Shown here piece after piece: positions 1-51,790 of a stretch of DNA of 51,790 bases. The translations under genes were made by a program, and so were the position numbers. Where the stretch lies: the NCBI GenBank assembly GCA_029006195.1, contig JAQXGH010000053.1:1-51790 (forward strand), written 5' to 3'. The notes under the pieces are model-generated. The model was not told where the DNA came from. It saw only the letters and a list, made by a program, of their open reading frames with translations, and did not search any database. The stretch's first letter is position 1. Each line of letters opens with the position of its first letter. Source of the DNA: Bacillota bacterium. Its GTDB lineage: Bacteria; Bacillota; Clostridia; Peptostreptococcales; Anaerovoracaceae.

Positions 1-2
1 AA

Positions 3-512
3 CCCATTTACAAATTCCTGAGATATGATCCTGTAAACAAATTGCCATTAGGGGACGAAAGTTATACAATAATACTGAACAGCAAAGCAGCTGAGCAGAC
101 GGTTCCGATGCCACTTAGAACGTTGTTCAAATATGTAAACACAGAATCAGTCACACCAGGTGATGAATTCATTGAAACGCTTGATGAAAGCATAGATGGA
201 TGGAATTCAGGAGAAAGGGTGGTACAAATCATGACACTCGAGCAGGAAATTCTGATAAGAGAGAATAAAGCCCGAAAAGAGGCCTTCGCAGAAGGAGTAG
301 AAAATGGCATTAAGAAAGGCATCGCCGAAGGCAAGAGCATAGGCATCGCCGAAGGCAAATCAATAGGCATTGCCGAAGGCAAGTCAATAGGCATGGCCGC
401 AGCAAATAAGCAAACAGCCAGCGCCTTAGCAGCTAAAGGCATGCCTATCGAAGAAATCGCCGAAATAATAAGTCTATCAGTCAGCGAAGTTAAAACACTT
501 CTAGATAGTTAA
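3..512 (+). CDS. Rpn-family nuclease/putative transposase, C-terminal part (5' end outside window)
   Basis: The reading frame is open from the first bases, so the start lies upstream and only about 170 residues are seen. The visible part matches the C-terminal half of Rpn (recombination-promoting nuclease, PD-(D/E)XK) proteins: a strand-rich segment reading GDESYTIILNSKA, an acidic helix (DEFIETLDESIDGW), then a long charged helix. The catalytic nuclease core is not in the window. The helix carries three tandem copies of an eight-residue GIAEGKSI unit, followed by a short C-terminal helical cap (MPIEEIAEIISLSVSEVKTLL) typical of the family in Bacillota. Members are usually present in several copies per genome and associate with DNA rearrangement. 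Family assignment is fairly sure; whether the gene is intact cannot be told. Confidence 0.75.
   Translation, partial: PIYKFLRYDPVNKLPLGDESYTIILNSKAAEQTVPMPLRTLFKYVNTESVTPGDEFIETLDESIDGWNSGERVVQIMTLEQEILIRENKARKEAFAEGVENGIKKGIAEGKSIGIAEGKSIGIAEGKSIGMAAANKQTASALAAKGMPIEEIAEIISLSVSEVKTLLDS
319..398 (+). repeat. In-frame 24-bp tandem repeat (about 3.3 copies)
   Basis: Three near-identical 24-bp units begin at 319, 343 and 367, and a partial fourth begins at 391. Each unit encodes GIAEGKSI or a close variant inside the charged helix of the Rpn-family protein. The units differ by only a few bases, so copy number is probably variable by slippage or recombination without breaking the frame. Confidence 0.9.
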
Positions 513-516
513 ACAT

Positions 517-545
517 GAGACTCAAGAGAGTCTCTTCTTTATTTT
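517..545 (+). terminator. Intrinsic terminator after the Rpn-family gene
   Basis: A perfect 7-bp stem (GAGACTC, loop AAGA, GAGTCTC) at 517-534 is followed by a T-rich tract (TTCTTTATTTT). It lies five bases after the stop codon of the preceding gene. Confidence 0.8.
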
Positions 546-971
546 GTCACAAACCTTGTTTGTCGAAGGTTTCGTAAATATAGAGAAACTTTTCGACTAT
601 GCTCACGGCAAACCTCTAAATAGCGAAACGAAATCGTACAAAAGCTACAATCTAATCACCAAACAATACCGTAAAAAAGTCCTAAAAAGCACAGCTGCCC
701 ATTATCTTACGCGCCTCGCCAAAACCACCTTTAATGCTCAAAATTTTTTAAAATAAAAAGTCCGAAAAAGCATAAAAACCAGGCATTTAGTGAACCTTTT
801 TTGATCCTAGTCAACACTTTATATATATACAAGTAATTTATTGGTCAACAGCCAAAATAATGGTCATCATAACATCAATTAATTGCTAATAAGGCTAAGG
901 CTGGGTGGATTAACGGCCATGGCTTTAAGGACATTTATGAAAAGTTATATTCAAAAAGTGGAGGCACAGAA
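546..971. other. Intergenic stretch and probable leader of the giant MBG gene
   Basis: No convincing gene is seen. A 70-codon open frame from a TTG at 544 lacks a ribosome binding site, overlaps the terminator tail and has no recognised motif, so it is not called. A candidate promoter lies at 801-829, which would leave a leader of roughly 135 bases before the ATG at 972. The leader holds a small hairpin (TTGG...CCAA near 840-855) and a GC-richer block with repeated AAGGCT/GGCTT words at 889-930. I did not recognise a known riboswitch in it. A good ribosome binding site (GTGGAGGC) ends about 9 bases before the ATG. Confidence 0.5.
801..829 (+). promoter_or_regulatory. Candidate sigma-A promoter for the giant MBG operon
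   Basis: TTGATC (801-806) and TATATA (824-829) are separated by 17 bases. Both match the vegetative consensus moderately well. It is the best-spaced pair upstream of the 3481-residue gene, but the AT-rich context makes chance matches easy. Confidence 0.4.
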
Positions 972-3900
972 ATGAACAAGTTCAGAAAATTGATTGCTAT
1001 ACTTCTGACTGTTGCTTTAGTAGCCACTACCTTAACTTTTACAGCAGGCAATTCGTTGCTGGCTAATGAAGAAGAAGGTGGCGGTTCTAGTGCACCAGCT
1101 CCAAAAGTAGAGCAAACAACTCCAGCACCTGCACCTACGCAGACCGAAAAACAGAACATCACAATTGAAAGTGAGGATTCAAACGGTAGTAGTGAAGGTA
1201 CTGAAGGCGGCGAATCACCTGTAGGTGAAGACGTTGCAAACACTGGAGAAGTAGCTAATGACCCAGCTCCAGAACAGGACGAAGAGGTCAAAGTAACATT
1301 CTCTTCAGAATTTGGTAACATTGAGGTTATCAGCCCAAACGACAAAGCGGGCAAGTACGAAAACAACGACTCGATCAAAGTAAAGAAGGGTGACAAGGTG
1401 TCATTCAAGGTCGTTGACGAAGCTAGAGGTAAGAGGGTTGACACAGTTAGAGCTGATGGCAACACACTCTCACCAAACGGCGTTGTTTATGAATTCACAG
1501 CTAGTAGCAATGCTACAGTAGCTGTTACATTTGTAAACGAAGGCGAAGGCGGTGATGGTACTGAAGGCGAAGGCAGTGAAGAAGGCGAGGACCCAGAGCC
1601 GGGTACGGGCACAGTTGACCCTGCAAAGTACTATTCAATCGCAGTAAACTACATTGATGAAGGCGGTGCGCGTCTCCGTAACTCATACTATGATGACGTT
1701 AGAGAAGGCACTGAAAAGACTGTTGCAATCCCAGCAATCGCAGGATATACAGCAACAATCGATGGCAAAACAGTATCAGAAAGCTATACTGTTAGGATCG
1801 AAAACGACACTACAATCAATGTTGTTTACAAAGCAAAAACAGTAAATTACACAGTAATTCATGATTTCCCTGAAGGTAAGGATGATGTAACAGAAGAACT
1901 TAGCGGCAAGGTTGGCACATACACTGATGCAAACGCTAAGAAGGAAGTTGGTTATGAGCCTAAGGGATTCTCACAGATGCTGATCGACGCTGACGGCGCA
2001 ACAGTTACTATTCCTTACAAGGCAATCAGATACACTGTAAACTTCGATTCACAGGGCGGATCCTTTATAGATTCACAGGCTGGATCAATTGGCGATACAC
2101 TGGCAGTTGAAGCTCCAACAAAGACTGGTTATAACTTCCTGGGCTGGAAGACAAAAGCTGATGGTTCAGGTACTGCTATCGATAGCGATATCACAGTAAA
2201 TGCTAACCAGATTCTCGAAGGAATCTTCAAGGATGGAAACACAGTTACACTTTATGCACAGTGGGAAGCAAAGACTGTAAACTATACAATCAACTACTGG
2301 AAGCAGAAGGTAACTGATGCTGTCAATGCATCAGATGCTCAGAAAACATATGACTACGCTACATCAGAAACAAAGACTGCATTAGCAGGAAGCACAGTTT
2401 CAGGTTCAAACACTCAGTCATATAAGGGTTTTGATTACAACGATAAAAAGACTGACGCGAACATCGAAGTAGCACCAGATGGAACAACAGTAGTAAATGT
2501 TTACTATGATCGTAAGGTTTGTACAGTAAACTTCTACTTATATCAGTCATCTGGCTGGTGGGATGGTAGCTGGGTAGTAGATTCAAGTCACAAGGGCCTC
2601 TATGGTGCACCATTTACTGAATGGAGAACAGATCACTATTGGCATTCATCATATAATGGATCTTCTGGTAGTGGATCAGGCTGTATACTGTTAACTTCAT
2701 ACGATTTCACAACTGCAGGATATGCAAATAATAAGGATAATCAGAAGGCATCAGATGGCACAGTAATTACTTGTAATTTCTACGGCAGTGGAACTACAGG
2801 AAATAGTCACGTACATTACTATAACGAACAGTGGGATGGATCGTTTAAGGAAGTAAGTGACGTTAAGACAAGTGGCGGAACCTTAACTATCCATGAAAAG
2901 TATGAAGGCTATGACCTTTATAAGTACACAACAGGCAGTACTTCTGAAGACTTAACAAAGGCAAGCACATGGAGAGATAAGTCAAACGTTAGTGATGGAA
3001 AACAAACATCTAGATATCCTGTTTACATCGCAAGTACACTTAAGACTCATACTTTAAGCTACTTCAATTACAATAGTGTAGACGCAACTAAGACTGTTAA
3101 GTACACAACTCCACTCAACAAGGTGGAAGGATATAATTACACACCAAATAGACCTGCTGGTCTCGCAAAGTACTACGAATTCCAGGGTTGGTACGCTGAC
3201 AAGGCTTGTTCAGTTCCATTTGACTTCGAAAAAACAACAATGCCTAACAACAACGTACAGGTTTACGCTAAGTGGGCACCTCAGTCATTCGACGTAACAT
3301 TCGATTACAACTATGGCGATGCATCAGATAAGGGCGATCAGCCAGCAAACGTTGTAGTTAAGGACGTTGTAGGCGGACAGACAATCGCTAGCGATAAGAT
3401 TCCAGCAACACCTGCTAACAGAGCAACAGCAGAAGGAAGCTACAAGTTCCTCGGCTGGTTCGTTGACGGAAATCAGAATCGTCCGTTCAATGCAGGCATG
3501 ACTGTAGAAGCTAACTACACAGTTAAGGCTCTTTGGGAATTATCACAGGAAGTTGAATATACAGTAACAACAAAGGCGATTGTTGATGGCCAAGAAATTA
3601 CTATTGGCAATCCTGTAATTAAAGAAGCTTACATTGGTGACAAAATTACTGAGAAAGCGCCTACTTTGACAGGAGACTATGCAAATTACATCCCAGATAA
3701 GCTTTATAAGGAAGTAACACTTTCTGCAGATCCTAGTAAAAACGAAGTAGTATTCATCTACACAACTCCACATAAAGAATATTATAAGGTTGTTTATAAG
3801 GATCCAAATGGTAACGTAATCGGCGCTGGTCCTTCAGGAAACAACGACCCTTCAGACGAAGGCAAGTACAAAGATACAATGACAGTTCCTCTGGATAATC

Positions 3901-6900
3901 CACCAGAAGGATACGACGTACCACCATCAGTAGTAGTTGACTTCACTAAGGGAGACACTCCTAATTCTAATAATCCACTGGTAGTAACAGTAACATGTAC
4001 TCCTAAGATCACGATCGACCTTAATGATGTCACTAAGGTATATGATGGTAAGAAGCACACAGCTGCTGAAGCTAAACCTCCAGTAGTTACGGCTCCAGCC
4101 GGTTACTCTGTAGACGTTGTCTTCGGCCAGGATGGCAGAAAGAACGTTGGTACAACAAGTGTAACTCCTGTTGTAACAGTAACTAGAAATGACGAGACTG
4201 TTGAATCACAGATTTCATACGTAGATGGCAAGAGTGTTGCTAACGTAAAAATCACACCAGCTCCACTGACAGTAACAACAGCAAGCGCTGTTAAGTACTG
4301 GGACGGATACCCTCTCACAAAGGCTGATGGCGCAACGGCTACAGGCTTTGCAGAAGGTGAAGGCGCTACAGTAACAGGCGATGGCACAATCACTGAAGTT
4401 GGCACAGCAGAGAACACAGCTAAGGTTGAATGGAACGACAACACAATTCCAGGAAACTACAACATCACTTACAATCTTGGTACTCTGGAAGTTAAGAACT
4501 TCGACATGCCGATCACTGTAAACGTTGGTTCATATAATGGCGTATACGATGGCGCAGAGCATGGTGTAACAGTGACAGTTGAAGGTCTTGAAGGTATTGA
4601 AGGTCTAGAAGGCTTCACAGCAGAAGCATCATCAAATGCTAAGGGCACACACGTAGCTGATTCTAAGGAAGCAACATGTGACAGCCTCGTGATAAAGAAT
4701 GCAGCTGGCTTAGATGTAACAAGCCACTTCACAAACATCACTAGAAACAACGGCAGCATCACAATCACACCAGCTACTCTGACAGTAACAACTGACAGCG
4801 CTAGCGAACTTTACACAGGCGAAGCTCTCACAGCTCCTGGCGAAGTAACAGGTTACATTGATAACGAAACAGCTACATTCACAGTAACTGGTTCACAGAT
4901 AGAAGTTGGCTCAAGCACTAACACTTATACACTTACATTTGATAAGTCAGCAGCTGAAAGCGACTACACTGTTTCAGAAAGCCTCGGTACTCTGACTATC
5001 ACAGAAAAGGAAGATGCTATCGTAGCAACCCCTAAGACAGTTACAGTTCCATATGATGGCGATGCTCACGGTGTAGAAGTTGAAGTAACTGGACTCCCAG
5101 AAGGTTACAGAGCAGAAGCAACATCAAATGCTGAGGCTACACATGTAGCACAAGGAACAGTTCCAGCAAACGTTGATACTTTCAAAATCATAAGAGTAAG
5201 CGATGGTAAGGATGTTACTAAGGCATTCAAGAACATTACTAAGAATACTGGCAGCATCACAATCACACCAGTAGAGCTCACAGTAACAACTCAGAGCGCT
5301 AGCAAGACTTACGATGGCGAAGCTCTCACAGCGGAAGGTTCAATCGAAGGTTTTGTAAATAACGAAACAGCTACATTCGCAGTAACTGGTTCACAGACAG
5401 CAGTTGGTTCAAGCAGCAATACTTACACATTAAAATTTGATAAGACTGCAGAAGCAACTGACTACACAGTAAATCCAACAGTTGGTACTCTGACAGTAAC
5501 TGAATACGCTGGAGAAATCACAGTAACAACAACAGGCGGCGAAAAGACTTACGACGGTACAGCTCTTACAGCAACAGTAAGCGTAAGCACACTGCCAACA
5601 GGCTACAGAGTAGAAAAGGCTGAATCAACAGCAACAGCTACACATGTAGCAGAAGGAACAGTTCCAGCAACAGCTGACGTTCTGGTAATCAAAAACGCTG
5701 CAGACGAAGATGTAACAGCTAAGCTGAATATCCATAAGGTAAACGACACAATCAAGATCAACCCAGCTACACTGACAGTAACAACTCCAAGTGATAGCAA
5801 GGTATATGATGGTACTCCACTTACTAAGGAAGGTACTATCACAGGTTTCGTAACAGTAGATGAAGTTACAGAAACAGCAACATTCAATACAATTGGTTCA
5901 CAGACTGCAGTAGGTTCAAGTGATAATACTTATGAAATCGTTTGGAACGGTACAGCGGTTGAAACTGACTACACAGTAAACGAATCAGTAGGTACTCTGA
6001 CAGTAACTGAATACGCTGACCAGATCGTAGTAACTACAACAGGCGAAACTGCTACATACGACGGATTACCACACGGTGCAACTGTTGAAGTAACAGGATT
6101 ACCTAATGGCTACACTGTAGAAACAGCAACATCATCAGCAACACTTACAGATGCCGGTACTAAGACTGCAGATTGCGATACTCTGGTTATCAAGAACGCT
6201 CAGGGCAAAGATGTAACAGCTAAGCTGAACGTAAATAAGATCCCAGGCACAATCACAGTAAACAAGAAGGATGTTACAGTAGTAACAGGCGGCGCAACAA
6301 AGGTATACGATGGCAAAGCTCTTACTAATAACGACGTAACAGTAACTGGTATCGTTGACGGCGAAACATTCGGTAAGGTAGCTACAGGTAAGCAGACAGA
6401 AGTAGGAACAAGCAAGAACACATATAAGCTCATCTTCGGAGACATCCTCCACGAAGGCGAAAACTATACTGCAAAGGCTTCAAACTACAACGTAGAACTC
6501 AGTCTGGTAGACGGCTACACAGTTCCAGCAGCTAAGGAAACTCTCGGAGATCTGACAGTAACTGAATACGCTGGAGAAATCACAGTAACAACAACAGGCG
6601 GTACATTCACTTACGACGGTCAGGCTCATGGAGCAACAGTAGAAGTAAGCACACTGCCAGCTGGCTACACATTAGAAAAGGCTGCATCAACAGCAACAGC
6701 TACACACGTAGCTCAAGGAGCAGTTCCAGCAACAGCTGACGTTCTGGTAATCAAGAATGCGAAGGGTGAAGATGTAACAAGCAGACTGACTGGAATTACA
6801 TATGTAGATGGCACAATCAAGATCAACCCAGCTACACTGACAGTAGTAACACCAGATGCTGATAAGGTTTACGATGGTAAGGCTCTCACAGCAGAAGGTT

Positions 6901-9900
6901 CAATCGAAGGTTTCGTAGCAAACGAAACTGCAACATTCGCAACAACTGGTTCACAGACAGCAGTTGGCTCAAGTAACAATACTTACTCATTAGTATTCGA
7001 TGGAACAGCAGTTGAAAGCGACTACACAGTTGACGAAACAGTTGGTACCCTGACAGTAACTCAGTCAACAGATGAAATCGTAATCACAACTAAGGGCGGC
7101 GAATTCACATATGATGGCTTAGATTATAAGGGAACAGTAACAGTTGGAACTCTGCCAGAAGGCTACACAGTAGAAGTAGCTGAATCAACAACAACAGTTA
7201 AGAACGTTGCTGAAGGCGAAAAGAACGTTACAGCTGACCATGTTGTGATCAGAAACGCTGAAGGCGAAGATGTAACTGAAGATCTCAACATCAAGTATGT
7301 TGATGACACAATCAAGGTTACACCAGCAACACTGACAGTAGTTACACCAGATGCTAACAAGACTTACGATGGAACAGCTCTTACAGCAGAAGGTTCAATC
7401 GAAGGTTTCGTAGCAAACGAAACTGCAACATTCAAGACAACAGGTACGCAGACAGCAGTTGGTTCAAGTGACAATACTTACTCATTAGTATTCGACGGAA
7501 CTGCAGCTGAAAGCAACTACACAGTTGACGAAACAGTTGGTACTCTGACAGTAAGTGAATCAACTGAAGAAATCACAGTAACAACAACAGGCGGCACTAA
7601 GACTTACGATGGAACACCACAGGGTGCAACAGTAGAAGTAAGCACACTGCCAGCTGGATACACATTAGAAAAGGCTGCATCAACAGCAACAGCTACACAC
7701 GTAGCTCAAGGAACAGTTACAGCAACAGCTGATCAGCTGATCATCAGAAATGCTGAAGGTGAAGATGTAACAGCTAAGCTGAACATCAAGAAGGTAGACG
7801 GAAGCATCAAGATCAACCCAGCTACACTGACAGTTGAAACACCAGATGCTAGCAAGGTATATGATGGTACTCCACTTACTAAGGAAGGTTCAATCGAAGG
7901 TTTCGTAAATAACGAAACAGCAACATTCAAGACAACAGGTAGCCAGACAGATGTTGGTACAAGCGATAATACTTACACATTAGTATTCGACAAGACAGCA
8001 GCTGAATCAGACTACACAGTTGAAGGTTCAGTTGGTGCTCTGACAGTAACTCAGTCAAAGGATGAAATCGTAGTAACAACAACAGGCGGCGAATTCACTT
8101 ATGACGGAACAGCTCATGGAGCTACAGTAACAGTAGGCAAGCTGCCAACTGGATACACATTAGAAAAGGCTGAATCAACAGCAACAGCTACACACGTAGC
8201 AGAAGGAACAGTTCCAGCAACAGCTGACGTACTCGTAATCAAGAATGCCAAGGGCGAAGATGTAACATCAGATCTGAATATCAGATACGTAGATGGCGGC
8301 ATCAAGATCAACCCAGCAACACTGACAGTAGTAACACCAGATGCTAACAAGACTTACGATGGTAAGGCTCTCACAGCAGAAGGTACAATTACAGGATTCA
8401 TCGGCGAAGAAACAGCTACATTCGAAACAACAGGCAGCCAGACAGTTGTTGGTTCAAGCGACAACACTTACAGCCTGAAGTTCGATGGAACAGCAGCTGA
8501 ATCAGACTACACAGTAGATGAAACAGTTGGTACTCTGACAGTAAGTGAATACGCTGGAGAAATCACAGTAACAACAACAGGCGGCACTAAGACTTACGAT
8601 GGAACACCACAGGGTGCAACAGTAGAAGTAAGCGCACTGCCAGCTGGATACACATTAGAAAAGGCTGAATCAACAGCAACAGCTATACATGTAGCGGAAG
8701 GAACAGTTACAGCAACAGCTGATGTTCTGGTAATCAAGAATGCAGACGGCGAAGATGTAACAGCTAAGCTGAACATCAAGAAGGTAGACGGAAGCATCAA
8801 GATCAACCCAGCAACACTGACAGTTGTAACTCCAACAGAATCAAAGGTTTACGATGGTAAGGCCCTCACAGCAGAAGGTACAATCGAAGGCTTCATTGGC
8901 GACGAAGAAGCAACATTCGAAACAACTGGTTCACAGACTAAGGTCGGAACAAGTGACAACACTTACTCATTAGTATTCGATAAGACTGCAAAGGCTACAG
9001 ACTACACAGTTGCCGAAACTATCGGTAAGCTGACAGTAACTCAGTCAAAGGATGAAATCGTAGTAACAACAACAGGTGGCGAATTCACTTATGACGGTGA
9101 TGATCATAAGGGTACTGTAACAGTTGGCACAGTTCCAGAAGGTTACACAGTAGAAGTTGCAGAAACAACAACAACAGTTAAGGCTGTTGATGACGGTGAA
9201 AAGACAGTAACAGCTGACAAGCTCATCATCAGAAACGCTGAAGGCGAAGATGTAACTGAAGAACTCAACATTAAGTATGTTGATGACACAATCAAGGTTA
9301 CACCAGCTACACTGACAGTAGTAACACCAGATGCTAGCAAGACTTACGATGGAACAGCTCTTACAGCAGAAGGTACAATTGAAGGATTCGTTAAGGAAGA
9401 GACTGCAGACTTTGCAACAACTGGTTCACAGACTAATGTTGGAAACAGCAAGAACACTTACGAAATCACTTGGGACGGTACTGCTAAGGAATCAAACTAC
9501 ACAGTTGAAGAAACAGTAGGTACTCTGACAGTAACTCCTAAGTCAATCGTTCCAGGAATTGATCCTGGCGATGAACCACCAGTTGATCCACCAGTTAACC
9601 CAGCTAACGGTACGAACGGTGCACAGTGTGATAGCCCATCAAATTATGTTTACGATGGTAATACACACCAGTGGAATCCAACACTCAGCGATAAGGAAAC
9701 TGGCAAGACCATTCCAACAAGCGAATACACAGTTAAGTACAATACTACAGATTTCACAAACACTGGCGAAATCAGAGTAACAATCACTGCAGATCCTAAC
9801 GGAAACTACACTGGTTCATTCATCAAGACTTACAAGATCACACCAGCTCCTCTGAAGGTTGAAACTTATAGCGCAACTAAGGTTTACGACACCAAGCCGC

Positions 9901-11417
9901 TCACAGCAGGAGGCGAAATCATCGGAATCGTTGATGGCGAAACAGTAGAATTCAAGACAACTGGTTCACAGACTGAAGAGGGCAGCTGCCAGAACACTTA
10001 TGAACTTAAGTGGGGAACAGCTAAGGAAAGCAACTATCAGAAGCCAGTAGAAGAACTTGGTACTCTGACAGTAACTCCTAAGTCAATCGTTCCAGTAGAT
10101 CCAGATGATCCTTCAGACAAGGGAATCACAGTTAATAAGCCATCAGACGTAACATATGACGGCGATGCACATAAGTGGATCCCAGTTGTTAAGGATACGG
10201 AAACTGGCAAGACTCTGGTTGAAGGTGAGGACTACACAGTAACTTATCCAACAGACGACTTCACAAATGTAACTGGTGAAATCATCGTTGAAATCAATGG
10301 TAAAGGAAACTATAAAGATAGCTTCACAGAAAGCTACCAGATCACACCAGCTCCTCTGAAGGTTAAAACTGAAGGCGCAACTAAGGTTTACGACAAAAAT
10401 CCGCTCACAAATGAAAATGCTACAATCTCAGGCTTAGTTAAGAATGAAACAGCAACTATCAAGGGTATTGGTTCACGTACGACGGTTGGCCATACTGAAA
10501 ACAATTACGAAATCACTTGGGGCACAGCTAAGGAAACTAACTACAAAATCGTAGAAGAAGTACTTGGCTTACTGGTAGTAATTGAAACTCAAGAAGAAAT
10601 CGTAGTAACAACTACAGGCGGCAAGTTCGTATATGACGGTAAGACTCATAGAGCAACTGTAGAAGTAACATTCGGTAAAGAAGTTGCTGCATCTGATTCA
10701 GAAGTAGCGCTTACTGGTCACGAATTGCCAGAAGGCTACAGAGTTGAAACCGCAGAATCAAACGACAGTGCAACTCACGTAAGTGAAGGCGTTGTTAAGG
10801 CAGACTGCGATAAACTCGTGATCGTAAACGGAGAAAACGAAGACGTAACTTCAAAGCTCAAGATCAGATACGTTAATGACACAATCGAAATTCTTCCTAC
10901 ACCACTGACTGTTAAGACAGAAAGTGCAACTAGAAGAGCAAACAAAAAGCCATTAACAGCAGGCGGAAGCGTAACAGGATATGTTGGCGATGAAACAGCT
11001 ACATTCACAGTAACTGGTAGCAGGACTAAGATTGGTAAGTCACTTAATACTTACACATTAGTATTTGACCAGACTGCAGCTGAAACTGACTACAGCATCG
11101 TAGAAGAGCTTGGTATTTTGAGAGTAACAGCACCTGCACCTGGCCCTGGCCCTGGCCCTGGCCCTGGATCAAATCCACCAGTTGATCCAGATGATCCAAC
11201 TGATCCAGATGTCAATGTTCAGAGAATCGTTGATAATAACACACCTATCGGTAATGAAATTCTCGACGAATACTGCTGTATCCTGCACCTGATTATCATG
11301 CTGATTGCAATGATCCTCCTGATCGCTTATACTTATGATATGAAGAAGCGTCAGAAGAGAATCTTCGAACTTCAGGAAGAGATCGATGAGATCACTAACG
11401 GCGAAGGGCTCGAATAA
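972..11417 (+). CDS. Giant secreted MBG-repeat surface protein with C-terminal membrane anchor (3481 aa)
   Basis: An N-terminal signal peptide (residues 1 to about 31, hydrophobic core IAILLTVALVATTL) is followed by an acidic and Pro-rich linker to about residue 220. A beta-rich region follows with InlB-type (Listeria-Bacteroides) repeats near residues 350-430 and 730-790 (ending in YAQW and YAKW). From about residue 1012 to 3386 there are roughly 28 MBG-type repeats, each marked by a YDG or YDGxxL motif. Most alternate between two kinds. A (GP)n stretch and a Pro/Asp linker lead to a membrane helix at about 3434-3455, preceded by two cysteines (EYCC) and followed by a basic, heptad-like tail ending the protein. 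There is no LPxTG motif, so anchoring is by the helix rather than by sortase. Probable role is as a long cell-surface stalk or adhesin; ligand unknown. The start is set by GTGGAGGC and the signal peptide. Confidence 0.9.
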   Translation: MNKFRKLIAILLTVALVATTLTFTAGNSLLANEEEGGGSSAPAPKVEQTTPAPAPTQTEKQNITIESEDSNGSSEGTEGGESPVGEDVANTGEVANDPAPEQDEEVKVTFSSEFGNIEVISPNDKAGKYENNDSIKVKKGDKVSFKVVDEARGKRVDTVRADGNTLSPNGVVYEFTASSNATVAVTFVNEGEGGDGTEGEGSEEGEDPEPGTGTVDPAKYYSIAVNYIDEGGARLRNSYYDDVREGTEKTVAIPAIAGYTATIDGKTVSESYTVRIENDTTINVVYKAKTVNYTVIHDFPEGKDDVTEELSGKVGTYTDANAKKEVGYEPKGFSQMLIDADGATVTIPYKAIRYTVNFDSQGGSFIDSQAGSIGDTLAVEAPTKTGYNFLGWKTKADGSGTAIDSDITVNANQILEGIFKDGNTVTLYAQWEAKTVNYTINYWKQKVTDAVNASDAQKTYDYATSETKTALAGSTVSGSNTQSYKGFDYNDKKTDANIEVAPDGTTVVNVYYDRKVCTVNFYLYQSSGWWDGSWVVDSSHKGLYGAPFTEWRTDHYWHSSYNGSSGSGSGCILLTSYDFTTAGYANNKDNQKASDGTVITCNFYGSGTTGNSHVHYYNEQWDGSFKEVSDVKTSGGTLTIHEKYEGYDLYKYTTGSTSEDLTKASTWRDKSNVSDGKQTSRYPVYIASTLKTHTLSYFNYNSVDATKTVKYTTPLNKVEGYNYTPNRPAGLAKYYEFQGWYADKACSVPFDFEKTTMPNNNVQVYAKWAPQSFDVTFDYNYGDASDKGDQPANVVVKDVVGGQTIASDKIPATPANRATAEGSYKFLGWFVDGNQNRPFNAGMTVEANYTVKALWELSQEVEYTVTTKAIVDGQEITIGNPVIKEAYIGDKITEKAPTLTGDYANYIPDKLYKEVTLSADPSKNEVVFIYTTPHKEYYKVVYKDPNGNVIGAGPSGNNDPSDEGKYKDTMTVPLDNPPEGYDVPPSVVVDFTKGDTPNSNNPLVVTVTCTPKITIDLNDVTKVYDGKKHTAAEAKPPVVTAPAGYSVDVVFGQDGRKNVGTTSVTPVVTVTRNDETVESQISYVDGKSVANVKITPAPLTVTTASAVKYWDGYPLTKADGATATGFAEGEGATVTGDGTITEVGTAENTAKVEWNDNTIPGNYNITYNLGTLEVKNFDMPITVNVGSYNGVYDGAEHGVTVTVEGLEGIEGLEGFTAEASSNAKGTHVADSKEATCDSLVIKNAAGLDVTSHFTNITRNNGSITITPATLTVTTDSASELYTGEALTAPGEVTGYIDNETATFTVTGSQIEVGSSTNTYTLTFDKSAAESDYTVSESLGTLTITEKEDAIVATPKTVTVPYDGDAHGVEVEVTGLPEGYRAEATSNAEATHVAQGTVPANVDTFKIIRVSDGKDVTKAFKNITKNTGSITITPVELTVTTQSASKTYDGEALTAEGSIEGFVNNETATFAVTGSQTAVGSSSNTYTLKFDKTAEATDYTVNPTVGTLTVTEYAGEITVTTTGGEKTYDGTALTATVSVSTLPTGYRVEKAESTATATHVAEGTVPATADVLVIKNAADEDVTAKLNIHKVNDTIKINPATLTVTTPSDSKVYDGTPLTKEGTITGFVTVDEVTETATFNTIGSQTAVGSSDNTYEIVWNGTAVETDYTVNESVGTLTVTEYADQIVVTTTGETATYDGLPHGATVEVTGLPNGYTVETATSSATLTDAGTKTADCDTLVIKNAQGKDVTAKLNVNKIPGTITVNKKDVTVVTGGATKVYDGKALTNNDVTVTGIVDGETFGKVATGKQTEVGTSKNTYKLIFGDILHEGENYTAKASNYNVELSLVDGYTVPAAKETLGDLTVTEYAGEITVTTTGGTFTYDGQAHGATVEVSTLPAGYTLEKAASTATATHVAQGAVPATADVLVIKNAKGEDVTSRLTGITYVDGTIKINPATLTVVTPDADKVYDGKALTAEGSIEGFVANETATFATTGSQTAVGSSNNTYSLVFDGTAVESDYTVDETVGTLTVTQSTDEIVITTKGGEFTYDGLDYKGTVTVGTLPEGYTVEVAESTTTVKNVAEGEKNVTADHVVIRNAEGEDVTEDLNIKYVDDTIKVTPATLTVVTPDANKTYDGTALTAEGSIEGFVANETATFKTTGTQTAVGSSDNTYSLVFDGTAAESNYTVDETVGTLTVSESTEEITVTTTGGTKTYDGTPQGATVEVSTLPAGYTLEKAASTATATHVAQGTVTATADQLIIRNAEGEDVTAKLNIKKVDGSIKINPATLTVETPDASKVYDGTPLTKEGSIEGFVNNETATFKTTGSQTDVGTSDNTYTLVFDKTAAESDYTVEGSVGALTVTQSKDEIVVTTTGGEFTYDGTAHGATVTVGKLPTGYTLEKAESTATATHVAEGTVPATADVLVIKNAKGEDVTSDLNIRYVDGGIKINPATLTVVTPDANKTYDGKALTAEGTITGFIGEETATFETTGSQTVVGSSDNTYSLKFDGTAAESDYTVDETVGTLTVSEYAGEITVTTTGGTKTYDGTPQGATVEVSALPAGYTLEKAESTATAIHVAEGTVTATADVLVIKNADGEDVTAKLNIKKVDGSIKINPATLTVVTPTESKVYDGKALTAEGTIEGFIGDEEATFETTGSQTKVGTSDNTYSLVFDKTAKATDYTVAETIGKLTVTQSKDEIVVTTTGGEFTYDGDDHKGTVTVGTVPEGYTVEVAETTTTVKAVDDGEKTVTADKLIIRNAEGEDVTEELNIKYVDDTIKVTPATLTVVTPDASKTYDGTALTAEGTIEGFVKEETADFATTGSQTNVGNSKNTYEITWDGTAKESNYTVEETVGTLTVTPKSIVPGIDPGDEPPVDPPVNPANGTNGAQCDSPSNYVYDGNTHQWNPTLSDKETGKTIPTSEYTVKYNTTDFTNTGEIRVTITADPNGNYTGSFIKTYKITPAPLKVETYSATKVYDTKPLTAGGEIIGIVDGETVEFKTTGSQTEEGSCQNTYELKWGTAKESNYQKPVEELGTLTVTPKSIVPVDPDDPSDKGITVNKPSDVTYDGDAHKWIPVVKDTETGKTLVEGEDYTVTYPTDDFTNVTGEIIVEINGKGNYKDSFTESYQITPAPLKVKTEGATKVYDKNPLTNENATISGLVKNETATIKGIGSRTTVGHTENNYEITWGTAKETNYKIVEEVLGLLVVIETQEEIVVTTTGGKFVYDGKTHRATVEVTFGKEVAASDSEVALTGHELPEGYRVETAESNDSATHVSEGVVKADCDKLVIVNGENEDVTSKLKIRYVNDTIEILPTPLTVKTESATRRANKKPLTAGGSVTGYVGDETATFTVTGSRTKIGKSLNTYTLVFDQTAAETDYSIVEELGILRVTAPAPGPGPGPGPGSNPPVDPDDPTDPDVNVQRIVDNNTPIGNEILDEYCCILHLIIMLIAMILLIAYTYDMKKRQKRIFELQEEIDEITNGEGLE
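4005..11131 (+). repeat. MBG repeat array inside the giant surface gene
   Basis: About 7.1 kb codes for some 28 beta-sandwich repeats. Type A (about 14 copies) carries YDGxxLT, a GFVxxETATF-like stretch, TGSQTxVGSS and a DYTVxExVGTLTV end. Type B (about 11 copies) carries VTTTGGxxTYDG, LPxGYTxE, ATHVAEGTV and IKNAxGEDVT. Two further units near residues 2880-2960 and 3050-3130 are a third kind with a DxETGK motif. Adjacent A and B units form a higher-order period of about 150 residues. Several units are near-identical at DNA level, so assembly collapse and length variation are real risks. Confidence 0.85.
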
Positions 11418-11454
11418 TGTAAATCACTATTAAAGAAAACGGAGGTAAAAAGCA

Positions 11455-11661
11455 ATGTTCGGATTACATGAAACAATTCATAACACATACGGCATCTGTC
11501 TTTGGACTTTACTGGCGTTCTTAGTACTGATAGTGATGATCATTATCGCTGCAGTACACATCGCTAAGCAGAAGAACAGAGACGATCGTAACGAAAAGAA
11601 GCGCGAAAGATATGCTGAAGAAATGGAAGCTGCTAATAATCCAGCTGCTTCAGAAAGGTAG
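11455..11661 (+). CDS. Small one-helix membrane protein, partner candidate 1 (68 aa)
   Basis: No family was recognised. A short neutral N-terminus of about 15 residues ends in GICLW. One membrane helix follows (about residues 16-38), then a strongly charged tail (KQKNRDDRNEKKRERYAEE). The positive-inside rule places the N-terminus outside and the tail in the cytoplasm, without a cleavable signal. It starts 38 bases after the giant MBG gene with a strong GGAGGT site, and no terminator lies between them, so the two are probably co-transcribed. The layout (Cys at the outer face, helix, charged tail) copies the C-terminal end of the giant protein. A role as anchor partner or assembly factor is inference. 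Confidence 0.7.
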   Translation: MFGLHETIHNTYGICLWTLLAFLVLIVMIIIAAVHIAKQKNRDDRNEKKRERYAEEMEAANNPAASER

Positions 11662-11668
11662 GTAAGAT

Positions 11669-11854
11669 ATGCATCATCATACATTATTAGGATTTTGCGG
11701 ATGGGACCTGCCCGCAGCTATCATACTGATAGCAGTAATTGTTATATTCATCATCAGAGACAGAAAGCTTAAGCACAAAGTCAACGAACTGGAAGACCAG
11801 CTCGATGAGCTTAAGGAAGGTCCAGATGCTGATGTTAGCGAAGGCAATCAGTAG
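11669..11854 (+). CDS. Small one-helix membrane protein with cytoplasmic coiled coil, partner candidate 2 (61 aa)
   Basis: No family was recognised. The N-terminus begins MHHHTLLGFCGWD and is followed by one membrane helix (about residues 14-30). The cytoplasmic tail reads KHKVNELEDQLDELKEG, with a leucine/valine heptad pattern. The giant protein's last residues (RIFELQEEIDEI) have a similar pattern, so a cytoplasmic coiled-coil contact between the two is plausible but unproven. The gene starts eight bases after the previous stop, with an AGGTAGG ribosome binding site, and is the last gene before a strong terminator. Topology is the same as in the preceding small protein. Confidence 0.7.
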   Translation: MHHHTLLGFCGWDLPAAIILIAVIVIFIIRDRKLKHKVNELEDQLDELKEGPDADVSEGNQ

Positions 11855-11870
11855 CTAAAAGACAAAATTA

Positions 11871-11908
11871 AAGGGCCTGGCTGGTATCAGCCAGGCCCTT
11901 TTTATTTT
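11871..11908 (+). terminator. Strong intrinsic terminator ending the giant MBG operon
   Basis: A perfect 13-bp stem (AAGGGCCTGGCTG, loop GTAT, reverse complement) spans 11871-11900. It is followed by TTTATTTT. It closes the three-gene unit and separates it from the signal peptidase gene. Confidence 0.95.
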
Positions 11909-11936
11909 GTGAAAACACTATATGTCGTGGTATAAT
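11907..11936 (+). promoter_or_regulatory. Promoter of the signal peptidase gene
   Basis: TTGTGA (11907-11912) and a perfect TATAAT (11931-11936) are 18 bases apart. The -10 box overlaps an in-frame ATG at 11935, which argues against that ATG being the translation start. Confidence 0.7.
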
Positions 11937-11967
11937 GAATCCAGTAATCTGGAAAGGAAATTGCGCA

Positions 11968-12489
11968 ATGGCGAAAGCGAGAAAATTCGGCAAATATGAT
12001 AAGAAGAAGTTCGAGTGGATCAGAACTTTTGAGATTGTAGTAATCACGGCGGCACTGGTAGTTGCAGCGCTGCTTTTTATTGTTGGAACATCCCGCGTAG
12101 ATGGTCAATCAATGGTACCTACATTAAAGGATAGTCAGCTCGTTGGTTATCTGAGAGTGGGGAATGATTATGAGAAGGGCGATATCGTTGCCATAAAGAT
12201 GCCGTCTGGCGATAGATACGTTAAGAGAATAATCGCGACAGAAGGCGAAACTATAGATATTAGAGAAGGTAATGTTTATGTTGATGGACAGAAGCTTGAC
12301 GAGCCGTATATTCAGGGTGTAACATGGCCGGATCTAAGTGAACAGTCGGCGCATATTACTTATCCGTATAAGGTTGAAGCGGGCAAGTATTTCGTAATGG
12401 GAGATAACCGTGAACATTCAACTGACTCCAGAAGGTTCGGTGCTGTTGTTAAAGGCAGCATAAGGGGTAAACTTTTGTTTCAAAAATAA
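11968..12489 (+). CDS. lepB: Signal peptidase I (173 aa)
   Basis: Removes signal peptides from exported pre-proteins at the outer face of the membrane. All family boxes are present: GQSMVPTL with nucleophile Ser48, GDRYVKRIIATEGE with general base Lys86, and GDNREHSTDSRRFG near residues 147-160. One N-terminal membrane segment (about residues 21-40) follows a very basic head. The length is normal for a Gram-positive type I enzyme. I chose the ATG at 11968, which has a GGAAAGG site; the upstream in-frame ATG at 11935 lies inside the -10 box. The gene sits alone between two giant secreted proteins, so a preference for processing them is possible but not shown. Confidence 0.93.
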   Translation: MAKARKFGKYDKKKFEWIRTFEIVVITAALVVAALLFIVGTSRVDGQSMVPTLKDSQLVGYLRVGNDYEKGDIVAIKMPSGDRYVKRIIATEGETIDIREGNVYVDGQKLDEPYIQGVTWPDLSEQSAHITYPYKVEAGKYFVMGDNREHSTDSRRFGAVVKGSIRGKLLFQK

Positions 12490-12510
12490 ATTCACTAATT
12501 TCTAAATAAA

Positions 12511-12540
12511 TTGTAGGATTGCCAAAAAATATGGTAGAAT
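12511..12540 (+). promoter_or_regulatory. Promoter of the riboswitch-controlled surface protein gene
   Basis: TTGTAG (12511-12516) and TAGAAT (12535-12540) are separated by 18 bases. Transcription would start near 12547, just upstream of the riboswitch aptamer. Confidence 0.5.
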
Positions 12541-12572
12541 TTATAAAATAATTTTACATGGAAACAATTTTT

Positions 12573-12647
12573 GGCAAACCCGTCGAAAGGCGGGGACGCA
12601 AAGCTTAAGTGTCTAAAACTCATTCAGAGAAATGATTGACTGGCTGC
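12573..12647 (+). promoter_or_regulatory. Cyclic di-GMP-I (GEMM-I) riboswitch aptamer
   Basis: The sequence has the class-I c-di-GMP hallmark: GGCAAACC, a 6-bp stem capped by a GAAA tetraloop (CCCGTC GAAA GGCGGG), then GGACGCAAAGC. A second arm with CTAAAA follows, then the closing GATTGACTGGCTGC. The order, spacing and invariant bases match the known aptamer. Its 3' end (GGCTGC at 12642-12647) is also the left arm of a terminator hairpin. Ligand binding would therefore be expected to prevent the terminator, making this an ON switch; the direction is inference from the overlap. It lies 69 bases upstream of the 2483-residue surface protein gene. Confidence 0.9.
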
Positions 12648-12677
12648 ACATTATTTTTGTGTAGCCATTTTTAATTT
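12642..12677 (+). terminator. Riboswitch-linked terminator (expression platform)
   Basis: A 9-bp stem (GGCTGCACA at 12642-12650 with TGTGTAGCC at 12658-12666, one G-U pair) is followed by ATTTTTAATTT. It shares 12642-12647 with the c-di-GMP aptamer, so the two structures are mutually exclusive. Confidence 0.85.
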
Positions 12678-12715
12678 GTTTGGTAAGTTTATTTAGTTAA
12701 AATTGGAGGACAAGG

Positions 12716-15700
12716 ATGAAGAAACGTAATTGGAGAAGCAAAACGCTAGCGCTGATTATGGCATTCGTAATGGTATTCACGTGTACTAACACGTCGATTA
12801 TGGCCTTTGCGGGTGAAAATCAGAGCGTACCAGTTGCGACACAGTCAACAGATGACATTCAGGGCGGTGACAACGCAGGTGATGAAGACGGTGATTACAA
12901 TGCTCCTGTAACAGAGGATCTGGGACGTGCTGCAGCTCCACAGGCAGATGCTGACGATGACAAGTACTACGACATCAGTAAGATGAATCCACAGGTTACT
13001 ATGGAATATAAGATTGCTGGCGAGTGGAAAAGTCAGTCATGGGTAGACAGTCACTATAAGAGTGATGAACACCAGGGCATTCCTGAAACTACACCTGTCA
13101 GATTTTCAGTGAATTTCACAACTGACGTAAAGCATACTTATGTTCCTGAAGATCAGCTTTATTATATGCCGTTAGTTAGGGATCTTGATTGGGGCAGCTT
13201 TAGAATCACTACGCTTAACGGCGAAATGCCAGATGGTCTTGAAACTGCCGGAACATGGAATATCACAGAAGCAAACCGCCAGTACAAGGTTTTAGTAGAT
13301 CTGGATGACAACTACATTTCAGGAACTCCTCACCTTGAAGGCGGCTATGTAACTATTGAGGGTGAACTGCGTTATACTCCAGGAGATTCACATACAATGA
13401 CTGTTCCTTTCCCTGGAACTCCTGGCATTGTTGTTCCTATTAAGAAGGCAAACGATGCAACTGTAAACCTTAAGATGAACAAGACTAAGGTTAACGGCGG
13501 CGGAATATATAAAGAAGGAAATAATTATTACATGAATTATAGCCTTCAGGTTACAAATACAGGCGATAAGGATGCTACAGGCGTAATTGTTAAAGACTAT
13601 CCGGGCAAACAGGATAACGCCCCAAACGATAAGCGCTACAATCCTGTAAATGCAGGCGACCAGATATACGCTAAGGATGCAACAGAGAAGGAAATAATCA
13701 CTAAGACAGACGGTACAGCTGAGACAAGGCTGCAGTACGTGAATGGTGTGTGGACTTGGAATGTTGGAACTGTTCCGGCAGGACAGACTGTCACACTCAA
13801 CTATAGAATACAGCTGACAGACGAAGTAAACCAGAAGGACGTTCGCATTTATAACGATGCTGGCGTTTGGTATGGTCAGGAGTTCATGCATAGTGACTGG
13901 GAAGATGTTTCAACAGCTGCAGGTCTTAAAGATAATAATAAGGAAATTACAAGCGGGTATCACAAAGACGAAAATGGTAATCAAGTAATCTCATATAAGG
14001 TTTCAACAACAGCGAAGCCGACAAACCTTAGGGACCTTCAGAATGTCAAGATTCATGACTATGTAAATTTAGAGGCTGATGCAGATAAGGCTAAGGCGCA
14101 GTATTATCATTATACTAATCCGAAGGTATCGGTTGGCGGAGTTACATATACAATTGGTCAGCCTGTCGGAACTGGCGACAAGACATGGTCACTTACTCCA
14201 CCAAACAGCTCTTCGATAGGCAACATCGTTGAGAAGACAAATGCTAATGCTTCTAGAAAGCAAGATAGAAAATACATTGAATTTACTATTCCAACACTGG
14301 CTCCAGGACAGACTATTGAATTCACTTATGATTTAATCATTGATAACGAGCTCTTCACTAATTTCGGATCTCAGGCTAGCGGTGATAAGGGCCAGGAAGC
14401 GGTTAATGCTACAAGCTTAACGGTTAAGAACTACGCTGATATTTCTGTTAATGGAAGTGTTAAGGCTTACCCGAGCACAGAAAAAACTATCACAAAGGGA
14501 TGGATTAAGAAGAATGGTGTGAAGAAGGAGCCTGGTTTCTGGGAATTCACACTTAAAGTCAATGAACCAAAGAAGGGTGAGCCTAGCGTTGTAACTAGCA
14601 GCTCTGTAAACAACATTAAGGATATGCTTGGCCCAGGCTGGCAGTACTGCGATGAAAACAAAGCTGGCGATGGAACAAAGACGAAGGTATACATTACCAA
14701 GTATCCTATCAATAGTGATGGTGAATCATATAATAAGAATGATCCAAAGACAGAAACAAAAGAAGTCACCATTACTCAGTTAACTGATAGTAAATATGCA
14801 ACAAGCTGGTCATTCCAGGATACTGGTGCATACTACTATGAAGTTAAATACTATGCTAAGAGAGTAGACTCAAGAGTATCTGATGATATGGGTAATGGCG
14901 CTGGATACGGTATCGGCCCAGGGCTGGACCCATTCATTCACGAAGCATACTGGGAAGGTGAAGACCACTCAGGAAAGGCCCTCACTAAGGAAGCTAAGGG
15001 CTTCAATGCTGACAATACTGTTGCTTCATGGGAAGTTAGAGTAAACCACAATGTATATAATGGTTGGACACTCACTGACAAGCCATTGGAAGGAACTACA
15101 GATGAAGAGACTGGTGAGACAACTGGCGCTTCAAAGGGCTTCACAATTAAGCCTGAAACGCTGAAGGTTGAAAGACTTAATGGCCAAAATATAGACTCAA
15201 GTAAGTACACAGTATCATATGATACTAAGACATATGTAATCACATTCAATGCGGATATCCCTGCATCAGATTCAAATCCTATCGTTGTTAAATACGATAC
15301 AGATCTTGATGCTAAGGATATCGAAGATGCTGCTAAGGGCGAAGAATTAACATATAAGAACAAGGCTATTCTTAGCGGCGGTACATCAAATGAGGTTGAA
15401 GCTGAAGCTGAACAGTCCTTCACTAAATCAGACTATATCAGTAAGAGATGCGACGGTATCTCAAACGGAATCATCACTTGGTCAGTTACAATTAACGGTA
15501 CTGGCGAAATGTCTGGTGATGCTACTGTATATGATGTAATTCCAGAAGGAACTGAATACGTTGAGAACTCAGCACACATTACAGATCACGGCAGCGCAGC
15601 AGCAGATACAATGATGCAGCTGGGACAGCCAGCGATCCAGGCTGGCAAGCTGGTAATGCTGTTTAACAACCTGCATGCAACAAAACAGAAGAATGCATCA

Positions 15701-18700
15701 GTTACAGTTGAGTTAAAGACAAAGATCGTTGATCCTAATTTCACACAAGAAAATGTTGCTGAAGGCGATTGTGTATACAAAAACGAAGCACAGCTCGTTT
15801 ATGGCGGTAAGACAAGAAAGGCATTTGCAGAAGCTAAACCAACAAACACTGTACTTACTAAAAACGGCAACCTCGACGCAGGACATCTTTTTGATTATGT
15901 CATTACAATAAATGAAGACGCTGTAGATATTAACCCAGATGGCGATACAGTTAAGCTCATAGATGAACATTCAAGTAACATGATGATTCAGACTGAAACT
16001 ATCCAGGTTAAGAAAAACGGTGTTAAACTTGACCCTCAGCCTAAGGTTGAAATCGATGGTAATACTCTGACAATGGAAATTCCAGATAATCAGAAGCTTA
16101 CTCTCGAATACACTTGCTATATATTTGGTAAGGAAGGTGAATCAACACCTATCAGCAATACTGTTAAGTTCGAAGGAAGCAAGACAGTAACTCACGGACC
16201 TACATCAGTGGTTATTAATAAGGGTTCGGGCGGAATCAGCGGTGTTCCAAGTGTTAAGGTTAAGAAATTAGACGGAAGCGACATAAAGAAGACTATTGGA
16301 GGCGCTAAGTTCCAGTTATATAGCGTAACTGCTCAGGATGGCAAACTCGTTGCAACAAAATCAGGAGAACCTAAGGCAACTGGTGCTAATGGATTGGCTA
16401 CATTTGACGTAGAATGGGACGAAGTCTTCGCGCTTCAGGAAGTTGAAACAATGCCTGGATTCGTTCTTGATGATTCAATGATTTACTTCTACATTGAAAA
16501 GAACGGAATCTCAGATGAACTTAAGGCAGCTGCTGAAGCACAAGGCGTAACATTAAAGCAAGTTGAAAAGCACTTCACATTTGAAAGATTCAATCAGCCA
16601 AGAACTCTTAATGTTTCTAAGGTAGACTTCTCGAAAGCTGGCGTAGAAATTAAGGGAGCACATATTAAGGTTCTGAACCCAGACGGATCAGTATTCGACG
16701 AATGGGATACTGACGGCAAGATTCACCAGGTTCAGTATCTGTTAGCAGACACTCTCTACACAATCATAGAAACAAAGGCTCCAGAAGAATTCGATAAGAT
16801 CCATGACATCACATTTGAGCTGGACAAGGATGGAAACCTTAAGACAGATAAGGGTTCAGTAAATACAGAAAAGGTAACATCAGAAATTAAGGATGATAAC
16901 ACAGTTATCCTTAAGGATATGCCTTTAACGAAGATTAATATCGAAAAGATCTGGGATGATGCTGAGTTTAAGAAATTAGAAGACAAGGGTTACAATAGAC
17001 CTGACAAGATCACTTACAACCTCTATGGTGCAATCTCAGATAATACTCAGGTTTACCCAGCAGATGGCACTAAGGCTACACAGGACGGTCTTAAGGCTAA
17101 CAACTGGAAGGCTGAATTTACTAACCTGCCAAAGTATGATGAAGCAACAGGCGAAGAAATCACATACTACGTATATGAAAGTGATTTAGATGGATATGCT
17201 TCATCAAACTACAGCAGAAACCCTGCAGTAGTATCAGGTGACAAGGTAACTATTACAAATACTCCTGAAGAAGGGGATGAAGACTTTGCACCTCTGGATA
17301 TCACGATCCACAAGATCGACACAACTACAAAAGAAAACCTGGCAGGAGCTACATTCACTATCAAGAAGGATGGCAAAACTGTAGGCACAACTCAGTCAAC
17401 AGATGAAGCAAAGGGTGAAACAACATTCACATTCGTTGAACCGGGAACTTACACTATCACTGAAGCTCAGGCTCCAGACGGATATCTCCTGGGAACAGAT
17501 GAATACACTGTTGAAGTAACTAAGGGTGGCGTTAAGGAAGTAGTAAAGAGAGAGAATACAGAAGGCAAGAACGTATTCGTTAAGATCTTCAATCTGCTCT
17601 TCGGAAAGAATGAATTAATTCCATTCGTTAACGGCGTTCTCACAGTAGAAGATACACCAAGATCATTCAGCATCTCAAAGGTTGACTTTGAAAACACAGA
17701 TGTTGAACTTGCAGGAGCACACATCCAGGTTCTGAACCCAGACGGATCAGTATTCGACGAATGGGATACTGGTAGAGTTCACACAGTTAAGGGCCTCGAA
17801 AGCGACGTATTATACACAATCACAGAAACTGAAGTTCCAGAAGGCCATATCGCGATCAACGATATTACTTTCGAACTTGATAAGGATGGAAACCTCAAGA
17901 CTGATAAGGGAACTGTAAACACTGAAACAGTTACTTCAGAAGTTAAGGGCGGCAAGATCGTTCTTAAGGACATTCCTTTAACTAAGGTTGACGTTAAGAA
18001 GACTTGGAAGGATGGAAACATCGCCGGTAAGAAGGGATATACTAGACCTGAAATCAACTTTAACTTAGTTGGAACAGTTGGCGAAGATACAGTATATGCA
18101 AAGGCTACAAAGACTGGAACAGAAGAGAACAATTGGACAGTAACATTCGATGAGCTTCCTAAGTATGACCTCGAAACTGGACAGAAGGTAACTTATAAGG
18201 TTTATGAAGACGAAGCTAGCGGCTATGAATCATCTAACCTGGAAAATAATCCGGTTGATGCTACAGCAGCAGGCTACAAGGCAGAAATCACTAACACTCC
18301 AAATGAAGATGAAGATTACCTGCCTATCGATCTGCACATCCTGAAGACAGACAGCACTGATAAGACTAAGAAGCTCGCAGGTGCTAAGTTCAAGGTAACT
18401 GATGAAGCAGGACAGCAGATAGAAGAAGTTAAGGCTACTGATGAAAATGGAAACACTTCATTCACATTCACAAAACCCGGCACATATACAGTAACTGAAG
18501 TTGAAGCTCCAGACGGATACCTCCTCGGAGATGACAAATACGTAGTTACAGTAGAAAAGAACGGAATCGTTGAAGTAAAGAAGAGCGAAGATAATATCTT
18601 CATTAAGATCTATGACCTGCTCTTCGGAAAGAATGATCTTGATAACTTCAAGGATGGCGTCCTCACAGTTCCAAACGAACCAACTGACGTAGAAGTACTG

Positions 18701-20167
18701 AAGGTTGACGAAGACGACAATACACTGGTTCTCACAGGTGCGCATCTGACAGTTCTCGATGAAAAGGGTAATGAAATCGATAGCTGGGTATCAGGTCAGA
18801 CACCTCACCATGTTAAGAACCTCGAAATCGGTAAGACATACTACCTCAAGGAAACAGTTGCTCCAGAAGGCTATGCACTTACTACAATCACTAAGTTCGT
18901 AGTTGGCGAAGATGGTAAGATTATCAAGGATCCAGAAAAGACAACTGAAGGAACTGTAAACGCTAAGGGACAGCTCCTGAATATTGACCCAATGATCGCT
19001 GAAAACGCAGGCATTAAGGTAACTAAACACCTGAAGGCATCAAATGGCGACAGCGTCGGAGCAGTAGACAAGACATTCTATGTTGCACTCTTCTCAGATG
19101 AAGACTTAACTGACAGAGTTTCTGATATCAAGGCATTACACTACAAGAACTCATCATCAGAAACAGTTGAATTCAAGGAAGTATCAGCTAATAGAGATTA
19201 CTACATCGCAGAAGTTGATGCTAGCGGAAATCCTCTGACAACATTCCAGCCAATAGAATATGCTGAAGGTGGAACTGTTAAGAATGGCTACATTATGGAC
19301 TTCGGTGATGGCGAAGTAAAAAAGAAGGTTACAACTGAGGATGGCGAAACATTAGTATACTTCGAAAACGAATTCTGGAATGTACCAGATGACTTCTATA
19401 AGGATGGTTCAATTGAAATCACTAAGAAGGTAACAGATACTAAGGGCAACCCAGTAAACGTAACAGGCAGCTTCTATGTTTCAGCATTCAAGGATGCTGA
19501 ATGTACTCAGCTTGCTTACGGACCAGTAGAAATCAAGCTCAACGAAGAAAGTGAAGCTAAGGCTAAGATCGAAGAAATGGCTCTTGGCAAGTACTATCTG
19601 GCAGAAACAGACGAATTCGGTACAGTTGTAGACGATACATTCGACTATGTACCAGTATTCAGCACAAGAGAAGTTGAAGTAACTGAAGAAGTAACTGAAT
19701 TCGAAGTAACTCTGGTAAACAAGCAGCCTGTAGATTCATTCGAACTTATCAAGCTCGTTAAGAATTCAAAGGGCAAGGATAAGAAGGTAACAGGAAGCTT
19801 CTACGTATCAGTTTACAGTGATCCTGAATGCACTCAGATCGTTAAGATCGTTGAAATCAGCCTGGAAAAGGCAAGCAAGGGTACTGTAACAGTAGGCGGA
19901 CTCGCACCTGGAACTTACTATCTGGCAGAAACAGATGAGCTTGGTAATAAGGTTGGTAAGAAGTTCAATTACGTTCCTAAGTTCGATAGAAACACAATCG
20001 AAATCGTAAGAGCTGACCTTTGTGACGATGTAACTCTCACAAATAAGGAAAAGCCAGGAAAGCCAAAGACTGGTGACGAAGCAATGTTAAGTCTGGGCCT
20101 TCTCCTCATGGCACTTTCAGCACTTGGTGGAACTTTAGCAGCTAGAAGAAGAAAAGAAACTAAATAA
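12716..20167 (+). CDS. Giant Cna-B/SpaA-type surface protein with KPKTGD sorting signal (2483 aa)
   Basis: The signal peptide ends near residue 31 (SIMAFAGEN). The N-terminal half to about residue 1170 is made of adhesin-like and DUF11-like beta domains (for example around 250-340 and 940-1170). The second half is a string of isopeptide-type folds. SpaA-like domains begin near 1178, 1300, 1527, 1652, 1872 and 1990, with PxGY/APDGYLL ends. Cna-B domains lie near 1407 and 1757 (GYxRP, YxVYE). Three related C-terminal modules near 2099, 2230 and 2340 carry FYVxxxxD and YYLAETDE. The end is a cell-wall sorting signal: KPKTGD at 2449-2454, a hydrophobic segment, then ARRRKETK. Sortase should link it to peptidoglycan; no sortase gene is in the window. 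Expression is probably gated by c-di-GMP. Start set by TTGGAGGA. Likely a cell-surface adhesin. Confidence 0.92.
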   Translation: MKKRNWRSKTLALIMAFVMVFTCTNTSIMAFAGENQSVPVATQSTDDIQGGDNAGDEDGDYNAPVTEDLGRAAAPQADADDDKYYDISKMNPQVTMEYKIAGEWKSQSWVDSHYKSDEHQGIPETTPVRFSVNFTTDVKHTYVPEDQLYYMPLVRDLDWGSFRITTLNGEMPDGLETAGTWNITEANRQYKVLVDLDDNYISGTPHLEGGYVTIEGELRYTPGDSHTMTVPFPGTPGIVVPIKKANDATVNLKMNKTKVNGGGIYKEGNNYYMNYSLQVTNTGDKDATGVIVKDYPGKQDNAPNDKRYNPVNAGDQIYAKDATEKEIITKTDGTAETRLQYVNGVWTWNVGTVPAGQTVTLNYRIQLTDEVNQKDVRIYNDAGVWYGQEFMHSDWEDVSTAAGLKDNNKEITSGYHKDENGNQVISYKVSTTAKPTNLRDLQNVKIHDYVNLEADADKAKAQYYHYTNPKVSVGGVTYTIGQPVGTGDKTWSLTPPNSSSIGNIVEKTNANASRKQDRKYIEFTIPTLAPGQTIEFTYDLIIDNELFTNFGSQASGDKGQEAVNATSLTVKNYADISVNGSVKAYPSTEKTITKGWIKKNGVKKEPGFWEFTLKVNEPKKGEPSVVTSSSVNNIKDMLGPGWQYCDENKAGDGTKTKVYITKYPINSDGESYNKNDPKTETKEVTITQLTDSKYATSWSFQDTGAYYYEVKYYAKRVDSRVSDDMGNGAGYGIGPGLDPFIHEAYWEGEDHSGKALTKEAKGFNADNTVASWEVRVNHNVYNGWTLTDKPLEGTTDEETGETTGASKGFTIKPETLKVERLNGQNIDSSKYTVSYDTKTYVITFNADIPASDSNPIVVKYDTDLDAKDIEDAAKGEELTYKNKAILSGGTSNEVEAEAEQSFTKSDYISKRCDGISNGIITWSVTINGTGEMSGDATVYDVIPEGTEYVENSAHITDHGSAAADTMMQLGQPAIQAGKLVMLFNNLHATKQKNASVTVELKTKIVDPNFTQENVAEGDCVYKNEAQLVYGGKTRKAFAEAKPTNTVLTKNGNLDAGHLFDYVITINEDAVDINPDGDTVKLIDEHSSNMMIQTETIQVKKNGVKLDPQPKVEIDGNTLTMEIPDNQKLTLEYTCYIFGKEGESTPISNTVKFEGSKTVTHGPTSVVINKGSGGISGVPSVKVKKLDGSDIKKTIGGAKFQLYSVTAQDGKLVATKSGEPKATGANGLATFDVEWDEVFALQEVETMPGFVLDDSMIYFYIEKNGISDELKAAAEAQGVTLKQVEKHFTFERFNQPRTLNVSKVDFSKAGVEIKGAHIKVLNPDGSVFDEWDTDGKIHQVQYLLADTLYTIIETKAPEEFDKIHDITFELDKDGNLKTDKGSVNTEKVTSEIKDDNTVILKDMPLTKINIEKIWDDAEFKKLEDKGYNRPDKITYNLYGAISDNTQVYPADGTKATQDGLKANNWKAEFTNLPKYDEATGEEITYYVYESDLDGYASSNYSRNPAVVSGDKVTITNTPEEGDEDFAPLDITIHKIDTTTKENLAGATFTIKKDGKTVGTTQSTDEAKGETTFTFVEPGTYTITEAQAPDGYLLGTDEYTVEVTKGGVKEVVKRENTEGKNVFVKIFNLLFGKNELIPFVNGVLTVEDTPRSFSISKVDFENTDVELAGAHIQVLNPDGSVFDEWDTGRVHTVKGLESDVLYTITETEVPEGHIAINDITFELDKDGNLKTDKGTVNTETVTSEVKGGKIVLKDIPLTKVDVKKTWKDGNIAGKKGYTRPEINFNLVGTVGEDTVYAKATKTGTEENNWTVTFDELPKYDLETGQKVTYKVYEDEASGYESSNLENNPVDATAAGYKAEITNTPNEDEDYLPIDLHILKTDSTDKTKKLAGAKFKVTDEAGQQIEEVKATDENGNTSFTFTKPGTYTVTEVEAPDGYLLGDDKYVVTVEKNGIVEVKKSEDNIFIKIYDLLFGKNDLDNFKDGVLTVPNEPTDVEVLKVDEDDNTLVLTGAHLTVLDEKGNEIDSWVSGQTPHHVKNLEIGKTYYLKETVAPEGYALTTITKFVVGEDGKIIKDPEKTTEGTVNAKGQLLNIDPMIAENAGIKVTKHLKASNGDSVGAVDKTFYVALFSDEDLTDRVSDIKALHYKNSSSETVEFKEVSANRDYYIAEVDASGNPLTTFQPIEYAEGGTVKNGYIMDFGDGEVKKKVTTEDGETLVYFENEFWNVPDDFYKDGSIEITKKVTDTKGNPVNVTGSFYVSAFKDAECTQLAYGPVEIKLNEESEAKAKIEEMALGKYYLAETDEFGTVVDDTFDYVPVFSTREVEVTEEVTEFEVTLVNKQPVDSFELIKLVKNSKGKDKKVTGSFYVSVYSDPECTQIVKIVEISLEKASKGTVTVGGLAPGTYYLAETDELGNKVGKKFNYVPKFDRNTIEIVRADLCDDVTLTNKEKPGKPKTGDEAMLSLGLLLMALSALGGTLAARRRKETK
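16668..16712 (+). repeat. 45-bp exact repeat, copy 1
   Basis: Identical to 17727-17771, 1059 bases downstream in the same gene. It codes for VLNPDGSVFDEWDT in two SpaA-like domains whose flanks have diverged. The perfect DNA identity points to a recent duplication or gene conversion. Confidence 0.85.
17727..17771 (+). repeat. 45-bp exact repeat, copy 2
   Basis: Second copy of the block at 16668-16712, in the same reading frame. Recombination between the copies would delete one Cna-B and one SpaA-like domain in frame, because their distance (1059) is a multiple of three. Confidence 0.85.
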
Positions 20168-20185
20168 ATAAAACTTACCTAAAAA

Positions 20186-20215
20186 GGCTCGGCAGTAAAA
20201 TGCTGAGTCTTTTTA
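20186..20215 (+). terminator. Intrinsic terminator after the Cna-B surface protein
   Basis: GGCTCGGCA (20186-20194) pairs with TGCTGAGTC (20201-20209) using two G-U pairs, and a run of five T follows. It lies 18 bases after the stop codon. Confidence 0.85.
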
Positions 20216-20232
20216 ATTGGCCCATCATTTGG

Positions 20233-20238
20233 TATAAT
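20233..20238 (+). promoter_or_regulatory. -10 element upstream of rho
   Basis: A perfect TATAAT lies about 100 bases before the rho start. No good -35 hexamer is seen at the right spacing, so the leader of about 95 bases may have other control. Rho is often autoregulated, but no specific element was recognised. Confidence 0.5.
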
Positions 20239-20336
20239 ATTAATAGATATGACCACGTCTATAGTAATCACATCTAAACAGCTTGTCTTCAGAGATTCTT
20301 CTGATAGGCTCACTAAATTTGAAAGGACATCATATT

Positions 20337-21743
20337 ATGTGGAAAACAATGGATGAAGCAACTCTTAAGTCAAAGAAGGTTGCTGAACTTAGAGAAATAG
20401 CGAAGGCTTTTGGCCTTGAAGGCTACGATAAAATGAAGAAAGCGGAGCTTATCGAAGCTATGAAGAATGATGGAGCAGAAGAAATGCCCGCAGAGGAAGC
20501 TGCAACCATGGAAGCTACTGCAGAGGAAACTACTGCAGAGGAAGCTGATGCGCAGCCTAAGAGAAAGGGGACTCGTGTAGGTAAGGGACAGCAGGTTCCT
20601 GATGAGGTTGTTCCTGATAGAGATGACAGATATGAAGCAGAGGGAATTCTGGACATGTCAGAAGACGGTTTCGGATTCCTTAGATTTAATAACTTCCTGA
20701 CAAGTGATAAGGATATTTACGTTGCACCTGCCCAGGTGAGACGTTTCAGACTGAGAACAGGTGATAAGGTTAAAGGTATTTGCAGACCACCAAAGGGGGA
20801 TGCCAAATTCGGAGCACTGCTTTACGTTGTAAGTGTAAATGGCGAGGAACCGGGAGCAGCAATAAGAAGACCTGATTTTGATAATTTAACACCGATTTTC
20901 CCTAATGAGAAATTTGTTTTAGAGGATAGGAGAGAACTTGCTCTGAGACTCATTGACCTTATTGCACCTATCGGTAAAGGTCAGAGAGGACTTATAGTAG
21001 CTCCGCCAAAGGCTGGTAAAACTGTCCTTCTTAAGAAACTGGCAAACAGCATTGAGAAGAAATATCCAGAAACAGAAATGATCGTGCTCCTTGTTGACGA
21101 AAGACCTGAAGAAGTAACAGATTTCAAGAGAAGCCTTATCAATTCTAAGAGTGAAGTTATATACTCAACATTTGACGAAATGCCACAGCATCACGTTAAG
21201 GTTGCTGAGATGGTTTTAGCTAGAGCACAGAGACTGGCTGAACATGGTAAAGACGTTGTCGTACTCCTTGACAGTATTACTAGACTGGCAAGAGCATATA
21301 ACCTGGTAGTGCCATCATCAGGAAAGACCCTTTCGGGAGGTTTCGATCCGGGAGCACTGCATAAACCGAAGAAGTTCTTTGGTGCCGCTAGAAATCTGGA
21401 GGAAGGCGGGAGCATCACGATCCTGGCAACAGCCCTCGTAGAAACAGGCAGCAGAATGGATGACCTTATCTACGAAGAATTCAAGGGCACAGGCAATATG
21501 GAGCTGCACCTCGACAGGAAACTGAGCGAGAAGAGAATCTTCCCAGCTATCGACCTCAATAAGTCAGGCACAAGAAGAGAAGATCTGCTCATGACTCCAG
21601 CTGAAATGCAGGCGGTTTGGGCTATGAGAAGAGCTCTGGGAAATAAGGATACACAGGTTGTAACAGAAACAATACTCGATAATCTGCAGATGACAAAGGA
21701 TAATGCCACATTCATCGACATCATCCAGAAAATGAAATTATAG
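20337..21743 (+). CDS. rho: Transcription termination factor Rho (468 aa)
   Basis: Hexameric RNA-dependent ATPase that ends transcription. Order of domains: an N-terminal SAP-like Rho_N helix bundle (residues 1-45), an acidic Ala/Glu-rich insertion (about 46-85), a cold-shock RNA-binding domain (GFGFLRF, about 100-170), and the ATPase core. The core has Walker A APPKAGKT (Lys228), Walker [17 protein letters not shown], and the SSGKTLSGG loop. The ATG at 20337 has a GAAAGGA site; an in-frame TTG at 20283 is rejected for lack of one. It heads a run with the DUF1385 gene and prmC, 15 bases apart. In many Bacillota rpmE comes next; here rpmE is about 9.4 kb downstream. Confidence 0.96.
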
Positions 21744-21758
21744 AGAAAAGGCGAATCA

Positions 21759-22799
21759 ATGGATTTAAACAAGATATTCCTTAAGGGTGCATGTCCGACA
21801 AAGATGGGTGGACAGGCTGTAATGGAAGGGATTATGATGAAGGGAGACAAGAAGACAGCGCTGGCGGTCAGACTCCCTAATAATGACATAAGAATTAAAA
21901 CAAAGAAAACCAAGACATACGGAACATGGATGAAAATTCCTCTCGTTAGAGGGGTTATAGCTTTTGCAGATTCTCTGATTTCCGGAATACAGACTCTGAT
22001 GGAATCTGCGGAAATGCTTACAGAAGGGTTCGAAGAAGAAGAGACACCGTCAAGATTTGAGCAGTGGCTTGAGAATAAGTTTGGAGAAAAGGGAGTTTGG
22101 AACTTCCTGATTTATTCGTCACTTGCAATAGCCCTGGTATTCTCTATCGGTATCTTTATTATCCTGCCTACAGGTGCAGTTAATCTGCTTAAGCATTTCA
22201 CACAAAGCCCTCTCATTCTTAATCTGGTGGAGAGCGTGCTGAGAATTGCACTGTTTTTAGGATATGTAGCGCTTGTGGCGCTGATGCCGGATATCAGGAG
22301 AACTTTCCAGTTCCACGGTGCAGAACATAAGACTATCCATGCATTCGAAAACGGACTTGAACTTATCCCGGCAAATTGCCAGCAGTTTCCGACACTGCAT
22401 CCTAGATGCGGAACAAGCTTTCTGATGTTCGTATTCATCATTGCTTTTCTGCTTCATTTCCTTCTGGGATGGCCGGTGCTTTGGCTTAGAATTGTAACTA
22501 GACTTTTACTTTTACCGGTTGTTGCGGGAATTTCATATGAACTTCTCAAGTGGGCAGGTAAGAGCGATAATATCGTGGTTAAAATACTTAGCATTCCGGG
22601 GCTTTTGGTTCAGAAAATCACAACTAAGGAACCGGACGACAGCATGATCGAAGTTGCGATCGCTGCTGTAAATGCATGCTGCGATGATACTCCGCCAAGA
22701 GAATATCTTATTAAACCGGATGGAACAGAGGCGGATACAGATAGCATATTAAAAGATAAAGAAGAAATAGCAGGAGATGATACATTAGATGAAAACTAG
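21759..22799 (+). CDS. DUF1385 integral membrane protein (346 aa)
   Basis: A conserved Bacillota membrane protein of unknown biochemical role, usually encoded between rpmE and prmC/prfA. The N-terminus has the family signature GGQAVMEGIMM. Several hydrophobic segments lie between residues 110 and 280, with the conserved FHGAEHKTIHAFE and HPRCGTSF motifs between membrane spans. An acidic C-terminal tail ends the protein. The His/Glu/Cys-rich motifs suggest metal binding, but this is inference. It starts 15 bases after rho and overlaps prmC by 11 bases, which implies co-transcription and translational coupling. Confidence 0.9.
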   Translation: MDLNKIFLKGACPTKMGGQAVMEGIMMKGDKKTALAVRLPNNDIRIKTKKTKTYGTWMKIPLVRGVIAFADSLISGIQTLMESAEMLTEGFEEEETPSRFEQWLENKFGEKGVWNFLIYSSLAIALVFSIGIFIILPTGAVNLLKHFTQSPLILNLVESVLRIALFLGYVALVALMPDIRRTFQFHGAEHKTIHAFENGLELIPANCQQFPTLHPRCGTSFLMFVFIIAFLLHFLLGWPVLWLRIVTRLLLLPVVAGISYELLKWAGKSDNIVVKILSIPGLLVQKITTKEPDDSMIEVAIAAVNACCDDTPPREYLIKPDGTEADTDSILKDKEEIAGDDTLDEN

Positions 22800-23682
22800 A
22801 ATACTTGTTGGTGAGGGCGAATATAAGCTGCTGAAGGCTGGTGTTATGGATGCCAAAATCGATGCAGAGGAATTATATTGCTACCTCACAGGCTGTGACA
22901 GAGTAACTCTCTTTCTTAATGCCAACAATCAAGTTGACGCAGATACAGAAGAAAAGTATATGGCGCTTATCGAGAAAAGAGCGTCAAGAATTCCGCTCCA
23001 GCACATTACAGGCGTGCAGGAGTTCATGGGATATACTTTTAACGTTAATCCTAGCGTGCTGATTCCAAGGCAGGATACAGAAACCCTGGTTACTGAAGCG
23101 GCTAGAGCTATACAGGCAATGCCGAAGGAAAAGAAAACTCTCATGCAGAGAATAAGGAAGACAGGCGATAGAGAAGTGCTGGACCTCTGCTGCGGCAGCG
23201 GTGCAATAGGAATATCACTTGCCAAGATCTGCGGAGATATCAAAGTTACTTGTACAGATATCAGCCAAATGGCTGTGGAAACTGCCAAAGGAAATGCCAA
23301 AGCGCTCCGCGCTAAAATTCAGGTCCTTCAGGGTGACATGTTTGAACCGGTAAAGGATCAGAAGTTTGACATGATCGTGAGTAATCCGCCATATATCAGA
23401 ACTCACATGATCGCAGTTCTTCAGGAAGAAGTTAAAGGCCATGAACCGAGAGAAGCTCTCGATGGCGGAAGAGACGGCCTTGATTTTTATAGAATAATAG
23501 TAGAGCAGGCTGCACAGCACCTTAAGCCGGAGGGCTATTTGTTCCTGGAAATAGGACATGATCAGGGCGAAGACCTGCGAAAGATGATAAAGGATTCAGG
23601 ACTCTATACACCGGCAGAAATAATAAAAGACCTGCCAGGAAGGGACAGAGTAGTAAAATGTCAAAAATTGATCACAGAGTAA
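22789..23682 (+). CDS. prmC: Peptide chain release factor N5-glutamine methyltransferase PrmC (297 aa)
   Basis: Methylates the glutamine of the GGQ motif in release factors 1 and 2 with S-adenosylmethionine. The N-terminal helical domain (about 1-85) contains the PLQHITG motif. The Rossmann domain has LDLCCGSGAIGIS (AdoMet-binding loop) and the catalytic NPPY in DMIVSNPPYIRT. Length is normal. It overlaps the DUF1385 gene by 11 bases and the next gene by 25. Its substrate gene prfA is normally next to it but here lies about 18 kb away. Confidence 0.95.
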   Translation: MKTRILVGEGEYKLLKAGVMDAKIDAEELYCYLTGCDRVTLFLNANNQVDADTEEKYMALIEKRASRIPLQHITGVQEFMGYTFNVNPSVLIPRQDTETLVTEAARAIQAMPKEKKTLMQRIRKTGDREVLDLCCGSGAIGISLAKICGDIKVTCTDISQMAVETAKGNAKALRAKIQVLQGDMFEPVKDQKFDMIVSNPPYIRTHMIAVLQEEVKGHEPREALDGGRDGLDFYRIIVEQAAQHLKPEGYLFLEIGHDQGEDLRKMIKDSGLYTPAEIIKDLPGRDRVVKCQKLITE

Positions 23683-24890
23683 AGGTTGCAATAGTTAAAT
23701 GTGACTCATATAAGAGAGAGAAAGTTCAGGAAGCAGTAGCTGAAGCGGTAAAACTTCTTGGTGGCATCGAGCTCCTTGGTGTGCCAAAAGATAGGGAAGT
23801 TTTGCTTAAGCCTAACCTTTTGGCTAAGGCTGATCCAGAAAAAGCTGTGACAACACATCCGGAAGTATTTGGCGCGGTAGCTAAAATTCTGCAGGATAAC
23901 GGGTATACGAATGTCAAATATGGAGATTCACCAGGAAATCCGCTGATCAGCTTAGAAAAGCTGACAGAAGGCTGCGGCTACACTGATGTGGCCAAAGAGT
24001 ACGGCGTAGAGCTTGGGGATTTTGAACACGGACGCGAAGTGGATTTCCCAGATGGCAGAGTTGCCAAGAAATTCGTGCTGTGTGAAGAGGTTGCCAAAGT
24101 TTGCCTGGATGAGGAAACGGAAGGTTGCATCATCAATATATGTAAGATGAAAACCCACCAGCTTGAACGAATCACAGGCGCCATGAAGAACACATTTGGT
24201 TGTGTGTATGGTGTGAACAAGAGCGCATCGCATGCCAAATATCCGAATGCCGAAGTCTTCGCCAAAATGACAGCTGATCTTAACCAAATTGTGACGCCAA
24301 GACTTCATATAATGGATGGTATCGTAGCTATGGAAGGTAATGGCCCTGCCTCAGGTGACCCTGTCAAAATGAACGTGATTATGGCATCAACAGATCCTGT
24401 GGCACTGGATACAGCATTTTGCAATTTGATTGGACTTGATCAGAAGTTGGTTGCGACAAATATTGCGGGGGTTGAAGCGGGTGTCGGTACAATAAATGAA
24501 GACATAATCGATGTTTACGTTTCGGGACTTCCTATGGTGCCGGACGGCAGCCTGACTAACCTGGACAATATGTATGAACTCATAGGAAATCGCGATTTTG
24601 CGGTTGAACGCGGCAAAGATTTTAAGGGACATTTCAAAGGCTTCAAGCTGCTCTTCCAGCTCCTTGATAAAAAACCTGTTGTTTTGAGAGATAAATGCCT
24701 GGGCTGCGGTATTTGTGTGGAAGCCTGCCCTGTAGAAGAGAAAGCAATTTTCGTAATAGATAAGAAGGCCACATACGAATACAGCAGGTGCATTAAGTGC
24801 TACTGCTGTCAGGAAATGTGTCCAGAGAAGGCTATTGTGGTCAAGAGATCACTGATTGCTCGTATGGCTGACAGAGTATGGAAAATTTAA
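23658..24890 (+). CDS. DUF362 domain protein with C-terminal 2x[4Fe-4S] ferredoxin domain (410 aa)
   Basis: Residues about 1-300 form a DUF362 domain (LLKPNLL, ICKMKTHQLERITGAMKN, PVALDTAFCNLIG). The C-terminus (about 335-395) has two cluster-binding motifs, CLGCGICVEACP and CIKCYCCQEMCP. Such proteins are common in anaerobes and are thought to act in electron transfer; the exact substrate is unknown. The ATG at 23658 overlaps the end of prmC by 25 bases and follows a purine-rich GGAAGGGA site, so it is probably the last gene of the rho operon. A terminator follows ten bases after the stop. Confidence 0.88.
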   Translation: MSKIDHRVKVAIVKCDSYKREKVQEAVAEAVKLLGGIELLGVPKDREVLLKPNLLAKADPEKAVTTHPEVFGAVAKILQDNGYTNVKYGDSPGNPLISLEKLTEGCGYTDVAKEYGVELGDFEHGREVDFPDGRVAKKFVLCEEVAKVCLDEETEGCIINICKMKTHQLERITGAMKNTFGCVYGVNKSASHAKYPNAEVFAKMTADLNQIVTPRLHIMDGIVAMEGNGPASGDPVKMNVIMASTDPVALDTAFCNLIGLDQKLVATNIAGVEAGVGTINEDIIDVYVSGLPMVPDGSLTNLDNMYELIGNRDFAVERGKDFKGHFKGFKLLFQLLDKKPVVLRDKCLGCGICVEACPVEEKAIFVIDKKATYEYSRCIKCYCCQEMCPEKAIVVKRSLIARMADRVWKI

Positions 24891-24900
24891 TAAAAGACAA

Positions 24901-24938
24901 AACCAGCTGCCAAAGGCTAAAGGCAACTGGTTTTTTTA
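24901..24938 (+). terminator. Intrinsic terminator of the rho-prmC operon
   Basis: AACCAGCTGCC (24901-24911) pairs with GGCAACTGGTT (24922-24932) with one mismatch, and a T-run follows. Confidence 0.9.
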
Positions 24939-24981
24939 TTACATCAAAATGACGTTTAAATTACAAGTAAGCGAATCTGAA

Positions 24982-25026
24982 TTGACAGGACAAAAGCCTT
25001 GGCGTAATGTTTAACCACCAATTGGT
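24982..25026 (+). promoter_or_regulatory. Candidate promoter region with a 10-bp palindrome
   Basis: A perfect TTGACA -35 box (24982-24987) is followed 17 bases later by a poor -10 (TAATGT). Just downstream lies the palindrome ACCAATTGGT (25017-25026), a possible operator. A weak -10 with a strong -35 would suit an activated promoter. Confidence 0.4.
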
Positions 25027-25056
25027 AATAAATGTAAATTGAGACGGAGGTTAAAT

Positions 25057-25977
25057 ATGAAATTTGATTACAATATGATGGCAACGACCAGATTTCAGTC
25101 AATGATGGCAGGCGAACAGCTAAAGAGCAAGATAAATATCATAAAGTATTTAACAAACGAATGTAATGAAATAGACGGCGGCTACTTATATATCAGACAC
25201 AGAGACGGACGAATCAACTTCATTGAATATAGGGACGGCAGGCATCTGGGTATAACCAGAAATATGGAGAGAGTGTATGAGCTTGCCAGAAGAGACTATA
25301 TGAAGAGACGAATCGAATATTTAAGGGCTAGCGCAGAAATAGGTGTCAGGAAGGACAACGGCATACGACTTCAGAATGCAGAGAGAGCTTTACGTGAGCT
25401 ATTAAAGAAATATAGCGAGGCTCACCTGGATCTTAGAAAAATCATTTTCACAAAGGCCCAGTATGAATGGCAGAGCGAACCACAGAGCAAGCTATTAGAA
25501 ATGGCGAGCATGAGTAAGCTGGGATTTTCAGTACAGGAAGAAAATCTGTTTGCTAGGCCGCTGATGTATATGACAGATGGCGGTGTTATGGTCAGGAGTA
25601 AGGAAGAACAAGCCATAGGCAGCATGATGGAAGCAATGGGAATAGCCTATAGATACGAACCTCTTGTTGAGATCGGTGGAAGCGCTTATTATCCGTCCTT
25701 TGCCGTTATGATGGAGAATAATAGACTTATCCTGATCGAGTACGTTGGTGAAGGCGCAGGCGCCGGTCAAAGCAGGGAAACAGTGGAGAGGCTGGTCGCC
25801 TATAAAGAAGCTAATATAGAGATCGGACGGGATGTATTTCTGGCCTTCGGGTGCGACGCGGACAAAAGCTATAAGCTTGTAGTATTCCTGAATCAGGTGA
25901 TGTCAGCGACGCCGGGGCACAATAATGTGCTTAGTGAAGCTGTTAATAATAACAGGAGGAATTGTTTGAAAAATTAG
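25057..25977 (+). CDS. Hypothetical protein with degenerate PD-(D/E)XK-like C-terminal domain (306 aa)
   Basis: No characterised function. The first part (1-150) is Arg/Lys-rich and helical. The C-terminal part (about 185-245) has the layout seen in Bacillota nuclease-like proteins: RSKEEQAI helix, YRYEP, then YYPSFAVMMENNRLILIEYVGEG. In related proteins the motif reads YPDF followed by a WEHFG-type strand. Here the usual catalytic Asp is Ser, and the second motif is IEYVG, so nuclease activity may be lost. The ATG at 25057 is preferred because CGGAGG stands seven bases upstream; an ATTG-initiated extension to 25039 is rejected. It is a single-gene unit. Confidence 0.6.
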   Translation: MKFDYNMMATTRFQSMMAGEQLKSKINIIKYLTNECNEIDGGYLYIRHRDGRINFIEYRDGRHLGITRNMERVYELARRDYMKRRIEYLRASAEIGVRKDNGIRLQNAERALRELLKKYSEAHLDLRKIIFTKAQYEWQSEPQSKLLEMASMSKLGFSVQEENLFARPLMYMTDGGVMVRSKEEQAIGSMMEAMGIAYRYEPLVEIGGSAYYPSFAVMMENNRLILIEYVGEGAGAGQSRETVERLVAYKEANIEIGRDVFLAFGCDADKSYKLVVFLNQVMSATPGHNNVLSEAVNNNRRNCLKN

Positions 25978-26034
25978 ACTATAATAATATAATAGACAAT
26001 AGTGTAGTAATAAACCATTATTGATGTTTGTTCA

Positions 26035-26063
26035 TTGAATGGGTAAAGCGACAGCCGTATAAT
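26035..26063 (+). promoter_or_regulatory. Promoter of the tetR-MFS operon
   Basis: TTGAAT (26035-26040) and TATAAT (26058-26063) are separated by exactly 17 bases. The ATG of the regulator is 41 bases beyond the -10. No clear long palindrome is seen over it. Confidence 0.75.
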
Positions 26064-26103
26064 ATTTAGCGTGGATTACAAATGATAAGTTAAGGTATAA
26101 GAG

Positions 26104-26655
26104 ATGATCAAAAACGAATCGGATATTAGAGTAATAAAAACAAGAAGGGCAATTAAAGCTGCCTTCGCAGCCCTCATCGAGGAGAAGGATCTAGAGAAGA
26201 TCACAGTATCAGAACTGGCAAATCGCGCTGAAATAAATAAGGGAACATTTTATCTTCATTACAAGGATATCTATGATCTTCATTATAGTTACATGAGTGA
26301 TATCATTGAGGATTTTCTGGATGGAATCACATTTTATGATTTGTTCTTCGAAAACCCTAAGGCCTTCTTAGCTAAGCTTATGATATACTATAAAAAGAGG
26401 CAGGATGAGTATCCCGGGCTTGCGCTTAACAGTAGAGGAAATCAGGCGCCAATTCTATTCGCAGATATTATGCGTAAGGAACTCTATAAGACTAAGAGAA
26501 TTGAGAAAAACGAGCTTAATGATACTGCCATAGAATTTATAGTATTCGCGACTATCGGAATTATGATCAGGCATACACCTGCGGAAGCCAATATTGCAGC
26601 CATCGGTGATGTAGCATCTAAGGTGATAGCGGCATTGTTTAAGGAGAAAGACTAA
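26104..26655 (+). CDS. TetR/AcrR-family transcriptional regulator (183 aa)
   Basis: An N-terminal TetR helix-turn-helix spans about residues 10-58 (ITVSELANRAEINKGTFYLHYKDIYDL, quoted in part). The all-helical C-terminal part should bind a ligand and form the dimer. It is followed two bases later by an MFS exporter gene, the usual layout of a repressor that controls its own drug-efflux partner. Ligand unknown. Confidence 0.88.
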   Translation: MIKNESDIRVIKTRRAIKAAFAALIEEKDLEKITVSELANRAEINKGTFYLHYKDIYDLHYSYMSDIIEDFLDGITFYDLFFENPKAFLAKLMIYYKKRQDEYPGLALNSRGNQAPILFADIMRKELYKTKRIEKNELNDTAIEFIVFATIGIMIRHTPAEANIAAIGDVASKVIAALFKEKD

Positions 26656-26657
26656 AA

Positions 26658-27875
26658 ATGAATGATGGAGTGCTCCTGAGGCAGAAGCGACTGAACATGT
26701 CCTTCTTTGCTGTATGGATCATGGTTATTACTACGTGTCAGTGGATGATGGTTGATATGTATCTGCCGGCACTGCCTGTGTTAAAAGAGGAGTTTCAATG
26801 TTCAGAAAGTGTTCTCAACTGGAGCCTGAATTCAGGTATAGTTATGTCTGCTGTGGGAACGCTGATCGGAGGTATGCTGTCCGATAAGTATGGGCGTAAG
26901 GTCCTCGTTCTATTAGGTATGTTTATTACTACAGCCAGCTGCTATGCAGCTGCTGCTTCTAATGGAATTGTTCCACTCATTTTATTTAGGGGAATATGTG
27001 GTCTTGGATCAGGCTTTATCCTGTCCATAACTGCAGCTATGATAAAGGATAGCTTCGAGGGGCAACGATTTGAGCGAACGATGACAATCCTTCAGTCGGT
27101 TGCTGTTGTTGGGCCAATTATCGCTCCAGCTTCAGGTTCAATTCTGATCAACTTCTACTCTTGGAGATTCATATTCATTATCCTGGGCACAGTAACGCTG
27201 ATAACAGCAATTCCTATGATAATTTCAACAGAGACCCTGTCAAAGGAAGATAGAATCGCAGGTGGATTCGGCAATGTATTCCGCGAAATGGTTCTCATTG
27301 CAAGCAATAAGGGTTTTGCATTATTCCTCGGAATAATGTCTTTCCTTACTATCCCTGTTTGGGCATATATCGCAGTAAGTTCTTATGTATATATTAACGA
27401 ATTCGGGCTTTCGAATATGGAATACAGCGTGTTTTACGCCTTCGGCTCCATTCTTTCTCTGGTAGCTCCATTCGTATATATGGTTCTGAGAAAGAAGTTC
27501 CATACAGGACGAGTTGTTTCAATAAGCATAGCTCTTGTTGTACTTGGTGCTGTCGAACTTTTCGCATTGGGAAAGATTACACCTATTCTCTTTATGATAG
27601 GCGTTTTCGCACTAATGCTTTCAGAAGGTATCATAAGACCGCTGACGATGATAGTAATATTAGAAGAAAACCCTCAGGCTGTCGGTACGGCCAGCTCGCT
27701 AACCCAGTTCCTGGGTAATGTGGTTGGCGTTATCGGATCAACTGTAGCGACGCTCGCTTGGCAGTCAATGATAACAGGCATAGCAGTTGTATCCATCGTT
27801 TCGGGTATCTTAGGCATAGCCTGCTGGATAGGAATAATAAAAGGAAGGCTTGTTAAGAGTCTTATGAAGCAGTAA
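26658..27875 (+). CDS. MFS multidrug exporter, Bcr/CflA-like (405 aa)
   Basis: About 12 hydrophobic segments. The MFS motif A is present after helix 2 (GGMLSDKYGRKV), and LPALPVLKEEF after helix 1 is typical of drug/H+ antiporters of the Bcr/CflA group. It probably exports hydrophobic toxic compounds in exchange for protons. It begins two bases after the tetR stop, so the two are co-transcribed and very likely coupled. Substrate cannot be told. Confidence 0.85.
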   Translation: MNDGVLLRQKRLNMSFFAVWIMVITTCQWMMVDMYLPALPVLKEEFQCSESVLNWSLNSGIVMSAVGTLIGGMLSDKYGRKVLVLLGMFITTASCYAAAASNGIVPLILFRGICGLGSGFILSITAAMIKDSFEGQRFERTMTILQSVAVVGPIIAPASGSILINFYSWRFIFIILGTVTLITAIPMIISTETLSKEDRIAGGFGNVFREMVLIASNKGFALFLGIMSFLTIPVWAYIAVSSYVYINEFGLSNMEYSVFYAFGSILSLVAPFVYMVLRKKFHTGRVVSISIALVVLGAVELFALGKITPILFMIGVFALMLSEGIIRPLTMIVILEENPQAVGTASSLTQFLGNVVGVIGSTVATLAWQSMITGIAVVSIVSGILGIACWIGIIKGRLVKSLMKQ

Positions 27876-27879
27876 TAAA

Positions 27880-27905
27880 AAAAGGAATCTTTAGGGATTC
27901 CTTTT
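27880..27905. terminator. Bidirectional terminator between MFS gene and ilvE
   Basis: AAAAGGAATC (27880-27889) pairs perfectly with GATTCCTTTT (27896-27905). The A-run on one side and T-run on the other let it serve both convergent genes. Confidence 0.85.
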
Positions 27906-27918
27906 ATATTATCGATGA

Positions 27919-28944
27919 TTATTTGATTTCTACGATCCAGCCTTCTGGAGCTTCCAGTCTGCCTTCCTGAATGTCAATCAGTGTTTCGCGGAGCTTGCCG
28001 AGAACAGGTCCGATTTCATCCATACCGCTTGGTACTTCGATATCTGTACCGTGGTCGTTGATCTTACCGATAGGTGAGATTACTGCAGCAGTACCGCAAA
28101 GACCGATTTCTGCGAAATCCTTAACTTCGTCGAATCTAACCTTTCTCTGTTCAACTTCCATACCCAGATACTTCTCAGCAACGATCATTAATGAACGTCT
28201 AGTGATTGATGGGAGAATGCTGTCTGATTCAGGTGTAACCAGTTTGCCGTCCTTAGTTACGAACAGGAAGTTAGCGCCACCAGTTTCTTCAACGTAAGTT
28301 CTAGTTGCAGCGTCGAGATACATGTTTTCTGCGAAGCCTAACTTGTGAGCTTCAACGATGTTGTGAAGGCTCATTGCATAGTTAAGACCAGCCTTGATGT
28401 GACCAGTACCGTGTGGAGCTGCTCTGTCGCAATCACATACTCTGATGTAGATAGGCTTAACGCCTTCCTTGAAGTAAGGACCTACTGGAGTAACCAGGAT
28501 ACGGAACTGATATTCGTCTGCTGGAGCTACGCCGATAACAGCGCTGCTGCCGAATTCGAATGGTCTGATATATAAAGCTGCGCCTGAACCGTAAGGTGGA
28601 ACATAGTCGATGTTTGCCTTAACAACCTGCTTAACAGCTTCGATGAACTTATCTTCTGGAACTGGAGCCATTTCTAAAGTTCTAGCTGAGTCAGCGAGTC
28701 TCTGTGCGTTCAGGTCAGGTCTGAAAATAACTACCTTGCCGTCTACTGTTTCATAAGCCTTAAGGCCTTCGAAACAAGTCTGTGCATACTGGAATACGCA
28801 AGCACATTCGTTAAGTGTGATGTTTGAATCTGCTACGAGCTGGCCATCATCCCATACGCCATCCTTCCACTGTGAAACATAGCTCATGTCAGTTGGCTGA
28901 TATTCGAAGCTCAGATTAGCCCAATCAATATTTTTCTTTGCCAT
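27919..28944 (-). CDS. ilvE: Branched-chain amino acid aminotransferase (341 aa)
   Basis: PLP enzyme that interconverts leucine, isoleucine and valine with their 2-oxo acids using glutamate. The PLP lysine is Lys184 in GTGHIKAGLNYAMSL. Other fold-IV motifs include YIRPFEFG, YVEETGGANFLF and GLCGTAAVISPIG. Length fits the larger BCAT-like group. The start at 28944 is chosen because GAAAGGA lies eight bases upstream; an in-frame ATG at 28962 overlaps that site. A strong promoter precedes it; no T-box or other leader structure fits in the short leader. Confidence 0.95.
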   Translation of the reverse strand: MAKKNIDWANLSFEYQPTDMSYVSQWKDGVWDDGQLVADSNITLNECACVFQYAQTCFEGLKAYETVDGKVVIFRPDLNAQRLADSARTLEMAPVPEDKFIEAVKQVVKANIDYVPPYGSGAALYIRPFEFGSSAVIGVAPADEYQFRILVTPVGPYFKEGVKPIYIRVCDCDRAAPHGTGHIKAGLNYAMSLHNIVEAHKLGFAENMYLDAATRTYVEETGGANFLFVTKDGKLVTPESDSILPSITRRSLMIVAEKYLGMEVEQRKVRFDEVKDFAEIGLCGTAAVISPIGKINDHGTDIEVPSGMDEIGPVLGKLRETLIDIQEGRLEAPEGWIVEIK

Positions 28945-28982
28945 TGTAATACGTCCTTTCATAATTTATTTAAAAGATGTCA

Positions 28983-29011
28983 ATATCAAAGAATCGGCAC
29001 CCCTTTGTCAA
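28983..29011 (-). promoter_or_regulatory. Promoter of ilvE
   Basis: On the minus strand a perfect TTGACA (29011-29006) and TGATAT (28988-28983) are 17 bases apart. The start codon is about 39 bases further on. Confidence 0.75.
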
Positions 29012-29033
29012 TATATGTAATCATTATACTCCC

Positions 29034-29072
29034 CGAAAATAAAAAAGGCTACCGGAAAAAGCGGGTAGCCTT
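29034..29072 (-). terminator. Terminator of the PNPOx-family gene
   Basis: AAGGCTACC (29045-29053) and GGTAGCCTT (29064-29072) form a perfect 9-bp stem. Read on the minus strand, a T-rich run (the AAAATAAAAAA just to the left) follows. Confidence 0.9.
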
Positions 29073-29095
29073 AGGATTTGCAAAGTCTATAAGCC

Positions 29096-29575
29096 TTATT
29101 TTCTTACTGGGTTGATCTTACCAGCGTACTCAACAACTGTAAGCTTAGCAACCATAGTATGAGGAACTACATCATAATTCCATTCATAACCTTCTGCTTC
29201 CTTAATGCCTGCCATAATAACGTCAAGGCCGTGTCTCTTTTCGCCGAGATCTTCGAGGATTTCGATGTTAGCCTTACCGATGATGCTTCTATATCTCATA
29301 GTAATGTCCTTATTTTCAGGAATAAGTTCGATTACATGAGTGCAGTCCATTTCGAATCCGCACTTGCCGTTTGCTTCGATAAGGTCAACCTTCTTACCAA
29401 CCTTAGCGCCGTGAACGTAGAAGATGATCTGATCATCAACGTATTCAACGCCGAAGTTAAGTGGAACGATGTATGGATAATCACCATCATTAAATGCTAA
29501 CTTGATTGAATCACATTCTGCGATTATATCTTTAATAATTTCAAAGTCCTTTACTTCTCTGTCTGCCTTTCTCAT
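29096..29575 (-). CDS. Pyridoxamine 5'-phosphate oxidase-family flavoprotein, Nim-like (159 aa)
   Basis: A split beta-barrel flavin-binding protein. Visible features are MRKADREVKD at the start, YPYIVPLNFGVEY, HGAKVGKKVDLIEANGKCGFE and YRSIIGKANIEI, as in the Nim/PNPOx-like group of anaerobes. Members include putative nitroimidazole reductases, but most have unknown substrates. It is divergent from a MocR regulator across a 97-bp gap holding a perfect inverted repeat, so its expression is probably controlled by that regulator. A resistance role is not shown. Confidence 0.85.
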   Translation of the reverse strand: MRKADREVKDFEIIKDIIAECDSIKLAFNDGDYPYIVPLNFGVEYVDDQIIFYVHGAKVGKKVDLIEANGKCGFEMDCTHVIELIPENKDITMRYRSIIGKANIEILEDLGEKRHGLDVIMAGIKEAEGYEWNYDVVPHTMVAKLTVVEYAGKINPVRK

Positions 29576-29592
29576 AAGTATACCTCCTAGAA

Positions 29593-29649
29593 TTGAACAA
29601 AATCTAATAATAGTATATTATGGAATTGGTACAGTCAAAAGTACCAATT
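29593..29649. promoter_or_regulatory. Divergent promoter region with 9-bp perfect inverted-repeat operator
   Basis: For the mocR gene (+), TTGAAC (29593-29598) and TATTAT (29616-29621) are 17 bases apart. Immediately downstream lies AATTGGTAC-N8-GTACCAATT (29624-29632 and 29641-29649). The spacer of this repeat contains the minus-strand -35 box (TTGACT) for the PNPOx-family gene. A protein bound to the repeat would thus block both promoters or regulate them in opposite ways. Confidence 0.7.
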
Positions 29650-29672
29650 GACATAAAAATGGAGGCACCAAT

Positions 29673-31073
29673 ATGATTTACATAGACCGAAATCTGGCAA
29701 CGCCAATATACCAGCAAATCTACGAAGCTTTAGTTTCTGATATTGCATCAGGAGCTCTCAAAGCAGGGGATAAACTCATGCCGTCAAGAAAGCTGGCTGA
29801 AGATTTGGCGGTAGGACGAAATACTGTTAATAAAGCTTATCAGCAGCTTTTGGCAGAAGGTTACGTGCAGGCTCTTCAGGGCAGCGGAATCACAGTAAAT
29901 AAAATGCCAAGTTCTCTGTCAGAAGTGCCAAAGGCTAAAAATGCTAAGCGCAAAGAAAACGTCAAAGAAGATTTCGCATATGATTTCGCATACGGCCCGA
30001 TGGATAGAAATGCATTCCCCTTTGGTGTTTGGCGTAAATGCATGAATAATGCCATGGATCTGATGATGTTAAAGAGCAGTCTGGCATATCCTCCCAGAAC
30101 TGGAGAAATGGAATTAAAGGAAGCTTTGGCTTCATATCTTCACAGAGTGCGAGGCGTAGTAGCTTCACCGGAGCAGATCATAATTACAAGCGGCCTTCAG
30201 TATAACCTGGATATTCTGGCTCTGCTCTTTGGCGATTCCAAGAAACGCTTTGGTATGGAAAACCCAGGTTACGATGGAGTAAGACCAATGTTTTATAACG
30301 CGGGATACGACGTTATTCCGATCGAGCTTGATGAAGAGGGTATCTCCATAGAGGCATTAAAAAAGGAAGATCTGGATCTTGTGTATATAACACCGTCCCA
30401 TCAGTTCCCTACAGGAGCGGTGCTCCCGATCGCCAAAAGGCTGGAACTCCTGGAATGGGCTGAGGAAACAGACACATATATTATAGAAGACGACTATGAT
30501 TCAGAACTCAGATACTACACTAATCCTATTCCATCCCTGCAGTCTCTTGATAATGCGGGCAAGGTAATATATACAGGTACATTTTCTAAGGCCTTTGCGC
30601 CAATTACCAGAACAGCTTATCTGGTACTGCCTATGGAGCTTTTGGACAAATTCCAAAGGCTGCACGGAAGATACAATTCCCAGCTTCCGGTGCTCCATCA
30701 GTTGGCACTGGCTGACTTTGTGGAATCGGGCGAATATGAGAGAAATGTAAACAGATTAAAAACTGTGTATAAAAAGAAAGAATCACTCTTTAGAGAATTG
30801 GTGGATGAGCTCTTTGGCGACAAAATAGAACTCAATGGCGGTGATGCAGGAATCCACTTCCTGATGAATGTCAAAACAAATCTGACAGCGGATGAGCTTA
30901 TAAATAGGGCTGCCGCTATCGGCGTCAAAGTCTATAGCTCTGAAGCGGAGTACCTGGAGGGGCTTTACGATGAGCTGCCTTATCCACAGCTTGTGGTCGG
31001 TCTTCCAACTGTGCCAATGGACGCAATGAGAAAGATTCTGATCGGGCTAAGAAAAGTTTGGGATTTGGAGTAA
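29673..31073 (+). CDS. MocR/PdxR-type regulator: GntR helix-turn-helix fused to aminotransferase-like domain (466 aa)
   Basis: Residues about 10-75 form a GntR-type winged helix (LMPSRKLAEDLAVGRNTVNK). From about 100 on is a fold-type I aminotransferase domain with the PLP-lysine motif TGTFSKAFAP (Lys306). Such chimeras sense PLP or a PLP-amino acid adduct and often regulate vitamin B6 or amino-acid genes. No pdxST genes are nearby. The divergent partner is a PNPOx-family gene, which makes B6- or flavin-related control possible, but this is inference. The start at 29673 has a TGGAGG site. Confidence 0.92.
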   Translation: MIYIDRNLATPIYQQIYEALVSDIASGALKAGDKLMPSRKLAEDLAVGRNTVNKAYQQLLAEGYVQALQGSGITVNKMPSSLSEVPKAKNAKRKENVKEDFAYDFAYGPMDRNAFPFGVWRKCMNNAMDLMMLKSSLAYPPRTGEMELKEALASYLHRVRGVVASPEQIIITSGLQYNLDILALLFGDSKKRFGMENPGYDGVRPMFYNAGYDVIPIELDEEGISIEALKKEDLDLVYITPSHQFPTGAVLPIAKRLELLEWAEETDTYIIEDDYDSELRYYTNPIPSLQSLDNAGKVIYTGTFSKAFAPITRTAYLVLPMELLDKFQRLHGRYNSQLPVLHQLALADFVESGEYERNVNRLKTVYKKKESLFRELVDELFGDKIELNGGDAGIHFLMNVKTNLTADELINRAAAIGVKVYSSEAEYLEGLYDELPYPQLVVGLPTVPMDAMRKILIGLRKVWDLE

Positions 31074-31088
31074 ACGTTCAAAAATAGC

Positions 31089-31117
31089 TTGTTTTAAAGC
31101 CTTGCCTGTGGTATATT
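31089..31117 (+). promoter_or_regulatory. Promoter of rpmE
   Basis: TTGTTT (31089-31094) and TATATT (31112-31117) are 17 bases apart. The leader of about 65 bases repeats a TTAAxGCxTTGCCTG word seen once in the promoter spacer (31094-31108) and once near 31153-31168. Its meaning is unknown. Confidence 0.55.
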
Positions 31118-31189
31118 AATTAAGCTTGTAAAATCATCAGCAAATAAAATATGCTTAAGGCATTGCCTGGGCAGGAAAGGTAGATAGAC

Positions 31190-31387
31190 ATGAAAAAAGG
31201 AATCCATCCTGATTATAAGGAATGTAAAGTAACTTGCGCATGTGGAAATACGTTCATGACTAAGTCAATGGAGACTGAAATCAGAACTGACATCTGTTCA
31301 GCTTGCCATCCATTCTTTACAGGACAGCAGAAGTCAGCTCGCCAGGGCGGTAGAGTTGAAAAGTTCAAGAACAAGTATGGACTTTAA
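31190..31387 (+). CDS. rpmE: 50S ribosomal protein L31, zinc-binding type (65 aa)
   Basis: Large-subunit protein with the family start MKKGIHPDY. The zinc ligands are kept: CACG near residue 16 and CSACHPF near 36-39. The C-terminal end [11 protein letters not shown] is typical. Length is normal. It forms a single-gene unit with its own promoter and terminator. In most Bacillota it directly follows rho, so its position here is relocated relative to that order. Confidence 0.96.
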
Positions 31388-31400
31388 TAAAAACAATAAA

Positions 31401-31425
31401 AACACCTTTCGAGGTGTTTTTTTTT
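31401..31425 (+). terminator. Intrinsic terminator after rpmE
   Basis: AACACCT and AGGTGTT close a TTCG tetraloop (31401-31418), followed by a run of T to 31425. Confidence 0.92.
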
Positions 31426-31450
31426 GCCTTGGAGCCTCCTAGGCTCCCCC

Positions 31451-31479
31451 TTCACGTTTTCACGAATAGAATGTATAAT
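31451..31479 (+). promoter_or_regulatory. Promoter of the yycJ-like/rlmH/rnhA unit
   Basis: TTCACG (31451-31456) and a perfect TATAAT (31474-31479) are 17 bases apart, 28 bases before the chosen start codon. Confidence 0.6.
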
Positions 31480-31506
31480 CTTCTAAGAAATATTTTGGAG
31501 GAACAG

Positions 31507-32313
31507 ATGACGGTACAGTTTTGTTCCTTTGCCAGCGGAAGCAGCGGCAACTGCTATCTGGTGAAGGATGAAGATACGGCAATTTTAATAGATGCGGGGA
31601 TTTCCGGTAAGAGAATCTTTCAGGGTCTGGAGGATACAGGTACACCTAAAGAGATGGTAAAAGCCCTGCTGGTAACTCATGAACATATCGATCACGTGAA
31701 GAGCATTCCGATCGTGTCAAAGAAACTGCCGAATGTGAAAGTGCACGCTAATGCGGCAACCTGGGCTGCGTGTGAGCGTCCGGTGGCTGATGAGCGCAAG
31801 TCAGTATTCACTACAGGCGAGGATTTCTATGTGGGCGACTTTATCATAAGACCTTTCCCGGTGTCGCATGATGCGGCGGAGCCTGTAGGTTTTTCGATAT
31901 ATCGAGGCGACAAGCAGATCAGCATAGTAACTGACTCGGGATACGTTAGCGATGAGATCGCAGATGAGATCACAGACGCTGATATCCTGGTTTTAGAGGC
32001 TAATCACGAGAAGGAGATGCTTCTCTTCGGAAGCTATCCATATAATGTTAAACAGCGAATTTTAAGCGATGAGGGGCACCTCTCGAACATCGCAGCAGGC
32101 CAGTGCCTTGCCAGGATCGTATCCACTAGGGCGAAGAAGCGCCACGTTCTTCTGGGCCATCTCAGCCACGAAAACAACACTCCGGAAGTTGCAATGCAGG
32201 CGGTAGTAAACACACTGCAGGAAGAGCAGGTATATATCGGCGGCGACCTTCAGGTACAGGTTGCTGCGCGCGATTGCCTTAGCAGAATCTACGAAATGGA
32301 AATAGAATTATAA
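31507..32313 (+). CDS. MBL-fold metallo-hydrolase, YycJ/WalJ-like (268 aa)
   Basis: A metallo-beta-lactamase-fold hydrolase. The metal-binding signature is THEHIDH near residues 59-65. Further ligands are in FPVSHDAAEP, IVTDSGYV and LLGHLSHENNTP. The start FCSFASGSSGNCYLV is characteristic of the YycJ group, which is thought to be a nuclease linked to cell-wall and DNA-repair control. The ATG at 31507 has GGAGGA six bases upstream. An upstream GTG at 31414 lies in the rpmE terminator and is rejected. rlmH follows one base after the stop, a common pairing in Bacillota. Confidence 0.9.
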   Translation: MTVQFCSFASGSSGNCYLVKDEDTAILIDAGISGKRIFQGLEDTGTPKEMVKALLVTHEHIDHVKSIPIVSKKLPNVKVHANAATWAACERPVADERKSVFTTGEDFYVGDFIIRPFPVSHDAAEPVGFSIYRGDKQISIVTDSGYVSDEIADEITDADILVLEANHEKEMLLFGSYPYNVKQRILSDEGHLSNIAAGQCLARIVSTRAKKRHVLLGHLSHENNTPEVAMQAVVNTLQEEQVYIGGDLQVQVAARDCLSRIYEMEIEL

Positions 32314-32314
32314 A

Positions 32315-32794
32315 ATGAATGTAACAGTAATAGCCATAGGCAAACTTAAAGAGAAATACTGGCAGGATGCCATCAAAGAATACTCAAAGAGACTGGGAAG
32401 TTATTGCACTCTCCAGATCATCGAGCTTAAGGAGAGCCTTCTCCGCGCCAACCCGTCAGCAGCTGATGAAGAGGCCGTTAAAATCGCAGAGGGCGAATCC
32501 ATCCTGGCTAAAATCAAGAAAACAGACTACGTTATCACCTTGGAAATCAAGGGCAAAGGCCTCACATCCGAGCAGTTGGCAGACAAGATCGAGACGCTGG
32601 GAATCGAGGGGCACAGCAGTATAGTCTTTGTAATAGGTGGATCCTTAGGGCTTTCTGCTGACGTTAGCAAAAGGGCAGATTTCAAGCTTTCCTTTTCAGC
32701 CATGACATTCCCTCATCAGATGATGCGCGTGATCCTGCTGGAGCAGATCTACAGAAGCTTCAAGATCATCCGTCATGAGGCGTATCACAAATAG
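32315..32794 (+). CDS. rlmH: 23S rRNA (pseudouridine1915-N3)-methyltransferase RlmH (159 aa)
   Basis: SPOUT-class methyltransferase acting on pseudouridine 1915 in helix 69 of assembled 70S ribosomes. The C-terminal knot is intact: FVIGGSLGL, FSAMTFPHQMMRVILLEQIYRS (in part), and the ending IIRHEAYHK. Length is exactly normal. It begins one base after the yycJ-like gene and is followed by an RNase H gene ten bases later, so it is probably in one operon. Confidence 0.96.
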   Translation: MNVTVIAIGKLKEKYWQDAIKEYSKRLGSYCTLQIIELKESLLRANPSAADEEAVKIAEGESILAKIKKTDYVITLEIKGKGLTSEQLADKIETLGIEGHSSIVFVIGGSLGLSADVSKRADFKLSFSAMTFPHQMMRVILLEQIYRSFKIIRHEAYHK

Positions 32795-32804
32795 GAGGAT
32801 TTCT

Positions 32805-33365
32805 ATGAGAAACGATAGGGTTTTAAGAATATATACAGACGGGGGCTGCTCAGGTAATCAGAGCGATGAGAACCTGGGAGGCTGGGGTGCCATAATGGAA
32901 TTTGGCACAGCGTCAAAGGAACTCCACGGCAGCGAAGCTAATACGACAAATAACCGTATGGAGATGACTGCGCTTCTCGAAGCCTTTAGAGCTATCAAGA
33001 AGGAAGGTCAGAATATCCAGGTTTTCTCAGACAGCAGCTACCTTATGGACTGCTTCAGAAAGAAATGGTATGTAAACTGGCAGCGTAACGGCTGGAAGAC
33101 ATCACAGAAAAAGCCCGTTGAAAACCAGGACCTTTGGAACGAGCTGCTGCCTTATATCGATAGACATCACATCGAATTTTATCGCGTCAAAGGCCACGTT
33201 AACGTTAACAGTAAGAGCACTGACATGAAGGCGCTTTACGCCAAGTTCTGCCAGTGGAACGGCAATGGCTTTAGCTTTGACGAGTTCGTTTATATTACAG
33301 AGAAGAACAACCGCGCCGACGAGTTGGCAAATGCCGGCATCGATGAGATAAGGGTGCCGTTCTAG
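32805..33365 (+). CDS. rnhA: Ribonuclease H type I (186 aa)
   Basis: Cleaves the RNA strand of RNA-DNA hybrids. The metal-binding carboxylates are visible in YTDGGCSGN, TTNNRMEMTALLEA, FSDSSYLM and NNRADELANAG. The GWGAI strand and the KPVENQDLW segment are typical. An insertion of about 25 residues (DMKALYAKFCQWNGNGFSFD) lies between the last helix and the final Asp motif, making it longer than the E. coli enzyme. The start at 32805 has AGGAGG eight bases upstream; an upstream in-frame ATG at 32775 lies inside rlmH and is rejected. Confidence 0.9.
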   Translation: MRNDRVLRIYTDGGCSGNQSDENLGGWGAIMEFGTASKELHGSEANTTNNRMEMTALLEAFRAIKKEGQNIQVFSDSSYLMDCFRKKWYVNWQRNGWKTSQKKPVENQDLWNELLPYIDRHHIEFYRVKGHVNVNSKSTDMKALYAKFCQWNGNGFSFDEFVYITEKNNRADELANAGIDEIRVPF

Positions 33366-33398
33366 TTTTCTTTGTTCAGGCAGGTTAACCATTTATGC

Positions 33399-33728
33399 CT
33401 ATCCCGGCATATTTTCGAATTTCTTAGTAGCGTTCACATAGTTCTGAAGTGTGCCAAGGTGAACGTAGTAGTAAGTGAAGCGGTCAACGCGCTTGGTCTC
33501 CAGAAGGCCAGCGTTAACAAGCTTCTTAACGTGCTGTGAAATAGTCGCCTGAGCCAGGTCGAATTCTTCAACGATATCCCTGTTGCAAACAGGAGTACGC
33601 GTTCTGTTGCACTGCATTACAAATCTGAAAATCTTAATTCTAGCAGGGTGTGCCAGCGCTTCTGAAATAGTCGCGAGCAGTAAAATGTCCTGATCCTGCA
33701 TTTCGTCAATTTCTTTTCTGAGTCTCAT
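33399..33728 (-). CDS. ArsR-family winged-helix regulator (109 aa)
   Basis: Compact winged-helix repressor. The recognition region reads DIVEEFDLAQATISQHVKKLV, followed by a wing with RVDRFTYYYVH. Two cysteines (QCNRTRTPVC) lie before the recognition helix and could sense metal or redox state, but they are not the ELCVC motif of arsenic sensors. It overlaps the preceding SGNH hydrolase gene by four bases (ATGA), so the two are translationally coupled. The target is not evident. Confidence 0.85.
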   Translation of the reverse strand: MRLRKEIDEMQDQDILLLATISEALAHPARIKIFRFVMQCNRTRTPVCNRDIVEEFDLAQATISQHVKKLVNAGLLETKRVDRFTYYYVHLGTLQNYVNATKKFENMPG

Positions 33729-34309
33729 TTAATCAATCTCTCCTCTAATAACTGAATCAATCTATCGGCGATGAACTCATAACCGGACTCTGTAGGATGG
33801 AGCCCGTCAAGATATTCGCCACATTCCGGATATATTGCGTGAAGGTCAAAATACTCCCTGCCGCTTCCTATTATAAGCTGACGCAGGGCGGAGATCTGTG
33901 TATTGACTTTAGCATAATCTATGCCGCAGCCTACTAGCCAGATTCTGGTTGCCATTTCTTCGTGGACAAAAGGCGGTGTCATCAGTACGACTTTGATACC
34001 GGCGCTTTCTGCCATCTTTGACATTGTCTCGATATTCTCAAATACTTCGCGTGGGCCGCGTTCCCTATAAATGAAGTCGTTCACACCGCAGGAAATAAAT
34101 ACATAATCAGGTGTGCGGCTAATAACATCTGTGTCAAAACGCCTGAGCATCTGCACAGAACTCTCGCCGTTTACACCGCAGTTAACGATATTTATATCCT
34201 GACCGGCCGCCTTCATCTTACGGCGCATCACTCCAGGAAAACTCTTTGTCCTGCCAAAAGGAAAACCATTCACCAGGCTGTTTCCCATAAATACGATTTT
34301 CTTCTTCAT
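33725..34309 (-). CDS. SGNH/GDSL-family hydrolase (194 aa)
   Basis: An esterase/lipase-type fold. Block I is FMGNSLVNG with the nucleophile Ser11. NCGVNGESS supplies the Gly, SCGVNDF the Asn, and DGLHPTESGYE the catalytic Asp and His near residues 171-174. There is no signal peptide, so it acts in the cytoplasm. Substrates of such small enzymes include thioesters and acyl or acetyl esters. It is the first gene of a two-gene unit with an ArsR regulator. Confidence 0.88.
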   Translation of the reverse strand: MKKKIVFMGNSLVNGFPFGRTKSFPGVMRRKMKAAGQDINIVNCGVNGESSVQMLRRFDTDVISRTPDYVFISCGVNDFIYRERGPREVFENIETMSKMAESAGIKVVLMTPPFVHEEMATRIWLVGCGIDYAKVNTQISALRQLIIGSGREYFDLHAIYPECGEYLDGLHPTESGYEFIADRLIQLLEERLIK

Positions 34310-34346
34310 AGTAAATTGATCCTTATAAATCGCTTAACGCCTATCT

Positions 34347-34375
34347 ATCATATCGAAAATCGGCTTCAATTTCAA
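34347..34375 (-). promoter_or_regulatory. Promoter of the SGNH hydrolase-arsR unit
   Basis: On the minus strand TTGAAA (34375-34370) and TATGAT (34352-34347) are separated by 17 bases, 38 bases before the start codon. Confidence 0.65.
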
Positions 34376-34393
34376 TTATAAAATCCTAGTCTG

Positions 34394-34422
34394 TTGACAA
34401 TTATCTTCGTAAAGTTTACGAT
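34394..34422 (+). promoter_or_regulatory. birA promoter with a 15-bp palindromic operator candidate
   Basis: A perfect TTGACA (34394-34399) and TACGAT (34417-34422) are 17 bases apart. The spacer and -10 box contain the perfect palindrome TCGTAAA-G-TTTACGA (34407-34421). A dimeric regulator bound here would block polymerase. BirA itself has a DNA-binding domain, so autoregulation is one option. Confidence 0.65.
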
Positions 34423-34453
34423 TTCACTAAGTAAAGAATGCGAGGAAAACGCT

Positions 34454-35452
34454 ATGGCAGTAAAAGACGAAGTATTAAAAGCGCTTGAAAACAGCAAGGG
34501 TAATTACATATCAGGGGAGGAACTTTCCCAGAAGCTGAATGTTTCCAGAGCAGCCGTATGGAAAGGCATCAAATCCCTCCGTGAAGAAGGTTTCGTGATA
34601 GAAGCTGTTACTAATAAAGGATACAGAATGCCACTAGATAAGGATGCAATCACTAAAGATGCAGTCAGACTTTCTCTTCCGCTGCAGATGAGAAATAACG
34701 ATATTTTGGTTTTTGACACCATTGATTCGACAAATGTCAAAGCCAAACAGCTTGTAGTAGAAGGCAAGATTGGACATGGCAGCGCTATCATCGCCAGCCA
34801 GCAGACTGCAGGCAGAGGCAGACTGGGGAGAAGTTTCCATTCTCCTAAGAACGGCCTCTACCTTAGCGTAGTAATAAAACCGGATTTCGAGATGAGTAAA
34901 TCCACACTGGTGACAGTGGCAACCGCCGTTGCTGTAGCGGAAGCCATCGACGACGTTTGTGGATGTGAAGAGCCGGCCAAGATAAAATGGGTAAACGACA
35001 TATACCTTAATAATAAGAAGGTGTGCGGGATTCTTACTGAGGCGATTGCAGACTTTGAAACAGGCTCCATCGATAGCCTGATTATTGGCGTAGGAATAAA
35101 CACTTCAACAAAGGGTTTTCCTGATGAGCTAAAGAGTATCGCAGGAGCAGTAGAGGGGCGGTATTCCAGAGCGCAGCTGGCGGCTAAAGTAATAGAGGGA
35201 ATAATTGATCACGTGAAAGAAATATCTGACGACCTTCCGGGATTTATTGAAACCTATAGAGAGAGGAGTCTATTAACAGGCAGAGAGATCAAAGTCTACA
35301 AAGGCGTATACAGGAAAGATCCAGCTGATGAAATCAGAGGGATCAAAGCCAAGGCTATGGGAATTGATGATGAAGGCGGCCTGATTGTTATGTACGAAAG
35401 CGGCGAAACAGAAACTCTGACTACTGGAGAAGTATCGGTAAGACTGGATTAG
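34454..35452 (+). CDS. birA: Bifunctional biotin-[acetyl-CoA-carboxylase] ligase/biotin repressor BirA (332 aa)
   Basis: Activates biotin as biotinyl-AMP and attaches it to the carrier lysine of biotin enzymes. Residues 1-60 are a winged helix (LSQKLNVSRAAVWKGIKSLRE), so it is a class II ligase that also represses transcription. The ligase core has the biotinyl-AMP loop GRGRLGRSF and KIKWVNDIYLNNKKVCGILTE (in part), and a C-terminal SH3-like domain follows. The ATG at 34454 has GAGGAAAA upstream; a TTG at 34394 lies in the -35 box and is rejected. No biotin synthesis or transport genes are in the window. Confidence 0.94.
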   Translation: MAVKDEVLKALENSKGNYISGEELSQKLNVSRAAVWKGIKSLREEGFVIEAVTNKGYRMPLDKDAITKDAVRLSLPLQMRNNDILVFDTIDSTNVKAKQLVVEGKIGHGSAIIASQQTAGRGRLGRSFHSPKNGLYLSVVIKPDFEMSKSTLVTVATAVAVAEAIDDVCGCEEPAKIKWVNDIYLNNKKVCGILTEAIADFETGSIDSLIIGVGINTSTKGFPDELKSIAGAVEGRYSRAQLAAKVIEGIIDHVKEISDDLPGFIETYRERSLLTGREIKVYKGVYRKDPADEIRGIKAKAMGIDDEGGLIVMYESGETETLTTGEVSVRLD

Positions 35453-35640
35453 TCTTCATACAATCTTCACATTAATCGCAAGAAAGCTACATAATGGATT
35501 GTTATTATGAATACGCAATCAAGGATGGCCGGATTGCACTGGGGTAATGTCCCTAACTGATTGTATGGAAATGATGGGCTCGACAAGCAACACTTCTTCT
35601 CATTCCCCAATTCTAATGAGCCCTATAACCACACAAAAAG
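35453..35640. other. Intergenic region, no gene seen
   Basis: No open frame with a start and ribosome binding site was found. The stretch holds complementary words GGGCTC (35577-35582) and GAGCCC (35618-35623) about 35 bases apart, and ATTGTAT/ATACAAT near 35459 and 35561. A structured RNA is possible, but nothing recognised. Confidence 0.35.
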
Positions 35641-35670
35641 AAACTCCCGCAAGTTTGCGGGAGTTTTGTT
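35641..35670. terminator. Bidirectional terminator between birA and lysR
   Basis: AAACTCCCGCA (35641-35651) pairs perfectly with TGCGGGAGTTT (35656-35666), with an A-run to the left and T-run to the right. It lies between two convergent genes. Confidence 0.9.
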
Positions 35671-35675
35671 TATCT

Positions 35676-36551
35676 TTATAATTCTTCGTGCTCTTTTATG
35701 TAATTCTGGGTAGCAGTGATAAACTTGGATGCTGCCAGAGGAAGTTCAAGCTTATCCTTATATCCGATTGAGATTACGCGCTGTACTGGTGGCTCAACTG
35801 GTCTTGTAACGATGTCGAAGTTTGTGCGATTAATGATCATTTCTGCCAGAAGCGATACGCCAAGACCACTCTCTACCATTGACATGATGCCGTAGTCATC
35901 GTGAAGCTTGTATCTAACCTTAGGCTTAACCCAAGCTGACTTGAATGCCTTCTCAACTTCTGAGTTCTTACCCATTTCGAGCATAACAAAAGGTTCTTTT
36001 GCCAGTTCTTCGATAGGAACAATGTCAAGCGCTGTTAACGGATGATCCGAAGGGAGCACGGCAACGAAGTTATCTGTTTTAAGAGGAATTACTTCAATGC
36101 CCTTAACGTTCTCTGAACTTACGAAGCCGAAATCGACAGCGCCTGTACGAACCCACTCTTCGATGGATGTGTAGTCTCCCTGATTGATAACGAACTCAAC
36201 ATCAGGATACATCTTGTGGAACTCCTTAATTATAGGCGGGAGAATATTTACCGTAATACTACTTACGGTTCCCATTCTAATAACACCTGTTTTAAGGCCC
36301 TTGATGTCCTTAGCTTTTTCTTTTGACGCATGATACTGATAGATTGTACGTTCTATATAAGGAAAGATCTCTTCGCCTTCATCTGTAAGGCTTGAGCCTG
36401 TTCTGGATCTCTTAAGAAGTGTGATCCCCAGTTCGGATTCCAGTGACGCGATTGCCTGACTGAGTGCTGATTGAGTATAGCCCAGATCTTCCGCAGCCTT
36501 AGCGAAACTTCCGAATTCTACAATTTTCTGTAATGCAATATAACGCTTCAT
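35676..36551 (-). CDS. LysR-family transcriptional regulator (291 aa)
   Basis: An N-terminal helix-turn-helix (FAKAAEDLGYTQSALSQAIASL, in part) is followed by a periplasmic-binding-protein-like effector domain (about 90-290; VEFVINQGDYTSIEEW, DFGFVSS). It resembles the CynR/CysL-type group, but the effector cannot be told. It is divergent from an ABC exporter operon, which is the likeliest target besides itself. The start codon has a GGAGGAT site. Three half-sites of an inverted repeat lie directly upstream. Confidence 0.92.
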   Translation of the reverse strand: MKRYIALQKIVEFGSFAKAAEDLGYTQSALSQAIASLESELGITLLKRSRTGSSLTDEGEEIFPYIERTIYQYHASKEKAKDIKGLKTGVIRMGTVSSITVNILPPIIKEFHKMYPDVEFVINQGDYTSIEEWVRTGAVDFGFVSSENVKGIEVIPLKTDNFVAVLPSDHPLTALDIVPIEELAKEPFVMLEMGKNSEVEKAFKSAWVKPKVRYKLHDDYGIMSMVESGLGVSLLAEMIINRTNFDIVTRPVEPPVQRVISIGYKDKLELPLAASKFITATQNYIKEHEEL

Positions 36552-36566
36552 ACATCCTCCAAATAG

Positions 36567-36593
36567 CTAATGTGCTCATTAGTCGAACTAATG
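36567..36593. promoter_or_regulatory. Triple CTAATG/CATTAG operator upstream of lysR
   Basis: CTAATG (36567-36572), CATTAG (36577-36582) and CTAATG (36588-36593) alternate in orientation. The last two form a perfect 17-bp palindrome CATTAGT-CGA-ACTAATG with the T-N11-A form of LysR boxes. Its place between lysR and its promoter fits autoregulation. Confidence 0.65.
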
Positions 36594-36612
36594 TTACCTT
36601 TAGTATCTTTTG

Positions 36613-36797
36613 TTTTACTGATATACAATCAAAGTATATACTAAAGTCACAGAGAAGACAACACACAAATAGACTCCCCCAGGATCCCTAATTATCCTGA
36701 AAAATATCATCACATTACCGGCCACCATAATATGGTGGTCAGTTTATTTTTTTGAAATAAAGGAGTAGAATACCATGGGAAGGAGAAGGATTAAAAC
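36613..36797 (+). promoter_or_regulatory. Promoter and structured leader of the ABC exporter operon
   Basis: TTTTAC (36613-36618) and TATACT (36637-36642) are 18 bases apart. The leader has a small stem (AGGAT/ATCCT, 36681-36698). A second hairpin follows (GGCCACCA at 36720-36727 with TGGTGGTC at 36733-36740, one G-U pair), trailed by AGTTTATTTTTTT, which looks like an intrinsic terminator. As it precedes the coding region of the exporter, it may be an attenuator. Confidence 0.5.
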
Positions 36798-36801
36798 ATG
36801 A
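36775..36801 (+). CDS. Mini-ORF (8 codons, MGRRRIKT) coupled to the ABC exporter
   Basis: An ATG at 36775 stands nine bases after its own AAGGAG site. The frame reads MGRRRIKT and stops at TGA 36799-36801, which overlaps the exporter ATG at 36798 in an ATGA junction. The Arg codons (AGG AGA AGG) are also the ribosome binding site of the exporter gene. It could act as a leader peptide or coupler. It may be accidental, since a purine-rich binding site will read as Arg codons. Confidence 0.4.
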   Translation: MGRRRIKT

Positions 36802-38549
36802 GAACAGTACTGAGTTACTACAAAAAATACATACCGTTTTTTATAGGCGTTTTGATTTGCCTGGCTGGGACAGCTCTGTGCGATCTGGCTTTGCCGGCAT
36901 TTATGTCAAAGATAATCAACGAGGGCATCGTTGCGAACGATATGGCCTGCATAAGAACCAATGGACTTATCATGATAGTTGTTGCAGCCTGCTGTGCAGT
37001 GTTCAATATTTCTGCCAGCCTTTTGATGGCAATCACATCTGCAAAGGCTGCAAGGTCCATCAGAAAGGACCTTTTCATGAAGGTTACAAGATTCAGTACA
37101 GCTGAACTTGAATCCTTTAGTACAGCTTCACTTATAACAAGATCAACAAATGACGTTCAGATGGTTCAGCAGGCTACGGTTATGCTGAGGATGCTGTTCT
37201 TCGCACCTATCATGGGTGTGGGCTCAGTATTTATGGCTTTAAGAACAAGCGTATCCCTGTCATGGACAGTTGGACTGGCGCTCATATGCGTATCAGGACT
37301 TCTGGTATTCCTCTTTATTGTTGTATTCCCTAGATTCAGAGTAATGCAGCAGAAGCTGGACAGAATAAATCTGATCATGAAGGAACGTCTGTCGGGTACA
37401 CTGGTAATCCGTGCCTTCAGAACTGAGAAGCACGAAGAAGACAGGTTTGATTACGCTAATGAAGATCTGACTAAGTTATATATATTTGTAAACAAGGCTA
37501 TGGCTTTCATGATGCCAACAATGATGCTGATAATGAGCGGTGCGGGCATACTCATCGTATGGGCGGGTGCACACTACATCGATGCAGGATCACTTCTCGT
37601 TGGCGATATGCTGGCATATATTCAGTATGCAATGCATGTAATCATGTCATTCATGTTTATTACAATGATATTTGTAATGCTGCCTAGAGCTGCTGTATCA
37701 GCTAAACGTATCGGAGAAGTTCTGGATACAGAAATAAGCATTACAGATCCTGAGCAGCCTATCGATATGACAAATAAGAATATCGAAGGTAAGTTAGAAT
37801 TCAAGGGTGTAGGTTTTGCATATCCTGATGCTAAGGCTAAGGTGCTTTCGGATATCAGTTTCGTGGCGCAGCCCGGCAAGACAACAGCCATTATCGGCGG
37901 TACAGGAAGCGGTAAATCCTCGCTCATAAGTCTGATACCTAGATTTTATGATGTTACGGAAGGTCAGATCCTTCTGGACGGAGAGGATATTAGAGATTAC
38001 CGCCAAAGCGATTTGAGAAAGTGCATCGGCCTGGTCCCTCAGAAGGGGACGCTCTTTAGCGGCACTATCGAGACCAACCTGCTTTATGGTGATGACGATG
38101 CAGATGAAGCGGCCCTTAAGGAGGCGGCAGAAGTTGCTCAGGCCATGGACTTCATAAATGACAAGCCAAACGGCATGGGTGAAGAAGTAGCTCAGGGTGG
38201 AACCAATGTATCGGGCGGACAGAAGCAGAGACTATGCATTGCCAGAGCTCTTGCCAAGAAGGCACAGATATACATTTTTGACGATAGCTTCAGTGCGCTG
38301 GATTTCACGACTGATAAGGCGCTTAGAGCTGCGCTCGGCCAGTATGCTGCGGACAGCACTGTAATAATCGTTGCGCAGAGAATAAATACAATCATTAATG
38401 CAGATCAGATTATCGTTCTTGACGAGGGTAAGATGGTTGGCATAGGAACACATAGGCAGCTTCTGCAAGACTGCAGTGTGTATAAGGAAATCGCACTCTC
38501 GCAGCTGAGTGAGAAAGAACTTCAGGAGGGAGGTGCGTATAATGGCTAA
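36798..38549 (+). CDS. ABC exporter half-transporter with degenerate ATPase site (583 aa)
   Basis: Six membrane helices (about 1-300) are fused to an ATPase domain. Walker A is GGTGSGKSS and the signature is VSGGQKQR. The Walker B end is IFDDSFSALD, so the catalytic Glu is Asp, and the H-loop reads VAQR rather than VAHR. These changes are typical of the non-hydrolysing partner in heterodimeric exporters such as BmrC/BmrD or TM287/288. Its partner gene overlaps its end by eight bases. Export of drugs, lipids or peptides is likely; the substrate is unknown. Confidence 0.9.
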   Translation: MRTVLSYYKKYIPFFIGVLICLAGTALCDLALPAFMSKIINEGIVANDMACIRTNGLIMIVVAACCAVFNISASLLMAITSAKAARSIRKDLFMKVTRFSTAELESFSTASLITRSTNDVQMVQQATVMLRMLFFAPIMGVGSVFMALRTSVSLSWTVGLALICVSGLLVFLFIVVFPRFRVMQQKLDRINLIMKERLSGTLVIRAFRTEKHEEDRFDYANEDLTKLYIFVNKAMAFMMPTMMLIMSGAGILIVWAGAHYIDAGSLLVGDMLAYIQYAMHVIMSFMFITMIFVMLPRAAVSAKRIGEVLDTEISITDPEQPIDMTNKNIEGKLEFKGVGFAYPDAKAKVLSDISFVAQPGKTTAIIGGTGSGKSSLISLIPRFYDVTEGQILLDGEDIRDYRQSDLRKCIGLVPQKGTLFSGTIETNLLYGDDDADEAALKEAAEVAQAMDFINDKPNGMGEEVAQGGTNVSGGQKQRLCIARALAKKAQIYIFDDSFSALDFTTDKALRAALGQYAADSTVIIVAQRINTIINADQIIVLDEGKMVGIGTHRQLLQDCSVYKEIALSQLSEKELQEGGAYNG

Positions 38550-40377
38550 AGCAAGCGGAGAAAGAAAGCGTCCGCCAAAACATGGCGGCCGTGCAGGTAA
38601 GATGATGCCGGGCGAAAAGGCTAAAGACCTTAAGGGGACTCTGATCAAGCTGGTCGGCTATCTGGCACCTTACAAGTTCCGTTTGGCTGTTGTATTCTTC
38701 ACAGCAATAGCCAGTACGGCGTTCACAATCATTTCACCGACGATCCTGGGAATGGCAACTGATGAGGTTGTACAGGGCGTGATGGGAAAGGGCATTGATT
38801 ATAGCAGTCTTTTGACTATAATAATCATTCTGATTCTGATGTATGCTGCCAGCTGGGCATTTGGCGTAATCCAGTCATGGATAATGGCAATAATCGGTCA
38901 GAGGATAATCTATAAACTCAGAGACCAAATGTCGACCAAACTTGACAGACTGCCTCTGAAATACTTTGACAAAGTTCCCTACGGCGAAGTTCAGAGCCGT
39001 ATGATAAACGATATCGAAACAGTTAACCAGACTCTGGTTGCCAGCATCACACAGATGATAACAGCCATCGTAACTCTGGTAGGCGTCCTTATCATGATGG
39101 TAAGGATCAGCCTTATCATGACACTGGCTGCACTTCTGGTTATTCCGGCTTCAATGCTGGTTATCAAACTGGTTGTAAGCAAATCACAGCGCCATTTCAA
39201 GAATCAGCAAAAGTTCCTGGGCGCAGTTAACGGGCACGTTGAAGAAATGTATTCAGGACACGATATCGTCAAAGCCTTCAACCGCGAAGAAGCATCACAA
39301 AAGGCATTTAATGAATACAACGATAAGCTTTGCGAATCAGCTTGGAAGTCACAGTTCCTTTCCGGAATGATGATGCCTTTGACACAGTTCATCGGCAACC
39401 TGGCATATGTAATGGTATGCTTCCTGGGTGGATTCCTGGCGCTCAAGGGCCGTGTTTCCATCGGTCAGATCCAGGCTTTCATACAGTACGTTAGAAGTTT
39501 CAATCAGCCTATACAGCAGGTTGCAAACATAGCTAACCAGCTCCAGTCAACTGCAGCGGCATCTGAAAGAATCTTTGAACTCATAGAAGAAGAGGAAGAA
39601 GTTGACTTAGACAAGGAACCTTCAATTGTCCTCGACCCAGAAAATATCCACGGCGACGTATCCTTCGAACACATCAAATTTGGTTACAACCCAGATGAAC
39701 CGGTAATAAAAGACTTCAACTTCAACGCTAAATCCGGTCAGAGAATCGCCATCGTTGGACCTACTGGCGCAGGCAAAACAACACTGGTTAAACTGCTCAT
39801 GCGTTATTACGAACTGGACGGCGGCACTATCAAGCTGGACGGTCATGACATCAAAGACCTGTCCAGAGCAAATCTGCGTCAAATGTTCGGCATGGTTCTG
39901 CAGGATACGTGGCTCAACAGTGGCACTATCCGCGATAATATCAGATACGGCAGAATGGATGCTACCGATGAAGAAGTGGAAGCTGCTGCAAAGGCTGCAC
40001 ACGCCGACCATTTCATCAAGACTCATCCAGAAGGCTACGATTTAGTCATCAATGAAGAAGCGACAAACATTTCAGCTGGCCAGAAGCAGCTGCTGACAAT
40101 CGCCAGAGCAATGCTTGCTGATGCTCCGCTTCTCATCCTTGACGAAGCTACAAGCTCAGTAGATACGCGAACAGAAAAGATTATCCAGCGCGCGATGGAC
40201 AATCTCATGCATGGCAGAACAAGCTTCATCATCGCACATCGTTTATCCACGATTAGGGATGCTGACCATATCCTGGTAATCAACCACGGAGACATAGTTG
40301 AACAGGGTAACCACGAAGAGCTGCTGGCAAAGAAGGGTTTCTATGCAAATCTTTATAACAGTCAGTTCGCTGAATAG
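38542..40377 (+). CDS. ABC exporter half-transporter with consensus ATPase site (611 aa)
   Basis: A basic N-terminal tail (to about 35) precedes six membrane helices and an ATPase domain. The site residues are canonical: Walker A GPTGAGKTT, Walker B LLILDEATSS with catalytic Glu, H-loop IAHRLSTI; the signature reads ISAGQKQL. It pairs with the preceding degenerate subunit, so the heterodimer should have one active and one regulatory ATP site. The ATG at 38542 follows GGAGGGAGG and overlaps the previous gene by eight bases; an earlier in-frame ATG at 38509 is less well placed. Confidence 0.92.
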   Translation: MAKASGERKRPPKHGGRAGKMMPGEKAKDLKGTLIKLVGYLAPYKFRLAVVFFTAIASTAFTIISPTILGMATDEVVQGVMGKGIDYSSLLTIIIILILMYAASWAFGVIQSWIMAIIGQRIIYKLRDQMSTKLDRLPLKYFDKVPYGEVQSRMINDIETVNQTLVASITQMITAIVTLVGVLIMMVRISLIMTLAALLVIPASMLVIKLVVSKSQRHFKNQQKFLGAVNGHVEEMYSGHDIVKAFNREEASQKAFNEYNDKLCESAWKSQFLSGMMMPLTQFIGNLAYVMVCFLGGFLALKGRVSIGQIQAFIQYVRSFNQPIQQVANIANQLQSTAAASERIFELIEEEEEVDLDKEPSIVLDPENIHGDVSFEHIKFGYNPDEPVIKDFNFNAKSGQRIAIVGPTGAGKTTLVKLLMRYYELDGGTIKLDGHDIKDLSRANLRQMFGMVLQDTWLNSGTIRDNIRYGRMDATDEEVEAAAKAAHADHFIKTHPEGYDLVINEEATNISAGQKQLLTIARAMLADAPLLILDEATSSVDTRTEKIIQRAMDNLMHGRTSFIIAHRLSTIRDADHILVINHGDIVEQGNHEELLAKKGFYANLYNSQFAE

Positions 40378-40387
40378 AAATTTGTGA

Positions 40388-40393
40388 TATAAT
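40388..40393 (+). promoter_or_regulatory. -10 element for the Pro-Glu repeat membrane protein
   Basis: A perfect TATAAT lies ten bases after the ABC operon stop, with a poor -35 (TTCGCT at 40366-40371, 16-base spacing). No terminator separates the ABC operon from the next gene. Confidence 0.45.
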
Positions 40394-40430
40394 CAAAGGG
40401 CACGAAATCAAATATAAAAAGAGGTTAGAA

Positions 40431-41129
40431 ATGGAAACTAAAAAGACAACACCAATACTTACAGTAATCTTATATATCATAGGCATCATTTTCCTGGCTG
40501 TTTCAGCGTTTATGCTTTGTGCAGGCGTTGTTTACACAAAAGGCTATCTGGCATCATACGACATGACCTTCGCAGATATGTGGTCAAACTCAACTCAGTA
40601 TGTAATAGAGAAGTTCGTTCCATACCTGGCATATGGTGTCATCTCAATCGGCATTGGTAAAGCTATCAAAGAATTCAAGAATGCAGCTAAGCCTGTAATC
40701 GAAATCCCTGAAATTGAGATCCCTGAAATTGAAGTTCCAGAGGTTAAGCTCCCAGAAGGCCTCGACGAACAGTCAGCAAACATCGATAAGACTTTAGAAA
40801 AGGTTGGCGAAATCAGCCAGGCGCTCGAAGAGTTTAAGGTTGTTACAAACATTAAACTTGAAGAAATGGAAAAGCGCGAATCATTCCGCCTCAAGGAAGC
40901 TAAGGAAATCATCAACGGCGAATTCGATACTCACATGGCTAACAGAGCAGCTGCTGAAGCTCTCATCCTCAAGCTCCTCGGCGCTGACGATGAAGAAATC
41001 GAAGAAGTTGCAGCTGTTGCTCCATCAGAAGAACCTATCGAAGAGCTAGTAGAAGAGCCTATCGAAGAGCCTACAGAAGTAATCGAGGTACGTCACCAGG
41101 TTAGACGAGTACGTAGATTCCTGAAGTAG
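40431..41129 (+). CDS. Membrane protein of unknown function with Pro-Glu repeat and acidic C-terminus (232 aa)
   Basis: No family was recognised. Two hydrophobic segments (about 9-31 and 60-80) are followed by a repeat of EIPEIE and EVPEVKLPE units at about 85-105. A predicted coiled-coil helix (about 110-150) comes next, then an acidic region with EEPIEELVEEPIEEP. The protein ends in a very basic tip (RHQVRRVRRFLK). The repeat is a stiff spacer of the kind that holds a domain off the membrane. An acidic stretch with a basic tip suggests an electrostatic interaction, possibly with nucleic acid or lipid. It has a GAGGTTAG ribosome binding site and is 18 bases upstream of a thioesterase gene. 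Confidence 0.6.
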   Translation: METKKTTPILTVILYIIGIIFLAVSAFMLCAGVVYTKGYLASYDMTFADMWSNSTQYVIEKFVPYLAYGVISIGIGKAIKEFKNAAKPVIEIPEIEIPEIEVPEVKLPEGLDEQSANIDKTLEKVGEISQALEEFKVVTNIKLEEMEKRESFRLKEAKEIINGEFDTHMANRAAAEALILKLLGADDEEIEEVAAVAPSEEPIEELVEEPIEEPTEVIEVRHQVRRVRRFLK

Positions 41130-41147
41130 TTTGGAGCTTTTGCAGAT

Positions 41148-41570
41148 ATGAAGAGATACACAACAACACATCTGGTTAGAGGCGAACACCTCAATCATCA
41201 CGGCAACCTTTATGCCGGACAGGCGATCGAATGGATGGTGGAAACAGCTTTCATCACGGCAACCTCAGAGTATGGCGCTAACACTATTCTTTTCAAGAAC
41301 GCGCACAAGTTCGATTTCATGAAGTCAGTCCTCCCAGGTGACATCATTTACTACGAAGGTACGATCGTTAAGGCTGGCAAGAGCAGCTTGACTATGAGAG
41401 TGGGTATGTACAACCAGGCAACTGGTCAGCTTCACGCAGAGGGTTTCGCTACTCTGATATGCGTGGACGAGGAGAGCGCTCGTCCTGTAGCGCACGGCAT
41501 TGTGCTCGACGAACCGGCTGATGAAAATGAAGCGGCTTGGAGAGAAGAAGCTTTATCATATTTCAAATAG
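41148..41570 (+). CDS. Hotdog-fold acyl-CoA thioesterase (140 aa)
   Basis: A YciA/BACH-like hotdog enzyme that hydrolyses acyl-CoA. The central helix motif HHGNLYAGQAIEWMVETA matches the family, though the usual acidic catalytic residue is Glu (IEW) rather than Asp. The strand LPGDIIYYEGTIVKAGKSSL and the core FATLICVDE fit too. Length is normal for one hotdog domain. It probably shares a transcript with the preceding membrane protein and ends at a terminator. Confidence 0.85.
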   Translation: MKRYTTTHLVRGEHLNHHGNLYAGQAIEWMVETAFITATSEYGANTILFKNAHKFDFMKSVLPGDIIYYEGTIVKAGKSSLTMRVGMYNQATGQLHAEGFATLICVDEESARPVAHGIVLDEPADENEAAWREEALSYFK

Positions 41571-41586
41571 AATATTGAGAATATTG

Positions 41587-41617
41587 ACGCACTGGCGGGG
41601 GCTGGTGCGTTTTTTTA
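41587..41617 (+). terminator. Intrinsic terminator after the thioesterase gene
   Basis: ACGCAC (41587-41592) and GTGCGT (41605-41610) form a stem around a G-rich loop, followed by seven T. Confidence 0.85.
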
Positions 41618-41668
41618 TTTGTGGTGGTTTGCCAGAGGTCGCGGCGCCCGTCCAACAAAATACTTTAT

Positions 41669-41697
41669 TTATACCGCCCAATTTGATATAATATAAT
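41669..41697 (+). promoter_or_regulatory. Promoter region of prfA with two overlapping -10 boxes
   Basis: Two TATAAT words (41687-41692 and 41692-41697) lie 30-35 bases before prfA. Candidate -35 boxes are weak (TTTATT at 41664-41669 or TTATAC at 41669-41674, each 17 bases from one -10). Confidence 0.6.
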
Positions 41698-41726
41698 GAC
41701 CTATAAGCGGAATTAAGGAGAATAAC

Positions 41727-42788
41727 ATGTTTGATAAACTGGATTTTATAACAGAGAAATATGATGAACTCGCGCAGAAGGTTTCTGACCCGGATATCAT
41801 TGCTAACCAGAAGGTTTGGCAGAAGCATATCAAGGAAATGGGTGAAATGGAGCCTATCGTAAAGAAATACACTGAGTACAAGAAGGCTAAGGAAAGCCTC
41901 GAAGAGGCTAAGGAAATGCTCAGCGATGGCGATGAAGAAATGCGTGAACTGGCTAAGATGGAAATCAGTGACCTGGAAGAACAGATCGAAACTGCAGAGG
42001 AAGAACTGAAGATCCTTCTCCTGCCTAAGGACCCTAACGATGATAAGAACGTAATCCTCGAAATAAGAGCTGGTACTGGTGGCGAAGAAGCTGCACTTTT
42101 CGGTGCTGACCTTCTCAGAATGTACACTAGATACGCAGAACGTAATCGTTGGAAGACAGAAATCATGGAAATGAACGATACTGGTATCGGTGGCATCAAG
42201 GAAGCGGTTGTTCTCATCAAGGGTAAGGGAGCATATTCAAGACTCAAGTTTGAAAGCGGAGCACACAGAGTACAGAGAGTTCCAGAAACAGAATCAAGTG
42301 GCAGAGTTCACACATCAGCAGCTACAGTAGCTGTATTGCCTGAAGTAGATGACGTAGAAGTTGACCTCAATCCTAACGACGTTAGAGTTGACGTATACAG
42401 AGCATCAGGTAATGGTGGACAGTGCGTTAATACTACAGACTCAGCCGTTAGACTTACTCACGAACCTACAGGTCTCGTAGTAACATGTCAGGACGAAAAG
42501 TCACAGATCAAGAATAAGGAAAAAGCATTTAAGGTTCTCAAGTCACGTCTTTATGACCTGGAAATGCAGAAACAGCAGGACGAAATCGCAGGTCAGAGAA
42601 AGAGCCAGGTTGGTTCAGGTGACAGAAGTGAAAGAATCAGAACATATAACTTCCCACAGGGCAGAGTTTCAGATCATAGAATCGGCATGACGATCTATAA
42701 GCTGGACAGCTTCCTTGATGGAGATATTGATGAAATCGTAGATGGCCTCATCACAAGTGATCAGGCTGAGAAAATGAAGGCGTTCTAA
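41727..42788 (+). CDS. prfA: Peptide chain release factor 1 (353 aa)
   Basis: Reads UAA and UAG and triggers peptide release. The GGQ motif is at residues 230-232 in [18 protein letters not shown]; the TTDSA context marks factor 1 rather than factor 2. The PCRF domain ([16 protein letters not shown]) and the C-terminal [14 protein letters not shown] are typical. The Gln232 is the substrate of PrmC, encoded far upstream in this window. It has an AAGGAG site and is directly followed (no gap) by the sua5-like gene. Confidence 0.97.
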
Positions 42789-43820
42789 ATGAAAACACAA
42801 ATTTTTACAACAGACAGACAAGATATTGCAAAGGCTGCAAACATCATCAAAGAAGGCGGGATTGTAGCCTTTCCGACTGAAACAGTTTACGGGCTTGGCG
42901 CCAACGCTATGGATGCTGACGCAGTAGCTAAGATATACGAAGCTAAGGGCAGACCAAGCGATAATCCGATGATCGTGCACATTTCCAGAGCTAGTGACAT
43001 CGGACAGCTGACTAGAATGCTCAGCCCGGACATCGTAGCTATAATCGAGAATTTCTGGCCAGGTCCTTTGACTATTATCGTTAAGAAGAGACCGGAAGTT
43101 CCGGACAAAACTACTGGCGGACTTGATACAGTCGCAGTAAGAATGCCGGACAGCAAGGCTGCGCTCGATCTTATCACATTCGCAGGATGCCCGATCGCGG
43201 CACCTAGCGCTAACTTAAGCGGCAGCCCTAGCCCGACAAGAGCTAAGGATGTAGTCGCTGATATGGACGGCAGAATTGATGGAATCATCGAAGGCGAAGA
43301 CTGCAGAGTGGGCATCGAATCAACAGTACTCGACCTTACAGGTGACGTTCCTACAATCTTAAGACCTGGAATCATAACAGCTGAGAGCATTGAAGCTGCT
43401 ATCGGCAAGGAAGTTAAGTATGATGAATCATTAACAGAAGATGCTAAGCACATTCAGCTGGATCCAGCAGCTGGAGTAAGTGAAAGCGACTTCCAGCCAA
43501 AGTCTCCAGGAATGAAATATAAGCACTATGCGCCTAAGGCTCAGATGATAGTAGTTGAAGGCGAAAGAAATAAGGTCAAGGCTGAAATCGAGAGATTGAA
43601 GGTTTTGAACGAAAGAATCGGAAACAAGGTTGGAGTTATTCTCTTCGAAGAAAAGGCGTTCCTTGAGGCGGCGCACAATTTCTTTGCCAACCTTAGAGAT
43701 TTAGACGGCGAAGGTGTTGACCTGATTCTTGCGGGCGCACTCAGCGATACAGACGGCGTAGGTTTTGCAGTAATGAATAGAATGCTGAAGTCAGCAGGAT
43801 ATAATATAGTGAGGGTATAG
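42789..43820 (+). CDS. L-threonylcarbamoyladenylate synthase, Sua5 type (343 aa)
   Basis: Makes threonylcarbamoyl-AMP for the t6A37 modification of ANN-decoding tRNAs. The N-terminal YrdC/TsaC domain has GGIVAFPTETVYGLGANA, KGRPSDNPM and SANLSGSPSP. The linker PGMKYKHYAPK and a C-terminal Sua5 domain make it the long form (ywlC-like). The start codon touches the prfA stop. rpiB follows two bases later. The group prfA-sua5-rpiB is a common Bacillota order. Confidence 0.95.
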   Translation: MKTQIFTTDRQDIAKAANIIKEGGIVAFPTETVYGLGANAMDADAVAKIYEAKGRPSDNPMIVHISRASDIGQLTRMLSPDIVAIIENFWPGPLTIIVKKRPEVPDKTTGGLDTVAVRMPDSKAALDLITFAGCPIAAPSANLSGSPSPTRAKDVVADMDGRIDGIIEGEDCRVGIESTVLDLTGDVPTILRPGIITAESIEAAIGKEVKYDESLTEDAKHIQLDPAAGVSESDFQPKSPGMKYKHYAPKAQMIVVEGERNKVKAEIERLKVLNERIGNKVGVILFEEKAFLEAAHNFFANLRDLDGEGVDLILAGALSDTDGVGFAVMNRMLKSAGYNIVRV

Positions 43821-43822
43821 AC

Positions 43823-44257
43823 ATGATAATAGCAATAGCAAGTGATCACGGCGGTTTTGAACTTAAGAAGGTAATTAAGCAGTATCTCAGCGAGAGAAAG
43901 ATCAAGTACGTAGATCTGGGTACACACAGCAGCGAGTCTGTTGATTATCCGATTTACGGCAAGGCATGTGCGGAATCAGTTGCCAGCGGCAGAGCTGACA
44001 TGGGCATAGTAATTTGCGGAACTGGTATCGGCATTTCAATCGCTGCGAATAAGGTTAAGGGAATCAGATGCGGACTTTGCACTAGCGTGGAAATGGCTAA
44101 GCTGACTAGACAGCACAACAATGCCAACATGCTGGCTATGGGCGGCAGAACAACATCAGATGAGCTTGCCATCGCAATTACTGAAGCTTTCCTTGATACT
44201 GAGTTTGAAGGCGGAAGACACAAGCGTCGTACAGATATGCTTGATGATATGATTTAA
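43823..44257 (+). CDS. rpiB: Ribose-5-phosphate isomerase B (144 aa)
   Basis: Interconverts ribose-5-phosphate and ribulose-5-phosphate in the pentose phosphate pathway. Signature parts are SDHGGFELK at the start, [17 protein letters not shown] with the catalytic Cys near residue 66, and [13 protein letters not shown]. Length is normal. It lies two bases after the sua5-like gene and 22 bases before tyrS, so it is in the prfA operon. Confidence 0.96.
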
Positions 44258-44279
44258 TATATTGAAAGGACACATAAAA

Positions 44280-45644
44280 ATGAAATTCGATTTTATCCCA
44301 GATAATGTTAGTAAGTTTGACAATGTATATGATGTCCTCAAGGAAAGAGGATTTATCGAACAGTCAACAGACGAAGAGAAAGTAAGAGAACTTCTCCAGA
44401 ATGAGAAGGTTAAGTTCTATATCGGTTTTGACCCAACTGCAGATTGTCTTCACGTTGGTCACTTCATGCAGGTTATCATCATGATGTACATGCAGAAGTT
44501 CGGACACACTCCAGTAGTTCTCATCGGTGGCGGTACTGGTATGGTAGGCGACCCTTCAGGCAGAACTGACATGAGACAGGTTATGAGCATCGAAACTATC
44601 GAACATAACTGTGCTCAGTTCAAGAACCTCTTCAACCAGTTCCTGGAATTCGACGATGAATGGGAATACGTTGGTAACGAAGGCGTTTATACTCCAGGTC
44701 ATGAAACAAAGACTCCAGATCCTGGCAAGGCAGTAGCTGTAAACAATGCTAGATGGTTAAGACCTCTTAACTATATCGACTTCCTCAGAGAAGTTGGTTC
44801 ACTCTTTAACGTTAACACAATGCTGAGAGCAGAATGCTTCAAGCAGAGAATGGAACGTGAAGGCGGCCTTACTATGTTCGAACTGAACTACATGCTCATG
44901 CAGAGCTATGACTTCATGGTAATGGCTAGAGACTTTGACGTTAAGATCGAATTCGGCGGTAATGACCAGTGGTCAAACATCATCGGCGGTGTAGACCTTA
45001 CAAGAAAGAAGACTGGTAAGGAAGTATACGGCATGACATTCTCACTTCTTACTAACTCAGAAGGTAAGAAGATGGGTAAGACTCAGAAGGGCGCTCTCTG
45101 GCTCAGCCCAGAAAAGACTTCACCATACGATTTCTACCAGTACTGGAGAAACGTTGGCGATGCTGACGTAAACAAGTGCCTGAGAATGCTCACATTCCTG
45201 CCAATGGACGAAGTAGAAAGACTTTCAAACCTGCAGGATGCAGAAATCAATAAGGCTAAGGAAATCCTCGCTTTCGAAGTAACTAAGCTGGTTCACGGCG
45301 AAGAAGAAGCTACAAAGGCTCAGGAAGCAGCTAGAGCAGCATTCGGTGGCGGCGGCGCTGGTATGGCTAACCTGCCAGTAGTTGAATTCCCAGCTGACAA
45401 GCTCCAATCAACTGACAAGGAAGGTAACGAACTGGGCGGTCTCGGTGTAGTAGCATACATCAAGGAACTGGGCCTGGTACCTTCAAACAGAGAAGGCTTC
45501 ATGGCAGTTGAACAGGGCGGCCTGAAGATCGATGGCGAAAAGGTTACAGATAAGAAGCTCCTCATCACAGCAGAAATGTTTAAGGACGGCAAGATGCTGG
45601 TTGAAAAGGGCAAGAAAAAGAAGGTCGTTGTTGAATTAGTTTAA
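44280..45644 (+). CDS. tyrS: Tyrosyl-tRNA synthetase (454 aa)
   Basis: Class I synthetase charging tRNA-Tyr. The ATP-binding HIGH motif is HVGH near residue 60, the tyrosine-site motif is [13 protein letters not shown], and the KMSKS loop is KKMGKT. The C-terminus has an S4-like RNA-binding domain ([13 protein letters not shown]). It is somewhat longer than the usual 400-420 residues, with extra sequence near residues 110-150 and 345-370. The ATG at 44280 follows GAAAGGA; an upstream in-frame TTG at 44262 overlaps this site and is rejected. No T-box fits in the 22-base gap, so it depends on the upstream promoter. Confidence 0.96.
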
Positions 45645-45656
45645 TTCAATTAAATC

Positions 45657-45688
45657 AAAACAGGCAGGGCGCAGCCCTGCCTGTTTTT
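45657..45688. terminator. Terminator after tyrS, usable by both convergent genes
   Basis: AACAGGCAGGGC and GCCCTGCCTGTT form a 12-bp stem with a 3-base loop (45659-45685), with A-run and T-run flanks. Confidence 0.93.
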
Positions 45689-45693
45689 ATCTT

Positions 45694-46380
45694 CTATAAT
45701 ACGAATTTGTATCCAAGTCCCCTAACAGTCTGAATATACTTAGGGTTTGATGGATCATCTTCGATTTTCTGTCTGAGTCTGTTGATGTAAACCATAATGG
45801 CGTTTTCGTCTATAATGGCATCTCCCCAAACCATGCTGTAGATCATGTCCTTGGCGAATATGCGGCCAACATTATCCATAAACAGCTTCATGATGGAAGA
45901 CTCCTTTGATGAGAGGAAAATCTCCTCGCCACTCTTATAAAGACGAAGCGTACTTGTGTTGTACTTGAATGGGCCGGCGATCAGTTCGTTGCTTGCTGCG
46001 TCTGAGCTGCTGCTGCGGCTTCTTCTGATAAGCGCCTTGGCTTTGGCTCCCAGAGTAACTGGATTAAAAGGCTTAGTGATGTAATCATCAGCACCAAGGT
46101 CAAGACCGTAGAGTGTATCATAATCTTCTTTTCTGCCGCTTACTACCATGATTGGGAGCGGATTGTCTGCGTTGCGGACTTCTCTGATAACGTCAAAACC
46201 ATCCATGCCGTGCATGTTGATGTCGAGAAGCATAATGTCGTACTTCTTCTCCTTTATCATCTGAAGCGCTTCTTCGCCGCTCGATGCGACTTCTGCGTCA
46301 ATGTCGTTGCTGGTTACGATTTTATATAACATTGTACGAACAGACTGGTCGTCATCGACGATTAAAGCCAAATCTTTCAT
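45694..46380 (-). CDS. OmpR-family response regulator (228 aa)
   Basis: The receiver domain (1-120) has the acidic pocket VDDDQ, phosphoacceptor Asp53 (LLDINM) and the conserved Lys in DYITKPF. A winged-helix DNA-binding domain (about 130-228) ends in RGLGYKFVL. It is divergent from a histidine kinase gene with an 84-bp shared gap, so the two are very likely cognate. Confidence 0.93.
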   Translation of the reverse strand: MKDLALIVDDDQSVRTMLYKIVTSNDIDAEVASSGEEALQMIKEKKYDIMLLDINMHGMDGFDVIREVRNADNPLPIMVVSGRKEDYDTLYGLDLGADDYITKPFNPVTLGAKAKALIRRSRSSSSDAASNELIAGPFKYNTSTLRLYKSGEEIFLSSKESSIMKLFMDNVGRIFAKDMIYSMVWGDAIIDENAIMVYINRLRQKIEDDPSNPKYIQTVRGLGYKFVL

Positions 46381-46402
46381 ATGTCTCCTTTTCCTTTAAT
46401 GA

Positions 46403-46432
46403 TTGCAAAATTCTTCTTCGCTTTAGTATAAT
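46403..46432 (+). promoter_or_regulatory. Promoter of the histidine kinase gene
   Basis: TTGCAA (46403-46408) and a perfect TATAAT (46427-46432) are 18 bases apart, 32 bases before the kinase start. Confidence 0.65.
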
Positions 46433-46464
46433 TGAAATGGCGATTTTTCTCAAGAGGAGGAGCA

Positions 46465-48219
46465 ATGGACCAGCAGAAAAAACAAAGACAACTTAAATAT
46501 AATATATTGATTTTCGCATTGGCTGTGGCGCTGATATTATTTGGCGGCTTCATGGCCCTCAATACATATGAACAAAACAGTGCGGGGTTTTTGCAATACG
46601 AGGACAAGCAGCTTGACAGAATGGCTGGCGCTTCTGACGGAAATCTTAAGACTATATTTGACGATGCGCAGTCCAGCATAGACAATATCGCTCACAGTAG
46701 GCGTATCGTTGAAGCTGTTAACAATTGGTTAGCCACTGGCTATGAGGAGCCTTTGGACACAGCGCTTGAAACCAAAGTATTTGTGCAGAGCGACATATGC
46801 ACAACTGTGCTTTTAGAAAAAGACGGCAAAATCATTTACTCCCTTGATGGTGATACTGACTATAAGTTCAAGAAAACCAAATTGGACGAACACGTTAGAT
46901 TCTGCCAAAACCTCAACGGCAACGTTTTCATCGCCTTTGACAGTAAAAGCAGAAGAGGAATCAAATACACTGCGCTTTTAGATCTCAGAAGAATCTATAT
47001 GCAGATTGCAGGCAGTGATACCGGTGAGGATTTCGGGCTTATCCTCCTCGATAAAACCGGCAATATCGTAATCTACCCTGATGACAATAATATAATGGCC
47101 AGATCTCTGGAGAATGTGGAGAAACCAGCACTCCTCGAAGGCATTGAGTTCCTGAAGACAAGTCAGGAAAACGGTCAGGACCTTAACGATTCATATCAGG
47201 CCAGCCAAAGCAACAAGACCTTCAGAATCGACACTCTGGTATCGAATAATAACCAAAACAAACTTTTCTCAATCGCCTCAGTTGCCAATTATGAACCCAT
47301 AAAGCGTCTGACAAAGAAGACAAGCATTGAACTCTTCATATTCTTCATGACAATGGCTGTGGGCATCGGCATTTTAGTAGTAACGCTGATAATCACAAGA
47401 AGACGTAATCAGGAAGCGCTGGAGGAACTGGAAACGCTCAAAGAAAAGAACCGCATCATGGAGGAACTCCAGGAGAAGGCTGAGAATCTGGCTCATATGC
47501 AAAGGCTAGAAACTATAGGTACTCTTACTTCCAGCATAGCGCATGAGTTCAATAATCTGCTGACCCCTATCATGGGTTACAGCATTATGACTTTGGAAAA
47601 GCTGCCGCCTGAAGAAGTCGAAATGTATGACAATATTTTGGAAATATACAATGCTTCTAACAAGGCCAAAGAAATAATCTCCAGATTGTCAAAGCTGTCC
47701 AGAAGGGATACTGACAGGAAATTTGACGCACTGAATCCTGATTTGGTTTTGAACAAGGCTATGAATATGACTACGCCGGCTCTGCCAAAGAATGTGGATG
47801 TAATAAGGAAGCTTAACTGCTCGAACGTTAAGGTTTCGGGTAACGAAGTTCAGCTTTCGCAGCTCCTTCTTAACCTCATGATCAATGCCTTCCAGGCAAT
47901 GGGCGAAGAAGGCGGCCTTTTGACACTGGAGACAAAGCTTGTGGATAAAGAAGTTGTGATCTCTGTCAAAGACACAGGCTGTGGAATTGACGACGAAACT
48001 AAGGCTAAGATATTTGACCCGTTCTTCACAACAAAAGTCTCTGGAGAAGGTACTGGCCTCGGCCTTGCCATAGCTCTTCAGTCGGTCGAAGATCATAACG
48101 GACACATAGAAGTTGAGTCCGAAGTTGGTAAGGGAACTACATTTAGTGTTTACCTGCCGCAGCTGGAAGAAAGTCAAGAAGAAAAATCGCTAGAAACCGC
48201 AGAAAATGAAGGCTTTTAG
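46465..48219 (+). CDS. Membrane sensor histidine kinase (584 aa)
   Basis: Two membrane helices (about 12-32 and 289-311) enclose an extracytoplasmic sensor of about 250 residues, probably Cache-like; its ligand is unknown. After a coiled-coil linker, the phosphoacceptor His360 is in SSIAHEFNNLL. The ATPase domain has the N-box LLLNLMINAFQAM, G1 VKDTGCGID and G2 GEGTGLGLA. The HEFNN pattern is of the NtrB/ZraS type rather than the EnvZ type, although the partner regulator is OmpR-like. The start at 46465 has GAGGAGGA; an ATG at 46432 overlaps the -10 box and is rejected. Confidence 0.92.
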   Translation: MDQQKKQRQLKYNILIFALAVALILFGGFMALNTYEQNSAGFLQYEDKQLDRMAGASDGNLKTIFDDAQSSIDNIAHSRRIVEAVNNWLATGYEEPLDTALETKVFVQSDICTTVLLEKDGKIIYSLDGDTDYKFKKTKLDEHVRFCQNLNGNVFIAFDSKSRRGIKYTALLDLRRIYMQIAGSDTGEDFGLILLDKTGNIVIYPDDNNIMARSLENVEKPALLEGIEFLKTSQENGQDLNDSYQASQSNKTFRIDTLVSNNNQNKLFSIASVANYEPIKRLTKKTSIELFIFFMTMAVGIGILVVTLIITRRRNQEALEELETLKEKNRIMEELQEKAENLAHMQRLETIGTLTSSIAHEFNNLLTPIMGYSIMTLEKLPPEEVEMYDNILEIYNASNKAKEIISRLSKLSRRDTDRKFDALNPDLVLNKAMNMTTPALPKNVDVIRKLNCSNVKVSGNEVQLSQLLLNLMINAFQAMGEEGGLLTLETKLVDKEVVISVKDTGCGIDDETKAKIFDPFFTTKVSGEGTGLGLAIALQSVEDHNGHIEVESEVGKGTTFSVYLPQLEESQEEKSLETAENEGF

Positions 48220-48230
48220 CGAGAAAACCT

Positions 48231-48259
48231 TTGACATAAGGGCATAAAGGTTGTAGAAT
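48231..48259 (+). promoter_or_regulatory. Strong promoter of rplM-rpsI
   Basis: A perfect TTGACA (48231-48236) and TAGAAT (48254-48259) are 17 bases apart, beginning 12 bases after the histidine kinase stop. Confidence 0.85.
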
Positions 48260-48263
48260 AATT

Positions 48264-48446
48264 CCGTGCCATGCGTGTGGTACGGTTTTTTCGTGTGAGC
48301 AGAGCGTGCAGCCTTTGCACTAGAGCTCGGAGCGAGCACGGCTGAAAGATATTTTTAGTGCGCTGAACCAATTGGCAGGTAGCCAATCTAGTAGGCAGGG
48401 CCGAAACAAATGCTGAAGCATTTTAGTAGGTAAGAAAGGAAGAGCA
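48264..48446 (+). promoter_or_regulatory. rplM-rpsI leader with early terminator-like hairpin
   Basis: CCGTGCCA (48264-48271) pairs with TGGTACGG (48278-48285, one G-U) and six T follow. It lies at the expected transcription start, so it may end the kinase transcript rather than act as an attenuator. The rest of the leader, about 150 bases, is GC-rich, with words AGAGCTCGGAGCGAGCACGG and TTGGCAGGTAGCCAA forming likely stems. Ribosomal protein leaders for L13 are known in Bacillota; the match here is by position and not by recognised consensus. Confidence 0.5.
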
Positions 48447-48878
48447 ATGACTAAATCATTCATCGCAAAGCCTGCAGAAGTTGAACGTAAGTGGTACGTT
48501 GTAGACGCTGAAGGCAAGACTCTCGGTAGATTAGCATCACAGATCGCTATGATTCTCAGAGGTAAGAACAAGCCAATTTACACTCCTCACGTTGACTGTG
48601 GTGACTACGTAATCGTAATCAACGCTGAAAAGGTTGCTGTAACTGGTAACAAGAGAAAAGAAAAGATTTACAAGAGACACACTGGCTACCCAGGTGGTCT
48701 TAGAGAAGTGACTTTCGAAAAGATGATGGAAAGACATCCGGAAGAAGCTGTAAGACACGCAGTTAAGGGTATGATGCCTAATGGTAAGCTCGGAAGACAG
48801 ATGTACAAGAAGTTAAAGGTATATGCTGGTCCTGAACATAACCATGCAGCTCAGAAGCCAGAAGTTCTGGATATTTAA
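48447..48878 (+). CDS. rplM: 50S ribosomal protein L13 (143 aa)
   Basis: Early-assembly protein of the large subunit. It has the usual [16 protein letters not shown] start, [12 protein letters not shown], the [12 protein letters not shown] strand and the [12 protein letters not shown] loop. Length is normal. The start has an AGGAAGAG site. It heads the rplM-rpsI pair. Confidence 0.98.
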
Positions 48879-48895
48879 GAAGGGAGGACTAGACT

Positions 48896-49291
48896 ATGGC
48901 AAATACACAGTACTACGGAACAGGTAGAAGAAAATCATCAGTTGCTAGAGTTAGATTAATCCCTGGCACAGGTAATATCACAGTAAACGGTAAGTCACTG
49001 GACGAATACCTTACTCTGGACATCGTTAAGAGAGAAGTTAAGAGACCTTTCGAAATCGCTGGTTGCGAAGGTCAGTTTGACGTAATCGCTACAGTTGTTG
49101 GCGGCGGCTACACAGGTCAGGCTGGTGCTTTAAGACACGGCATTTCAAGAGCACTCTGCGAAGCTGATAGAGAAGCTTACAGACCAGCTCTTAAGGCTGC
49201 TGGATTCCTTACAAGAGATTCAAGAATGAAGGAAAGAAAGAAGTACGGTCTCAAGAAGGCAAGAAGAGCATCACAGTTCTCAAAGAGATAA
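48896..49291 (+). CDS. rpsI: 30S ribosomal protein S9 (131 aa)
   Basis: Small-subunit protein whose C-terminal tail reaches the P-site tRNA. It has [16 protein letters not shown] near the start and [11 protein letters not shown] in the middle. The C-terminal tail [12 protein letters not shown] with its final Lys-Arg is intact. It starts 17 bases after rplM with a GGAGG site. Its last bases (CAAAGAGATAA) are repeated 1.87 kb downstream and may be the core of an integration site, which leaves the protein unchanged. Confidence 0.98.
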
Positions 49292-49315
49292 GCTCAAAGG
49301 CATTTTCAAAACGCT

Positions 49316-49452
49316 GGAAACCTTGCTATTACTGGGTTTTTGAGGTTATGGAAGTTGCAGAAAAGTTAGGATTTTATATCCACTTGCAACAACCAATTAA
49401 AAAAGATAATTTTTTAGAGGTGCATCCCGAACAAGGGAAGCACCTCTTTTTT
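49316..49452 (+). repeat. Diverged repeat, left copy (GGAAACC block to terminator)
   Basis: A block GGAAACCTTG..ATTA.TGGGTTT.TGA (49316-49343), then GTTATG-AAG-TTGCAG, then a hairpin with a T-run. The same order and spacing recur at 51187-51330, about 100 bases from block to hairpin in both. The two copies clearly share ancestry but have drifted. Confidence 0.7.
49416..49452 (+). terminator. Intrinsic terminator downstream of rpsI
   Basis: AGAGGTGC (49416-49423) pairs with GCACCTCT (49440-49447), with an inner CCC/GGG extension, followed by TTTTTT. It lies 125 bases after rpsI. The stretch 49292-49549 holds no gene, only this terminator, the repeat block and one CACTTGCAAC site. Confidence 0.92.
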
Positions 49453-49549
49453 CGTCTTCTTAGATAAAGCATTCGAGCTTCTTTAAAACTTGATTTTGTG
49501 TGATGAAATTTGTACGGTAAAAACAGAGTCCAGCCGGTCTTGCAAACTC

Positions 49550-49578
49550 TTTACAAGCAGTTTCTGGCGTGCTATAAT
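49550..49578 (+). promoter_or_regulatory. Promoter of the DUF234 ATPase gene
   Basis: TTTACA (49550-49555) and a perfect TATAAT (49573-49578) are 17 bases apart. Confidence 0.75.
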
Positions 49579-49581
49579 TTT

Positions 49582-49614
49582 ACTCGGAAAGAACCGAGTC
49601 GAAAGGAACCGAGT
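49582..49614 (+). promoter_or_regulatory. Triple CCGAGT operator or RNA switch around the ATPase ribosome binding site
   Basis: ACTCGG (49582-49587), CCGAGT (49594-49599) and CCGAGT (49609-49614) surround the GAAAGG ribosome binding site (49601-49606). The first can pair with either of the other two. Pairing with the third would bury the binding site in a loop or stem; pairing with the second would leave it open. Confidence 0.55.
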
Positions 49615-49617
49615 AAA

Positions 49618-50997
49618 ATGAAGTTTATTGGAAGGGAAGAGCAGCTCCAAAAATTAGGAAAGGTTATAAACCGGAATGACATGACGTTGTCTCTAATTTA
49701 TGGGAGACGCCGAGTTGGAAAAAGCGAACTGGTAAAGCAGGCCATAAAAAACTGCGGCGAAAAAAGCATCTATTATGAGTGTAAGCAGGTGGCTCAGGAT
49801 AGCAACGTCAGAGGTTTGAGTGATATTCTATCTGAAACCTTTGATCTTCCAACCTTAGGATACAATGACATGGAGGCTCTTCTGAAATACGTTTTCGAGA
49901 TGTCTAAAAAAGAGAAGATAGTCCTTGTTCTGGATGAATATCCGTATCTTCGTGATTCTGTAAAGGGCATGGATAGCATTTTGCAGTCATTGATTGATTT
50001 GTATAGGGATCATTCCAAACTTACTCTAATCATCCTTGGTTCATATGTAGATATTATGAAATCGCTGCTGGAGCACTCCAATCCATTATACGGCCGTGTT
50101 GACTTGACAATTGATCTGAAGCAGATGGACTATTACGAAGCCTCGCTTTTTTATCCAGGATATTCATCAGAAGACAAGGTAAGGATATACTCTGTATTTG
50201 GCGGAATCCCTTATTACAACAGACTGGTTGATGACTCTATAAGTGTGAAGGATAATATCATAGAGTTAATAGCATCAACTGGAGCAAGGTTGGAAAACGA
50301 AGTATCATTATATCTAAATGCTGAAATATCAAAAATTACAAACGCAAATGAGGTCTTTGAAGCATTAGCACGAGGCTATTCCAGATATAGTGATATATTA
50401 TCGCAATCTCATGTATCGAGTGGCCCAACGTTGGTTGACGTGCTGGAAAAACTGATTCGTATGGAGGTTGTTGAGAAAATAGCGCCTATAAATGACAGCG
50501 GCAACAAGAAAAAAATGGGTTATTATATTACAGACAATCTGTCGCTGTTTTATTATCGGTACATTTTCAGATATTCTTCGCAATTAATGATAATGGATCC
50601 AGATACCTTCTATAAGAAATATATTGAAAAGGACTTTGAAGAAAGTTTCGTTCCACATCAGTTTGAGGCTATCAGCAAGCAATATCTGATTCGTATGAAC
50701 AAAGCAGGCAGAATAGATCCGGTTATAGAGAAGATCGGAAAATACTATTATGATTGCCCTGCTACGCGAACAAATGGCGAGTTTAATGTTGTAACAGAGG
50801 ACGAGAAGGGCTATGTTTTCTATGAAGTAAAGTTTCGTAAAAAACCGATTTCAGATGCTATAATTTATGAGGAAATAGCACAGGTCAATGCTACAGGGCT
50901 TAACTGTTATCGATATGTATTTATATCAAGATCAGAGATAGAGGGCAATCCGAAAGAAAATATTGAGTTCATACAGTTGGATGAATTGTATTTGTAG
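49618..50997 (+). CDS. ATPase_2/DUF234-type ATP-binding protein (459 aa)
   Basis: Residues 1-210 are a STAND-like P-loop ATPase: Walker A IYGRRRVGKSEL (about 26-37) and Walker B IVLVLDEYPYL. A winged-helix region follows (about 250-330). The C-terminal DUF234 part (about 370-450) resembles PD-(D/E)XK nucleases, with EVKFR as the second motif. The first motif reads GEFNVV where an Asp is expected (as in EIDIV), so cleavage activity may be lost. Function is unknown; such genes are common in mobile and accessory DNA. The ATG at 49618 has GAAAGGAA upstream; an in-frame start at 49510 lies upstream of the promoter and is rejected. Confidence 0.82.
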   Translation: MKFIGREEQLQKLGKVINRNDMTLSLIYGRRRVGKSELVKQAIKNCGEKSIYYECKQVAQDSNVRGLSDILSETFDLPTLGYNDMEALLKYVFEMSKKEKIVLVLDEYPYLRDSVKGMDSILQSLIDLYRDHSKLTLIILGSYVDIMKSLLEHSNPLYGRVDLTIDLKQMDYYEASLFYPGYSSEDKVRIYSVFGGIPYYNRLVDDSISVKDNIIELIASTGARLENEVSLYLNAEISKITNANEVFEALARGYSRYSDILSQSHVSSGPTLVDVLEKLIRMEVVEKIAPINDSGNKKKMGYYITDNLSLFYYRYIFRYSSQLMIMDPDTFYKKYIEKDFEESFVPHQFEAISKQYLIRMNKAGRIDPVIEKIGKYYYDCPATRTNGEFNVVTEDEKGYVFYEVKFRKKPISDAIIYEEIAQVNATGLNCYRYVFISRSEIEGNPKENIEFIQLDELYL

Positions 50998-51069
50998 CGT
51001 GGTATGCGTTAAACACAGGACCATATTTCTGCTGTAAATTAGATTAACAAGTAGTATCAAAGACCAGCG

Positions 51070-51090
51070 CACTTGCAACACACTTGCAAC
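51070..51090 (+). repeat. Two tandem CACTTGCAAC sites
   Basis: Exact copies at 51070-51079 and 51081-51090; a third is at 49381-49390. They resemble arm-type integrase binding sites. Confidence 0.7.
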
Positions 51091-51153
51091 ATTGAAATCA
51101 GAAATCCAGTAATTTCAAGAGCTTTCAGTTATCAAAGCGTTAATTCAAACTAC

Positions 51154-51164
51154 CAAAGAGATAA
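51154..51164 (+). repeat. Second copy of the rpsI 3' end core (CAAAGAGATAA)
   Basis: Exact 11-base match to the end of rpsI including its stop codon. In both places a CTCA word follows one base later and a GGAAACC block 22-24 bases later. Confidence 0.6.
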
Positions 51165-51186
51165 TCTCAGAACTGCTGAGGACAAC

Positions 51187-51330
51187 GGAAACCTTGAAAT
51201 TAGTGGGTTTCTGACAGATTGGATAGTTATGAAGATTGCAGATTTTCGGTTTGTTACTAACAAACTGCTGCAGATGTGACTATGTAATTCAGAGATGTAT
51301 TCTATGGAAATAGGATGCATCTCTTTTTTT
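51187..51330 (+). repeat. Diverged repeat, right copy (GGAAACC block to terminator)
   Basis: GGAAACCTTGAAATTAGTGGGTTTCTGA (in part) at 51187-51214, then GTTATGAAGATTGCAG and a terminator hairpin. It mirrors 49316-49452 in order and spacing. Confidence 0.7.
51291..51330 (+). terminator. Intrinsic terminator
   Basis: A 15-bp stem with G-U pairs (AGAGATGTATTCTAT with ATAGGATGCATCTCT, loop GGAA) spans 51291-51324 and is followed by a run of T. It would end the ATPase transcript. Confidence 0.92.
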
Positions 51331-51491
51331 GATTTGAATTTCTTAAATAAGATTTATGGCGTTTACGATTTCATCAATATCAAGCTGCATTTACAGTCCC
51401 TAATGATAATCACGGAAATTGGATGGAAGGCCCCTTCTCAGGAGTGCATGAAATGGAAACAATCTACAGGTGCCTTGTACGAATAAACACA

Positions 51492-51520
51492 TTGACAATC
51501 ATCTATGTAACGAATACAAT
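51492..51520 (+). promoter_or_regulatory. Promoter of the arsR-type gene
   Basis: A perfect TTGACA (51492-51497) and TACAAT (51515-51520) are 17 bases apart. The word ATGTAAC occurs in the spacer (51505-51511) and again across the end of the -10 (51519-51525), a possible operator repeat. Confidence 0.75.
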
Positions 51521-51544
51521 GTAACTGGATAAGGAGAGTTTTGC

Positions 51545-51790
51545 ATGGGTTACAAGGAAGAGGTCAAGTTAATAAAAGCTCTGGCTGATGAAAACAGATT
51601 AGCTATTCTTGAGATGTTGCAGAAAGAAGAAAAGTGCGCGTGCTATATCCTGGAAGAACTTGATATATCACAGCCGACACTGTCTCATCATATGAAGATC
51701 CTTTGCGAGAGCGGGCTTGTGGACAGCTGTAAGGATGGAAAATGGATGCACTATTCTCTTTCGTTTGAGGGCTGCAAGAAACTTAGAGCT
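51545..51790 (+). CDS. ArsR-family metal-sensing repressor, N-terminal part (3' end outside window)
   Basis: Eighty-two codons are visible and the frame is open to the window end. The winged-helix core reads LKALADENRLAILEML-like at the start and LDISQPTLSHHMKILCESGLV in the recognition region (in part). KCACYILEEL has the CxC pair in helix 3 used by arsenic/antimony sensors of the ArsR type. The start has a GGAGAG site. Resistance genes would be expected downstream, outside the window. Confidence 0.85.
   Translation, partial: MGYKEEVKLIKALADENRLAILEMLQKEEKCACYILEELDISQPTLSHHMKILCESGLVDSCKDGKWMHYSLSFEGCKKLRA

Follow-up and report, generated by a model that had tools for sequence, protein, structure and literature searches.

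The question raised by this locus is how a surface protein of several thousand residues may be held in the envelope when it carries no sortase signal. The window, a 51,790-nucleotide stretch comprising contig JAQXGH010000053.1 of the Bacillota bacterium assembly GCA_029006195.1, contains a forward-strand gene (972..11417) for a giant surface protein of 3481 residues, with a signal peptide recognized by eye, List_Bact/InlB-B and MBG repeats, and a C-terminus reading ...EYCCILHLIIMLIAMILLIAYTYDMKKRQKRIFELQEEIDEITNGEGLE. MBG_2 scored 33.4 bits against a Pfam cut-off of 25 over four stretches, establishing the protein as MBG-repeat-bearing, and the List_Bact repeat also exceeded its Pfam cut-off. 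A pattern check of the giant found no LPxTG-like motif and the window genome, which is about 85% complete, gave no match to sortase (PF04203), in agreement with the proposed lack of a sortase signal. Two small forward-strand genes follow at gaps of 37 and 7 nt, encoding small partner 1 (11455..11661, 68 aa, with GGAGG 9 nt upstream) and small partner 2 (11669..11854, 61 aa), and a strong intrinsic terminator (11870..11901, forward strand) with a 14-pair stem, 9 of the pairs GC, and a T-rich sequence closes the series. The tightly spaced three-gene unit with a single terminator is thus as the original prediction described it. Further downstream on the same strand lies signal peptidase I (TIGR02227, 11935..12489), a neighbor in 23 of 54 loci examined; a promoter-like site that ends at 11936 points to the ATG at 11968 as its start.

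The C-terminal tail of the giant (11229..11414, forward strand) is laid out as TPI(G), a linker, CC, ILH, a transmembrane helix, and KKRQKRIFELQEEI, as defined by a tail alignment and column counts. Across giants, the conserved unit is the last ~ 55 residues, in which P, CCxxH, the helix, and a basic plus short heptad stretch are retained, the proline of the T/V-P-L-A motif being present in 51 of 51 retained tails. Small partner 1 reads ...HNTYGICLW, with its HxxxGIC motif on what is presumed to be the outer side, followed by one helix and a charged, basic tail, while small partner 2 reads HHHTLLGFCGWD, then one helix, then KVNELEDQLDELKEG, combining an HTxxGFCxWD motif with a short heptad tail. 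Profile cross-hits identify the two as paralogues. Hydrophobic columns at heptad-like spacing occur in the cytosolic stretches of both tail and partners. The Cys-Cys, helix, and basic heptad layout was borne out, with the qualification that the heptads are very short, about two. The idea that the small genes share the giant's C-terminal plan holds as shared architecture; the tail and partner profiles matched with an hhalign probability of 88% (E 3.3e-6) over only 30 columns of helix and basic stretch, a length that neither demonstrates nor rules out a common origin. The partners match no named family convincingly. Small partner 1 gave only sub-cut-off matches in Pfam and NCBIfam, and small partner 2 had none in Pfam and only sub-cut-off matches in NCBIfam. 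When 26 partners were scanned against Pfam by E-value rather than cut-off, CcmD matched two (best E 3.8e-4) and LapA_dom, DUF6377, and DUF4381 matched one each. No NCBIfam match was obtained for 26 tails, and no Pfam match for four mini-tail proteins (described below) or for the tail regions of those giants that were scanned.

A genome scan using the giant's tail alone as the query returned 44 tails in 41 loci from Lachnospiraceae, Oscillospiraceae MAGs, Acetobacterium, and others, including Extibacter muris DSM 28560, Mediterraneibacter agrestimuris DSM 111629, and Faecalicatena contorta NLAE-zl-C134. One or two small partners adjoin 34 of the 44 tails and the other 10 have no adjacent partner; the proportion was 31 of 40 on leaving out three loci from profile-building genomes and 28 of 37 on leaving out all six loci that re-found contigs already seen. 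Partner-like segments were correspondingly confined, with 51 among 8637 segments, 49 of them beside a tail and two beside a tail that runs off the end of its locus. Absence of the small genes beside homologous tails, which would have refuted the proposal, was therefore not what the scan showed. Among eight giants scanned the ectodomains differ while the tail stays, and the tail is also found on DUF7507/DUF11, MucBP, InlB-B, and Big_2 proteins, indicating that the tail–partner unit is wider than MBG proteins. A single-partner version occurs in Extibacter, Dorea D27, Acetobacterium, and Oscillospiraceae MAGs, where the protein scores about equally on both small-protein profiles, and the remaining carriers have two partners.

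Beyond the family the unit occurs sporadically, as class-wide censuses with the partner and tail profiles, 391 genomes each, matched the window genome only. In a search of 393 genomes, 67 matched at E<=0.01, and the 16 with E<1e-8 were counted as real while the rest were treated mostly as generic helices. One of the weaker matches, G114, proved to be a divergent unit once its locus was read. Eight genomes with weak hits in separate searches (G117, G160, G133, G186, G013, G028, G097, and G187) gave only sub-threshold matches and no unit when their loci were scanned with the profiles.

Some lineages encode the tail as a separate mini-protein of ~ 120–170 aa followed by both partners. This arrangement is firm in G017, G404, and G395, is seen through weak profile matches in G114 and G184, and in G169 was assigned solely from gene position and inspection by eye. 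In G404 and G395 the giant itself ends in another C-terminus; where the tail lies outside the giant, it cannot serve as that protein's own anchor. Two genomes depart from the pattern: G370 (94% complete) has both partners and the signal peptidase with no tail matched, and G135 has a mini-tail by position with no partner found.

The recurrence of partners beside tails, and their retention in mini-tail lineages, support the predicted dedicated membrane unit, and we consider it probable from these sequence patterns that a dedicated module anchors giant surface proteins in the membrane and assembles them, with the tail as one half and the small proteins as the other. The giant would be exported through its N-terminal signal peptide and halt in the membrane at its C-terminal helix, against which one or two partners in the same out-to-in orientation would pack. 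On the outer side the contact may involve the conserved His/Cys residues (CCxxH for the tail and HxxxxxC/H for the partners), within the membrane helix packing, and in the cytosol the short heptad stretches, so that partners and tail would together keep the base of the stalk in a small oligomer. A single partner is probably ancestral, with the two-partner version arising by duplication.

The same tail could instead be a proteolytic sorting signal, cut for example near the invariant proline by an unknown protease or transpeptidase, with the small proteins as escorts or adaptors; this reading, by analogy with PEP-CTERM/exosortase or GlyGly-CTERM/rhombosortase, seems unlikely. In those systems a dedicated membrane factor serves several tail-bearing proteins, and here likewise one partner pair serves two tails in G190 and three in G422 and G433; the order of motif, helix, and basic cluster and the universal proline also resemble such signals. 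However, the partner spans the membrane once and has ~ 60 residues, unlike a polytopic enzyme. Signal peptidase I is the only known processing protease among neighbor families common to at least four loci, and the window genome, ~ 85% complete, gave no sortase match. To our knowledge, PEP-CTERM and GlyGly-CTERM type signals have no conserved heptad stretch after the basic cluster, and the tails here keep one. The LPxTG/sortase system is similar in placing a C-terminal motif, helix, and basic residues on large repeat-rich surface proteins, and differs in that the giant's tail has a conserved cytosolic heptad stretch and the unit has dedicated small membrane partners, quite apart from the missing motif and sortase match. 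PEP-CTERM/exosortase and GlyGly-CTERM/rhombosortase are among the closest known systems (PMC1569441, PMC3237569).

In many loci the unit neighbors an ECF sigma/anti-sigma pair and a cluster of transglutaminase lipoprotein, PilC, four small proteins, and PilT, in a larger locus that also holds a degenerate GGDEF protein and signal peptidase I. The sigma/anti-sigma cluster is present in 18 of 54 loci, is fused into one protein in L058, L061, L172, and L173, and has the mini-tail directly behind the anti-sigma gene in G017, G404, G395, G114, and G184. Among 197 family genomes, the anti-sigma occurs in 8 of 10 with the unit versus 5 of 187 others (Fisher p ~1e-9, uncorrected for relatedness), and in 11 of 13 versus 2 of 184 after reading of the loci added G114, G184, and G169. 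A signalling link is thus thinkable, in which the sigma/anti-sigma pair would receive information on the giant's export or load from the tail–partner complex. The suggested sensing of tension on the stalk is no more than conceivable on this basis. We regard such a signalling module as quite improbable, as many units have no sigma within the DNA covered per locus, and genomic association cannot tell signalling from co-regulation.

The PilT/PilC cluster stands whole or in part beside units in L054, L053/L153, L058, L060, L061/L152, L124, L125, L126, and L144. In the window genome it lies on another contig (C26), and in G130 it is likewise found elsewhere in the genome (C37). Its PilT family member scored 415.1 bits against a cut-off of 319.1 (TIGR01420), accompanied by PilC/GspF. 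These associations would also suit small proteins acting as subunits that couple the giant to such a machine, but that role is rather improbable, because in the loci mapped the partners lie beside the tail, giant, or signal peptidase and outside the cluster, and 11 Lachnospiraceae-like loci with units (L107, L108, L110, L111, L117, L123, L127, L133, L137, L138, and L140, at most ~ 20 kb each) gave no PilT/PilC match. The cluster shares PilT and PilC/GspF with Gram-positive type IV pili (PMC3244431), and differs in also carrying the ECF sigma/anti-sigma pair, a degenerate GGDEF protein, and a transglutaminase lipoprotein, in its small proteins, and in showing no second ATPase in the mapped clusters. 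Own-genome copies of the four small proteins gave no NCBIfam match; by eye, those of L169 show no clear prepilin motif, though the third (also in L054, L058, and L124) begins with an ME/LE/IE-type helix. Outside the cluster, a second T2SSE gene and a prepilin peptidase are present in the window genome.

The proposal that the cysteines are placed for disulfides or lipidation is less well supported than the membrane unit. Of 71 retained partner sequences, 55 carry Cys at the Cys column, 13 His, and 3 Asp, and in G404 and G395 the site is gone from both partners while their genes remain, so the sites are not essential. Disulfides of the two tail cysteines with one cysteine per partner were rejected as a rule, as eight CC tails pair with a His-type first and a Cys-type second partner and G356 sets one tail Cys against two partner Cys; lipidation was rejected since the partner Cys is, by eye, not at a lipobox and exchanges with His. 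An obligatory disulfide or lipid is, therefore, unlikely, and a metal site at the exchangeable C/H position is possible and would suit the data better. That the small genes are chance ORFs or unrelated peptides is ruled out by their conservation, their recurrence beside tails in other bacteria, and their purifying selection, with dN/dS of 0.03–0.28 in 19 of 19 pairwise comparisons (four groups of close relatives, 50–63 codons each).

Beyond the anchoring and assembly module itself, the larger locus, with an ECF sigma and membrane anti-sigma, a degenerate GGDEF protein, a transglutaminase-like lipoprotein, a PilT/PilC-type machine, and signal peptidase I, probably controls and assists stalk building through the wall. 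In a bolder and rather doubtful version, giant stalks would be extruded or loaded by a motor of the PilT/PilC type that has an ECF sigma system of its own, and one or two tiny proteins would clasp the stalk bases in the membrane by means of an extracytoplasmic Cys/His metal site that the helices share; if true, such an envelope machine would be previously undescribed. In literature searched at the level of titles and abstract openings, no description of the tail–partner unit was found, as had been expected for this composition. How bacteria hold surface fibers of several thousand residues without a sortase signal is little known, and the tail with its tiny partners, neither of which has a family name, recurs in several Clostridia-type groups, often with a sigma-controlled PilT/PilC cluster. 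The unit is carried by named strains, so it can be tested directly, and it is apparently an undescribed way to hold or assemble very long surface fibers.

Gene 1 of the window (972-11417), which is the entire contig G000:C53, encodes a giant protein with a signal peptide recognized by eye, List_Bact/InlB-B and MBG repeats, and a C-terminal tail containing Cys-Cys, a single helix and KKRQKRIFELQEEIDEI. A 68-aa single-span protein (partner 1, 11455-11661) is encoded 37 nt beyond this gene and a 61-aa single-span protein (partner 2, 11669-11854) 7 nt further, followed by a 14-pair terminator, confirming the tightly spaced three-gene arrangement with one terminator proposed in the original prediction. 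Downstream of the terminator lie signal peptidase I, probably starting at the ATG at 11968, and an adjoining second giant of 2483 aa (12716-20167) that carries SpaA/Cna_B domains and ends in KPKTG; despite this ending, a search for sortase (PF04203) gave no match in the window's genome, which is 85% complete. A promoter-like site with a TG ahead of the -10 (10/12 matches) was observed just upstream of signal peptidase I at 11907-11936. IAEGKSIG or KADGKIEG-type repeats occur at the C-termini of ORFs close to tail giants in two genomes (window 42-512 and L053:11191-12120); these ORFs resemble PD-(D/E)XK transposase-like genes.

Among 197 family genomes, single-sequence searches at E<=0.01 hit 9 genomes with the tail, 12 with partner 2 and 13 with partner 1, and after context reading the unit was present in ten (G000, G190, G003, G017, G021, G076, G082, G130, G131 and G145), with no unit found for the remaining weak matches in family genomes apart from G114. 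A partner-2 profile matched 67 of 393 genomes of the order, 16 strongly (E<1e-8) and every one of these from the same family. A tail protein adjoins the partners in 12 of the 16, two of these as mini-tails, a count that includes G433, with two partners at the ends of two contigs, and G356, with one TAG within the giant's frame. G076, G021 and G436 were left unjudged owing to masking of the giant's end, its absence from the contig, or a contig end, and no tail was matched anywhere in the genome of G370. The partners precede the giant, rather than follow it, in G131, G076, G021 and G356.

A tail-only scan of 84,980 species genomes yielded 41 loci, with carriers including Extibacter muris, Dorea sp. 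D27, Faecalicatena contorta, Mediterraneibacter agrestimuris, Acetobacterium tundrae, a MAG labelled Acetobacterium woodii, and many MAGs labelled Oscillospiraceae, Lachnospiraceae or Ruminococcus. With partner profiles whose only sources were the window and nine further family genomes, a partner was found adjoining 34 of the 44 tails (upstream in L142), as expected if the small genes accompany homologous tails in other bacteria; the figure is 31/40 without the loci of genomes used for profile building (L106, L114, L121) and 28/37 when three further loci that re-find contigs already seen are also dropped. The ten tails with no adjacent partner are the second tail of L106, two in L141, the L132 mini-tail, and those of L109, L112, L128, L131, L135 and L143. 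With genomes assigned by contig name prefix, a partner is present elsewhere in the genome for L106, L109, L131, L132, L141 and L143; L112, which stops at a contig end, and L135 belong to one genome in which no partner was seen, and L128 stands alone. Among 8637 segments, 51 were partner-like, 49 adjoining a tail and two, from A. tundrae, adjoining a tail that runs off the edge of the locus.

A single partner, scoring similarly with both partner profiles, is present in Oscillospiraceae MAGs, Acetobacterium, Extibacter, Dorea and CE91-St61, and two are present in the other carriers. In a FastTree tree of 72 partners, many partner-2 sequences cluster and single partners fall between both types, with weak support; the simplest reading, though not proven, is that one ancestral partner was duplicated into two. 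The ectodomains vary among eight scanned tail giants (MBG, DUF7507/DUF11, MucBP, InlB-B, Big_2), and a single partner pair accompanies three tails in G433, three in G422 and two in G190, although a second pair may be missing from G433 and G422, as these genomes are about 85% complete. A tail-bearing open frame of 5790 aa was observed at G433:C149:254-418 (minus strand).

The tail also occurs as a separate mini-protein between the anti-sigma factor and the partners in G017, G404 and G395, partner 1 of the latter two having no profile match and being placed by position. The same order of anti-sigma, mini-tail and partners is seen in G114 and G184 with weak profile matches and in G169 by position and eye alone; G135 has a mini-tail by position, with no partner found. 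The giants of G404 and G395, the mini-tail lineages where the giant's end was read, have a different multi-span C-terminus. This ending, WAL[LI]NL...RLLGIIPAAAA in the giants of L147 and L148 from two mini-tail lineages, is another unnamed surface-protein C-terminus.

The first His column is filled in 71 of 72 retained partners, with His in all 71, and the Cys column holds C in 55, H in 13 and D in 3, figures free of search-pattern bias yet too high for the whole family because the set, limited to matches over 25 bits, drops most of the partners from mini-tail lineages lacking these residues. In the tails, the CC columns are conserved in 46/51 and 48/51 and the His in 50/51, counts biased by the CCI[LF]H contained in one of the two tail-scan search patterns. 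The cysteines had been proposed to serve disulfides or lipidation; the exchange of C for H in the partner column would fit a metal ligand better than either. Both partners of G404 and G395 have lost the His/Cys sites and their tails the Cys, and G131 has a CN..P tail with His in partner 1 and Asp in partner 2; against these stand G356, G003 and the second L127 tail, which have one tail Cys and 2, 1 and 1 motif Cys in their partners, respectively. Joint loss is therefore only suggested, from few events.

Clustering of flanking ORFs at 54 loci recovered signal peptidase I (23), sigma/anti-sigma (18), a GGDEF protein (16), PilC (7), a transglutaminase lipoprotein (6) and PilT (4). Wherever the DNA spans the cluster, the gene for a transglutaminase lipoprotein is followed by those for PilC/GspF, four small membrane proteins and PilT (L054, L153 upstream of L053, L058, L060, L061/L152, L124, L169, L174); the beginning of this series alone is visible in L125, L126 and L144. 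GGDEF, ECF sigma and anti-sigma genes lie upstream in L054, L053/L153, L169, L174, L126 and L144, with sigma and anti-sigma swapped in L124 and L125 and this part divergent in L058, L060 and L061. Fusions of ECF sigma and membrane anti-sigma into one protein were observed at L058:9344-10381, L061:6031-7056, L172:7179-8411 and L173:6923-8146. A readable motif was present in 22 of 23 GGDEF proteins of the cluster type, mostly GGNKF or similar, and since none of the 22 is GG(D/E)EF, cyclase activity is unlikely.

Of the 197 family genomes, 13 gave a match to an anti-sigma profile, comprising 8/10 unit genomes and 5/187 others (Fisher p about 1e-9, uncorrected for relatedness), or 11/13 versus 2/184 when G114, G184 and G169 are counted as unit genomes, leaving G135 and G156 (contig ends). 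In the window's genome, the PilT, PilC, four small protein, transglutaminase lipoprotein, anti-sigma, sigma and degenerate GGDEF genes lie on the minus strand at G000:C26:24098-30818 (L169:6099-12819), on a separate contig from the unit, as also in G130. This cluster appears to be a PilT-type envelope machine with no earlier description.

The partners had no convincing Pfam or NCBIfam match, the tail had no NCBIfam match, and neither had a convincing PDB sequence match, the best for the partners being a designed repeat protein (E 2e-4, no single stretch passing alone). Among the matches listed from open-access full-text literature, none describes the unit. The tail-partner module, whose function we only infer, is rated as categorically new in kind.
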